NCBI RefSeq assembly: GCF_032854445.1
Contig: NC_088307.1
Coordinates: 1,736,001-1,800,000 of the forward strand
Reading direction: 5' to 3'
Source of the DNA: Liolophura sinensis
Taxonomy: Eukaryota; Mollusca; Polyplacophora; Chitonida; Chitonidae
Length of the DNA stretch: 64,000 nucleotides
A program made the position numbers and the translations under genes. This document shows positions 1 through 64,000 of the stretch, one piece after another. Under the pieces are notes generated by a model that had not been told where the DNA came from, searched no databases, and was given only the letters and a program-made list of their open reading frames with translations. How positions within the stretch are numbered: position 1 is the first letter of the stretch; every line of letters starts with the position of its first letter.

Positions 1-159
1 AATGATAATAATACATCTAAATATAAATAACATCTAGATGGTTGATACAGTGAAAGCACACATGCATCCATGTAAATTTCAGTTGTTGTCTGTAATTTTA
101 CGTAGGGCGATTGAAAACGTGAAAGGGAAGGGGCTCCTTTTACCTGTCTATACATGTAA

Positions 160-1845
160 AACTTTTTGTCATGGAATTTGTACTTCCTTTAGGGAGATAG
201 AAATTATGTTGTGTTGATCTGAGAACAATATCGTACAGCTGTTTGTTTGGAGGGAAAAGGTGTTTAATATAGTTTGGACAGAGATTATGTCATGCTTTAT
301 AGATGAAAGAATTTTTTAGTTTACCCTTTTATTATAATATATCCACTTTAGTCTTGCAAACAAAGTTTTTTCAGAGTTGTTTCTGGTTTCTTGTAGAACT
401 AGACAAGCAGTTCTTCTCCGTAACTTGACTATCTTTTCTCTAAACAGTTTCCCCAGAACAGCAATAATCGAAGTGAGAAAGAACATACTACTTACAGAAA
501 CTATCACTACAGTGACATGTTAGAAGAGCTCTCTTCCTTCGTAGCATCCCTAACAATTTAGAAACCTTTTTGCATCCATTTTTGATTTGTGTTTTTCAGG
601 AAAGACGTTCATCAATACAAATACCAAGCAGTTTAGCATTACTGATTCCTTACAGTTTACTTCCATGAAGCATAACAGAGAAAGGAACATGTTTGATTAA
701 CTGCCGCCGTTGCCTGGAGCCTAGTATCACGCATTTAGATTTTTGGGGATTAATGAACATGAGTTTTTTGTAGCGCCAGTCTATAATGCAATCCATATTG
801 CTGTTAACATTGCGCTCAGTGTCAGACATATTGCCTCAGGAGCAGTACACAGTCGTGTCATTAGCAAAGTTGTCAATAGAATTGCCACTGCTCTTTAGAA
901 ATAATGGTAGATCATTTATATATAGAATAAAAAGTAGAGGTCACAATATGGAGCCTTGCGGGACTCCGGCCATAATATCCATAGCAATAGACATTTCTCC
1001 TCCAGCAACAACCTTTTGTTGTCTGTTATATAGGTAGAACTGGAAGAATGTAAGAGCAATTGAGTGAAATTTGTATACTTTAAGTTTTTAAACTAATATA
1101 GCATGATTAACACTATCACATGTCCTCTTGAAGTCTACAAAAAATACAGTTCCAATAACTTCCCCATTATCTATCGCCCTACGCCAGTGTTCAACCATTT
1201 TCAGCAATGGAGTGTAAGGAGCAAAAACCAGATTGATTTTCATGCAATAATTTAAAATTTGAGAGTCATATATAGTTATGAACATGTCGTTCAATGATTT
1301 TTTTTAAAAAAAGGGTAGGACATATATTGGACGACAGTTTTTAACTTTGGACCCCCTTTGTGAGGAGGGATAACTTTAGCAATTTTCCACGTGTCTGGAA
1401 AAGAACTGGTCATAACTTACTTGTTTATTAACATGGTAAAAGATTTTGCAGTAAAAGGGGCAGCTAATGAAAGAAATTTAGCATTGACATTGCCTAGACC
1501 ACTGGCCTTATCTTTATCAAAGCTTAAAAGGTATTGTAAAACAGAAACATAGGAGATAGTTGGTATGGAGTAAAAGGTATAATGAAGAGCTTTTCTTCGA
1601 CTTGTTCCTGAAGTCTTTCAAGACTTTGAACAAAACTGACCATGTTTATATTATTAATATCTATCAAATGTTTGGCTACAGTAGAGAAGAAGGTATTGAA
1701 CATATGGCAAATTTTAGCTGCATCATTTATTGGATTGTCATCCTCATCAGTCATAACAAAATACTGCATGCACAGACAGTGATCTCCCTTGTAACACGGG
1801 ACGATGGCATCTCTTACGAAAGTCGGGTTTCTAGAGATCAAGTCC
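160..1845 (-). pseudogene. Degenerate non-LTR retrotransposon (LINE) reverse transcriptase remnant
   Basis: Reading the minus strand from about 1845 down to 300 gives pieces of one reverse transcriptase in several frames. The piece at 1524-1770 carries the upstream finger region (DDNPINDAAKICHMFNTFFS). The piece at about 1096-1146 resembles RT motif A (VDFKRTCDSVNHAIL, where an acidic pair with AFD is usual). The piece at about 950-972 is motif B (AGVPQGS), and the one at about 858-873 is a motif C remnant, FANDT in place of FADDT. The open segment at 316-507 looks like the C-terminal tail. Stops and frameshifts separate the pieces and motif C is altered, so the copy is inactive. The overall pattern is that of the jockey/CR1 group, but the clade is not determined. 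The outer ends are approximate. Confidence 0.7.
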
Positions 1846-2109
1846 TGTGTGTCACCTGGAGTCTGTCAGTAGGCCTCTGTCCACTCACTGTGTCACCTAG
1901 ATGCAAGGTCGTCCGCAAAGCCAGTTTCCTGTCTTTCTTTTCCTCCGTTGTCCTTCTGGGGAACACATCGTCACTAAACGCCATCGCTTTCACTTTGCTG
2001 CGACTGTTTTCCAAGTGGTGTGTCCAGCTGATGCACGTATTCAGTTGTCGTAACGCCGGCAGCACATTGATCTATAGCTACTGCGCAAAGGTTAATAGAA
2101 TCAGGTGGT

Positions 2110-5100
2110 GGTAAATGTTTCATGGTGTCGCTGATTTCCTGTAAATCCTGTAGTATCTGTAGGCCTACCATCGATGCCTCGGTGTGTTTGATTAGACTGT
2201 CTCAAACTACATGGCTTGCTATGTGCAATGAGCCAACAGACGGCACGCAGCGTGTTCGGTAACTGACCCATTGCCATGCCTAGTGTGGATCATGCCAAAC
2301 TGCAGACGCTTTCATCCTCTTTGCCTGGATTTTTAGAAGAGAAGCCGCACTCAGCAAAGAAAAACCCATCTGTGTTGCTTTGCTGCCACTGATTGAATAG
2401 GTTTTTTTTCCTTTCCTAAACCTTGACACCTGTCTCTTTCTCTGTCCTTTGGCCATGACAAACGCCGTGTTTCTCAAAAAGTACAAAAATCTATCTAATG
2501 TGAGCTTCACTGAATAATTTTATTCTGGCAGGCATGTCCTGTTTCGGGGTTTATGTAGGCCTTACACCAAAAGCACTTATCTGTTATGTAACCCAGACAG
2601 GCTGCTATCAGAACTTACTACTTTATACACCACCTTTTTTTTCTTTTACACCGGTTGACAGTTAAACTTTTATAGTTAAAACCTCAAGTTTTCCTTGTGC
2701 TGATGCAGTATAAGATTCCGCCAAATCAGTCAGTTCAACCACAAAATTAAGGTTCAGTCTTACAACAAATCACAGGAATCTGTGAAGATGTCAAAGTGAC
2801 GCGTCAATAGCCATGGTTGTCTGTAGCACCCGTCACACTATACAGACTAGCCTCAATTCACCAATTAATTTCATACACAAATATCTATACATATTTGTTT
2901 CAATATTGAACATGCCGAAAAACTAAGAAACCAGGGGGCAAAACGAAAATTGAAATGGACATGGACATATAAGTTTTTACAATGATGTATACTTTATACT
3001 TGCGATTTTCAATTTAACCTCAGCTGATTTGTGAGTCTGTGAAAATTCAGTTTTGAGACCAAAATTACCGAGATACAAGGAAAGTGATTATAAACAAGTA
3101 AGTGAGCACGCTTACCTCCCCCTGAATCTCCATTTCCGGAGTTCGTTTGACAGGCGGAAAGATTATACTCTGTTTTTAGGGGTTGTTTTTTATGTTTCCT
3201 GGGAATGTCTTTTTCGTCTTAAGCTGAACCCACTGATGTATTGGCCAGTATGCATGTAGAGTAAAGATATAAATGTCACGTGTATTTGAATCGCAAACGT
3301 TTTAAGTGAGAGGAAGGTAAATATTCTGTCAGCAACAACAACAACAACAACATTCAGTGGCAATGTACTTTCTTTCTTATTATACTGCAATCTGATAGAA
3401 ATGCACCCCTGTGAGATACGTCCGGCTGATCATGGCGAAGCATTGTGTTGACATCAGGCCTTCCGCATATTAGCAATAATGGAAGTGCATATGTAAACTG
3501 TTTTCCAAATCCAAGAATTTTGTTATAATAATCATGAAGTGCTGTAGTCGCAGTTTCGAGCCGCCATTCGGCGCGGCAGATTTAGTCCAACAGTTTTCGG
3601 TCAAGCTATGGTGGTTAATGTACATACCAGACTTGATTTTAGGGTCATGAATAAAGAGACATGGGTTAACAATATTTTTGTATACAAGCTGCGCTTGCGA
3701 ATTATTTGTGCGCATTACGTTATTTACGCCTGCGACATTTGATGTGTCGTACTTGGCAAGAGAATGTTTATTCTTAGCACTCCCATTTCCTCCTTTTCCA
3801 AACCTGGCCATCGTCATGTAAGTGAAAAACTCATGAACACAGTGTTAACCACGTGAAATAAACCAATAATTTAAAAGGCACATTAAGTTGCCTTCATTGA
3901 TTGACTTTCAATATATTGACCTACATATCCTGAAAATAAAAACACAAACACATACCATATATCATGGAGACAGACATTGAGACAAGCGTGAACTTAAAAC
4001 AGTTTTGTGGAGTGCAGCATCCAAATGTATCACAAGTTGAAATAATGCATGGGAAATATACCATGTCACTGATTTATCAAATGTATAAATTGAATATCAA
4101 AGATTAATGTTACATAGCGTTATCTGTTCACTGGGACAGGCGCCATCATCTGAATTTATTTCCATATCAAACAACTTGAAACATGTTGAATGTAACATCC
4201 TTCTGGGTATTGAATCTGAAATTCATTTTTTTCTGACAAGAACATTGTTGAATATATTTGCAACAACACCAACAGATTTTACAGTCACGGATATCTGAAG
4301 ATGAATAACTACTACACGTGCGAGTACGCCCTTCTGTTGAATGACTATTTAACGAAAACATTAGTTTTCATTTTTTATCACCTTGGTAAATTCAGGTTCA
4401 TTTGGGTTATTTGATCAACTAGAAGTGCTCCACAAAGTGAGAGAGTAACCCTACCTACCAGCATGTGCACATCGCACACCATCGATTAGTGTGACGTGAA
4501 ATGGGGGCCGTTTGTTGTTGTGTGAATTACAGATTATCACCATTTAAAATTTGGTCAATGGACCCTCTTTTTCAGAGATTGTAACTTAAAACATTAAATT
4601 CATTTTTCTGAATACAGCTTAGCTAAGTTAAGGTCTGTGTTTAGCTATAAGGTAATGGTATAAAATTTCAGTAAGTCTTCTTGAATGCCATCCTGCATCA
4701 TTGGTCTGACCAGTCTATTTAAATACATGTGTGTAGAATGTCAGTTTTTGTGCCAGTCTGTTTATGGGAGTGTTAGAGTACATGTCATTTCACAACTTTA
4801 AAACACAGTAGAAGATCCGAGTAAAGTCCTTTGCGCTTTCTGTTTATGCCCACACTATTTAGATTTGGGTTTGGAATGGTTCAAGTTTAAATGGAGCAAA
4901 ACTATGGTGCGGTGAAGGTGACAGTCAGTGATAAATAATTTGTTTTTTATGATGAATACAGCATGTTTCACACTGAACCCAGGTGATGTTCTTTTAGTGA
5001 CAGATATGGATAGCGAGTTCCAGGAACTTCTCTCTCCTGGATATGATTTTTCTGCCGGCAAATCAATCAAATGGTGATAACAATGAGAAACTCTTTGGAC

Positions 5101-5206
5101 TTTTTTTTCACTACCTTGTGACTTTCAGCGTTACGCTCATTAACTGACTTGTCCTCTCCCAGACGCAAACTGTTACGAACAGTTCTATTTTCTCTTTGTG
5201 TTTCAG
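2110..5206. other. Upstream intergenic region of SIN1; no recognisable gene
   Basis: About 3 kb of AT-rich DNA. Open frames are short and show no domain I recognise. One minus-strand frame (3470-3811, starting MARFGKGGNGSAKNK) has a basic, glycine-rich start and could be the first exon of a gene running left, but nothing else supports it. Any non-coding first exon and the promoter of SIN1 should lie somewhere here; I cannot place them. Confidence 0.4.
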
Positions 5207-5383
5207 GTACTCCCTCATCGGCTTCGCCATGGCGATGATGGATAATGCAGAGTTCCTGATATCGCATATTCGTAACTCGTACATCACCAGCGATGACACA
5301 GGAATGTGTGAGACGATTATAGAGAGTGAGGAAAACGAGAAACAGCAAGGCGAGAAACGGCCAATTTCATGGCATGCACCCAG
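5207..5383 (+). CDS. MAPKAP1: SIN1 exon 1 (22 nt of 5' UTR plus codons 1-52)
   Basis: A good acceptor (ctttgtgtttcag) ends at 5206, so a non-coding exon probably lies upstream. Coding starts at ATG 5229 and the exon ends with CCAG before gtaacg at 5384, leaving two bases of a codon. It encodes the conserved N-terminus, with [17 protein letters not shown] matching the vertebrate and insect SIN1 start, followed by a variable acidic linker. Confidence 0.9.
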
Positions 5384-8300
5384 GTAACGAGTGGAAGTCC
5401 AGGTTCTGAAATTACATAAATTTAAATGTGCCTGCTTCAGAACTGTCCTGCTACAGCAAGACTTGGTGTAAGAACTGTCTTGCTACAGCAAGACTTGATG
5501 TAAAAACTGTCCTGTTACAGCAAGACTTGGTGTAAGAACTGTCTTGCTACAGCAAGACTTGGTGTAAGAACTGTCCTGCTACAGCAAGACTTGCTGTAAA
5601 AACTTTCCTGCTTGCTGTAAAAACTGTCCTGCTACAGCCAGACTTGCTGTAAAAACTGTCCTGCTACAGCCAGACTTGCTGTAAAAACTGTCCTGCTACA
5701 GCCAGACTTGCTGTAAAAACTGAAACATGCTTGATTGCAATGTTAAAACCCTAGGAATGATTCCACAAAGCATGTTATCACTTACATAAATGTAAACATT
5801 TGAAATCTGGAATTCAAACGTATATTTTAAATATATGCATGTAACCATCCCGGTTGGAAGGACATGTACATGTAGTTGGGCTCTACCATGCATCAAAATA
5901 TGCATGTGAATTTCAGATGTTTAAAGTGTGGAATAAAGTGCCATTGCTTTGTGATAAAATAAAACTGGTGTCAAGATTTAAGCCTGTCCTAAAATGTAAT
6001 GCGCATTGAAAGAAACTCATTCGAAGCAGCAATCAAACCTTTGTTTTTTATAGTTTTTTTATTTTTAATACTTTGACACTGTATTGAACTTCAGTCAAGT
6101 AAGTCATGAAATCAGTTGTTGTTATTTGTTGTTGTTGTTGTCTTTGTTTCAGTGGTCAGTTGGACTCGAGCTTCAGTGATAGTGGTTTTGAGCACTCTGA
6201 CAGTGAGCTGTCACATTCCTACGATATCTTCCCAGATATGGATTATGGTAGGTAGACGAAAGCCTGATAAAACTGATAAAGCACGCCATCATGGTTGATT
6301 AAATACAACACCAACCCTGTTTACCAGACTTGTTTGTAGTTGCTGTTTTCCTAAATTGGTTCTCAGTGTTAAGGAAGAAGTAAATGGGCTGGTGACCCAG
6401 GAATTAGCGCACTGTGAGTAGATGCTGTCGTTTCTGGTGCCTTTGGCATGATACTTCGTTGAATCAGCGTTTACACAGAAGTGCATGGACTGGTCACCCA
6501 GGCATTAATATACTGTGTTTGGATGATGTCAGATCAGGTGTCTTTGGCATGATAATTGAGTGAGGCAGTATTTAAACAGAAGTGCATGGACTGGTCACCC
6601 AGGAATTAGCATGATGTCAGGTTTTTGTCTTTGGCATGATGCTTCACTGAATCCGCATTTATTAAGATGTGCATGACCTGGTCTTACTGAATTCATTACA
6701 TATACTGTATGAGGTATGGATGGATGTTATGTGTGTGGGGGATCTCCATGGCTCAGTTGGTTAGCGCACTAGCACAACGTAATGACCGAGCAGCCTCTCA
6801 CCAATGCGGTCGCTGTGAGTTCAAGTCCAGCTTATGCTGGCTTCCTCTCCAGCCGTAAATGGGAAGGTCTGCCAGCAACCTGCAGATGGTCGTGGGTTTC
6901 CCCCGGGCTCTGCCCGGTTTCTACCCACCATAATGCTGGCCGCCATCATATAAGTGAAATATTTTTGAGTACGGCGTAAAACACCAATCAAATAAATAAA
7001 TAAATAAATGTTATGTGTGGTACATGTACTAGGCAATTCAGGGGAAGTTAGTAAGGGGCTTGAGGCTTCTCGTACAACACTGTCTGTTGTCACAATCTTA
7101 CCTATGGGCATGACATTGATATGGCAGATATATTACCAATGTACCATTTTTAACCTCAAATCTCATGATATGGCCACGATATGGCTGGAAAACTGCCGAT
7201 GTGGCGTTAAGCCATAATCATTTATTTAAACCTCAATCATTCATTCATTCACTGGGGAAGCCTTCTCAGGCATGAATTAAGTTGGAATTTGTGGGTGAGA
7301 GAAGCCATGTGAGTATATAGTGGTTGGCTTAAGGAAGAGTTTGAGGCTGTCTGTTTTATCTCTTTCTTTATGTCAGACTCACAGATATTGCATATGTATT
7401 TATGCGCTGTGACTTAAGTTAAGATACATCCATTCATTTATTTATTTATGAAATGTTTCTTCCAATTTGGCAAAGGCCCAGAGAACTGAAGAGTACAGTG
7501 TGAAACTATGAAATCAACAAATCATTCTGTCTAACAGCACACCTGGTGATTGTTTTGACAGGCGCTCATCGACGTCGTTCTAACACGGCTCAGCGGTTAG
7601 AGAGGATGAAGAAGGAGAAGCGGAACCAGGTCAAGGTCAAACACATTACTTGGAAAGAACTGCCTGTAGAGTTTAATGGTAGGTTCTTCTGTACTGTCTC
7701 CTTACTAGAACATCAGGAGGAATGAACTGCCTGTAGAGTGTAATGGTAGGTTCTTCTGTACTGTCACCTTACTAGAACATCACGAGGAATGAACTGCCTG
7801 TAGAGTGTAATGCTAGGTTCTTCTGTCCTGTCTCCTTACTAGAACATCACGAGGAATGAACTGCCTGTAGAGTGTAATGCTAGGTTCTTCTGTCCTGTCT
7901 GCGAAGTAGAACATCACCTGAAAGAAACGACTGACAAAGTTTAATGGTAGGTTCTTCTGTACTGCCTGCAAACTAGAACATCACCTGGAAGGAACAGCCT
8001 GTAGAGCTTAATTGTAGGTTCTTCTGTACTGTCTGCAATTTAGAACATCACCTGGAAGGAACTGCCTGCAGAATTTAATGGTAGGTTCTTCTGTACTGCC
8101 TGCAAACTAGAACATCACCTGGAAGGAACTGCCTGTAGAGTTTAATGGTAGGTTCTTTTGTACTGTCTGCAAGCTAAAACATCACCTGGAAGGAACTGCC
8201 TGCAGAATTTAATGGTAGGTTCTTTTGTACTGCCTGCAAACTAGAACGTCAGTGGGAAGGAACTGCCTGTAGAGTTTAATTTTAGCTTCTTCTGCACTAT

Positions 8301-11300
8301 CTCCTTACTACAACATCACCTGGAAGGAACTATTTCATAAGATAACTTACCTTATCTACTGAACAACATAGTCATATCTTCATTTTTCAAAAATAATTGG
8401 GAGAGAAGTGTAACTCTTTGCTTTCAACACTACAAATATCTGTCCTAGAAATTGGAAGAAATTGGTAGTTATCTCCTCCATGTCAATCTGACATGGAGTT
8501 TAGTATGTCTCCACGTGCTGCAGCTCCAGTGCTTCTGATTCACTGATGCAGAAATTCTATGTTATTATGTTTTGAAACAATGCTGTACCTATTTTAAGAA
8601 AGTTTACCCAGCTTTCCCAGGGAGTAAGTCCATGCTCTGTTTTGTGCCTTTTTTTTTGTATATACGTGTAACTTTTGGATACTCTTACTTTACAAAAGAG
8701 AAAAGAAAATTAAATGAACTTGTTTCAAATGTATCTACCAACACAGAAGTGATCTATCTTGAGCTCTTATATAAGTAAATGTCTAGTAATAAATGTATAT
8801 CAATTAATATTATGTGAAATAGAAAACAACAGTTTCTATCATTTAACTGTCTTTTTTGATCCTGCTTGGATATAGCCACAGATAAAGCTCATCTCTTTGA
8901 GAAAGTGGAGGTGCCGGCAGCTCCCTCTAGTGGGCAAGAGACACGAAAGAAGAAGTCCGCTCTTACCGATCAGCTGGAAAATTTCAGCAGCTCATCAGAA
9001 AATCCCTTCATGGAATATGCAAAGTTTGACGGCAGGGTGAGTCTGACACTTCATAGTATCAAGGTATTACTGTGACATGGATCAGGGGTAAAGCATGGGC
9101 TCATTATGAGCCTCAGGCAGTGGGCCAATGAAGTTGCACACTCACACTGCTTCAGCTGAAGCTCTGTCAGGTTTGTCAGGGTACATGTAGGTGTGGTGTA
9201 TCTGATGGCAGGATGATTTTGTCAGGGTACATGTGTGTGGGGTGTATTTGATGGCAGGGTAATTTTGTCAGGGTACATGTGTGTGGGGTGTATCTGATGG
9301 CAGGATGATTTTGTCAGGGTACATGTATGTGTGGTGTATTTGATGGCAAGGTAATTTTATCAGGGTACATGTGGGTGTGGTGTATCTGATGGCAGGATGA
9401 TTTTGTCAGGGTACATGTAGGTGTGGTGTATCTGATGGCAAGGTAATTTTGTCAGGGTACATGTATGTGTGGTGTATCTGATGGCAGGGTAATTTTGTCA
9501 GGGTACATGTAGGTGTGGTGTATCTGATGGCAGGGTAATTTTGTCAGGGTACATGTAGGTGTGGTGTATCTGATGGCAGGATAATTTTGTCAGGGTACAT
9601 GTATGTGTGGTGTATCTGATGGCAAGGTAATTTTGTCAGGGTGTATGTGATGGCAGGGTAATTTTGTCAGGGTAATGTGTGTGTGGTGTATGTGATGGCA
9701 GGGTAATTTTGTCAGGGTACATGTATGTGTGGTGTATGTGATGGCAAGGTAATTTTGTCAGGGTACATGTATGTGTGGTGTATCTGATGGCAGGGTAATT
9801 TTGTCAGGGTGTATGTGATGGCAGGGTAATTTTGTCAGGGTACATGTGTGTGTGGTGTATGTGATGGCAGGGTAATTTTGTCAGGGTACATGTGTGTGTG
9901 GTGTATCTGATGGCAGGGTAATTTTGTCTGAGTACATGTATTTGTGGTGTATTTGATGGCAAGGTAATTTTGTCAGGGTACATGTATGTGTGGTGTATCT
10001 GATGGCAGGGTAATTTTGTCAGGGTGTATGTGATGGAAGGGTAATTTTGTCAGGGTACATGTAGGTGTGGTGTATCTGATGGCAGGGTAATTTTGTCAGG
10101 GTACATGTAGGAGTGGTGTATCTGATGGCAGGGTAATTTTGTCAGGGTACATGTATGTGTGGTGTATCTGATGGCAAGGTAATTTTGTCAGGGTACATGT
10201 AGGTGTGGTGTATCTGATGGCAGGGTAATTTTGTCAGGGTACATGTAGGTGTGGTGTATCTGATGGCAAGGTAATTTTGTCAGGGTACATGTATGTGTGG
10301 TGTATCTGATGGCAGGGTAATTTTGTTAGGGTGTATGTGATGGCAGGGTAATTTTGTCAGGGTACATTTGTGTGTGGTGTATGTGATGGCAGGGTAATTT
10401 TGTCAGGGTACATGTGTGTGTGGTGTATCTGATGGCAAGGTAATTTTGTCAGGGTACATGTAGGTGTGGTGTATCTGATGGCAGGATAATTTTGTCAGGG
10501 TACATGTATGTGTGGTGTATCTGATGGCAGGGTAATTTTGTTAGGGTGTATGTGATGGCAGGGTAATTTTGTCAGGGTACATGTGTGTGTGGTGTATCTG
10601 ATGGCAGGGTAATTTTGTCAGGGTACATGTATGTGTGGTGTATCTGATGGCAGGATAATTTTGTCAGGGTACATGTATGTGTGGTGTATCTGATGGCAAG
10701 GTAATTTTGTCAGGGTACATGTATGTGTGGTGTATCTGATGGCAGGGTAATTTTGTCAGGGTACATGTAGGTGTGGTGTATCTGATGGCAGGGTAATTTT
10801 GTCAGGGTACATGTAGGAGTGGTGTATCTGATGGCAGGGTAATTTTGTCAGGGTACATGTATGTGTGGTGTATCTGATGGCAGGGTAATTTTGTCAGGGT
10901 ACATGTAGGTGTGGTGTATCTGATGGCAGGGTAATTTTGTCAGGGTACATGTAGGTGTGGTGTATCTGATGGCAAGGTAATTTTGTCAGGGTGTATGTGA
11001 TGGAAGGGTAATTTTGTCAGGGTACATGTATTTGTGGTGTATCTGATGGTATCTGATATTTTTTGATGGTAGAGTAAATGACAGAATTCACCATTTCAGT
11101 ACTTGCATTCATGTATCTCCTACAGACGGGCTAAGTTGGATATTGAGATGATTGTGACATTTTTTCATAGTAAGGTAACAAATGGTATCAGTGCCACACT
11201 GTTTACTGTATATCCTACAGACAGGCTAAGTTGGATGGCGAGGCGATTGTGACATTTTGTGATAGTAATGTAACAAATGATATCAGTGCCACACTGTTTA

Positions 11301-14300
11301 CTGTTCGATAGGCACATATGGCTGGTGTGAAGAAAATAGAGATATTTCTGACAATGGCGCCTCCTCGAGATCGCCCCTACCCAATGACCGTTGCTGTGGT
11401 GTCAACTGCCAAAGTGCACGATCTGGTGGGGTTAATTTGCTGGCAGTACACCTCAGAGGGGAGAGAACCCAAGCTTTTGTGAGTACAATTACCACACTCC
11501 AAACAGGGTTAACCCCCTTTGTATTTAGATGTCTATGGTCAGGATTTGATTAATTTGTCATCCTATATAAAGGTTACATCTTTAATAAAGTAGACACAGC
11601 AATAGTTGTTGACTGTAATATAGAGAGGCTGCGTTTGACATCCTCACCCTCAGTCAGCTACATCTGTGTACTGGTATAGCCACCGGACTTCAATATGGCT
11701 GCCAGAAGTAGGTCATGACATCCCTCCAGGGTTACATCCAGGGCTTTTCTGGATGCGTAATTGACGCCTTAAAAAATCAGAGGAATAATTTTTTGAAAAA
11801 ACCAAAAGCACCTTTTTTCAAACAATCAAAGAAAGTAATCAAAACTTAAACGTGAGGGCTTTATCTGTCATCTTTGTAAATCACAGAGTTGCCATTTCTC
11901 ACCAACGGAGGGGAGGTAACTCCATAATAACAAGAAGCTTTGTCCACCTATTGTACAGATATGTAAAAAAGCTGAAAGAAGACAATAATTGCATGCTAGA
12001 TTCGTTGGTTAAAAAAATTCAGTCTACAAAGCGAGATGAAACACCAGATACCGATCCAGAAGAAACAGTGGCCGGCCGAAGTGCAGACTTTTCCAATGAG
12101 AATCCTACAGAAACCACTAGACTACCGAGTTTATGATTGCCTATAACAGGCGGTTATGCCTGACCTTCTGCCCTATATGTGTACCTGTATCGCTTGTTGT
12201 TGCTCTGCAGTAATATTGTTGATTGTTATGGCCTCCAAATCACCAAGGATGATGAGGATCCTTCATAAATTCAGTGTGTTCAAGCCCTGTATGTGTACCT
12301 GACCTTCTGCCCTATTTGTGTGCCTGACCTCCTGCCCTATATGCGTGCCTGACCTTCTGCCCTATATGCGTGCCTGACCTTCTGCCGTATAAGTGTGCCC
12401 GACCTTTTGCCCTATATGTGTGCCCGACCTTTTGCCCTATGTGTGAGCCTGACCTTCTGTATTGCTTGTTGTTGCTCTGCCATAATAATTTCAATTGTTA
12501 TGGCCTCCAAATTGCCAAGGATGATTAGGATCCTTTGTAAATTCAATGTGTTCAAGCCCTGTATGTGTGTCTGACCTTCTGCCCTATATGTGTACCTGAC
12601 CTTCTGCCCTATATGTGTACCTGACCTTCTGCTTTGTATGTGTGCCTGATCTTCTGGATTGCTTGTTGTTGTTCTGCAGTAATATTGTCGATTGTTATGG
12701 CCTCCAAATTGTCAAGGATGACAAGGACCCTTTGTAAATTCCAGTGTGTTTAAGCCCTGTATGTGTGCCTGACCTTCTGCCGTATGTGTGTGCCTGACCT
12801 TCTGCCCTATATGTGTACCTGACCTTCTGTATTGCTTGTTGTTGTTCTGCAGTAATAATGTTGATTGTTATGGCCTACACATTGCTGAGGATGATGGAGA
12901 AGTAGACATGGACTTCCCGAGCCTAGACAGCAAAGAGCCTGCCTCAAAGTTTGGCTTCGGGAAACTCGCTTTGGTGGAGAAGGCCCCGCCCCTGAGATCT
13001 CCAAGCTCCGCCTCTCTAGTGGTCACCATGTAAGTACAGTGGAGTGTGTTGTAGCTTAGCAGGGGGGCACGTTGTGGCTGGGTTGTTGAGGGCACTTGAG
13101 GTTGTGGTTAAGGCAGTTGAAGTACGGCTTAGGACAGGGAATTTGCAGATACCTCCATTCTAAATACTAGTGCCTCTGTGGCCGAGGGGGCTAGCACGCC
13201 AACATGGCGCTATGATCCAGAAGCCCCTAACCAATGCCATCGCTGTGAGTTCAAGCCCAGCTCATGCTGGTTTCCTCTCTGGCCATACACCAGAAGTGCT
13301 GCCAGCAACCTGCAGATGGTCGTGGGTTTGTTGGGGCTCTGCCCAATTTCCTCACACCATAATCCTGGCTGCCATCGTATAAGTAAAATATTCTTCAGTA
13401 TGGCATACAACACCAATCAAATAAATAAATAAATCACTAGTGGACGTTTATTGAAAATAAGCCATAGACGATGCTCATGTGGGCCAGAGGACCATTTGTC
13501 TTCTACCAGTATGGCATACATACTTGTATAAAGTTTTGTTTGTCAGTAATTTTGTCAAAGGTCAGCGGTTGGCACCTCGTGTCTCTCCACCTTTAAAACT
13601 GGCAGGGGCTGTATATATGAAAATTTCTAGGTGTAGCCTTACACAACTGTCAGTTAAAATACTGAATGAACGATGGAATGAAATTGGCTCTTCCCAGAAG
13701 TCGTCTATAACAATACATGAACATTGAACCAGTACAAACAGTATACACAATTCTATCTTTTAAAAACATGAAAACAGTCAAGAGCACTTCACTACATATA
13801 TCACCTTATATCAATTTACTGGTTGAAATAATTTTTCAAATAACGTGACTTGAAAGCAGAAAGTGAAAAGTGCTATTTTGGTTAGACATTCTAATCTGTT
13901 CCATGCATGACAGCCCACTACTGTAAAACCATTTTTAAAATAGTTAAGAGTTATGCTTATCAATATGTAGATTGTTAGCAGTAGATGAAAGAAACAGTTC
14001 CCCATACTGAACTACAGTAATGAAAATGTGGCCAAATATGGCTATGAAAAAGGTTTTTTGTGTCTTCAAATTCAGATAAATCTTGTTTTGCCTTGAAATT
14101 CCAAGAACTTTCAAAAGTTTTTTTTACATATGAAACTTGTTCAGTTGAAGAGTCTTCAATTTTTATGTTTAAGGCATTGTTTTTTACACTTCTGAGACAC
14201 TGTTGAGAACTTATTAACATAAATTTTGTTTTATCTGGATTTAAATACATTTCACTTTCATAACATCCCTCAGTAACAGCTTTGAGGGTTTCGTGCAGAA

Positions 14301-17300
14301 TGTCTCAGTCTTAGCTTAGCAATCCAGAGGTTCAGTTCAGTCTATGGGGTGCTGATACTGAGTGATGATTTAACTTGATAGTGCTAGAATTTCACACCAC
14401 CAAAATATAAAATGTTCAGAAGAGAGGGGTTAGTGTTGTCTTTGGGAGAAGAAAACTGAGAGACCTTGAATTATCTGAACTTAAGAGATGCCCAAAATGT
14501 GAGGTGCCTGAAAAAGTTAGACATGCCAAAACTTACAGGTTCATTAACGTAATGGCCCCGAACTCCGAGATGCCTAAGCTTCCATTATTTCTCCCCCAGT
14601 TCACGGCAGCAAGTAGTATCTGAGGGTTGGGGATGCGCGTTCTGGTGTTGGTCGAATTTGGAGAGAAAACATGTCTTAGTTTTTCTCCTGGAAACATTAT
14701 GTAAACATTGTGTGAAACATCAAGCCAGAAAATAGGTGTTTGATATTTTTGAAAACATCCCTTTTGGAGACATTTTAGAACTTCACATTGTACCGAACCT
14801 ACTAACTTGGTCCAAGGAATCTTGTTCTAGTACTGAACAAAATGGACAGTTAGGGTTTTACTGCTTTCCCTAAAGTTGTTGGCACCTGTTTTCAGGTTTG
14901 GAACATAGCTCCTCAGTATTACATGCATGAATATTTTTCAGTTGCTTTTGAATTTCAGCACGATCCCAAACAGAGGCTTTAGCAAAATCCCAATAGAACA
15001 TCTGGATATTCCACTCAAAGACCTGCTGGAGAAAGTCCTAAAGAAGAGGAAAATCAAGCTGAGACCAGGTAAACTGTCCATTTACCGAAGTGTGTTTTAT
15101 TATATGCTATTAGCGGTTTTAGCTATCACCAAGGGAGCTACTTTTATACTGGTTTCAGTTGGGAACAGTACATGATCATGGACCACGACAAATATGGGAA
15201 TATTGACATGTCTAAGGAAAGATAACTCAGTGGCATAAATTTGATGGACAATATCACAGAGTTATCTTTCCTTTGACAACATGTACATGGTGCTCTATAA
15301 CTGAGTATTGTATCCCATGTAGTTTTTCTGTTCATCCCAAGTTTGCTTTCTGTATAGACTTGATGGATTGACCTCAGATTTGGTGAATGAATCAGTTATG
15401 TATGGCTGGACATGGTTTTGTGGTCGGCTTCATTCATCTGTTTGCCTGTAAAAAAATTTTGTTTCACCTCGATTTCTTTCGTTAACCATGACAAATCTCA
15501 GAGTTGGTGTGGGAACCCTTTGTCAGTAGACCTTTGCTTGAAATTGCTCTCTTTTTTTCATTCATAAGACGAGTCACCACTTTTAGCATTTTTCTTGGTT
15601 GGAAACATTCTAATGTACTAAATCTTAACTATTTTCCTCATCATTGTTTAATTGTCTTTCATCTGATTTATACATCATTTTAGTGCCTTTATGCCTGACC
15701 GGTAACTACTGTCATTAAAGTGAGACATTTTTGACTAAAGCGAGAGACTTAAAACATAGATAACACGAAAGTAAAGTTTTTATCAGATAAAAGACCATTA
15801 AACGTTGTCCAGGTAAAATAGTTTGATTTTTGTTAGAATTTTTCAAACCGACTAAAATGCATTTATAACACAGGTGGTCTGTTGGGACCCAGAGGGTATC
15901 AATGTTGGGACCCAGAGGGTATCAATGTTGGGACCCAGAGGGTGTCAATGTTGGGACCCAGAGGGTATCAATGTTGGGACCCAGAGGGTATCAATGTTGG
16001 GACCCAGAGGGTATCAATGTTGGGACCCAGAGGGTATCAGTGTTGGGACCCAGAGGGTATCAGTGTTGGGACCCAGAGGGTAACAGTGTTGGGACCCAGA
16101 GGGTATCAGTGTTGGGACCCAGAGGTTATCAGTGGTATAGGGTATCAGTGGTATCAGCAATGTGGTCTGTTGGGACCCAGATTGTATCAGTGACGTCACA
16201 GCAATGTGGTCTGTTGGGACCCAGATTGTATCAGTGACGTCACAGCAATGTGGTCTGTTGGGACCCAGAGGGTATCAGTGACGTCACAGCAATGTGGTCT
16301 GTTGGGACCCAGAGGGTATCAGTGACGTCACAGCAATGTGGTCTGTTGGGACCCAGAGGGTATCAATGTTGGGACCCAGAGGGTATCAATGTTGGGACCC
16401 ATAGAGTATCAATGTTGGGACCCAGATGGTATCAATGTTGGGACCCAGAGGGTATCAATGTTGGGACCCAGAGGGTATCAATGTTGGGACCCAGAGGGTA
16501 TCAATGTTGGGACCCAGAGGGTATCAATGTTGGGACCCAGAGGGTATCAATGATATCACAGCAATATTTTGAACTTGAAACAGTTCTTTTCAAGGTCCAT
16601 TTGTTGAATACATATAAAGGTCTGAATGAAGATACATTTTGAATGATGAAATATAGCGATCCGTGTGTCTAGTGGCAAAATTCTGAAGGGACATCACTGG
16701 CTCCAGTTTGGTCAGAAAAAATCACAGAATCCAAAATTTTAAATGTATTTTACCAGGTCAAGAAATATGCTTATAAAAATAAATCAGTGATATTTAATGA
16801 TCTCCGATCATCGGACATGTACTTCACGCTAGTGTGTCCTTTGCCTTAAAATAGCAGCCAACACAGCATCTATTTAAAGTGACTATTTTAGTTGTGAGAT
16901 ATAAATTAACAGCCTTGTGTGTTTTGTAGGCATGAGCTACAACCTGGAGAAGCTGAGTGAGCCTGGGATAGCCTTGGATCTGGACTCCCTGTTGTCTAAC
17001 GTGAACACCCTGGAGCTGTGCCTCGTCCGGCAACACAGTACGTACAACAACAACACAATCTTGCTGAAGTTCAACAAGAGACTGTGTTTAAACTCTTGCT
17101 TCTTCACATCTCCATTAAAAGAGGGTCATTGGACCAACTGATTGTTGGTGTTTTTTTCCAATCTAATCAGCAACATTTTGGTATTAATGGCATTAACTAG
17201 ATCCGAATTCATCGAGATTGACCACCCGCTGAAAGTAGTATTAACAACAACAATCAGTAAGCGAGCCATGAATCTCGGCCTGAGTGGGGGACGATGTCAT

Positions 17301-20300
17301 GAAAAGTTGAAACAATGTCACGTACATGTCACTTTCCAATGTAGTGCAATCCAACTCATCATTTATGACCAGTGTTGCAGACTTTAGGTGCGAAGTCAAG
17401 GCAATAGTTGACTTCACTGTTTTGGTGGCCATTTTGATCAGAGTTTTATCCACATGTTTGTAGGGGGTGGTGAGTTTGAAGCCAAAGCTGAATTTCTTTT
17501 GCCTCATTGGCCACAAATGTGCAAAAAGTAAATTTCAGCAGCTTACAGGATAGAATGAATTGACCAATAAAACATTAAACATCTTAAAATAATCAATCAA
17601 ACACCTTAAAATTATCAGTCAGACAGATTAATGATGAACATTCTGAACCGAGCCCTGGCAGGAATACCTGTACATTTGTAAATACATAGAATCACTCTTA
17701 CATTAAAAGCAGCAGGGATGTCCTTTAAGAAAAATCAGAAAAAACAGGGTCGGTCAGGTGGGATTTTTTTTTTTTTTGGCTTATGAAAGAGATGAGGATT
17801 TCAAAGACATTGGTATGTAAAGAAATATTTGATGAAAACAAAACTAAACCCGTCAAAATCTTGTTAAAAAGTTTAGAACCCATTTTTAGAGGGTTGGTTG
17901 GATTACGCCCAATGGAGGGTTGGTTGGATTATGCCCAATGGAGGGTTGGTTGGATTATGCCCAATGGAGGGTTGGTTGGATTATGCCCAATGGAGGGTTG
18001 GTTGGATTATGCCCAATGGAGGATTGGTTGGATTACGCCTAGTGGAGGGTTGATTGGATTATGCCGAATGGAGGGTTGGTTGGATTATGCCCAATGGAGG
18101 GTTGATTGGATTATGCCGAATGGAGGGTTGGTTGGATTACGCCCAGTGGAGGGTTGGTTGGATTATGCCCAATGGAGGGTTGGTTGGATTATGCCCAATG
18201 GAGGGTTGGTTGGATTATGCCCAATGGAGGGTTGGTTGGATTATGCCCAATGGAGGGTTGGTTGGATTACGCCCAGTGGAGGGTTGGTTGGATTATGCCC
18301 AATGGAGGGTTGGTTGGATTATGCCCAATGGAGGGTTGGTTGGATTATGCCCAATGGAGGGTTGGTTGGATTATGCCCAATGGAGGGTTGGTTGGATTAA
18401 TCCCGGTGGAGGGCTGGTTGGATTACGCCCAGTGGAGGATTGGTTGGATTACGCCTAGTGGAGGGTTGGTTGGATTAATCCCGGTGGAGGGTTGGTTGGA
18501 TTATGCCCAGTGGAGGGTTGGTTGGATTACGCCTAGTGGAGGGTTGATTGGATTATGCCCAATGGAGGGTTGATTGGATTATGCCGAATGGAGGGTTGGT
18601 TGGATTAATCCCGGTGGAGGGCTGGTTGGATTACGCCCAGTGGAGGGTTGGTTGGATTAATCCCGGTGGAGGGCTGGTTGGATTACGCCTAGTGGAGGGT
18701 TGATTGGATTATGCCGAATGGAGGGTTGGTTGGATTAATCCCGGTGGAGGGCTGGTTGGATTACGCCCAGTGGAGGGTTGGTTGGATTATGCCCAACCAA
18801 CGAACAAGTACATGTATTTTCAATCATCGCCTCGGCTTTATCTGAATGACTCCTTTCCATCTTGCGCACTTTGCTGCTACATGTAACATATCAGTCGTGC
18901 TAAGGTCACGTGTGGGGACAAAAGCACAGTCCGTTGTCTTCTACTTGTGTTTATGTAGGAAATATTCCCCAGTGCTACTCACTGGTCTCCTAATATTACT
19001 ACACATGTAACTGAGGAAGGCAGTGCTGACAACAGGGTTTTCATGTCAGATGACATGAAGGTTTACTTGTATGACAGACTGTTTTGCTTTGTAGCAAGCA
19101 AGATGCAAGGAGTTGTCTCCCTTCGCTAAAGTACGAAGTGCGGCGAAATTGTCTTAAATCTCATTCCCTGGATAAAAGATTATTTCCGTAAACTTTTGGC
19201 ATATTAAAATATATTGTAAATCTACCAAAAGATTTAATACTTTTGGAATTTCCCATCATTAGTACATGCAAGACCCGATCCACGCACGTCGTACGTATAG
19301 GAAGCATCGAACCACTTGAATCAGCCAAGATGTCAAAACGTGGGTCTGATAAATCTAGCAAGATAATGTCTTTCTTCAACAAAGCTTCAACTCGTGGTAG
19401 TGTACACTCAGACACCGAAGAGGATTTGAATTTGGAGCTTGATGTTGAACTCCAGGCACAAGCTGGTGCTGACATTGACAGCAATGGCTTCATCGGACAT
19501 GTTGGAAGTGGACCGCCGAGTCAGTGTAGGTAACGGCCCAAAGTGATGGGAAAAAAAAAGGTGTACCGAAACAAAACGTTTTCTGCAGGCTGAATGAAAA
19601 CGTTCGCATAGTTAAGTTACTGTCAAGCTGACAACACACTGAAATTTAAAGTATGCAGTCAGAGTGGGGCGAGTGGACTGAGGCCACGAGAAATTTCAGG
19701 TCCGGTTTACTTTCAGTTTTGTTGATGTCGGCCCCCTGTATAAATTCCACAAAAGTATCATTGGCAGTGGCCAGTGTGACCAAATATCACGTTCAGCTTA
19801 AATTCACTGTATTTGTTTAGTGTAATTTCTTTTTATTTAAACCATCAATCTAACTATCAGGCTCCATGATCATGCTAAAAAATACAAGTACTAAGCCACT
19901 GATGCAGAGGCCAAGAAGACTTTAATGACATTCGCCTATTATGCAAAGACAACTTTTATACTACATGTATCTGTAATAAAAGAACCCTAGTCACTTGAAC
20001 ATGTAAAAATGATGACAACATGAGGAACAGTGGTTGGACTAAATTTTGTCCACTATAGACCTCTGAACACCTCTAGATTGCATCTCCGGCCCCTCGACCC
20101 CCGGCCTATTGGTCCTGGGTCACTCAAGTGAGACACCCTCACCTAACACACTGGCTAAACCCCTGATCCTACTTAGACCTTTTTGGGTACTGACTGGAAA
20201 ACTTATGACTTAGTACTTACCATTAACATTTGAGACTGAACTCCACATTTTTTTGTCACCAGGTTCTCGTGGTGACACTGAGGCTGTGGCAACCTATGAC

Positions 20301-23300
20301 ACATCCACTGTGGCACTTAGCAGTCATCAGTACAAGTCCTTCATTGTGGAGATGGTTAACAAGTTGAGGACAAACTCAGAAGTGCAGCTAGGTGAGTACA
20401 AGACGTCATTGTGGTGATTGTTAACAAGTCGAGGACAAACTCAGAGGTGCAGCTAGGTGAGTACAAGTCCTTCATTGTGGAGATGGTTAACAAGTTGAGG
20501 ACAAACTCAGAGGTGCCACTGGGTGAGTACAAGTCCTTCATTATGGAGATGGTTAACAAGTTGAGGACAAACTTAGAGGTGCAGCTAGGTGAGTACAAGT
20601 GGAGATGGTTAAGAAGTTGAGGATAAATTTAGTGGGGTGAGTACAAGTCCTTCATTGTGGAGATGGTTAACAAGTTGAGGACAAACTCAGAGGTGCAGTG
20701 GGGTGAGTACAAGTCCTTCATTGTGGTGATTAACAAGTTGAGGACGGACCCAGAGGTGCAGCTAGGTGAGTACAAGTCCTTCATTGTGGAGATGGTTATC
20801 AAGTTGAGGACAGACTCAGAAGTGCAGCTAGGTGAGTGAAAGTCCTTCATGGTGGAGATGGTTAACAAGTTGAGGACAAACTTAGAGATGCAGCTAGGTG
20901 AGCACATGTGTTCAGGTCCCAGCTGTATATCTATATATCATTGTTCTGTCCAGGTCCTAGCTGTATAACTACATATCATTGTTCTATTCAGGTTCATGCT
21001 GTATATCATTGTTCTATTCGAGTCAAGCTGTACATCTATACGTAATTGTTTCTGTCCATGACCTAGCTGTATAACTATGTATCATTGTTCTATCCAGGCA
21101 TAAGCGGGGAGAAGGTAGAGATCGACCCCGTAGCTCGAAAAGGAGCGGGAAGAATCTTTCGACAGAAAGCAATCACGTATGACGCAGAAAGTATTGCAGC
21201 CTGTGAAAAGCTGGGAGAAAAATCAACAGGTATCTCATCAGGTGTTCTTATATTGTAACATTTTAGTTGTATGACACAAATAATAATCCAGTGATCAAGG
21301 ACTATTTCACTAGCATGAATTTGGAAGAAACCTAGCGGAGAGTGGTAAAAATAAAAAGAGAAGACCACCCTCTATCACCAGGTAACCGTCAGGAACTTTG
21401 AATGCTAAAAACTGACATGAAGATGACAATTTAGAATTTTGACATTAAAGATAGTTTCAGAAGACAAAAAGTATGGGATTGTAAAGCTCACACCAGGACA
21501 TAATTATCCTGGAAGAACGATAGTACAGAATAATCTGAAGTTAATTTACAAATAAATAAATAGATAAAGTAAATCTGCAACGTTTACTTTACAGGAACAT
21601 AGTTTATTTCACTTATATAGGAAAAAACTTGTTCACAGGGACAAATTCATCTTAATAGCTATGGTTTGTTTCACTTGTACTCTAGTTCGTAGTGACGAAA
21701 TGTACTTAATTACAGTTTATTTCATTTTTCGCAGGGAAGTGCTTGTTCAGGATGATGTGTTCTGCTTAACTACAGTTTATTTCATTTTTTCGCAGGAAAG
21801 TACTCGTTTCAGGATGACATATTCTGCTTAACTACAGTTTATTTCATTTTTTGCAGGGAAGTGCCTTGTTCAGGATGATGTATTCTGCTTAACTACAGTT
21901 TATTTCATTTTTTGCACAGAGGTGCTTGTTCAGGATGACATATTCTGCTTAACTACAGTTTATTTCATTTTTCCGCATTGAAGTACTTGTTCAGGATGAC
22001 ATATTCTGCTTAACTACAGTTTATGTCATTTTTCGCGGGAAGTACTTGTTCAGGATGACATATTCTGCTTAACTACAGTTTATTTCATTTTTGGCAGGGA
22101 AGTGCTTGTTCAGGATGACATATTCTGCTTAACTACAGTTTATTTCATTTTTCGCAGGGAAGTACTTGTTCAGGATGACATATTCTGCTTAACTACAGTT
22201 TATTTCATTTTTCCAGGGAAGTACTTGTTCAGGATGACATATTCTGCTTAACTACAGTTCATTTCATTTTTCGCGGGGAAGTGCTTGTTCAGGATGACAT
22301 ATTCTGCTTAACTACAGTTTATTTCATTTTTCGCGGGGAAGTGCTTGTTCGGGATGACATATTCTGCTTAACTACAGTTTATTTCATTTTTCGCAGGGAA
22401 GTGCTTGTTCGGGATGACATATTCTGCTTAAACTACAGTTCATTTCATTTTCGCAGAGAAATGCTTGTTCAGGATGACATATTCTGCTTAACTACAGTTC
22501 ATTTCATTTTTCGCAGAGAAATGCTTGTTCAGGATGACATATTCTGCTTAACTACAGTTTATTTCATGTTTCGCAGGGAAGTGCTTGTTTAGGATGACAT
22601 ATTCTGCTTAACTACAGTTCATTTCATTTTTCGCAGGGAAGTGCTTGTTCAGGATGACATATTCTGCTTAACTACAGTTCATTTCATTTTTCGCAGGAAA
22701 GTACTTGTTCAGGATGACATATTCTGCTTAACTACAGTTTATTTCATTTTTTGCACGGAGGTGCTTGTTCAGGATGACATATTCTGCTTAACTACACTTT
22801 ATTTCATTTTTCGCGGGAAGTACTTGTTCAGGATGACATATTCTGCTTAACTACAGTTTATTTCATTTTTTGCACAGAGGTGCTTGTTCAGGATGACGTA
22901 TTCTGCTTAACTACCGTTTGTTTTATTTTTCGCAGGGAAGTACTTGTTCAGGATGACGTATTCTGCTTAACTACCATTTATTTCTTTTTTCGCAGGGAAG
23001 TACTTGTTCAGGATGACACATTCTGCTTAACTACAGTTTATTTCATTTTTCGCGGGGAAGTGCGTGTTCAGGATGACATGTTCTGCTTAACTACAGTTCA
23101 TTTCATTTTTCGCGGGGAAGTATTTGTTCAGGATGACATATTCTGCTTAACTACAGTTCATTTCATTTTTCGCAAAGAAGTGCATGTTCAGGATGACATA
23201 TTCTGCTTAACTACACTTTATTTCATTTTTCGGGGGGGAAAGATCAGGATGACATATTCTGCTTAACTACGGTTTATTTCATTTTTTGCAACGAAGTACT

Positions 23301-24692
23301 TGTTCAGGATGACATATTCTGCTTAACTACAGTTTATTTCATTTTTCACAGGGAAGTGCTTGTTCAGGATGACATATTCTGCTTAACTACGGTTTATTTC
23401 ATTTTTCCAAGGAAAGTACTTGTTCAGGATGACATATTCTGCTTAACTACAGTTTATTTCATTTTTCGCAACGAAGTACTTGTTCAGGATGACATATTCT
23501 GCTTAACTACAGTTCATTTCATTTTTTCGCGGGGAAGTGCTTGTTCAGGATGACATATTCTGCTTAATTACCGTTTATTTCATTTTTCGCAGGGAAGTGC
23601 TTGTTCAGGATGACATATTCTGCTTAACTACAGTTTATTCCATTTTTCGCAGGGAAATGCTTGTTCAGGATGACATATTCTGCTTAACTACGGTTCATTT
23701 CATTTTTCGCAGGGAAGTACTTGTTCAGGATGACATATTCTGCTTAACTACCGTTTATTTCTTTTTTTCGCAGGGAAGTACTTGTTTCAGGATGACATAT
23801 TCTGCTTAACTACAGTTCATTTCATTTTTCGCGGGGAAGTGCTTGTTCAGGATGACATGTTCTGCTTAACTACAGTTTATTTCATTTTTTGCACAGAGGT
23901 GCTTGTTCAGGATGACATATTCTGCTTAACTAACAGTTTATTTCATTTTTCGCAGGGAAGTGCTTGTTCAGGATGACATATTCTGCTTAACTACAGTTTA
24001 TGTCATTTTTCGCAGGGAAGTGCTTGTTCAGGATGACATATTCTGCTTAACTACACTTTATTTCATTTTTCGCAGGAAAGTACTTGTTCAGGATGACATA
24101 TTCTGCTTAACTACAGTTTATTTCATTTTTCGCAGGGAAGTGCTTGTTCAGGATGATGTGTTCTGCTTAACTACAGTTTATTTCATTTTTCGCAGGAAAG
24201 TACTCGTTCAGGATGACATATTCTGCTTAACTACAGTTTATTTCATTTTTTGCAGGGAAATGCTTGTTCAGGATGATGTATTCTGCTTAACTACAGTTTA
24301 TTTCATTTTTCGCAGGGAAGTGCTTGTTCAGGATGACATATTCTGCTTAACTACAGTTCATTTCATTTTTCGCAGGGAAGTACTTGTTCACGATGACATA
24401 TTCTGCTTAACTACAGTTCATTTCATTTTTCGCAGAGAAGTACTTGTTCAGGATGACATATTTTGCTTAACTACAGTTTATTTCATTTTTCGCAGGGAAG
24501 TGCTTGTTCAGGATGACATATTCCACCGGTCATGAATACAAACACCAAGATTTCGAGGCTGAAACTGAAATGGCAGAGGAAATCATTGAAAAGCTGAACA
24601 ATATTCTCGAGCTCCGGATGAGCACAGTGAGGAAGGAATACTTGGCGTCCAAAAAACGACATCTAAAGAAACGAGGAGAAACTTTTAGGTAG
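5229..24692 (+). CDS. MAPKAP1: SIN1/MAPKAP1 orthologue, mTORC2 subunit (11 coding exons, spliced)
   Basis: SIN1 is the scaffold subunit of mTOR complex 2 that recruits AKT/SGK/PKC substrates through its CRIM domain, and it also carries a Ras-binding domain and a lipid-binding PH domain. Exons: 5229-5383, 6153-6247, 7562-7678, 8876-9036, 11312-11478, 12853-13029, 14959-15068, 16930-17037, 20263-20391, 21098-21229, 24496-24692. All introns are GT-AG, phases agree throughout, and the total of 1548 nt encodes 515 aa plus stop (human about 522). Landmarks are the N-terminal SDDTGMCE, the [12 protein letters not shown] block (its Thr92 aligns with the AKT/S6K site Thr86 of human), CRIM across exons 4-6 ([22 protein letters not shown]), the Ras-binding region in exons 6-8 and PH in exons 9-11. 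The start is the ATG giving MAMMDNAEF, matching the family N-terminus. The introns are extraordinarily rich in tandem repeats, several built from the exon edges. The gene looks intact. Confidence 0.95.
5425..5720 (+). repeat. Intron 1 minisatellite, about 32-bp unit
   Basis: About nine copies of a unit reading roughly 'actgtcctgctacagcaag' plus 'acttggtgtaaga', with some shortened copies near 5600. The array starts about 40 nt after the exon 1 donor. Each unit contains a 'ctacag' that looks like a weak acceptor, but I see no similarity to SIN1 exons. Confidence 0.9.
6153..6247 (+). CDS. MAPKAP1: SIN1 exon 2
   Basis: The acceptor is a T-rich run ending tttgtttcag at 6152 and the donor is gtaggt at 6248. 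It encodes a serine/acidic linker ([19 protein letters not shown] and DIFPDMDYG) between the N-terminal motif and the NTAQRLER block. Entry phase 2 and exit phase 1 match the neighbouring exons. Confidence 0.9.
6340..6690 (+). repeat. Intron 2 degenerate tandem repeat, about 105-bp unit
   Basis: Three to four diverged copies share 'ctggtcacccaggaattag', 'gatgatgtcaggtgtctttg' and 'gcatgatacttca'. No exon similarity is visible. Confidence 0.65.
6736..7007 (+). mobile_element. tRNA-derived SINE (family A), full length with target-site duplication
   Basis: The tRNA-like head has an A-box-like 'tggctcagttggttagcgc' and a B-box-like 'gtgagttcaagtcc'. It is followed by the family body ('cagcaacctgcagatggtcg', 'ccgggctctgcccggtttc', 'tgagtacggcgtaaaacacc') and an (aaat)n tail. 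A 12-bp target-site duplication, ATGTTATGTGTG, lies at 6724-6735 and 7008-7019. The insertion is in SIN1 intron 2 in sense orientation. This is the reference copy for family A in this window. Confidence 0.92.
7130..7250 (+). mobile_element. Possible 3' end of a third SINE family
   Basis: The stretch 'gatatggctggaaaactgcc', 'gatgtggcgttaagccataa' and a following 'tcattcattcattc' tail resembles a SINE 3' module common in invertebrates. The head is not evident. The call is tentative. Confidence 0.4.
7562..7678 (+). CDS. MAPKAP1: SIN1 exon 3 (NTAQRLER block)
   Basis: The acceptor is gattgttttgacag at 7561 and the donor is gtaggt at 7679. It encodes [19 protein letters not shown] and continues to [11 protein letters not shown]. 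The RRRSNT sequence is the AKT/S6K recognition site around human Thr86, here Thr92. The last 28 nt and the donor are the founder of the array that follows in intron 3. Confidence 0.93.
7679..8340 (+). repeat. Intron 3 array of about ten 67-bp units copied from the exon 3 donor junction
   Basis: Each unit holds a near copy of the last 28 nt of exon 3 (tggaaggaactgcctgtaga followed by gtttaatg), usually followed by GTAGGT and about 35 nt of intron ('ttcttctgtactgtctcctt', 'actagaacatcac'). The real exon end is the first copy. Many units therefore keep a good 5' splice-site look-alike, while several have point changes (gtaatgctagg). Confidence 0.9.
8876..9036 (+). CDS. MAPKAP1: SIN1 exon 4 (start of CRIM domain)
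   Basis: The acceptor is tggatatag at 8875 and the donor is gtgagt at 9037. It encodes a linker with a basic cluster ([16 protein letters not shown]) and then [12 protein letters not shown], which matches the N-terminal edge of CRIM (NPFNEYSKFDGKG in human). Exit phase is 0. Confidence 0.92.
9172..11050 (+). repeat. Intron 4 minisatellite, about 40 copies of a 46-bp unit
   Basis: The unit reads approximately 'ggtacatgtatgtgtggtgt', 'atctgatggcagggtaattt' and 'tgtcag', with interspersed 31-bp short forms lacking the 'acatgtatgtgtgg' part. It begins about 135 nt after the exon 4 donor. The unit segment GATGGCAGGGTAATTTTGTCA aligns with the exon 4 junction GACGGCAGGGTGAGTCTGACA at 16 of 21 positions, so a junction origin is possible but not proven. 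Confidence 0.93.
11115..11311 (+). repeat. Two-copy ~95-bp repeat next to the exon 5 acceptor
   Basis: The segment 'cctacagacgggctaagttgg' through 'gtgccacactgtttactgt' occurs twice in tandem. The second copy runs directly into the exon 5 acceptor (ctgttcgatag). This is a small-scale example of the junction-side duplications seen elsewhere in the gene. Confidence 0.8.
11312..11478 (+). CDS. MAPKAP1: SIN1 exon 5 (CRIM domain core)
   Basis: The acceptor is gttcgatag at 11311 and the donor is gtgagt at 11479. It encodes [16 protein letters not shown], then [20 protein letters not shown], then [14 protein letters not shown], nearly colinear with human CRIM (LPMTVVTMASARVQDLIGLI). The exit leaves two bases. 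Confidence 0.95.
11852..12136 (+). other. Unassigned open frame inside SIN1 intron 5
   Basis: A 94-codon frame with a lysine/acid-rich second half ([20 protein letters not shown], then [17 protein letters not shown]). It does not fit SIN1 and has no splice signals matching the gene phase. It might be a remnant of an inserted element or chance. I do not recognise it. Confidence 0.25.
12170..12850 (+). repeat. Intron 5 compound array with three copies of the exon 6 acceptor junction
   Basis: Two unit types alternate: a 25-26-bp unit 'gcctgaccttctgccctata' plus 'tgtgt', and a ~110-bp unit carrying a near copy of the exon 6 acceptor and its first ~45 nt ('ttgttgttctgcag' then 'taatattgttgattgttatg' and 'gcctccaaattgccaaggat'). 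Junction-like copies lie near 12190-12270, 12465-12540 and 12660-12735. The first and third keep ctgcag (AG at 12209-12210 and 12678-12679), and the second has lost the AG. The true exon 6 start is the last copy. Confidence 0.88.
12853..13029 (+). CDS. MAPKAP1: SIN1 exon 6 (end of CRIM, start of Ras-binding region)
   Basis: The acceptor is ttgttgttctgcag at 12852 and the donor is gtaagt at 13030. It encodes [20 protein letters not shown], then [19 protein letters not shown] and the beginning of the next domain (ASLVVTM). [10 protein letters not shown] and KFGF..LALVEK are hallmark SIN1 residues. Upstream look-alike copies of this exon start lie in intron 5. Confidence 0.95.
13173..13435 (+). 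mobile_element. Family A SINE copy in SIN1 intron 6
   Basis: A diverged full-length copy. The head is 'cctctgtggccgagggggct', the B-box is 'gtgagttcaagccc', the body carries 'gccagcaacctgcagatggt', and the tail is 'caccaatcaaataaataaat'. ACTAGTG at 13166-13172 and 13436-13442 is a probable short target-site duplication. Confidence 0.85.
13560..13670 (+). mobile_element. Possible degraded SINE 3' module
   Basis: The sequence 'ctccacctttaaaactggca', 'ggggctgtatatatgaaaat' and 'ttctaggtgtagccttacac' has the layout of an old SINE 3' end (a pyrimidine-rich stretch, then gtgaaaatttcttgag-like sequence). There is no head and no clear tail. Confidence 0.3.
13815..14255 (-). pseudogene. LINE reverse transcriptase C-terminal fragment in SIN1 intron 6
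   Basis: Minus-strand frames give [20 protein letters not shown], which fits the post-catalytic RT region (LNxxKTK), then [17 protein letters not shown] and [15 protein letters not shown], then [17 protein letters not shown]. This order is typical of the thumb and C-terminal domain of jockey/CR1-type elements. The catalytic core is absent, and internal stops and frameshifts are present. Confidence 0.65.
14959..15068 (+). CDS. MAPKAP1: SIN1 exon 7 (Ras-binding region)
   Basis: The acceptor is ttttgaatttcag at 14958 and the donor is gtaaac at 15069. It encodes [20 protein letters not shown], then [17 protein letters not shown]. The alternation of basic residues (KKRKIK) aligns with human KAVKRRKG in the ubiquitin-like RBD. 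Entry phase 2 and exit phase 1 are consistent. Confidence 0.92.
15874..16553 (+). repeat. Intron 7 minisatellite, 23-bp unit with a 44-bp variant block
   Basis: The unit is 'tatcaatgttgggacccaga' plus 'ggg' in two blocks (15874-16130 and 16350-16553). Between them lies a ~44-bp form that adds 'gtgacgtcacagcaatgtgg' and 'tctg'. Open frames across this region are periodic translations of the repeat. Confidence 0.95.
16191..16330 (+). promoter_or_regulatory. Four perfect CRE-type palindromes (TGACGTCA) at 44-bp spacing
   Basis: TGACGTCA occurs at 16191-16198, 16235-16242, 16279-16286 and 16323-16330, each within the 44-bp variant of the intron 7 minisatellite. The octamer is the consensus cAMP-response element bound by CREB/ATF factors. 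Regular spacing follows from tandem duplication, and any regulatory role is speculative. Confidence 0.4.
16930..17037 (+). CDS. MAPKAP1: SIN1 exon 8
   Basis: The acceptor is gtgtgttttgtag at 16929 and the donor is gtacgt at 17038. It encodes [20 protein letters not shown], then [16 protein letters not shown], aligning with human YRLEKQSEPNVAVDLDSTLE..WEFCLVREN. It closes the Ras-binding region. Confidence 0.94.
17888..18797 (+). repeat. Intron 8 minisatellite, about 35 copies of a 26-bp unit
   Basis: The unit is 'ggattatgcccaatggaggg' plus 'ttggtt', with variant types (cgcccagtgg, atcccggtgg, cgcctagtgg, tgccgaatgg) arranged in higher-order patterns toward the right end. Because 26 is not a multiple of 3, frames rotate, producing the long [10 protein letters not shown]-type open frames, which are not genes. 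Confidence 0.95.
19329..19533 (+). pseudogene. Unassigned coding-like fragment in SIN1 intron 8
   Basis: A frame starting [18 protein letters not shown] continues into an acidic tract ([17 protein letters not shown]) and ends at a stop 67 codons later. The basic start with a K..SFF motif is reminiscent of the N-termini of hAT/ZMYM-type transposon-derived proteins, but no zinc finger or transposase follows. It could be a stranded transposon 5' exon. No SIN1 similarity. Confidence 0.35.
20263..20391 (+). CDS. MAPKAP1: SIN1 exon 9 (start of PH domain)
   Basis: The acceptor is ttttttgtcaccag at 20262 and the donor is gtgagt at 20392. It encodes a short linker ([18 protein letters not shown]), then [20 protein letters not shown] and EVQLG, matching human SSHHYKSFKVSMIHRLRFTT..DVQLG at the PH domain start. 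The exon end is the founder of the 66-bp array in intron 9. Confidence 0.94.
20392..20900 (+). repeat. Intron 9 array of about eight 66-bp copies of the exon 9 3' end with its donor
   Basis: The unit is 'gtgagtacaagtccttcatt', 'gtggagatggttaacaagtt', 'gaggacaaactcagaggtgc' and 'agctag', so each copy spans the last ~60 nt of exon 9 up to the donor. The length is a multiple of three, so later copies read in frame as repeats of [18 protein letters not shown]. The first copy has a one-base deletion and read-through from exon 9 stops at TGA 20415-20417. Most copies keep gtgagt. Confidence 0.92.
20905..21097 (+). repeat. Short array built around the exon 10 acceptor
   Basis: Four to five copies of a 38-50-bp unit read 'tatcattgttctgtccaggt' and 'cctagctgtataactaca'. 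The last copy is the polypyrimidine tract and AG of exon 10 (ttgttctatccag). Several copies retain ccag or tcag, so they look like acceptors. Confidence 0.8.
21098..21229 (+). CDS. MAPKAP1: SIN1 exon 10 (PH domain)
   Basis: The acceptor is ttgttctatccag at 21097 and the donor is gtatct at 21230. It encodes [20 protein letters not shown], then [30 protein letters not shown] is highly conserved (human ISGDKVEIDPVTN). Exit phase 1 joins the GG of exon 11. Confidence 0.95.
21590..24495 (+). repeat. Intron 10 array of about 46 60-bp copies of the exon 11 acceptor junction
   Basis: The unit is 'ggaagtgcttgttcaggatg', 'acatattctgcttaactaca' and 'gtttatttcatttttcgcag', tandem from about 21730, with more diverged copies from 21590. 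It equals the exon 11 acceptor plus the first 28 nt of exon 11, then ~12 nt unique to the array. The true exon start at 24496 is the last copy. Most units have an intact T-rich tract and cgcag. Read in the SIN1 frame a decoy gives [10 protein letters not shown] and then TAA. The open frames of the [16 protein letters not shown] type are periodic shadows (60 nt = 20 codons). Confidence 0.96.
24496..24692 (+). CDS. MAPKAP1: SIN1 exon 11 (C-terminal half of PH domain, stop)
   Basis: The acceptor is tttcatttttcgcag at 24495 and coding ends at TAG 24690-24692. It encodes [20 protein letters not shown], then [20 protein letters not shown], and a basic tail ([13 protein letters not shown]). This matches human [45 protein letters not shown]. 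Its 5' edge is identical to the array unit for 28 nt and then diverges. Confidence 0.95.
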
Positions 24693-25489
24693 CAGAGAAA
24701 TATGTCGAGAGGTACGCATATTCCAGCATGTACCATTTGTATATGAGAATTGTCTTCTCTATTGTCTTCTTATGTATGATGTTAAACAGTGATCAGCTGA
24801 TATCAGCTAAACAGTTACTCCATGTAACATAATGCAGAAATACATGTCAGTAACTCTCATATACCTGGGTATCAAATTTATCCTGCAAAAGACCCATGAA
24901 TTCAGTACAGAAGGTTGATGTGTTGGTGAACCGCTTGTGTGATACAGCCAAACAAAGGGAGATAACCTAGCCATCAGAAGGCATATAGTATCGGTTGCAA
25001 ATACTAGCACGTCCTCCATGTGTCCCATGTGATCCTACGGTGCCGAGACAAGGCTCGCGTACTGATTTCCCCCTAAAGTACGGGGATGATTGTTGATAGA
25101 GGAGTATCAGATATTGACAGATTCCTTGAGTCTAAATCTGTATTAATGGTATGAAAATTATCTACCTGCATCGGACTTAATCAAAAACATCCAAATTAAA
25201 AAATGAACTATTAGCTGATGAATAGTAAGTTATTCAACATGGCGGTCATGAAAGATGGCATGAATAGTGAGTTCGAAGAAGTAATCGTGTGTGCCGAGGC
25301 AAGCGGTGGCTTTTCTGAGAAAAGGGCTCGCGTGGCTTCACAGTGGAATTCTTGGGTTGTAAACGAAAAACTTGCGCCTGATTGAGGAAATGTGATAATA
25401 CGGCAGCACTTTCAATTCTGTCGATGTGCGTGATTTGCTTGCGCTATTATCACACCAAAGTAGTTCTCAAAGCGTCCCAAAAAAAGCGT

Positions 25490-25680
25490 AAAACGGGCTG
25501 TGGCTGAGCCAGAATGTGTAAACTGTGGCCGAGCCAGAACGTGTAACTGTGGGCCGGGCCAGAACGTGTAACCGTGGCCGGGCCAGAACGTGTAACTGTG
25601 GCCGGGCCAGAACGTGTAACTGTGGCTGGACCAGAAACGTGTAACTGTGGCGGGCCAGAAAGTGTAACCTTGGCCAAATG
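25490..25680 (+). repeat. 23-bp minisatellite, about eight copies
   Basis: The unit is 'ggccgggccagaacgtgtaa' plus 'ctgt', with small length variants. Reverse-strand frames in this stretch (GPATVTRS repeats) are periodic translations. Confidence 0.9.
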
Positions 25681-25989
25681 ATGTCTAAAATACGATGCAT
25701 ATCAACACATCAAGTGAACGAGTTGGGCCTGTCTGCTAACGGGATGAACGAGGTACGAACGGACCCCGTGGGTGTGCGCACATACTGCCATTGCTGCCAT
25801 TGGTAACACGCCCTTAGTAGGATCGAAGTACGGCAATTCCGTTCGCGGTATGCCCATATCGGTTCAAGTCGAATTGCGCAACGTGATGGCCGTCAGAAAA
25901 TTTTGAGCAGATCCGAAGTTCTAAAGCCTCCTTCCCGTCGTAGCCCGTCCATGACGTTCGTATTAAGACCATAAAAAGTTGCTACACCG

Positions 25990-26150
25990 TCCACACCGTT
26001 CACACGCAGTTGAGACCGTTGGCACGCAGTTTGAGACCGTTCGGCAGCAAGTTTGAGACCGTTGGCACGCAGTTTGAGACCGTTGGCACGCAGTTTGAGA
26101 CCGTTGGCACGCAGTTTGAGGACCGTTCGGCAGCAAGTTTAAGAACGTGG
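25990..26150 (+). repeat. 21-22-bp minisatellite, about seven copies
   Basis: The unit is 'gagaccgttggcacgcagtt' plus t, alternating with the variant 'gagaccgttcggcagcaagt' plus tt. Confidence 0.88.
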
Positions 26151-27560
26151 TGAGAATTTGTTTAGTGTGATGGGAGATTTACGTGGATCTGTGATATCTC
26201 GATTGTACGTCATAAAGATAACAAGGTTACACTTTCTAAACTTTGGGCAGGATAGTCCTTTTCGATTCATGTATGCATTTGTCTATAGTGTTGTCATTTC
26301 CTTGAAGGGAAATGCTGTTTGATAAACGGATGTTTCCCGGGCAGTCGTAAGTTGTTCCTCTCCCCATTTGATTAAGTGTGCGGCCTTAGTTTGTAATAGT
26401 GATGTATTAGCGCTAAATATTGGCAAGGTAGTTGTGGAATATAAATCTCGGTATCTATCAGCATAACATTGCGCATCTGTTCGCAAGGCAATCTGTGAGG
26501 CAAGTAAAGGTTATAAAATATGTATTTTGGTGCTGAAACGGAAATATTTCCTGTAGGATATCACCTTAGCTGTGAAACAAACCTCAAACCGCTTTTCTGT
26601 GAGCAATAGAACTCTTTCGTTTGCGAAACATTTGGGTAAATCCAGTGGTCGTATTTGTACTTGCAACATTGCATGTCAAAGATTTGTCTTGTCACAATTT
26701 TTATGTAAATCAGCTGTGTAATTTTAGGGTTGGGTGAACTTGTAGGCTCATGATTATTGACAGAAATTCACGTGGTGTTTTCCACCATGTTTTTAGTTCT
26801 TAAAAAACCTCCCTGAAAATCACCCAAAGTCCTTATTACAGATAAGCTGGCCAGAAATCTTCCGTTTTGTTGTCAAAATGTAGGTGGTGTTTGTATGAGA
26901 GACCAGAAATAAAAAGTATGAAGAGTTTATTCTGACTCCTTGGTTGATATATGTACGTGAAGAAATTTTTTAATTTGCAGGTGTGTAGACTTTGTACCTT
27001 CTATTAGGCAAGGTGGTTCGCACGCCATACTAAAAGTTACCATGCATTCAAAGGTCAGACACGTTTTGGCGTGACAACAGAGTGTGTATACCACAGAAGC
27101 CTTAAAGCAGAGAGAGGAAAATTTTGTCATGGAATAATCAAAAAAGAGAGAATCTGCAAGAGATTTTAGGTCTTGTGAGGAATGCTTGATGCCCTGGCAC
27201 CCGCCCCTAGCTTGTGTGGTAACTCATTGCTGGAGTACAGCCACTCTTTAACCCGGCTGTGTAACAATGAGCACCATGCCTATAGTATGTAGTATACAGT
27301 GCATCCATGAAATACAAGGCAGGTTGAAAACAGATAACAAATCGTTTCTGAGATGATCTTGCTCCAGAATGTACACGACATTACAAAACCAGAGATAAAC
27401 CATGTGTACCATTTCCAATGCGAATTTGTCTGACCAAGTATGCGGTTTTTCAGATATATACATGGACTTCGTAGTCAAAAAGTAAGCACCACCATGTATT
27501 GTAAAACCTTGCATCTTCTGGTGCATCACTGCATACGGAACATGTGTCTTCTCGGCGTAA

Positions 27561-27830
27561 AGGGGGCCTCCGTGGCTCAGTTGGTTAGCGCGCTAGCGCA
27601 GCGTAATGACTCGGGGAGCCTCTAGACAATGCGGTTGCTATGAGTTCAAGCCCAGCTCATGCTGGCTTCCCCTCCGGCCATACGTGGGAAGGTCTTGCAG
27701 CAACCTGCGGATGGTCGTGGGCTCCCCCCGGGCTCTGCCCACTTTCCTCACACCGTAATGCTGGCCGCCGTCATATAAGTAAAATTTTCTTGAGTACGGC
27801 GCAAAACACCAATCAAATAAATAAATAAAT
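27561..27830 (+). mobile_element. Family A SINE, full length
   Basis: The head is 'ggcctccgtggctcagttgg' followed by ttagcgcgctagcgcagcg. B-box, body and (aaat)n tail match the copy at 6736. Its good preservation suggests a fairly recent insertion. Confidence 0.9.
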
Positions 27831-28620
27831 CTACACTGAAGAAAACTATTTTGTTACTAGTAAGAAAGTTTTTAGGAAACAAAGTACTTTGTTAAATTAA
27901 TTTTAATTTTAAGTTTCTTTGTTAATTCATTTAGCAAAGTAATGCGTTAATTTAACAAACTACTATGTAAACTTTAACAAACTAGTTTGTCAGTTTAATA
28001 AACTGATTTGAAGTATTTATACAAAGTAATCCCTTAATTCAGCAAGGCAATTTATTCCTATAGCAAACACATGACTGATGGATTTGTTCACGCTCACACA
28101 CAAAGCTCATTGACCAGTAACCTTCTGACCCATAGGCATTGCACTGATTCCTAACCACAATACTCTATAACCAGTATTGCATTGCTCCACAACCAGTACC
28201 ATACTGCTCCATAACCAGTTTCCCAATTAAGCAGTAATAGTATGCTGTGCAACTAGTGACACACTGCCCTGTTGGCACCGCAATGCAGAGCTGTGAAACC
28301 AGTAGCTAGGAACGGCCTGCATGCTCTTTAACCAGCAACACAACCATGCAATGGACAACTCCATCTGTTAACCGACTGAGCTGAAACTAACGAGATGCCA
28401 TGTAAACATAACAACAGACGGCGGATAATGAAATATTCATGATTTTGTACAGAAGCACACATTACAATTAATGTGAAATAAAAGAGTAATTACTAATGTA
28501 AAAACTCATTTTCGTGGTTTATTTATTTAAATAATATCTCTTCACCAATTGTCCAATAAATGAACATAAACTGAATAGCATATAACCAATCAGAGAAAAG
28601 CTCTGAATTATATTTTGAGC
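27831..28620. other. AT-rich intergenic stretch with a degenerate ~25-bp repeat
   Basis: 27850-28030 is dominated by 'acaaagta' and 'taacaaact' motifs. 28085-28370 has loosely repeated 'ctgctccataaccagtacca' and 'tattgcattgctccacaacc' elements. No gene is visible. Confidence 0.5.
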
Positions 28621-29223
28621 TCGTAATGGACACGAAAACTACAACCACAATGGGCACGATAATCACAACCACACTGTGCACGATAATAACAACCACACTG
28701 GACACGATAACCACAACCACACCGGACGCAAAAACCAGAACGACACTGGACACACTAACCACAACCACACTGGCCACGATAACCACAACCACACTGGACG
28801 CAATGACTGCAAACCCACCGGACACAATAACCACAACCACGCTGCGCACAATAAACACAACCACAGTGGACATGATAACCACAACCACACTAGACACGAT
28901 ATCCACAACCACACTGGACATGATAACCTCAACCACACTGGACACAATAACAACAACCACATTGGACATGATAACCACAGCCACACTGGACACGAGAACT
29001 ACAACCACACTGGGCACGATAATCACAACCACACTGGACGCAAAAACCACAACCACACAGGACGCAATGACCGTAAACCCACCGGACACAATAACCACAA
29101 CCACGCTGCGCACAATAAGCGCAACCACAGTGGACATGATAACCACAACCACACTGGACACGATAAGCACAACCACACTGGACATGATAACCACAACCAC
29201 ACAGTACACGATAACCACAACCA

Positions 29224-29585
29224 CACGTGAGTGAGTGAGTGCTTGGGGTTTAACGTCGTACTCAACAATTTTTGCAGTCATATGACGACGAAGGAATCCT
29301 TAGCGTGTATGTTATGTGCCTCCTTGTCACAGGATGGATTTCCACCGCTCTTTTATCTAGTGCTGCTTCACTGAGACAACTTCCCGAAGGCAAGTAAGCC
29401 GCCCCGTTCGAGCCATTATACTGATACAGGTCAACCAGTCGTTGCACTATCCCCTTCATGCTGAACGCCAAGCGAGGAAGTTACAACTTCCTTTTTTAAA
29501 GTCTTAGGTGTGACTCGACCCAGGATTGATCCTGTATCTACCGCTCCTGAAGCGGACGCTCTACAAACTATGCTATCCGGGCCAG
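29224..29585 (-). mobile_element. tRNA-derived SINE (family B) inside the 24-bp array
   Basis: On the minus strand it starts with a tRNA-like head ('ggcccggatagcatagtttg', an anticodon-arm-like 'ccgcttcaggagcgg', a B-box-like 'ggatcaatcctgggtcgag'), then the body 'gaagttgtaacttcctcgct' and 'gcaacgactggttgacctg', and ends 'aaaccccaagcactcactca'. The 24-bp repeat abuts both ends. Confidence 0.85.
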
Positions 29586-30003
29586 AACAACAATGACACG
29601 ATAACCACAACCACAGTGGACATGATAACCACAACCACATTGGACACGATAACCACAACGACACTGGACACAATAACAACCACCACATTGGACATGATAA
29701 CCATAGCCACACTGGACATAAGAACTACAACCACACTAGTCACGATAACCACAACCACAGTGTGCACGATAACAATAACCGCACTGCACACAAAAACCAC
29801 AATCACACAGGACACAACAACGACAACCACATTGGACACGATAACCATAACCACACTGGCCGCAAAAAACCACAACCACACAGGACGCAATGACCGCAAA
29901 CACACTAGACACAATAACCACAACCACACTGCACACGATAAGCACAACCACATTGGACACGATAACCACAATCACACTTCGCACGATAACCACAACCACA
30001 CTG

Positions 30004-30362
30004 GAGTGAGTGAGTGTGTGCTTGGGGTTTAACGTACTCAGCAATTTTTCAGTCATATGACGACGAAGGAATCCTTAGGATGTATGTAATGTGCCTCCTT
30101 GTCGCAGGACGGATTTCCACCGCTCTTTTATCTAGTGCTGCTTCACTGAGACGACTTCCCGAAGGCAAGTAAGCTTCCCCGCCCGAGCCATTATACTGAT
30201 ACGGGTCAACCAGTTGTTGCACTATCCCCTTCATACTGAACGCCAAGCGAGGAAGTTACAACTTCCTTTTTTAAAGTCTTGAGTGTGACTCGACCCAGGA
30301 TTGATCCTGGATCTACCGCTCCTGAAGCGGACGCTCTACAAACTATGCTATCCGGGCCAGAA
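30004..30362 (-). mobile_element. Second family B SINE inside the 24-bp array
   Basis: Nearly identical to the copy at 29224-29585, with the same orientation and the same flanking array sequence. Two independent insertions with the same flanks are less likely than one insertion followed by duplication of a block of the array. Confidence 0.85.
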
Positions 30363-31767
30363 CAACCACATTGGACACAATAACCGCAACCACATTGGGC
30401 ACGATAACCACAACCACACTGGACAGGATAACGTCAACCACACCAGACACAATAACGACAACCACACTGGATACAATAACAACCACCACATTGGACATGA
30501 TAACCATAGCCACACTGGACAGGAGAACTACAACCACATTGGGCACGATAACCACAACCACACTGGACATGATAACCACAACCACACTGGACAGGATGAC
30601 GTCAACCCCACCGGACACAATAACGACAACCACACTGGACACAATAATAACCACCACATTGGACATGATAACCACAGCCACACTGGACACGAGAACTACA
30701 ACCACTCTAGGCACGATAATCACAACCACACTGCACACGATAACACAAGCACACAACCACACTTCGCACGATAAACACAACCACACTGGACACAATAATG
30801 GCAACCATATTGGACATGATAACCATAGCCACACTGGACACGAGAACTAAAACCACACTGGAAGGAACGATAATCACAACGACACTGTGCATGATAACCT
30901 TAACCACACTGGACTCGAAAACCACAACCTCATAGGACAGAATGACCGCAAACACACCTAACCACAACCGCACTGGACGCAATAACCACAACCACACTGC
31001 GCACTCTAACCACAACCACACTGGACACGATAAGCACAACCACACTGGACGCCATGACTGCAACCATACTGGAAATGATAACCACAACCACGCTGCGCAC
31101 AATAAGCACATCCACACTGGGCACGATAGCCACAACCACACTGGACGCAATCGCCACAATCACACTTGACACGATAACCACCACCACATTGGACGCAATA
31201 ACCACAACAACATTGGACACGATATCCACAACCACATTGGACATGATAACTACAACCACCACTACTTGACATCGCCGTGTACGACACGTTTTTGTGACGC
31301 CAGCGCTTTACTATTCTTTGTGATACTGGACACGCTATCCACAACCACACTGGACACGATAATCACAACCACACTGGACACAATAATTGCAACCATACTG
31401 GACACGATAACCACAACCACAGTGGACACGATATCCACAACCACACTGGACACGATATCCACAACCACACTGGACATGATAACTACAACCACCACTACTT
31501 GACATCGCCGTGTACGACACGTTTTTGTGACGCCAGCGCTTTACTATTCTTTGTGATATATGTACGCATCCTACTTGACATGCAGCAATAAAAACACATC
31601 GCTGTTTTTCCTGGTAAAACAGTGTTTTGTATCATTATGCAAAGCATGAGCGCATTTTGTATGTCAGAAAATGCGTGTACTCCACACAAAATGTACACTT
31701 ACACTTACTTTATGACATACCAAGGCCATCATTTCGAAAACCACATGGCAATTTAGACTAATCAACA

Positions 31768-32025
31768 TATTTATTTATTTTACTGGTGTTTTACGCCGTA
31801 CTCAAAATTATTTCACTAATACGACGGCGGCCAACATTCCGAGGGGAGGAAACCGGACAGAGCCTGGGGGGAAACCGAAGACCATCCGCAGGTTCATGGC
31901 AGACCTTTCCACATATCACTGGAGAGGAAGCCAACATGGGCTCGCAGCGACGACATTGGTGAGAGGCTCCTGGGTCATTGCGCCGCGCTGGCACGCTAAC
32001 CGCCTCGATCAACGATGCCACCGAC
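31768..32025 (-). mobile_element. Family A SINE, full length, minus strand
   Basis: The tail 'atttatttattttactggtg' is followed by 'ttttacgccgtactcaaaat' and the complement of the family body. The tRNA head ends near 32025 (complement of gatcgaggcggttagcgtgc). No clear target-site duplication was seen. Confidence 0.85.
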
Positions 32026-33160
32026 TAATGAACATCTTACTCGCTGTTGTAATTATAAAATAAAGTTTGTACCCTTTTGCCAGCATTTTAGGCTGTAAAT
32101 TTACAATTTTTTTTACCGTAATGCATTCAATGGAAAGTGGAAACAAAAGTGTTGTGTGTGGGGTCCGGGAACACGTAATTGCCTGTTGGATGGCTCTTGT
32201 TGTATTTCCTTCCTGTACCAGGGCATCTATGCTGTATTTGCTACGCCACTGCACGTATTTCTCGCAGCCGATATATAGACTTGCTAGCTAAAGCTAGTGA
32301 AGTGTATAATGAACCAAACTCAAGTGACTCAAAGGCGGTTTATCTGTTTTGAGACTTTTCGAAATGGCAACGATCACAAAGAACATATACATAGAATCGT
32401 ATACAGTTATGTAGTTTAGCAACTCTTTGTTATTGCCTGGTAAATGTAAACATAGAAGTAAGCTTACAGGGATTTAGGTCTGTATGCAAATAGTGCTTAA
32501 TTAAACAAAACAAACAATAGTTATACCTTCACAGTGAGATCCAGTTGTTAAGTTGGGGTTTGAATTTCCGAATGAAGTGCTGTTCCATGTGAACACGTTT
32601 TGTATTATCCTCCAAATAAATATCAAGTTTCTACATCTTCACAAAGGATATTACTACTAATCTTATAAATTAGTGTAAAATCAAACAATATATTGCAGTT
32701 TTTTATGCACATTAATTTATTTATTTATTTATTAGATTGGTGTTTTACGACGTACTCAAGAACATTTCATTCATTCGACGGCGTCCAGCATAATGATGGG
32801 AGAAACCCGGGAAGAGCCTGGGGGGAATCCCACGATCATCCGCAGGTTGCTGACAGACCTTCTCACGTACGGCCAGAGAGGAAACTAGCATGAGGTGGAC
32901 TAACAGCGATCACATTGGTGCACATTAAACATGGCATTCTTAAATAATGTATAAGAGTGTATGGTTAATTAATACACAAGTGTGCTGAAATGGTGGGGAC
33001 CTATGGCCGATGGCTTCCACTCAGACCGAGTTGATATTTATTAATGAAACATATATATATAATTGACAGAGGTCAAAAGGTGAACAATAAATTATTTGAG
33101 CGTGATGAGATTTCTGTTATGTTAGGTATGTAGAAGATCATCAGTTACTGTGATTTTGAG
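32026..33160. other. Intergenic stretch with no recognisable gene
   Basis: AT-rich. Open frames are short and unremarkable. It contains one 5'-truncated SINE, listed separately. Confidence 0.45.
32716..32918 (-). mobile_element. 5'-truncated family A SINE with 10-bp target-site duplication
   Basis: Complement of the SINE body and tail only; the tRNA head is missing beyond 'caatgtgatcgctg'. TGCACATTAA flanks it at 32706-32715 and 32919-32928, a clean target-site duplication showing that the truncation occurred at insertion. Confidence 0.88.
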
Positions 33161-33290
33161 CAGTGGAACGGTTACTGCTCCGGCTCGCCTTGATCATCAT
33201 GCACTCGACCAGTGAGGCCACGTGTTCGAATCCTCCTCTTGTTGTTTTGGCTGCTGTTAAACACCAACCAAATATATAAATACATGCCGC
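33160..33290 (+). mobile_element. Short tRNA-like SINE of another family
   Basis: A B-box-like 'gtgttcgaatcctcc' lies about 60 nt after 'acggttactgctccggctcg', and the element ends 'ttaaacaccaaccaaatata' with an AT-rich tail. The cloverleaf is imperfect, so it is not a functional tRNA gene. Confidence 0.45.
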
Positions 33291-33775
33291 CTATAGGTGA
33301 CATGAGGGCGTTGATTTTCGTTACTATTTATGCCTTAAATCTGTCTATTTGAACACCCAAAATATATATTCCCTAAATACAACAGCCTGTGATTCAGAAA
33401 TTTCCATGGAAATTCCATTAGTACGTTAACTGCCGTAGAGATTGGTTAATAAAGGGGTTTCTGGTTCTTAAGGCGTTGTGGGAGTCTTAATGTTTCAGTT
33501 TTTATGAGGAAATTCATTTCTGAACCGCTAGTTCCTCATTAAAATTACAACTTTAAATAAAAGACATCCGTAGAACTTCTTCCATATACAATACACAGAT
33601 AAGTACAGTACGTATAACATTTTACTTGCGAAATGTCTTACACGGTATTTAAAATAAATATAACAAAATTATTATTAACGAAATCATTATGTCGCGGCCA
33701 AGCGCATGCGGTTTTTATTTTCCACCAATCACAGTGTCCCAATTTTGAATCTTTCGTTAGAATACTCCACTCATC

Positions 33776-34840
33776 TGTTTCATGATCTCAGTGTGTCCGC
33801 TTTACTTCCCACCTAAAATATACATGTTCAAACCGGACTTTCCCCCGGGTTCTACTCAGGGGCCGAAAATCCCCATCAATACAATACTTGCGTCATATGT
33901 AGTTATTTCCGTGTACACCAATCTACAGTTTGATGAAATACTTCACGCCTCAAAGCTGGACATGGAGACATGCTCCAACCTAAACTATGACCAAAGGTCA
34001 AACTGCCCAATGAACGACTGATAAAGATTACAAACCTTAAACTGACCAAAAATGAATCCAATTTTAACTGCAAATACTATCGACAAATAGTAGGAGCCCC
34101 GCAGGGAGCAGTCCGTAACTCTGAACTTTGTGGCCATATAAACCAGATTATAAGCGAGTGCCCGCATAAAACCAAATCCGTCTTTCACAAAGGATCACGT
34201 GATAACTGATTTATGCTCTTTATTGGGGCGCCACTGGAAATAGAAGGATTCTTTATTATTGCTAACAATGTGCACAACCAGTCGAGCTTCCTGGACACCT
34301 GCATATTTAAAGGCCCAAAATATGTACGGGAAGGTATGCTGGATATCAAAATGCACATGGCAAAAACTGGGACATATCAGTACGTCCACCCAAACTCCTG
34401 GCACTCATTGTTTCAAATCATTCATTATAGGCGAAGCAGACAGATATGTTAGTAACTGCAGCTCAGAATCAAACTACATGAGAAAACTTATCTTGTTCCA
34501 AGACAAACTGAATACACGTGGATACAAAAAAAGTAAATAAACAAGAACACAAGCATAGTGCGATTCGCTCAAGGCGCAACTCTACCCAGCAGGTAGAAAG
34601 AAGCAAAAACCCATCACCCCTAATCAAAGAATGCATGAATACTATGAAAACATTGAAATCTCGAAATACACAAACATCCTACAGGAAAACTCAGAGTAAT
34701 CTACCGACGAGGGAAAAATATCAACCAAATATAACATCAACATAAGACTTAAACACCACCGGCCCGAAAACATTTTATTTGTACTAAAGCGCAGCGGCAC
34801 TTGATGATGGACCCAAACAGAATTCCCAAGCACTGCATTT
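33776..34840 (+). pseudogene. Penelope-like element reverse transcriptase remnant
   Basis: Plus-strand frames give INTILASYVVISVYTNLQFD, then IVGAPQGAVRNSELCGHINQ, then FLDTCIFKGPKYVREGMLDI, then TGTYQYVHPNSWHS and FIIGEADRYVSNCSSESNY. The order (VYTNLQF palm motif, GAPQGA motif B, SFLDT, YQYxHPxSxHP, then IIGEAxRY) fits Penelope-like RTs. Several frameshifts and stops separate the pieces, and no GIY-YIG endonuclease was found. Inactive. Confidence 0.6.
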
Positions 34841-35090
34841 AACAATTAGGTTGCTTGAAGTGAAGTCATAGCATTTTGTCCCCTTGGTAACCTGAAAGTA
34901 ACAATCGACAAAACGTTTTCACTTCTAAAATCTAAAATGTCCACGTGGCACTATTACCCACCCGGTGCTCATTCTTAAGAGGCAGTGTCTCCTTCTCTTG
35001 TTACACGCCATTTTGTATAATGTAGTCGGAGACAAGCTCAGACCCATAGTAACGCCCATTTTCCTTCGGCATAATGTATGTCCCGGGGAT

Positions 35091-35288
35091 CTAGTCTGCT
35101 TTAATGGCCGAGGCAAGTCTTTCCCAGAAAAGCGCCTCGCCGTACCTGTGGTTTGTCATCTCGATGTACGTCTGGTTGTGGATGATGTCTACAATATCAG
35201 CGGAAAGTTGACTGGTCGGTATTTTCTCTGTAAGAACCATCACCAGTACGTCTCTGCCGCTATGAATTCCCTCCATCCGAACCATGTT
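35091..35288 (-). pseudogene. Toll-like receptor fragment: last ~64 residues of the TIR domain
   Basis: The minus strand reads MEGIHSGRDVLVMVLTEKIP and continues through RYGEALFWERLASAIKAD to a TAG stop (35091-35093). It is almost identical to the C-terminus of the intact TLR at 37896-40613 and includes the box 3 FWERL. The homology stops at about 35287, where it joins LINE sequence (ttccaggatatcgg) with a few bases shared between the two partners. It is a dead fragment left by a duplication or deletion. Confidence 0.85.
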
Positions 35289-36054
35289 CCAGGATATCGG
35301 AGCGACCACTCGGTAGATACTTTAAAATGTAAGTATGTTAACTGTGACAAAGGAAAGGGTTATTGGAAACTATATGGTTCCCCTTCCGAAAGATCCTAAA
35401 TACACTGACCTAGTAAAATGTTCTATAAAGCAAATTATCGACGAATACACTCCTCTGTCATATTGCAGAAAAAATGTCCTAAATATCCATAGATCCAATC
35501 TAGATATAACATTCAGCGATCAACTTTTTTTTCTTTGAAGTTTTACTCATGAAAATAAGAGGAGAAACCATTCAATACTCATCAAAGAAAAACAGAAAAG
35601 AAACGTTTACAGAAAAGGAAATCGAACAAAATTTTTTTTAAAAATTGAAAACGAGATATAGACGAATGTTTCACAGCTTGACGATACACGATTGAAAAAG
35701 CTAACAGCTTTAAAATCAGAGTTTGAGGAAATAAGACAAAGAGAATTAAAAGGCATTAGGACTAGAACGAAATAAAAATCAATTTAAAGTGGAGAAAACC
35801 CATGGAAGTAATTTTTCGAAAACGTGTACTTAGACACATTGGTTTATACCTTAACAACCTTATTTCTCCTTGATGACAAAATGTTCTACTAAATGATGCC
35901 AAAAAGGAGTGAGGCGGAATGGGGGGGGGGGAGGGCACTTTGATTTCCTCATCTTACAAGCCTGCTGGCCGTTAATGAAATATGCCCTATAAATGAAATA
36001 TAATTCTGTATAGGGCTAGACGACATTCAAATACAATAATAAATATAGCCCAAC
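35287..36054 (+). pseudogene. L1-like LINE fragment with internal deletion
   Basis: From 'ttccaggatatcggagcgac' the sequence parallels 57240-57770, the end of the endonuclease domain and its linker. It then jumps at about 35813 ('gaagtaatttttcgaaaacg') to sequence that corresponds to about 59165 in the other copy. About 1.4 kb of reverse transcriptase is therefore missing. It ends with the shared 3' segment (aggagtgaggcgg.. to gacgacattcaaatac). Confidence 0.75.
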
Positions 36055-36560
36055 CACTATTACCTGCACAAAAGTTAACACAATTCAAACTGCAAAAATA
36101 CAGCACATTTCCCTACGTTGATTTATAAAACACATTACAAGCATGAGTTTGCTAAAATTTCCCCATTTTATACATGTGAGAAAAAGCTGGCTATGTGTAA
36201 ACGAGCGCACGCGATACACTATATGTACAATGTTTAGTTACTAAAATTGCAAGGTTTATGGTATCCACTGATTTAAGAACAGGGCTTCAGGAAGAATCTT
36301 TTGTTCTAGACAAACGTCTTCGTCTTTCCGTTTAGGGGCAAGAGCAGACAATGCTATTTAGGAATTAAAATAAAACAGTCGACATTGTGTCGCAATGTGC
36401 TCCTCGTCACAAGAAAGAAAAGGAGTGAGGCGGAGTGGGGTGGGGGGGCACTTTGATTTCCTCATCTTACAAGCCTGCTGGCCGTTAATGAAATATGCCC
36501 TATAAATGAAATATAATTCTGTATAGGGCTAGACGACATTCAAATACAATAATAACTAGA
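35908..36560 (+). repeat. Direct repeat of a ~140-bp LINE/TLR-flank segment
   Basis: 'ctttgatttcctcatcttac' through 'agacgacattcaaatacaat' occurs at about 35908-36050 and again at 36417-36555, with a third copy at about 59268-59390. The ~365 bp between the first two (36050-36415) is itself repeated at 37276-37640 and 60217-60590. Confidence 0.85.
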
Positions 36561-37895
36561 ATGGATCTGCGAGCAGATCCTAGGCCGGGATCCTGGATCG
36601 GATTGATCGTTTTCCCGACCCAAGAATACACGGCCCGTGTAACAGCAAGTTTATACTCCCAAAATTATTAATCGCAGCACATATCACTGAAAGAGCATGC
36701 CTTGGGCTACAATTTGGTGCAAGTTTCACGTTTCTAGCTCCCATAGTTCTCGAATTACAGGTCATTGAAATTACGTAACTAAATTTAGATTTTTTTGACT
36801 AGGTCTCAAAAAGTTACAAAGATATGCAAAAAATAAAAGCAGATTCCTAATCAGCGGCTCAAAATACACCAAAATACGTTACACAAAATTAAAGTTTTAA
36901 AACCTTTTGTGACGTCACAACTTCGACCAATGGCAAGCTTTCAAAGTTTTTACCGGATGTCAACGATGTTTAAAAACTTTTTGTAACTACCAACGGTGTA
37001 CTTGCATATCAAATTTCAAAACAATCGGTTCAGTGATTCTTAAGAAGATTTTTAAGAGTTTCAAACAAAATCCAATGTGGCGGCCAAACCACGTGACCTA
37101 GAAACAAATTTTACCCCTGGAAAATATCTCACAGATAATATGTGCCAAATTTGGGGCCTGTATGTTGAGCGGTGTTGGAGAAATCCTGCTCACAAAGTCC
37201 GTGAAAAAAATAATTATAAGAAGAGAAAACAGAACGAATACATTAGGTATCCCGTTCTGGAGAACGGAATCCCTAAATATAGCCCAACCACCATTACCTG
37301 CATAAAAGTTAACACAATTCAAACTGCAAAAATGCAGCACATTTCTCGGTGTTGATTTATTAAGCAGATTACAAGCATAAGTTTGCTCAAAGTTTCCCCG
37401 TTTTACATGTGCGAGAAAAAGCTGGCTATGTGCAAACGAGCGCACGCGATACACTATATGTACAATGTTTAGTTACTAAAATTGAAAGGTTTGTGGTATC
37501 CATTGATTTAAGCACAGGGCTTCAGGAGTTGGAAGAAAGTTTTGTTCTAGACAGACGCCTTCCTCTTTCCGTTTAGGGTCAAGGGCTATTGAGGAATTAA
37601 AATAAAACAGTCGACATTGTTTCGCAATGTGCTTCTCCTCGTCACACAAAACTGGTGAAATTAGTTCACTGTAAATATTTCACTCCCTACAAAAACAGCA
37701 CAAGGAATTCCAGGTCTCATGTTACAAACACGAAGTCTCAAAAGGAGTTCGTTTCAAAACTCAGAATTACAAAAAATGGAAGCACTTAGAATATGGTTGG
37801 CGTCTATTCCCTAAGGCTCCCATTTTTAGAGACCTCAAAATGTTGAATTCAGCAGAGGCTAAACTTTGGTCCCGGATTTCCATCACCCGGATGGG
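36560..37895. repeat. 3' flank of the intact TLR, shared with the second TLR copy
   Basis: 36540-36660 matches 59389-59500 ('ggccgggatcctggatcgga') and 37231-37870 matches 60170-60835. It lies immediately 3' of both TLR reading frames (which are on the minus strand), so it belongs to the duplicated TLR block and probably includes 3' UTR. Confidence 0.75.
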
Positions 37896-40613
37896 TTAGT
37901 TAGCCTTAATGGCCGAGGCAAGTCTCTCCCAGAAGAGCGCCTCGCCGTACCTGTTGTTCGTCATCTCCATGTACGTCTGGTTGTGAATGACGTCTACAAT
38001 ATCAGCGGAAAGTTGACTGGTCGGTATTTTCTCTGTCAGAACCATCACCAGTACGTCTCTGCCGCTATGAATCGCCTCCATCCGAGCCATGTTCATCTCG
38101 TACACACACCATTTGCTCTTCAGGAATTTTCGAGAGAGGAAGACCACGGTTTTCCTGCTGTTCTGTATGGCGTGTAGAATGTTATCAGTAACATAGAGTC
38201 CAGGTATGAAATCTCTCTTGTCTACACAGAGTTTTAAGCCAGCGTCCCTTTCCAGACGGGGAATAACCTGTTCACGGATGAAGGTTCGATCCGAGTCTTC
38301 ATAAGACACAAAAATGTCGTAACTAAAGGGATTCTCTTCGGCGGTGTCCAGTCTCTGGTAACCCGTTCTCTTTCGCCAGTTAGTCGCCATGTAGAACAGA
38401 TAACGTAGTTTCCAGCGATGTCGGCGGACGATTCCAAGTAGCGCCATTATCAGGAACAAAGCCACACCTGCGCATAATCCACCAGTTAGAACAGTGTAAG
38501 ATCGACAGTGCCGCTGAAGATGATTCAGAATGGATGTGCTGCCTGACAAAGATAACACTGTGCCATTTTCCAGAGTACAGGAAGTGGAATTTAAATTGCG
38601 GATGTCAATTTTGGTTTGTGTTAACCACTCTATGAAATACTCCGTTTTACAGGTGCACTGAAGTTTGTTCCCATGGATGTCAATTTGGATGGGGGAGAAT
38701 TGGTGGATAGTATCAAGATCTCTACATAATGACAGAGGGAGAGCTTTTAGTTTGTTGTTGGATAAATCTAGATTCCTAAGTTTGACTAGACCGGAAATGT
38801 TCGCTTTCCAGTTCGAAAGGTAATTTCCGGACAAGTTCAGATAAGTGAGGTTTGTTAGTCTTGAGAACAAGTTGCGCCCAACCGTTTCAAGTTGATTGTG
38901 GTTTATGTCCAGGCGATTTAGTTTAGTGAGATTATGAAACGTGTTCTCGCTAAAGTCTTTTCCGAGTCTGTTGTTTCCGATGAGCAATGTTTCCAGATTT
39001 GTCGCATAGGCGAAAAACGTCTCTGAAACTTCGTAGCAATTATTGCCCGTTAGATCAAGATGAAGAAGTGTCTCTGAACCTTCGACGGGACCTATCCATT
39101 TGTCCAAAAGGTTGTCAGCGACATTCAAATGGCTGAGGCTTGAATTGATGAGTTTAAAATACGGGATGGTCATACGCAGTTTGTACATATCACTGACGTT
39201 CACCAGCCATAAATTTGGAGGAACAATTATGCCAAAATCCACGTGATTTCCTGTTGTGTTTTTGGTTCTCGAAGTGTTGAGGCGAATTTTACGCAATTCT
39301 GGCGATGTTTCGTTAAATTCAATTTTACGATCTGCCTTGGGCGTTCTACCGAACGCTCCACTAGAAAATACTGTCTGGTAACTCGCATCGAATTCAGTGA
39401 AACTTTTCAACCGTGAAAGGTGAAACAATTGCCTTATGTTTGTCTGTATATTGTTCCATGACACGCGGAGCACTTTGATTGATAACGGCAAAAGCAGAAG
39501 TACATCTTCCTCCAGTTGGCCAATGGTGTTGTTTTCTGCGTGCAATTCCTCAAGGTTCGTGTTCTTGATGTACTGTACGTCCTCCTTCTTAACAACAGTC
39601 ATATATGATTTTGCATGAACCCATTGCATCACGATTTTCCGAATTGTAGAGTTCTGGAGACCATAGAAGCTGATTCCCACTCCTTTAATCTCCAGCTTCT
39701 TATTGTAGCTGTAGTCAATAGTGTCGATGTTTGGCAAATATGTGAAAGCCTCTTTGTGGACCCACCTCAGATCACAGTGGCTTAGCAATAAATTCTTCAA
39801 AGGAACATCACAGAAGTTGACAAATGTATCTTTAGATATGGACCTAAATGAAGATGTCCAAGAAAGGTCTAATGTTTGAAGTGATGTCATATTGCGAACG
39901 CCTTCTCCAAATGTCTTGTTCGACAATCCATTGATTAGAAGCGTCTCCAGTGAAGAGAGTTTACCCAAGGCAACATCCGGGTATTGAATCTCGGGGTCAT
40001 CAACGTATAAGTTAGACTTTAAACTTAACAAAACAAGACCCTTAAGAGAGTCGAATACGTCGTCAGGAAACGTTTTGTTGGACATCTTGAAGGGATTTCC
40101 GTCCAGACGCAGTGTTCTCAGTTGATGTAATCCGTCAAACGCTCCTGACCCCAAATAGGATAGGTTGTTGTATGAGATGTCCAGTGATTGTAGATAGTGG
40201 TAGCTCATAAAAACACCATTTGGAAGAGTTTCAATCTTATTATAGCTGAGAAGTAACTCGGTGACATTCTGGGGGATGTTTTTAGGTACAAATGTTAGAT
40301 TTCTGTGCGAACAGTCTATAATGACATCATCACCTAACGATACAGCACAAAGGCATGGAAAGGTACCAGTCAAATAACACAGTGGATTTAGTGTCATGCT
40401 TACATACTTGGTGCCGATACTTTTGGTTTTCCTGAACTCATTCCAGTTTTTGCCATCGTTGTGGAGATCTGTGGTTTTTCTCTGACTCCGCGCATAACTC
40501 ACTGGTAGGTTGCCCGAGTGGCTGGCTAAAACGTTTATTGTTGCTAAGACGCTAACTACGAGCGCCAAGATCGACGTAGCTGCCAGTGAAGTAAATTGTG
40601 TCTTTGCATACAT
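37896..40613 (-). CDS. Toll-like receptor, single-cysteine-cluster type, intact (905 aa)
   Basis: A cell-surface or endosomal innate immune receptor: the LRR ectodomain senses ligand and the TIR domain recruits adaptors such as MyD88. I start at the ATG giving MYAKTQFTSLAATSILALVV; the frame extends further upstream only through a TTG codon, and a good acceptor (T-rich tract then CAG, complement of 40663-40681) suggests a 5' UTR intron. Order: signal peptide (1-30), LRR ectodomain with many N-glycosylation sequons (about 90-650), one C-terminal cysteine cap (LQCTCKTEYFIEWL .. SCTLENG), transmembrane helix (about 707-729), basic stop-transfer RRHRWK, and TIR 765-905. Box 1 is YDIFVSYEDSD, box 2 is LCVDKRDFIPG, box 3 is FWERL. 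The coding region is intronless, as in many TLR genes. Confidence 0.93.
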   Translation of the reverse strand: MYAKTQFTSLAATSILALVVSVLATINVLASHSGNLPVSYARSQRKTTDLHNDGKNWNEFRKTKSIGTKYVSMTLNPLCYLTGTFPCLCAVSLGDDVIIDCSHRNLTFVPKNIPQNVTELLLSYNKIETLPNGVFMSYHYLQSLDISYNNLSYLGSGAFDGLHQLRTLRLDGNPFKMSNKTFPDDVFDSLKGLVLLSLKSNLYVDDPEIQYPDVALGKLSSLETLLINGLSNKTFGEGVRNMTSLQTLDLSWTSSFRSISKDTFVNFCDVPLKNLLLSHCDLRWVHKEAFTYLPNIDTIDYSYNKKLEIKGVGISFYGLQNSTIRKIVMQWVHAKSYMTVVKKEDVQYIKNTNLEELHAENNTIGQLEEDVLLLLPLSIKVLRVSWNNIQTNIRQLFHLSRLKSFTEFDASYQTVFSSGAFGRTPKADRKIEFNETSPELRKIRLNTSRTKNTTGNHVDFGIIVPPNLWLVNVSDMYKLRMTIPYFKLINSSLSHLNVADNLLDKWIGPVEGSETLLHLDLTGNNCYEVSETFFAYATNLETLLIGNNRLGKDFSENTFHNLTKLNRLDINHNQLETVGRNLFSRLTNLTYLNLSGNYLSNWKANISGLVKLRNLDLSNNKLKALPLSLCRDLDTIHQFSPIQIDIHGNKLQCTCKTEYFIEWLTQTKIDIRNLNSTSCTLENGTVLSLSGSTSILNHLQRHCRSYTVLTGGLCAGVALFLIMALLGIVRRHRWKLRYLFYMATNWRKRTGYQRLDTAEENPFSYDIFVSYEDSDRTFIREQVIPRLERDAGLKLCVDKRDFIPGLYVTDNILHAIQNSRKTVVFLSRKFLKSKWCVYEMNMARMEAIHSGRDVLVMVLTEKIPTSQLSADIVDVIHNQTYMEMTNNRYGEALFWERLASAIKAN

Positions 40614-40662
40614 CCTTATTTCATCAGGAGACAGAGGAAAACACACTTTATCTGATCTTTGC

Positions 40663-40682
40663 CTGAAAACAAACAAAAAAAA
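40663..40682 (-). other. Predicted 3' splice acceptor in the 5' UTR of the TLR gene
   Basis: The minus strand reads a T-rich run ending TTTGTTTTCAG 50 nt before the chosen start ATG (40613). It suggests that transcription starts further right and that a leader intron is removed. Confidence 0.5.
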
Positions 40683-40689
40683 GAAATTA

Positions 40690-42260
40690 TAAACACATTT
40701 GAACTAAACTTTAACTTCATTTAATACCTAAGATAATGTCTGTGTCCAAAACCTTTTGTTTTGTTTTAATGTGATTGTATAATAAATATGTCAACACAGC
40801 ATTTTCGGTCATTCTAGACAAGTAAAGACAATTAAGATTGGAATTTTGCAAGACAGGCTTGAAACCATAAACATGATTTCGTCTCACAACGTCGATGTGA
40901 CTGCATGTGACTGGGTCGATCTGGCTGCAGTATATTTAGCACAGTTAAGGCATGGTTTGCAGAGAGGTGAAAATGAACCGTTGACATTTTGAGGGCCTTT
41001 ATGTCGAAATAGATATTCGTATACCAGCCGTCAAGCAATAAGGCCGTTCTGGAGTCGGGTGAATTGCTTTAGTATGTGGTCGAACCCGGGGCTAGGGGTT
41101 GTATACTTATCTTCTTGAATTAAATCGCCACTTTACGTATATGAACAGCCGCAATCAAAGCACAACTGAGAAAAATATTTGTTATCGACAACTTATATTC
41201 TAGCATGGTACACGGTTTGAATCTATGCATGGAAACAGACATAATTATGCCAGCCATTAACCAATAAGGAAGTTCCGGGTGAATAATCGCAAGGCTTAAT
41301 ACTGATTTAACTCGGTCGCCTAGAACATACCAACGTACTGTTGCAGGTTTCTCTGTCCATAAAGATTTTTCATAGAATTCCGATCAGCAATAATAAACTT
41401 GATGCGGAAGGATGGGTGCATGGGTGATGGGGCATTCGACGTTTCCCAAGAGTAGATGTAGTCTATCTACGTCAAAGCGAAACCAAATATGGCGGAACAA
41501 TCGGAGGATAAGTTTGATGGGGCGCTCCAAACGCTTCAGTGCGGTCAATTAAAGTATAGCGATGTTGTAGGACTAGACAATTGTAAGGCTAGCCCTAGAA
41601 TTGTGCTATCTAGAAGGCCGCTATCATCCAGACTAATGAGGAGCGTAACAATAGAAATACTAGTAACAGTCTGTTTCTTTTAGCCAGTCGTCTAAGCTGT
41701 CTATAAGATCAGCTGTACTCGCCACCAAAATTACCTATTGTTAGTGAGACGTAACACCACAAGCTCTACACATTGATATCTTGAACTTCCATATTATTGC
41801 AAAGAAACTGCAGTTAGAATACTTTTCCTATTTCATATGCTTGTTTGGACAAGAAGAATTATTACTAGGATTATCACCTCTCAGTGTATTTTCCTATACC
41901 ATCCTATGTTATCTTTCACCGGCATCCTCTGGTAGCCATTGCCGCGGACAAGTAAAGTGCCCAGATATGCGCTATCCCGAATCTACTGATTATTTACGGG
42001 TATTTATTTGATTGGATATCCCTCCGAACGGGAACTCCGAAGCATTGTGCCTGTATAGATTGGACCAGAAGGGGCACTGGAAAATCGGTCAGTTCTGGAG
42101 TTTGGAGAACAAGGAAAGAAGAGTTTGGAGATTTAACTGGACACGCTTGACATTCCAAATTGACACAATAGAAGTGATGTTTTTAATACCAGCGTTATAC
42201 GCCTGACAGACCAAATTATTTACAAGGTTTAGATTTTACCGATCCCATAAATGTTTAAGT
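40690..42260. other. Region upstream of the TLR; no confident gene
   Basis: It should contain the TLR promoter and any leader exon, which I cannot place. A plus-strand frame at 41489-41683 (MAEQSEDKFDGALQTLQCGQ...) starts at a plausible ATG but is short and unrecognised. It may belong to the leader of the retroelement that follows. Confidence 0.35.
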
Positions 42261-42263
42261 CCC

Positions 42264-42432
42264 CTCCCTCCGCTTATGCTGGCTTCCTCTCCGGCTGTAC
42301 GTGGGAAGGTCTGCCAGCAACCTGCGGATGGTCGTGGGTTTTCCCCGGTTTCCACCCACCATAATGCTGGCCGCCGTCGTATAAGTGAAATATTCTTGAG
42401 TACGGCGTAAACCAACAATCCAAAAAAAAAAA
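42264..42432 (+). mobile_element. 5'-truncated family A SINE
   Basis: Begins at 'ccgcttatgctggcttcctc', with no tRNA head. Body and 'attcttgagtacggcgtaaa' match the family, and it ends in a poly(A) run rather than (aaat)n. Confidence 0.85.
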
Positions 42433-43015
42433 ATCTTTTTATCCCCCTTTCCTCGACATGGATACTATGTAGGAGGTGCATATTTGGGTTGCGCTGCACC
42501 AATTATTTCCAGAGTGTTGCCTTATATAAACACAGAGTTAACACTTGCAGATAGTGAATGCTTGAGTTCTTCATTATCGCAGCCTGTTTGCACTGGCTCG
42601 TCTATTTTCTTGAATTTGCTGAATTGGGTCATCATACTTTCATATATAGGTGGGCACTACAACACCACACCTTCCATGCGGCACGTCGCACCATCGGGGA
42701 TTTAACTGAGAGATAGATGGGCCAATTCGTGCTGAGTGCTGAACACATGGTAACGCGACATGGTCTCAGAAGTGCTGGATGTGATGTAGAATTCACGTTC
42801 AGGGGAGATAACCGTAGAAACGTACATCACGTCTCTCCATCCATATTTGTGCAACTTATACCTGTTCCAGGCAAGTTAGACGTTTCCAATGGAGATCGTG
42901 AACAGACTGGAGATTTCAACGCCAGTAAAGGAATTATGAGGTACCCTCGCGGGTAGACAGAGAGACATCTCATTATATATGTGGAGCTCTGTTACCGTGT
43001 ATCGAGGAGGGTGCC

Positions 43016-43336
43016 ATGGAAGTTTACGACGGTTTGCCATTTTCGGACAATGAAGGTCGAAGTGACATTGACGCTGTTCTTAGAAAACTCGAGGAATTTT
43101 GCGTTGGAGAAGCGCACGAGGCTTATGAAGCCTACAGGTTCAAGAAACGTTGTCAGGAATCGTTTGAGACAATTGACTCGTACCTTGCCACTCTGAGAAA
43201 ACTGACACAAATGTGCAATTTTGGCCAGATGGAGGATAGAATGCTAAGTGATCGTACAGTTGTTGGTGTGAGAGACAAACTTCTAGAAGACAGAAAACTC
43301 ACACTGGCACGATGTGTAAAAATCAGCAGAGCCTAG
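43016..43336 (+). pseudogene. Ty3/gypsy-type retrotransposon: gag-like open frame
   Basis: A 106-codon frame with charged, helical content (FKKRCQESFETIDSYLATLR, LTQMCNFGQMEDRMLSDRTV, RDKLLEDRKLTLARCVKI) resembles the C-terminal capsid region of gypsy Gag proteins. Downstream at 43536-43577, in another frame, is a perfect zinc knuckle C-x2-C-x4-H-x4-C (CNKCRKRGHFAVPC). The gag N-terminus is missing or unrecognised. Confidence 0.65.
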
Positions 43337-43339
43337 GAA

Positions 43340-45345
43340 TCTTCTAGGAGTCAGGCTAAGACAATGTCTGGACGCGCCACTGAAGCCGTCGCCGACGTTA
43401 GCCGACTAAATAGTAATCAGCCCAAAGGACAGCAACGAACCAGGAAGCAAAACTACAAGTCAGTGAGGAGGACTTGTCATGGAAGGTGGAAGGCAACCAC
43501 ATAGCTACGACAAATGTCCATCACAGGACGCCAAGTGTAATAAATGCCGCAAACGGGGACATTTCGCTGTCCCTTGCCCTACTTCACGTCCATTCCGTGC
43601 AGTTGAGGAAGATGAGAGTATAGCATTGCTGGGCCTGTAAGTGATGAGAACACTGATCTGTGGAATGTTAAAGTGAAAGTACATGTATGTGACTGTGTCG
43701 ATTTGGATGATTTCATAGTCACTGTTGCAGACGTCAAACCCTTCTCCCTGTCTGAAAATGAAACTTAACAATTCGCTGAAGAAGTTATTTGGTCCTGGTG
43801 GAAAAGAGCTTTCCGTATTAGGACATTTCACTGCAAAACTGACCACGTCAAAACATTCAACCACGCAGACTTTTTACGTAGCACAATGTCTACAGCAACC
43901 TTGTTAGGCCGGCCTGCAATTACCGAGCTTGAAATACTCCGGCGTGTGAATCCGGTTGTCACTTAAAACACAGGTGACAAAACACAGAGAACGTTACCCA
44001 AAGCTGTGTTCTGGGTATTTTGAAGTTGAAAGACTCGACTTGCTTAAGACGCGGTTCCTTTCGCCATAATGTCACCAAGACGCCTTGCATTACCATTAAT
44101 GACACAGTGCAAATGGAACATTTGCGTGTCGTTAGACCCATTAAATAGCCAACACCTTTGTGTGCACCGATGGCACTCGTACCAAAGGCTAGCTGACAAA
44201 CGAGAATGTGCGTGGATCTCACCGAGTTGAACAAGAGTGTTCTTCGAGAGTACTTTCCACTTCCCTCAACAGACCAATTACTGGTACAGCTGTCAAGAGC
44301 AACTGTTTTCTCCAAATTGAACTGTAATAGTGGATTTTACCAAGTTCTTGATGAATCATCACGGTCTTTGATGATATTCATAACTCCATTTGGGAGATAT
44401 TGCTTCCAACGCCTCTGCTTTGGCATTTCCAGTGGCCCGGAAGGGTTTTACACGATCATGTCCCCGCTCGGAGATGGTATTACTGGACTTTTTTGTGACA
44501 TAGATGATGTTCTCATATCAGGAAAAGACAATGAACAACATGACGACAGGTTTCAGACAGTTCTACGGAAACTAAAAGATGCATGAGTCACCCTTAATGA
44601 CAAGTGTGTCTTTTCACGACCAGAATGAGCTTTTCCAGGACTTTTCTGCAGAAGGTGTCGCTGTAGACCCTAAAAAAGTTGCAGCGATCGAGAATTTTCC
44701 CAGACCAACAACCGTGACGGAAGTCCGTCGATTGTTAGGAATGGCCGACCGTGTTGGAAAATTTATCCCTACTTTATCAGAGAAAACAAAGCCTTTGCGG
44801 GAGTTACTTGTGAAAGAGAACCACTGGACTTGGAGTGAACCACAGAAGAAAGCTTTCACTCAGATCAGAAAGGATGTCAGTTCAGCTCTAGTGCAAACAA
44901 ACCAACAAAGGTGTCTTGTAACCTGTCATCGTACGGATTGGGTGCTGTACTTTTTTACAAGGATAAAAATAAATGCAGACTTGTAAACGCATCCTGATAT
45001 ATGACGGCCACAGAGCAAAGATTCGCCCATGTGGAAAAAGAAGCTTTAGCAGGGACGTGTGCGTGTTAGAAATTTGTTGACTTTCTTGTTGGACTAAAAA
45101 GCTTTTTGATAGAAACTAGTCACAAGCCATTGCTGGCCCTGTTGAAAAACAAGCTGTTGGATACTCTGCCGCCCAGAATCTAACGCTTCAGGACGAGGTT
45201 GATGAGATATACCTAGGAAGTTCAACACGCTACAGGTAAGAACCTCACTACTGCCGATAGATTGTCTCGAGCACCAGTTACTGTACCAGACAAGCAGACA
45301 TGTAAATGGTTAAGTAGTAACAAATTACACGTTCTCTAGCACAAT
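43340..45345 (+). pseudogene. Ty3/gypsy-type retrotransposon: degenerate pol (RT, RNase H)
   Basis: 44206-44586 encodes RT (MCVDLTELNKSVLREYFPLP, FITPFGRYCFQRLCFGISSG, then CDIDDVLISGKD at the active site). 44579-44990 continues with the thumb and connection (EGVAVDPKKVAAIENFPRPT, EVRRLLGMADRVGKFIPTLS). RNase H sequence follows in broken frames to about 45300 (TATEQRFAHVEKEALAG, ETSHKPLLALLKNKLLD). The catalytic YxDD tyrosine is replaced (DIDD). A protease is not clear, no integrase follows and no LTR pair was found. A dead fragment. Confidence 0.8.
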
Positions 45346-45375
45346 ATCTTAAGCAGAATTGGGTTAAAAAAGGGC

Positions 45376-45644
45376 TGATTTTGGATTTGATTTGATTGAA
45401 TTGGTGTATTTTTACTCAAGAATATTTCACTTATACGACGGCGACCAGCAATATGTTGGGAGGAAACTGGGCAGAGCCCGGGAAACCCACGACCATCCGC
45501 AGGCTGTTGTTAGACCTTCCCACATGCGGCCGGAGAGAAAACCAGCATGAGCTGGACTTGAACTCACAGCGACAACATTCGTAAGAGGCTCCCAGGCCAT
45601 TACGCTGCGCAAACGCGTTAAACAAATGAGCCACGGAGGCCCCC
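45376..45644 (-). mobile_element. Family A SINE, full length, minus strand
   Basis: Complement of the family body and head, the latter ending at 'gagccacggaggcccccgct'. It lies at the right end of the gypsy remnant and may mark where the element was broken. Confidence 0.85.
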
Positions 45645-45654
45645 GCTGATATTG

Positions 45655-46010
45655 GAAGTCTTATCTTGCAAATATTTCGTGTTGATGTATACCTTGCAGA
45701 TAGTCTTTGCTGATGTATACCTTGCAGATAGTCCCTGTTGATGTATACTTCGGAGATAGTCTATGCTGATGTATACCTTGCAGATAATCTGTGCTGATGT
45801 ATAGCTTGCAGATAGTCCGTGCTGGTGTGTACCTTGCAGATAGTCTGTGGTGATGTTGCAAACAGTCTGTGTTGATGTATACCTTGAAGATAGTCCGGGT
45901 TGGTGTATACGTTGCAAGTAGTCCGTCCTGGTGTATACCTTGCAGATAGTCCGTGTTAATGTATACCTTGCAGATAGTCCGTTCTGACGTATACGTATGT
46001 CGCCCTCTTA
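45655..46010 (+). repeat. 28-bp minisatellite, about 12 copies
   Basis: The unit is 'gctgatgtataccttgcaga' plus 'tagtccgt', with one shortened copy near 45850. Minus-strand frames here are periodic shadows. Confidence 0.9.
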
Positions 46011-46749
46011 TAGCAGTTGGACATGAGAACTTGGGAATACGTATGCTATTTACACTTTCTGTCCCTGCTTACCCATGGACGTCTGTGTACAACTAAACCA
46101 GGCAACACAGTTGTAAATACTGTATATATCATACTTCCGGCTTCATTCGAGCCTCTTCTTTTGTTCCAGGAATTTGTTTGCCTCATGTCCCCCATCCCCC
46201 CCCCCTCCGACCCAGCCATAATTCATAATTATATGATAATGTACAGAACCATTATTTTTGCTCTCAGCCTAGATAATATATGCTTTCTCACGAGATTTTA
46301 AATTACCGCGTGCTTTTGTCTATTCAGATTACTTGCTGGTCCGGATCTTAGTTTGCAAGATCGAAAGTTCGGGCAAGATCTTTTTTTTAACTTAGTGACA
46401 CATACCATTACAGTCCTTTGTAATTCAATACGCGAAAACGCAGTGTTTTCGTTCCAGTACCAATGCTTGTACTTCTTTGGTCCGTATACCCATAGTTGAT
46501 GGATCACCTACAGGGTGAACACCCTACTCAAGACTTGTTTTCGTTTACGGCAAAAAGGTCAGTGGACAAAGCAAACTGGTGCACCAGCTTTGCTAGCAGT
46601 TAACAAAACCCTTCGCCATGCATGCAGCTGACAAACCACCTGACATAAAGCTCCAGACGAATCCTGGCTAGAGCTAGATTGGAACATACGACCTGATTGG
46701 CAAAGAGCGAAATTTAGGCTTTAGACCAAACAGTCACAAGAGTAACCAG

Positions 46750-47205
46750 TCACAGTTTCCGCCTTGCAGTACTGTCATACGACCGTGGCGTGACATATTC
46801 ATGATGGGACTATCGTGGAGTGACGCCCTCTTTATGGTAACATTGTCGTGACACGACACCATCGTGACCTGACGCCACCATGACGTGATGCTGTCGTGAT
46901 GTGACACGTACTGTCGTGACGTGACTCGTGACACCCTCGCGAGGTACGTGACACCATCGTGAAGGGACACATACCGGTGATATGACATACTCGTCATTGG
47001 ACACCATTGTGACGTGACACAATCGTGACGTTACACCGTCATCACGTGATGATGTCGTGATGGGACACCAGCGTGACGAGACACTGTCGTGACATGACAC
47101 ATGTATCCTCGTGGTGTGACACCATTGTGAAAGCACACCGTCATCACGTGATACCGTCGTGGTGTGACAGTGTCGGGAAGTGACATTGTCGTGGCGGTAT
47201 ATTGT
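46750..47205 (+). repeat. Degenerate GTGACGTGACAC-type minisatellite
   Basis: An irregular ~16-33-bp repeat of 'accatcgtgacgtgacac' and 'tgtcgtgatgtgacac' type motifs. It is rich in TGACGTGA-like half palindromes. Confidence 0.8.
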
Positions 47206-47335
47206 GATAAACGCCAATAAAATAAATACATGATTAAACCGATAACAAAAGTTAACATATATACTCTGAATTGTCCATATATCATATATTGGGGAAATTC
47301 ATAGCGTGCAGGCGTGACAGTGGAACGTTATAACA

Positions 47336-47400
47336 ACCACCACCACCATCATCATCATTATCATCATCATCATCATCATCATTATCATTATCAGTATAAT
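47336..47400 (+). repeat. (CAT)n / (CAC)n microsatellite
   Basis: A trinucleotide run 'accaccaccaccatcatcat' with interruptions, followed by AT-rich sequence. Confidence 0.9.
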
Positions 47401-47739
47401 TAGTATTATTATGTATGTTTTTGTAATTAAACTGAATCTATTGTCATTGGTAACAGCTTTTTTAATGTGGCTGCCATAATGATTATGTGCTCGACCTGAA
47501 AGCTGTCACAAAAGCTTAACCGTTAACAACTGATTTCATTGGCCATAGCAAGTAAAAATCTGCAGTCTTACAGCCTTCAATAAGATCGTGTCAAGATCAT
47601 AATCAGAATATGTTGAGGTGCCCTACGCAAATAACCAGACCGCATTAACTTTTCTGGAAGTCATACAAATGAGGCTACTTACAAAAGCTACTTCCTTATT
47701 CCCAGGAATCACTTGGCAGGAAATTACTTGAAAAACATG

Positions 47740-48503
47740 AATATTAATGGAACTCGTAACTACGGACGTAGGTTTGTTGTTGACAAACGTATCCAACAAC
47801 GCCTCGAGAACAGTATTTAGCAGCAGTGACATTAGCAATGACGCAAGTCATGGAAATTATGGGAGAAAGCGACGCCAAAATTACATCGCTGGGAAATTAC
47901 CTGAAAATGACAATGGAAAAGCTGTGTGAGAAGGATAAATGGAAGGGAAAATATCATAATGAAACTGGAAAGCTAACCATAGAAGTTCAAAACCTAAATT
48001 CAGATCTACGTAAAACAAGGACTGAACTGAACTGAACGAACTCAAAGTAAACTGTGAGATATCGCTCGACAGAGCGGAGCAGTACAGCAGGCGAGACTGT
48101 TTGAGAACTAACACACATTGCTTGATAATGAGAGTACGGTAGATGTAGAATTGGCCAATCCGCAAATATAAACATTTCGAAAAATGACACATCAAGGTCA
48201 CACTTTATTGGCAGAGAGAGGAATCAAGCCATTGTCAAATTTGCCACATATCGTAAGAGAACTGAACTGCTATCTGCACGAAAAGTGTTTCGAAATACCC
48301 CTCCTCTTTCATCTATTTTTGTGAATGAAGATCTGACAAAGCGTTGTTCTGCCCTGTATAAATCCCTGCTTAGCTTGAAAAAGCAAGGCAATCTGCATAG
48401 TGTGTGGTCATACGATCGAAATATCTTTTTCCGTATGTCTGAAAATATTGAAAAGAAACAGGTGCTTAGCGAATCTGAACTCCCTGTCATACGTAATGCC
48501 TAA
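47740..48503 (+). pseudogene. Non-LTR retrotransposon ORF1-like region
   Basis: Frames at 47826-48035 (coiled-coil-like, ITSLGNYLKMTMEKLCEKDK, TIEVQNLNSDLRKTRTELN) and about 48210-48503 (IVKFATYRKRTELLSARKVF, IFVNEDLTKRCSALYKSLLS, KKQGNLHSVWSYDRNIFFRM) have the layout of LINE ORF1 proteins: coiled coil, RNA-binding domain, then the C-terminal INEDLT..R..L..KAR-type motif. Frameshifts separate the two parts. It precedes the endonuclease/RT of the same strand and is likely the same element. Confidence 0.7.
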
Positions 48504-49429
48504 ATAGACACCTTACTACAGGCGACTATACATGTGTATGTTTAGCCTGCTCAGATATGGTAAACTACATGCAAGTATAGCTCTATTTTAAGAGCAGGCA
48601 TCCTAATGTGTCTTCAGGTCAGGATCATCAAAACCCAATGTAAATACCACACCTGTCAGATTTATCAATTTCCTTTATCAACTTTTGATGAACATCAGTT
48701 TCTTCTCTCTAGGTTCTCTCTGCAGGAATTGATGGTCTAATTTAATCTGTGAGTTTTATTTGTGTTTAATTTTAGATCCTCATAGTAAATTGACCCTCCC
48801 TTTGTTATGCCATACTTTAGGTATTGACCTAACTCATGCTGTGTATAGTATTATGTTTTTATTTTGTGTCACTTTGTTTTGTAAGGGAACAATAAGTTGG
48901 ATCATTTAGGTTAATTTCACCAAGAAATAATGGTATTTTGGATCAACAGTTACAGTTACATTTAATAATCTGGAAAAAGTACATTATGTGTTTGTCTGAG
49001 GAAATGGGTATTTACGTGAAAGTTTCGTGCATGTGCTTTCACTCGCTATCTCTTTGTTTATTACCGGTACATCATGGATAACATAAGTCTGTTCAGAGTG
49101 GTAATTGGGGCATGGCATAATTACATGTGTTATAAAGTGAGTTTACATCTTCGAAAATTATTTACAATAATTGAAGAATGCCAATTATATTCCTGGGAAT
49201 TGAATCCCTTACTGGTATATTTATTTTTTCTGTTCTGAGTACATTATGCAATCTGCATTACTCGTTAGTTATACATATGGCAATCTTAATGAGGTGTGGT
49301 GATGTACATAGAAACCCAGGACCCCCAAATCAGCACAATTTATCTTGTTGACATTTTAAGTCCCAGAGTTTATTTGCCCAAAGTGATGATCAGCGGTCGT
49401 CTTATTTTAATTTAGATGAAATGTCCATT

Positions 49430-52400
49430 GTATTATCAAATTAATATAATTATGATGTCATATGTGTGAGCGAAACCTGGCTCAGTGGTGATATTCCTGA
49501 TGATACTGTTAATCTAGATGGGTATTGTATAGAAAGAAAGGGCAGAGACAGACACGGAGGAAGGGTGGCAATTTATTGCAAGGAATCTCTTAATATTACT
49601 TTGGTAGAGCGTCCGCTTCGGGACTGGTAGATCCAGGATAAATCCTTGATCGAGTCACACCTAAGACTTTAAAAGAGGAAGTTGTAACTTCCTCGCTTGG
49701 CGTTCAGCATGAAGGGGATAGTGCAACGACTGGTTGACCCGTATCAGTATAATGGCTCGGGCGGTGCGGCTTACTTGCTTTCGGTAAGTCGTCTCAGTGA
49801 AGCAGCACTAAAATAAAAGAGCGGTGAAAATCCGTCCTGCAACAAGGAGGCACATTACACGTACATGCACCCTAAGGATTCCTTCGTCGTCATATGACTG
49901 AAAAACTCTTGAGTTCGACGTTAAACCCCAAGCACTCACTCACTCACTTAATATTACTAGACGTAAGGATTTAGAGAATGGTGGATAATGGTGGAACAGA
50001 ATAACGAAAGCTGATTGCATCATGTTACCGCCCACCTAAACAACCGGCTCATTTACGTGAGCTTTTCTTAAGTAATCTGGAAGAAAATTTAACTTTAGTC
50101 TTAACAGAAAATCTCGATGCCATGTTAATAATGGGTGATTTTAATGATGGATGTCTACACTGGGAATATATGAGCGAATTGAAAATGAGCCTTTATGATA
50201 TGGTAGCTGGGAAAAATCTTTTTTAACTAATTAATGAACCCACTCGATATACTGATGATGATGCTTATGTATTGGACTTAATTATAACGGATTGTTTTTG
50301 TTATGTAATTGCCTACGGAGTTGCGTCACCAATGGCTAATCTCGACCATTGTACTATTTATTGTACTATAAACATCTTATGTAAAGATAAACCAAACGCT
50401 TTTGTAAGACATGTGTGGGACTTTAAATGGCCGATTGGTATGGTCTGCGCAATCTTCTCTCTGTTACACCATTTGATGCTGTTGGTAATATTTTCTCTCA
50501 TGTGAATGACAAATTATTTGTCTGGAACAGTTTGTTTTTGTCATGTTGCAATGAATGTGTTCCGAATAAGAAAGTCACTATTAGACCAGGTGACAAGCCT
50601 TGGATTACCAACGATGCTCGGTATCAGATACGAGTGAGGAATCGTTGTTTCAAAAAATACAAACTTACTAAGTCCGATGGGATAAGTTTCGAAATTACAT
50701 ATCTAGAAGGGAGGCCAATAATGCTAAACGTCAAGCAATACTGCGTTACTCGACTTATATAAAAGGTAAACTCTCCAAGCCCCAGCTGGATACAGAAACA
50801 TACTGGTCGATAATGAAATCTCTACTAGGATCGAAAGCAAAACCGCCTATTCTTCTTCTTGATGTCAATGGCAAAAGCGTGTCAAATGGCAGTGAAAAGG
50901 CGAATGAATTCTGTAAATTTTTCGCATCTCATTTGGCCCCTCACTACACATTACCTGTCTTACCACCTTTTACGTATGTTACAGAATCATGTCTCAGTTG
51001 TGTACACACATGTGAAAATGAGATTAAACATTTGTTTGAGACTCTGAATACAAGGAAAGCCTCAGGTACTGATTGTATAAACAACTTCAGGCTTAAAATT
51101 TCTGCTGATTGTATTGCAGCTTCCGTAAAGAATCTTTTTAATTATTCCTGTCTTTCCAGCAGCATGGAGGCTCTCTCAAGTCTGCCCTGTATTTAAAAAA
51201 GGTGATAGACATGACGTTTCTAATTATCGACCAGTGTCCCTTCAACCCTCTCTTTCTAAGGTCTTGGTGAAGGTCGTGTATAAACATCTGTATGAGTGTT
51301 GTATGTCAAATAATCTTTTCATACCACAGAACTCTGGAGTTAAACGTTGGGATTCGACTGTATGCCAGCTTACAAAAATTGTTTATGACATATACAAAAG
51401 TCTTGACAGTGGAAATGACACCTGTTTACTATTTTTAGATGTCAGTAAGGCATTTGATAAAGTCTGGCATGATGGTCTCCTGTTTAAGTTAGAGCAGTTG
51501 GGTATTGAAGATCCTCTACTTGCAAGGTTAAAAGATTATTTGCGTGACAGAAAAATTAAGGTTTGCCTGAACGAGCCCGAAACTCATCCAATATATGCTG
51601 GTGTCCCACAAGGCTCTGTATTGGGTCCACTTCTCTTCTTAATTTTTGTCAATGATATTAGTATGGATATTGAATGTAAAATTAACATATTGCAGATAAC
51701 ACATCCTTGTCTGAAGAAATTTTAGATTTAGCAACATCTGAGGCTAAACTTAATCGTGATCTTGAACGTCTATCCAATTGGGCTAGTCAATGGCTTGCGT
51801 CATTTAATGCCACCAAAACTGTTTATCTCTTAATATCATTGAAAAATAATCCCTCACATCCAAGATTGTATTTAGAATGCGTAGATGTGAAGAGCGATCC
51901 GTCCCATAAACATCTCTGCATTCTGCAACACTATGGTAAAAGGAATGAGCATGTAAGAGCTATAGTTAAGAAAAGGAATATGAAATTGAGTATTGTTAGT
52001 CGGGTCAGGCGAGCACAATATCCAACCCATTGGAAAATGTCCAAGGCCGAGCAGCATTGTTATGTACTGGAGGCTTACGTCGGCCTTCATATCAATCTCT
52101 TTTAATTGAACTACAATGGGAACCCTTATACAGTCGGCGTAGATCCAAGCGCATTCTGTTTTTTCATAAAATCGACAATGGGCTCTCTCCTCCATACCAA
52201 AAGACCTTACTATCTCAAAGATATAATAGCAAAACAAATGCCTACAATCTTAGAAATAGACATCAATTTCGATTATATAAATGCCGAACTCAGATTTTCT
52301 CTTCTTCCTTCTTTCCCAAGACTACCAAGAATGGAATTCATTGCCTGTTCACATCCAAAACTCCTCATTGGAAACAGTTAAGAACTTTTTGTACTCTCAA

Positions 52401-52815
52401 GACAGTATTAACCGTGATCTAACATCTGTGTATAATTCATTTGACACCTTTCCCTCTATTGTGCTCTGTAGAATGAGAATGGGACTGAGCGCTCTTCACG
52501 GTGACCTCTTTAAATATAATATTATCGACGATCAGTCATGTATCAAATGTAAATATAAAAGAACCTGAACTAAGCGTGAATAGTAATCAATTGATCTTAA
52601 AATCTGTACATGCCCATGTAGATTTACCATTCAAGCCCAGCAGTAATATGATTTGATTTTGATCTTTCTTTGTTCCCATCACTTTATTCTGTACATGTAC
52701 ATGTAATTTATTCTCCTTGTTGTCTGTGTTATTTTATGTATATACGTTGATTTTATTGTTGAGAAGATCCCCTCGTGGCTATAGAGCTGTGGGAAATCCT
52801 TAATAAACAAATAAA
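49430..52815 (+). pseudogene. Non-LTR retrotransposon ORF2: endonuclease and reverse transcriptase, decayed
   Basis: The endonuclease part begins ICVSETWLSGDIPDDTVNLD (49450) and is split by a SINE insertion. LIITDCFCYVI lies at 50278 and the linker DKPWITNDARYQIRVRNRCF at 50605. RT follows with SNYRPVSLQPSLSKVLVKVV (51220), motif A LFLDVSKAFDKVWHDGLL (about 51430), motif B GVPQGSVLGPLLF (about 51600) and motif C as IADN at 51689-51700, after a one-base frameshift (FADD expected). C-terminal pieces reach about 52560, and a 3' end near 52815 has 'taataaacaaataaagaatt'. Jockey/CR1-like by order of motifs; clade uncertain. Inactive. Confidence 0.85.
49601..49948 (+). mobile_element. Family B SINE inserted into the LINE endonuclease domain
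   Basis: It begins 'ttggtagagcgtccgcttcg' (the first ~20 nt of the tRNA head are missing) and runs through 'gaagttgtaacttcctcgct' to 'ccccaagcactcactcactc'. The LINE sequence ttaatattact occurs just before the element (about 49590) and again just after it (about 49949), a target-site duplication that splits the endonuclease reading frame. Confidence 0.88.
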
Positions 52816-54720
52816 GAATTAGGCCTACAATTACAATTACGAAGCAGCACCTATTGTGTAGATTAGAAAACCAAGAGCTCTTCCTAACCAAGCGGGAACT
52901 GAATTCTGCAGATAAAATAAAAACAAAAAGCATTTTAATGATGAATATCAGGTGAGTAGCTTCACAAGGATTCTGCCTATCGTCGGTTACCGTAAGGTGT
53001 TTCTTTAGGACTCCGTCATTATCCACCACGATCGAGAGAATCTTTCCGTTACAACAACAACAACACAAAAAAGCGGTTGTCCCTCTGTGCTGCGATGTTA
53101 TCGGTCAGATAGAATGGCATGTAACGTGCTAAATGTGCGTACCGATGTATTTTCAGAGAGTCGTTTATGGTACAAGTGTCACACGTTATCCATCTCCTAA
53201 ATCAAAGTCATCAGATCTTACGAGTTGGATTTATTTTGAATGGAAAGGACAAAATTTACTCTCTGGCTGGCACGACACGAGTTCAACCATGTTTTAACTT
53301 AACACTGTGACTAGTACTCATTTTCATTATTTGTTTTTGCTCTGAATTTTTTTCCCTCAAATGTCTCCAAATATAAATTTTTGATTCTGAAAAAAAATGG
53401 GAGAGGAAGCTGAGAATTTGGATATGCTTTATTCAAACTAACTAGCTAGACTTTTTTCCGGGGCAATTTGCCATGCCATTCAATTTGCCACCCTGCCCCT
53501 AAAAATACCTATCCCCTTGATCCCTGTCCTAAATTCCATCGTGTGGTTTTAGGGCGATATTGTGTTCTGACATGTTGCTTTTGGTAGACCTTTCATAGTA
53601 CCGCAGTATTTAGGAATTCACCCAGTTTCAGAGATAGTCTCCTGGCCCTAAAAATATCTGTGCCCTGTGCCCTGCCCTAAATTTCTTCATGGTGTGTTTT
53701 TAAAATGATAATTTTATGGGTACATTCTATTCAATAAAAAATAAACCGCAGCATCAGGTGCCAACATGTTCTTATTCTTAAACCTTTCATAGTGACATTG
53801 TGTATACGAATTCGCCCGGTTTCAGATGCACAATTTTCCGCCCAGCTCAGTGGACTCCACAGGACATGGTTTAAATCTACTTCCTGTTGTCTGTTATCAG
53901 AATGCGCTGTGAAATTTCACAAGATTTACACTAACTCTAGCTGCTATGATAGCCTAAGCATACCAATGAAGAAAGCGAAAACACAAATCTAAACAGCCTC
54001 AAAAACATTGCAAATTGATACAATAATTTTCAATCGCTAAACCCGGAGAGAACTGCAGGCAATACTACAAGAACACACATTCACCGAATTCATGTGTCAA
54101 CACAGTTGTCCCCTCAGAAAGTGCTGACATACGCGACTTGCCATATATAAAGTGTCAAACCATGTGGTTGGAAGACAAGCTGGTTTCCTCCCACCATGAT
54201 GTTGATGATTGTCATAAATTGATATATTCCTGTGTATGGCTTAAAAAACCAATTAAAATAAATAAATCAAGAATTTACGGTTTGTGCACAGCCCTTTTGC
54301 TTGGAACAGCCTTCTTCACCCGCCCCTCCCAAAAACATTGTTAAACGTCAATCAAATTAATAAGTACATGTAAATATATTCATGCAAAAGTTTCTAATTT
54401 AATCCAAGATAAGTTACGCCTTACTCCAGGCAAGTGTCAGTGACAAAATAACATATAACACTTTGATTTGGATTATATTCAGTTTTACAGTTTTACTAAA
54501 AAAAAAAGTCAAAAATAAATCAACTATAATTATATATAGACATGGGAAGGCAAATACCGTATTTCACCCAAAGTTAAGCATTTTGCGATTTACACAGTTT
54601 GCTTGATTTTGATTGATTCATCCACCATATGTTGCCATTTTTTTCGAGGTTTGATTATTTCCTTATCAGATGAACTTATGCAATGGCATCAGAAGTAACA
54701 TTTTAAGGTTTTTGTGTTAA
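52816..54720. other. Intergenic stretch; degenerate ~160-bp repeat only
   Basis: 53480-53850 contains two to three diverged copies of a segment with 'gccctaaaaatatctgtgcc' and 'ggtagacctttcatagtacc'. Around 54150-54350 the sequence resembles a SINE 3' end ('ccaattaaaataaataaatc') without a head. No gene is seen. Confidence 0.45.
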
Positions 54721-54723
54721 GAT

Positions 54724-55515
54724 GAGTTAGACGAACGACCGGAGCGCCACTACAATGTGGTGTCCAACCTGATCACAGGGCTTCTCTGAACGTAAGGTTA
54801 ATGACGCGCATTCGTTGGCAAAGCATCTCAGCAGCATGAAGAAATAACACTTGGTCTGTTCTATTCCATTTTAACCGATCCTCAACAACCTCCAAGAACT
54901 TGCAGGGATCTGACCCTAGTTACCAGAGACATGCTTGGTCTCGTGCTGCCAGGAGTAACCAGTTGATCCTCGGAAAATGGCAAAAGCTTCTGGATTCAAC
55001 GCGGCACCAGATTGTTTGGTTTTGCAAAGTGCTCGTAAAAAAATGACGGTTGCAATGCTGAGAGTGTTTGTCATTCTCTGCTGAGGCGCAGCTTGCAGGT
55101 AGAGACATCACACAGAAGAATGTTTGGCTGGCTGAAGCCATGTTGGATTTATTCACAGAAAACAGAATTTGTTTGTACAAAAACCCTGGAACCATCCCGA
55201 CTGTGGTGTTTACATTTCTGAGAGTGATCACTGACCACGAGAATCCGTCACTAAGAATCCTGCGTCAACGCAAGAGCGAGTTTTGTGTCAGTCTTCTGAG
55301 AAAAAAGTGGACAGACTGCATTGTCATCGGTAGAGCGTTGGTAAAGCTGTTACAAAGAATTGCCAGAACACCAGAGGAATGACAGCTTGTGGCGAGACAC
55401 CTCCATCAGTTCACAATTCACTGGCGTCGAAAAACTTCGGATGCGAACTTCTCGAAAGACAGTATCTGTCTACGCCAGAGGGTAAGTCTCTGCGATTTAA
55501 TCTCATCTGACGAGG
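54724..55515 (+). pseudogene. INTS3: Processed (intronless) pseudogene of Integrator complex subunit 3
   Basis: Across three frames the translation follows INTS3 colinearly: ELDERPERHYNVVSNLITGL, GFSERKVNDA, QQHEEITLGLFYSILTDPQQ, CRDLTLVTRDMLGLVLPG, GRDITQKNVWLAEAMLDLFT, LRQRKSEFCVSLLRKKWTDC, IVIGRALVKLLQRIARTPE, LWRDTSISSQFTGVEKLRMR, RTSRK, and finally QYLSTPEGKSLRFNLI. The human protein has the same blocks in the same order. About 35 residues between RTSRK and QYLSTPE are deleted, and there are several frameshifts and stops. No introns interrupt roughly 300 codons, which indicates retroposition. The 3' end runs into a TGAA microsatellite. Confidence 0.8.
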
Positions 55516-55534
55516 TGGAATCTTTCAATGAACG

Positions 55535-55635
55535 AATTAATAAATAAATGAACGAATGAATGAATGAATGAATGAATGAATGAATGAATGAATGAATGAA
55601 TGAATGAATGAATGAATGAATGAATGAATGAATTG
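55535..55635 (+). repeat. (TGAA)n microsatellite
   Basis: About 22 nearly perfect 'gaat' tetranucleotides follow the INTS3 pseudogene. The IHSF-type reverse-strand frames are shadows. Confidence 0.95.
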
Positions 55636-55867
55636 GATAAATGAATAGGACGCCACATCTGAAACCAGGAAACAATTGTCTTTCGACATAACAATGATAA
55701 CATCCAAAATCTAGGGAAAATAAACAAAACTGCAGCTAATTTCAAAAATCACATAACATACAGACTTACTTAACAAACTTAAAAATGTTTTATTTAATAT
55801 TTAATTGCAGCCTCACCTGCAGCATAGTTAAACAATTCGAATACAGTCAGCTGTCACAGGGAAAACA

Positions 55868-56060
55868 GCAGCTTCTCACCAATGCGATCACTGTGAGTCA
55901 AGCTCATACTGGCTTCCTCTGCGGTCGTACGTAGAAAGATCTTCCAGCAACCTGCAGATAATCGTGAGTTTCAAGGTGCTCTGAACGCCTTTCCGCCACA
56001 ATGCCGTATAAGGGAAATATTCTTGAGTATGACGGCGTAACAAAAAATCAAATAAACCAA
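55868..56060 (+). mobile_element. Partial family A SINE
   Basis: Begins at 'cagcttctcaccaatgcgat', lacks most of the tRNA head, and ends 'tcaaataaaccaacaaataa'. Moderately diverged. Confidence 0.75.
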
Positions 56061-56078
56061 CAAATAAAGTTATAAATT

Positions 56079-56079
56079 G

Positions 56080-56111
<32 letters not shown>

Positions 56112-56425
56112 TGTATGTATGTATGTATGTATGTATGTATGTATGTATGTATGTATGCATGCGCGCGTGCGTGTGTGGGTGCGTATGTATGTATGTATGT
56201 ATGTATGTATGTATGTATGTATGTATGCATGCATGCATGCATGCATACACGCACGCACGCACATACATACACGCGTGCGTGCGTGCGTGCGTGCGTGTGT
56301 ATGTATGTATTTTTGTATGTATGTATGTATGTATGCGTGTGTGTATGTATGTATGTTTGCGAGTGTGTATGTATGTATGTATGCGTGTGTGTATGCGTGT
56401 ATGTGTGTATGCATGTATGTATCCT
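56079..56425 (+). repeat. (TATG)n / (CATG, CGTG)n compound microsatellite
   Basis: Long runs of 'tgtatgtatgtatgtatgta' with interior 'gcatgcatgcatgcatgcat' and 'gcgtgcgtgcgtgcgtgcgt' blocks. All six-frame open frames here are artefacts. The right edge joins a short family B SINE 3' fragment ('tttttcggtcatatgacgac', about 56440-56485). Confidence 0.93.
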
Positions 56426-56765
56426 TAGGAATTTCACGTCATACCATTTTTCGGTCATATGACGACGAGGAGTCATCAGATGTATGTATACAAAATCTTG
56501 TCAGTTTCTGGATATGACTGGATATGTTCCCAAGAGATGTCATGCAAGAGATGTCATCCAAGAGATGTAATAATTCTTTTTAATTTAAATTCTCAATAGA
56601 ATGTTAAAAATGCTTACACAGATTCCCCTGGTAAATATATTATCCTAGACGTACTAATACATGACGTACCAGTAACACAATGCAGCCTTTATGGGCCAAA
56701 TGAAGATAGACCTAGTTTTTATAATGGAATCGTGGAAAAAATTAATCAGATTGCAAATTCCGCTC

Positions 56766-57000
56766 TTATTATATGTGGGGATCGGGGTAAAAATTCCGGC
56801 CTTGTTATATGTGGAGATCGGGGTAAAAATTCCGGCCTTGTTATATGTGGAGATCGGGGTAAAAATTTCGGCCTTATTATATGTGGAGATCGGGGTCAAA
56901 ATTCCGGCCTTGTTATATGTGGAGATCGGGGTAAAAATTCCGACCTTGTTATATGTGGAGATCGGGGTAAAAATTCCGGCCTTATTATATTTGAGGATCG
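56766..57000 (+). repeat. 36-bp coding-derived tandem array inside the LINE endonuclease
   Basis: About six copies of 'ttatatgtggagatcggggt' plus 'aaaaattccggccttg'. In frame this is a 12-residue repeat VICGDRGKNSGL, an expansion of the endonuclease motif (L)IICGDxN. The unit length is a multiple of three and the frame stays open. Confidence 0.92.
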
Positions 57001-58217
57001 GAATTTTGTAATGGATCCAAATATAAAGATACAAAAAGTACATAAATACCAATAATCCTGGAGCCCGAAAAAGAGTAATGGATATTATCCAGGAACAAGA
57101 ATTTGTGGATATCTGACGTGCACCACATGAACTAAAGAGGAAAATATACCTGGCGACCTAAAAATCCGTAAAAACAGGCCAGATTGGATTTTTCACTGTT
57201 ACAAATGATATTTTTAATATGTCCACAACAACCGAAATTATTCCAGGATATCGAAGCGACCACGCGGTTGTTACATTAAGATGTAAACTTGTTACTGTGA
57301 CAGATTAAAGGGTAACTGGAAACTATATTGTTCCCCTTCTGAAAGATTTTAAATACATTAACCTAGTAAAATTTTCTATCAGGCAAATTATCGACGAATA
57401 CACTACTCTGTCATATTGTAGAAAAAATAAATATCATAAATATCTATACATCCTATCTAGATATAACCTTCAGCGATCAGCTTCTTTTCCTTGAAGTTTT
57501 ACTCATGAAAATAAGAGGGAGAAACCATTAAATACTCATCAATAAAAAAACAGAAAAGAAACGTTTACAGAAAAGGAAATCGAAAAAAAAATTTTAAAAT
57601 ATTGAAAACGAGATATAGACGAATTTTCACAGGTTGACGATACACGATTGGAAAAGATAACAGCTTTAAAATCGGAGTTTGAGGAAATAAGATAAAGACA
57701 ATTAGAAGGCATTAAGGCTAGAACGAAATTAAAATCAATTTAAAGTGGAGAAAAACCATCGAAGTAGTTTTTTTTTTGTTAGAGAAGAGAAATTATACTA
57801 ATAAACTTCTATCAAAATTGACACTAGACGATGGAGGTGAAATATGTAAAAAAAAATCCGAGATCCTAGAAAAACAAAATCTCTACTATGCAAAACTATA
57901 TTAAAGGGCTGAATAAAATGAGCACTTACAGGGCCTAAACAAATTACAACTTGGGAGACTGTCAGACATCGATGCGCAAGCACTAGAAGGACAAATAACT
58001 ATGGTAGAAAAGGCTGAATGTTTGAAGAGTATGAAAAAGCGACAAAAGTCCTGGAAATGATGGATTTCATGTAGATTTTTATAAAATGTTTCGGAAAGAG
58101 ATAGGATACTTTGTTTTTCGATCGGCCAGCGAAGGTTTTACTGAAGGGTTAGCAGAGGTTGTAGGCATGGGGACCCCTATCTCTCCATGTATACTTTTTA
58201 CTATGTGCCGAAATACA

Positions 58218-58497
58218 TGGATGTATTTATTGGTTTCTTTATTTCATTGGTGTTTTACGCTATACTCAAGAACATTTCACTTAAACGACGGCGGCCCAGT
58301 ATTATGGTGGAAGGAAACTGGATGCAGCCCAGGGGAAACACACGACCATCCGCAGGTTGCTGTCAGATCTTCTCACGTACTGCCGAGGGAAAGCCAGCAT
58401 GAGCTGGGCTTGATCTCACAGCGATCGCATTGGTGAGAGGCTCCTGGGTCATTGCGCTGCGCTATCGCGCTAAGAAACTGAGCCACGGAGGCCCCCT
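58218..58497 (-). mobile_element. Family A SINE inserted in the L1-like RT
   Basis: Complement of a full-length copy from 'ttatttcattggtgttttac' to the head complement 'ctgagccacggaggccccct'. It interrupts the LINE RT between the SEGFTEG and QYADD parts. Confidence 0.87.
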
Positions 58498-59249
58498 TGG
58501 TTATACGATGTGGGATAATAGCAATATTAAAGGTATATCAATTAACAATATCAAGTGTAGGCTAAGTCAATATACCGATGACATCCAACTAATCTTTGAC
58601 TGATCAGAAGGGTCCTTAAAAGTAACGTTAGAAACTTTGGATCCTTTTTACATCTACCCAGGCTTAGAACTTAACCTTGAGAAAACCAAAGCTGTTTGGA
58701 TTGGATGCCTCTCTGCCTCACAAATGAAGAACTGTCAAACTATAAAATTAGATTGGGCAACAGATTTCAACATGTTAGGAATAACTTTTTTCAACAACAG
58801 ATTTTAATAATATGGGGAAAGTAAACTATTTAACAAGACTAGAAAATCTGAAAATGAAACAGAAATGAAAAATAAGAAATTTATTTTTATTAGGAAAAAT
58901 AACAGTAATTAATTCCATTGCATTGTCCAAACTTATACATCTGCCCGCTAAACCCTCCGGATGCAATTGTCAAAGCTATCAATGTCTTGCTGTATAAGTT
59001 TTTGTGGAATGATGTATTTGATCGTATAAAGAGGTCAGAACCTACACAAAATTACGAATATAGGGGTATACGTATGCTAAATGTAGTAAAATTTGCAGAA
59101 GCATTAAAAATTCCAACACTTTCGGCAAGAGAACCTCAATTCAACAAAGAATGGGCTATGTTTCGGAAATTTTTCGAAAACGTGTACTTAGACACATTGG
59201 TTTATACCTTAACAACCTTATTTCTCCTTGATGACAAAATAGTCTACTA

Positions 59250-60837
59250 ACTGATGCAAAAAAGAAGTGACGCGGAGTGGGGGGCACTTTGATTTCCTCA
59301 TCTTACAAGCCTGCTGGCCGTTAATGAAACATGCCCTATAAATGAAATATAATTCTGTATAGCGCTAGACAACATTCAAATACGATAATAACTAGAATGG
59401 ATATGCGAGCAGATAATAAGCCGGGATCCTGGATCGGATCGAGGGCGTTTTCTCCACCCAATAATACACGGCCCATGTAACAGCAAGTTTATACTCCCAC
59501 TTCTCAAACCACGACCTGCCATGCGCAGACTGACTGCTCTACTACTACCTCGGTCGTTGTCAGAAAGCGAACACCTAGACCGTGTCGATATCTGTCAATC
59601 ACCGTGGCCTGGCTGGGGTACAGTAAAAGACACAAGGTGTGCGCAAACGAAAGCTAACTTTTAGAGGTCCACGTCGTTTGCTGTTGTAGTTATCATTCTA
59701 CGCCACTAAATGCAGGACAGCACAGCTGTATATCATCGTCCAACCGTTTCGGGAAATCATGGACAGTGGAGCGGAAAGCATCAGGTGAAATACTATAAAC
59801 CCAGACCAGTTCCCGTTTAACTTCGTGTTAAAGCAATAGGATTACCATCTTTTTCTAAACAAAAAACCGGTGTTGTCATTTAAACGCTTCCAGTGATCGT
59901 AGCTCAAATCCGTTCCAATTTTGCTCAATGAACATGTCTTGGGCTACAATTTGGTGCAAGTACAGTTCCTATAGTTCTCGAGTTACAAGGTTATTGAAAT
60001 TACGTAACTAAATTAAGTTTTTTGACTATATCTCAAAAAGTTACAAGGATATGCAAAAAATAAAAGCAGATTCGGAATCAGCGGCTCAAAATACACCAGA
60101 ATACGTTACACAAAGTTAAAGTTTCGAAACTTTTCGTGACGTCACGTAAAAAAGTAAGAAGAAGAAAAAACAGAACGAATACATTAGGTATCCCCTTCTG
60201 GAGAACGGAATCCCTAAATATAGCCAAACCACCATTACCTGCACAAAGTTAACACAATTCAAACTGCAAAAATGCAGCACATTTCCCGGCGTTGATTTAT
60301 AAAACAGATTACAAGCATGAGTTTGCTAAAATTTCCCCATTTTATACATGTGAGCAAAAAGCTGGCTATGTGCAAACGAGCGCACGCGATACACTATATG
60401 TACAATGTTTAGTTACTAAAATTGAAAGGTTTGTGGTATCCACTGATTTAAGCACAGGGCTTCAGGAGTTGGAAGAAAGTTTTGTTCTAGACAGACGTCT
60501 TCGTCTTTCCGTTTAGGGGCAAGGGTTGTTGAGGATTAAAATAAAACAGTCGGCATTGTTTCGCAATGTGCTTCTCCTCGTCACACAAAACTGGTGAAAT
60601 TAGTTCACTGCAAATATTTCACTCCCTACAAAAACAGCACAAAGAATTCCAGGTCTCATGTCACAAGCACGAGGTCCCAAAAAGAGTTCGTTTCAAAACT
60701 CAGAATTACAAAAAATGGAAGCAATTAGAATATGGTTGGCGTCTATTCCCTAAGGCTCCCATTTTTAGAGACCTCAAAATGTTGTTGAATTTAGCAGAGG
60801 CTAAACTTTGGTCCCGGATTTCCATAACCAGGATGGG
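59250..60837. repeat. Duplicated TLR 3' flank (second copy)
   Basis: Contains the third copy of the 140-bp segment (59268-59390), matches 36540-36660 at 59389-59500, and matches 37231-37870 at 60170-60835. About 600 bp in between (59500-60130) is only partly shared, for example the gtcacg(taaa) and 'ggatatgcaaaaaataaaag' segments. Confidence 0.75.
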
Positions 60838-62110
60838 TTAGTTAGCCTTAATGGCCGAAGCAAGTCTTTCCCAGAAGAGCGCCTCGCCGTACCTGTTGTT
60901 CGTCATCTCCATGTACGTCTGGTTGTGGATGACGTCTACATTATCAGCGGAAAGTTGACTGGTCGGTATTTTCTCTGTCAGAACCATCACCAGTACGTCT
61001 CTGCCGCTATGAATCCCCTCCATCCAAGCCATGTTCATCTCGTACACACACCATTTGCTTTTTAGGAACTTTCGAGAGAGGAAGATCACGGTTTTCCTGC
61101 TGTTCTGTATGGCGTGTAGAATGTTGTCAGTAAAATAGAGTCCAGGTAGGAAATCTCTCTTGTCTATACAGAGTTTTAAGCCAGCGTCCCTTTCCAGACG
61201 GGGAATAACCTGTTCACGGATGAAGGTTCGATCCGAGTCTTCATAAGACACAAAAGCGTCGTAACCAAATGGATTCTCTTCGGCGGTGTCCAGTCTTTGG
61301 TAACCCGATCTCTTTCGCCAGTTAGTCGCCATGTAGAACAGATAACGTAGTTTCCAGCGATGTCGGCGGACAATTCCAACCAGCAGCACTATCAGGAACA
61401 AAGCCAGACATGCGCATAATCCACCAATTAGAACAGTGTAAGATCGACAGTGCCGCTGAAGATGATTCAGAATGGATGTGCTGCCTGACAAAGACACCAC
61501 TGTGCCATTTTCCAACGTACAGGAGGTGGAGTTTAAATTGCGGATGTCAACTTTGGTTAGTGTTAACCACTCGATGAAATTCTCCGTGTCACAGATGCAC
61601 TGAAGTTGGTTCCCCTGGATGTCAACTTGGATGGGAGAGAATTGCTGGATAGTATCAAGATCTCTACATAATGACAGATGGAGAGCTTTTAGTTTGTTTT
61701 TGGACAAATCTAGATGCCTAAGCTTGACTAGACCGGAAATGTTCGCTTTCCAGTTCGAAAGGTAATTTCCGGACAAGTTTAGATAAGTGAGGTTTGTTAG
61801 ACTTGAGAACAAGTTGGGCCCAACATATTCTAGTTGAATGTCGTTCATTTTCAGTTTGGTAAGATTATAAAACATGTTCTTGCTAAAGTTCTTTCCGAAT
61901 CTGTTTTCACCAATGAGCAATGTTTCCAGGTTGGTCGCATGGGCAAAAACGTCTCTGAAACTTTGAAGCAATTGTTGCCTGTTAGGTAAAGGTATCGTAC
62001 ATTATCCAAACCTTTGACGGGACCGATCCACTTGTCCAAGAGATTTGTTAGCAAAATACAACTGATTGAGGCCTAAGTTTACAAACTCGAGAATGTAAAT
62101 CTGTGACTGG
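60838..62110 (-). pseudogene. 5'-truncated Toll-like receptor copy (TLR pseudogene with intact TM-TIR)
   Basis: Colinear with the C-terminal ~400 residues of the intact TLR: last LRRs, cysteine cap (LQCICDTENFIEWL), transmembrane helix (VLIGGLCACLALFLIVLLVG), RRHRWK, and TIR with YDAFVSYEDSD, LCIDKRDFLPG and FWERL, stop at 60838. The TIR frame is open from 61971, but upstream the LRR sequence shifts frame at about 61960 (GNNCFKVSETF continues in another frame) and again near 62045 (LNQLYFAN / NLLDKW). Nothing 5' of about 62110 matches the receptor. No signal peptide and no suitable start ATG. A pseudogene unless spliced from elsewhere. Confidence 0.88.
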
Positions 62111-62219
62111 TCGGGGCAAAACAACATTTCTCGCCCCCATCTGTACACAAAGACACCTGCTCTTATTTCTACATGTCCGTGTGTTACCTAAACCATGATA
62201 CATTAGCTATTCTAACATA
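62111..62219. other. Junction between TLR copy and downstream duplicated DNA
   Basis: TLR homology is lost at about 62110. No repeat or gene is recognised in this short stretch. Confidence 0.4.
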
Positions 62220-63485
62220 ACTCGGGCCACAAATTTCACCGCCTCACTTTAGAGGCATGCTTTGGCCACGTGTTTTAAGTGCGGTGATGTTGGAATGAGA
62301 TATCCGAAGGGCCACGCAAAATTCATTTTCTTATCCAACAGGAAACGACATCAGTCTCGTGAAATGTTGTTTTTGGAAACCGTGAATGTCACAAAAAATG
62401 TGCTGCTAGATTTTTACTTTGGTGGGTGTAAGTTGACAGTCTTACCCATGTGTGTAGGGACTACGAAAGTAATAGATACTTTCCATTGATAGCATTCTGA
62501 CGAGAGAGAGAAAAACAGCAGGTTGACTTAAAATAAGATAGTTACTATATTTCACCAAGCATGCCGTTAATGACATTCGCTTCACTTTTGTGAGGGTTTT
62601 TTCAAGATACGTAAGAGTATGTAAAGCATTATGGTTCAGATAAAACGCGGACATGTAGAAAGAGTGCAGGTGATTCTGTGCACATATAGTGGCCAGAGAT
62701 ATGGTCTAGTTCCGACGAGTTGGAGTTTTACGTAATTCGGCGTGAATGTAAACACACACAATACTTAGGGCATACCAGCTCGGTGAATTACCTAACTTCT
62801 TTATTTGTATTCCAATCGATCGTATCGGATAAAATGGCCTCCATATTTTCATAAGTTGTTTAATTACATTGAGGATATACGTCAGTAAATTTGTGTTTCG
62901 TCTCAAAAACAGAATGGTGTCAGAAACCTGGGATTAAAGCGCTTTATTGGGAATGTGGCCATCCAGTGTGGCCACTCGGGCCACAAATTTCACCACCTCA
63001 TTTTGGTGAGGCCTGCTTTGGCCACATGTTTTAAGTACGGTAATGTTGGTATGAGATATCCAAAGGACCACGCAAAAGACATTTCCTTGATAAGCAAGGT
63101 GAAATGTTAATCATAAACCGCGAATGCCACAAAGAAAATGTGTTACTAGATTTGTACTTTGATCCGTGTATGTTGACAGCGCTACCTATGTGTATAGGGG
63201 ATATGAACAGAAGCGCCTCTCAGTGAATACTTTTAACAGCTTTCTGATGTGTGAAAGAAGAAATAAAACCACGCTCAGGTCAATTAAAATAGTTACTCTA
63301 TTTGCCCAAGAAAGTTCGTAAATGACATTCGCTTCACTTTGGTGAGGGTGGCTTCAAGCTACGTAAGAGAGGATAGCGCATTATGGTTCAGGTAACACGT
63401 AGTAATGAGTGCAGATGATTTTGTGCACAGACAGTGGCGAGAATACGTTCCTTTTGTCCGCACGAGTCACAGTTTTACTTAGTTA
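62220..63485 (+). repeat. Two-copy direct duplication, about 0.5 kb each, offset ~755 bp
   Basis: 62220-62740 and 62975-63485 share 'ctcgggccacaaatttcacc', 'atgctttggccacgtgtttt' (catg in copy 2), 'atgagatatccgaagggcca' and 'agcattatggttcag' in the same order, with noticeable divergence. An open frame in the first copy (62262-62489) is interrupted in the second, so it is probably not a conserved gene. Confidence 0.8.
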
Positions 63486-63827
63486 TGTACTAAGAACAGT
63501 TTTATACATGTTATTAAATGTGATGGTTATGTTATACACAAGTGATGAATGGCGTTGATATTCGATACTTATGAGTGTTATAGTAACTACATGCAGATAA
63601 TATATTGCGATCTAACTGATTGCTCAGTGTTAACATTTAAGTTCGCTTTGAACACAATATTTCGTACATTTTACGATAACATATCCAGGTGCAGGCCAGT
63701 CAGAATGCCGGCCTACATATAATGATGCTGGCATAAAACATTATGTTTCGGACATTTGCAATAATATAGGCATATTTCAGTGGAATATGCATATTGGTAA
63801 TCAAATGTCTCATGTAGGCCCATGGCT

Positions 63828-64000
63828 ATAATTTTTTTATTTATTTGATTGGTGTTTTACGCCGTACTCAAGAATATTTCACTTATACGACGGCGGCCAG
63901 CTTTATGGTGGGTAGAAACCGGGCAGAGCCCGGGGGAAACCCACGACCATCTGCAGGTTGCTGGAAGACCTTCCCACTTACGGCCGGAGAGCAAGCCAGC
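63828..64000 (-). mobile_element. Family A SINE running off the right edge
   Basis: Complement of tail 'atttatttgattggtgtttt' and body through 'ccttcccacttacggccgga'. The tRNA head lies beyond the window. Confidence 0.9.

Follow-up and report, generated by a model that had tools for sequence, protein, structure and literature searches.

The DNA analysed here (the window) is a stretch of 64,000 nucleotides from the chiton Liolophura sinensis (NC_088307.1, positions 1,736,001 to 1,800,000), and it carries a full-length SIN1/MAPKAP1 gene (5229-24692, forward strand) whose 11 coding exons specify a protein of 515 aa (Table 1). Human MAPKAP1 aligns to this protein across residues 1-511 (E 4e-131), its Pfam matches comprise SIN1, CRIM, RBD_SIN1 and SIN1_PH, and all ten introns (10/10) begin with GT and end with AG. 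Elsewhere in the window, two reverse-strand frames (37896-40703, 60838-62001) encode leucine-rich repeats with a TIR-like end and, by eye from their translations, resemble Toll-like receptors. Forward-strand frames at 50672-52422 and 42929-44986, and one on the reverse strand inside SIN1 intron 6 (13975-14304), resemble, by eye, fragments of retroelement reverse transcriptase or gag. Long 24-bp arrays (TGGACACGATAACCACAACCACAC) occupy 28154-31558, where several frames are open on both strands.

Junction-crossing arrays in SIN1

Tandem Repeats Finder (TRF) places arrays in nine of the ten SIN1 introns, as a sequence-only reading of the locus had claimed, and none in intron 6. When 50-nt junction probes were aligned to the adjoining introns at all 20 junctions, copies crossing the junction came up at four of them, namely the donors of introns 3 (9 copies) and 9 (7) and the acceptors of introns 5 (3) and 10 (46), while the same probes gave no crossing copies at the other 16; at the intron 9 acceptor there were two matches, neither of which crosses. 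These are precisely the four introns whose units had been said to hold an exon edge together with its splice signal. Our data also bear out two further points of that reading: the units match SIN1's own exon edges at these 4/20 junctions, and in all four crossing arrays the genuine splice site is the outermost, exon-adjoining copy.

With the unit sizes it had listed (67, ~110, 66, ~45 and 60 bp) the reading was partly right. Those of 67 (intron 3), 66 (intron 9 donor) and 60 bp (intron 10) stand, but intron 5 holds a 197-bp composite, the unit on the acceptor side of intron 9 measures 38 bp and the ~45-bp unit, if it referred to the 46-bp array of intron 4, is not supported as a junction copy. 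The idea that this intron 4 array is a decayed version of the donor of exon 4 (11/12 nt alike, P 0.012 uncorrected) is unproven; the array scores better against the intron 6 donor than against that of exon 4, and the junction-copy reading was dropped. In introns 3, 5 and 10 the array fills only part of the intron, whereas arrays take up nearly all of intron 9 (20392-21097), where a second, 38-bp array with nearly no exon sequence extends up to the acceptor, next to exon 10. Two different arrays, one per exon side, meet there (20329-21098).

Table 1. Exons and tandem arrays of SIN1 (window positions) and exon ends elsewhere in the genome judged by eye to bear junction-crossing arrays
Feature	Position	Strand	Description
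SIN1 exon 1	5229-5383	+	homology-supported gene model
SIN1 exon 2	6153-6247	+	homology-supported gene model
SIN1 exon 3	7562-7678	+	homology-supported gene model
SIN1 exon 4	8876-9036	+	homology-supported gene model
SIN1 exon 5	11312-11478	+	homology-supported gene model
SIN1 exon 6	12853-13029	+	homology-supported gene model
SIN1 exon 7	14959-15068	+	homology-supported gene model
SIN1 exon 8	16930-17037	+	homology-supported gene model
SIN1 exon 9	20263-20391	+	homology-supported gene model
SIN1 exon 10	21098-21229	+	homology-supported gene model
SIN1 exon 11	24496-24692	+	homology-supported gene model
Intron 3 array	7643-8331	+	67-bp unit: 36 nt of exon 3 end plus 31 nt of intron; first copy is the genuine donor after 7678; 9 decoys, GT kept in 6
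Intron 4 46-bp array	9172-11027	+	begins 135 nt past exon 4 donor
Intron 4 95-bp unit, two copies	11112-11304	+	stops 7 nt upstream of exon 5 acceptor; excluded from the crossing arrays
Intron 5 composite array	12192-12882	+	197-bp unit combining 25-bp blocks and a junction block with acceptor and exon 6 start (about 45-50 nt of exon, by eye); last copy is the genuine acceptor before 12853; 3 decoys (from 12192, 12463, 12660), AG kept in 2
Intron 9 donor-side array	20329-20910	+	66-bp unit: 63 nt of exon 9 end plus donor start; first copy is the genuine donor after 20391; 7 decoys, GT kept in 7/7
Intron 9 acceptor-side array	20913-21098	+	38-bp unit whose end is the genuine acceptor (CAG, then G of exon 10)
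Intron 10 array	21705-24523	+	60-bp unit, 47 copies: about 30 nt of 3' intron end plus first 28 nt of exon 11; last copy is the genuine acceptor before 24496; 46 decoys, AG kept in 29
Crossing array, donor	C9:13732204		by eye
Crossing array, donor	C6:21543907		by eye
Crossing array, donor	C12:686729		by eye
Crossing array, donor	C12:684214		by eye
Crossing array, donor	C8:10565028		by eye
Crossing array, donor	C11:2675303		by eye
Crossing array, acceptor	C2:5378501		by eye

To judge how far placement at random accounts for this, each array was collapsed to one unit and set at a random position in the gene (12 arrays, hand-entered list). Four of the 12 cross a junction against 1.08 expected (P 0.013) and six lie within 40 nt of one against 2.09 (P 0.0096), both tests being post hoc as the gene was chosen for showing the pattern. 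Could the pattern stem from the assembly or the gene model? The published Liolophura japonica assembly has a HiFi coverage of 14x (PMC11068029), and our model comes from homology. Against such an artefact, which we regard as highly improbable, stand the complete homologous frame of 515 aa with its GT-AG introns and the length of the longest SIN1 array, 2.8 kb, compared with published HiFi reads that average 8,347 bp (PMC11068029).

Across the four arrays, GT or AG is retained in 44 of the 65 decoy junctions. Of these 44, 30 equal or exceed the genuine site in score under a simple weight matrix whose weights are self-made from general knowledge and not fitted to this species. In intron 10 the same goes for 20 of the 29 AG-keeping decoy acceptors, all of which precede the genuine site, making this intron a natural experiment in how splice sites are chosen. 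Splicing at any of the 44 decoys would lead to an in-frame stop after 8 to 66 codons, and the outermost site alone would continue into the full exon. We presume from the homology of the 515-aa frame that the outermost site is the one used in splicing, and it may be due to this use that the decoys are tolerated.

As to the copies themselves, they resemble the genuine edge more closely than each other in three of the four arrays (mean similarity 0.812 vs 0.773 in intron 3, 0.847 vs 0.748 in intron 9, 0.943 vs 0.902 in intron 10), with intron 5 showing the opposite (0.780 vs 0.848); the comparison leans toward the former result, the copies having been retrieved with the genuine unit as query. Copies nearer to the genuine edge are what one expects of arrays derived from a conserved exon edge. 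Microhomology at the initial duplication was considered too, but AGTACAAG, which exon 9 shares with the beginning of intron 9, is expected from unit similarity alone.

Array edges and exon ends in other genes

For a sample independent of SIN1, the genome (609,464,459 bases in 632 contigs; one assembly) was searched with Pfam profiles, which gave 90 matches for dynein AAA_6, 81 for the myosin head and 109 for SNF transporters. The final sample comprises 52 stretches (218,310 bases) with 36 arrays and 163 exons, that is 79/90 dynein, 44/81 myosin and 40/109 SNF matches, the rest lying outside the stretches examined; tandem arrays cover 8.4% of the gene stretches sampled, and the exon ends used are the ends of profile matches, not of transcripts. 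A myosin match that sits right at the border of its stretch (C1:22976287) was left out, as was an SNF match (C8:39266847, reducing 41 to 40) because it lies inside an array. Arrays below 2.5 copies (TRF) were not counted, so that C8:10565028 drops out, and the C11:2675303 array, which begins 50 nt from its match end, does not count as near. Eight haemocyanin loci were likewise kept out of the array counts. At C8:37880506-37891931 eight haemocyanin beta-sandwich domains follow in a row, like the eight-unit haemocyanin of molluscs. Two neighbouring dynein matches, C1:54196082 and C1:54196681, overlap in the part of the profile that they match (83-123 and 60-120); the second contains two stops, and the pair possibly represents a duplicated or broken exon.

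Of 18 exon ends inspected, seven, in dynein and myosin genes, were judged by eye to bear junction-crossing arrays (Table 1), in units whose exon part spans about 6 to 60 nt (also by eye); C9, C11 and C2 are the weakest of the seven since their exon part amounts to only about 6 to 10 nt. The acceptors C2:23760295 and C4:1247172, with a single crossing copy each, are not among them. At C4:1247172, a myosin exon, that copy sits several hundred bases upstream, and the exon has different arrays on both sides (21 bp at the donor, 41 bp at the acceptor), neither of which enters it. Junction-crossing arrays are not confined to SIN1, in a small sample from one genome, and the suggestion that other genes would show the same pattern holds to this extent. 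Automatic junction placement in the dynein and myosin genes yielded crossing copies at 7/141 junctions and two or more at 5/141. Outermost-copy positions (arrays of at least two copies) account for 0.97% of 11,626 intronic position-direction tests and for 0.24% of 1,700 exon-internal positions in the same test; against the intronic rate, the 5/141 junctions have a binomial P of 0.013. A strict paired-exon method (SNF genes added) found a crossing copy at 3/118 junctions and two or more at 1/118, having placed junctions for 59/109 exon pairs while the 50/109 unplaced include several array-bearing introns. This strict result is evidence against a strong effect.

Thirteen of the 36 arrays have an edge no more than 40 nt from, or past, the end of an exon match, against 4.65 expected (P 0.0004), and five extend into the exon by 5 nt or more past that end, against 1.60 (P 0.021), in counts that treat arrays as independent even where two near arrays share one gene. 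When the ends were shifted into introns as a control (on 50 stretches, the two added later containing no arrays), 13/316 real ends compared with 25/1463 shifted ones (odds ratio 2.47, Fisher P 0.016). In the remaining eight of the 13 near arrays, a gap of 1 to 31 nt separates the array from the match end; a good part of the excess thus consists of arrays that abut exons and hold no clear exon sequence. Provisionally, then, there is a modest bias of arrays to exon edges (2.4 to 2.8 fold), independent of SIN1 and carried by few arrays, and it may be taken, for a small sample, as a quantitative sign that exon edges are a more frequent starting place of minisatellites than chance would give.

How does this bear on chance alone, whereby minisatellite-rich introns would yield some junction-spanning arrays and SIN1 would be the extreme gene picked by eye? 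The share of sequence in arrays, the post hoc nature of the SIN1 test and the strict pairing would all agree with it. We nonetheless consider it unlikely, given an excess that appears under two different controls in a sample without SIN1, and given the 5/141 junctions with two or more copies.

The same numbers may speak for a mutational process focused on exon-intron boundaries, be it difficulties in repair or replication linked with transcription or with the step in base composition at the edge. In its favour are both edge counts, the crossing arrays of SIN1 (post hoc) and the split of the 13 near arrays into nine on the donor and four on the acceptor side. Yet the excess is small and stems from 13 arrays in 10 of the 50 stretches, strict pairing shows a crossing copy at just 3/118 junctions and the crossing count alone comes to five against 1.60 (P 0.021). 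Such a process is a possibility that we hold tentatively, with the odds leaning against it: the excess near exon ends is suggestive of the boundary-focused process that the sequence-only reading had raised, but a dedicated process is not established and the strict pairing speaks against a strong effect.

Or else arrays might arise anywhere and persist for longer next to a conserved exon edge, which would serve as a stable template or end point and keep them recognisable. The greater closeness of copies to the genuine edge in three of the four SIN1 arrays would suit such a bias. However, near arrays differ significantly from others neither in purity (score ratio 0.77 vs 0.81, P 0.14) nor in median copy number (14.3 vs 5.6, P 0.31), and since eight of the 13 end before the exon match is reached, exon sequence was seen in only a minority of the arrays that make up the excess. 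To our minds, persistence is a rather improbable source of the bias.

Proposed tandem duplication across exon edges and known minisatellites

The reading we prefer, with a probability of roughly 0.72, is that ordinary tandem duplications across exon edges have expanded into the introns and are tolerated through use of the outermost site. A short tandem duplication would straddle an exon edge by chance, its extra copy landing on the intron side, and the array would then grow inside the intron by ordinary unequal exchange or slippage. Meanwhile selection on the coding sequence would, we propose, keep the exon-attached copy outermost: provided that splicing uses the outermost site, added copies may be neutral on the intron side, but not on the exon side. 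Directly observed are the geometry of the arrays, the match of units to the exon edges of the gene itself, how strong the decoys are, the cases in other genes and the modest excess at exon ends, while the mechanism of duplication, the route of expansion and the splicing behaviour are deduced. Against this reading, placement by pure chance leaves that excess unexplained.

An RNA route, in which spliced or lariat RNA is copied back or reverse-spliced, may come to mind as the units contain splice signals. Copies made in this way should, however, end at the junction, whereas the units here include about 6 to 63 nt of exon beyond it. With unit ends not located at the junction, an RNA-templated origin is disfavoured and seems to us barely credible. 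Differing exon-part lengths fit random duplication ends rather than copying with the precision of splicing, and a range this wide suggests that copying ignores the junction, with tandem duplication at the DNA level as the simplest source.

The sequence-only reading had seen no described class of this kind, which does not stand: the amphioxus 'mirage' minisatellites of Adh3, the globins BflGb6 and BflGb9, TnC and PGBD5, as set out in two reports (PMC3087553; PMC3902484), fit the description. In these accounts 5' and 3' boundaries are both repeated, AG/GT occurs in many but not all copies, units measure 10-160 bp (PMC3087553) and the amphioxus data suggest that splicing stays regular. Likewise, chiton units span exon-intron boundaries, at the four SIN1 junctions and, by eye, at the seven inspected ends elsewhere; in SIN1 both boundary types are repeated (donors of introns 3 and 9, acceptors of introns 5 and 10), AG/GT is kept in many but not all copies (44/65) and the units of 60, 66 and 67 bp fall within the range, with only the 197-bp composite of intron 5 being longer. 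We therefore take the SIN1 arrays for mirage-type minisatellites, in agreement with them in the structural features tested except intron 5 unit length, and do so at the probability given above, which covers this assignment together with the whole explanation by duplication and tolerance. It would extend mirages from lancelets to a mollusc, a difference of taxon and not of structure from reports that place them in cephalochordates. SIN1 differs further in having four such junctions in one gene, with up to 46 decoys, and our sample of other genes adds a measured surplus of array edges near exon ends. A full-text literature search by title and abstract start, with most subscription journals outside its coverage, found no report of such arrays in molluscs.

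A minisatellite also repeats the splice donor of a gene that we take to be IFI6/6-16, and there, to go by the title of the study, the repeated donors reportedly serve the transcript; the inner copies in SIN1 differ in being presumably unused. Tandem duplication across an intron-exon boundary has been described to create a new intron (PMC4974935), whereas SIN1 copies sit inside introns and leave the reading frame unchanged. That introns 3, 5 and 10 themselves arose by such a duplication is made less likely by arrays that fill them in part only; intron 9, nearly all array, may be another matter. Human genes in segmental duplications carry variable internal tandem repeats, likewise of minisatellite size, about half of them in coding sequence and some at exon-intron boundaries, where they may form new introns (PMC2812944); those of SIN1 differ as intronic copies of a junction.

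Beyond the preferred reading of ordinary duplication and tolerance, exon-intron boundaries might be hot spots of minisatellite birth in chitons and, independently, in amphioxus, with introns growing partly by junction copying. We think this somewhat unlikely. If true, splicing would have to single out the outermost one among as many as 47 similar sites and, for acceptors, use the last of dozens of AGs.
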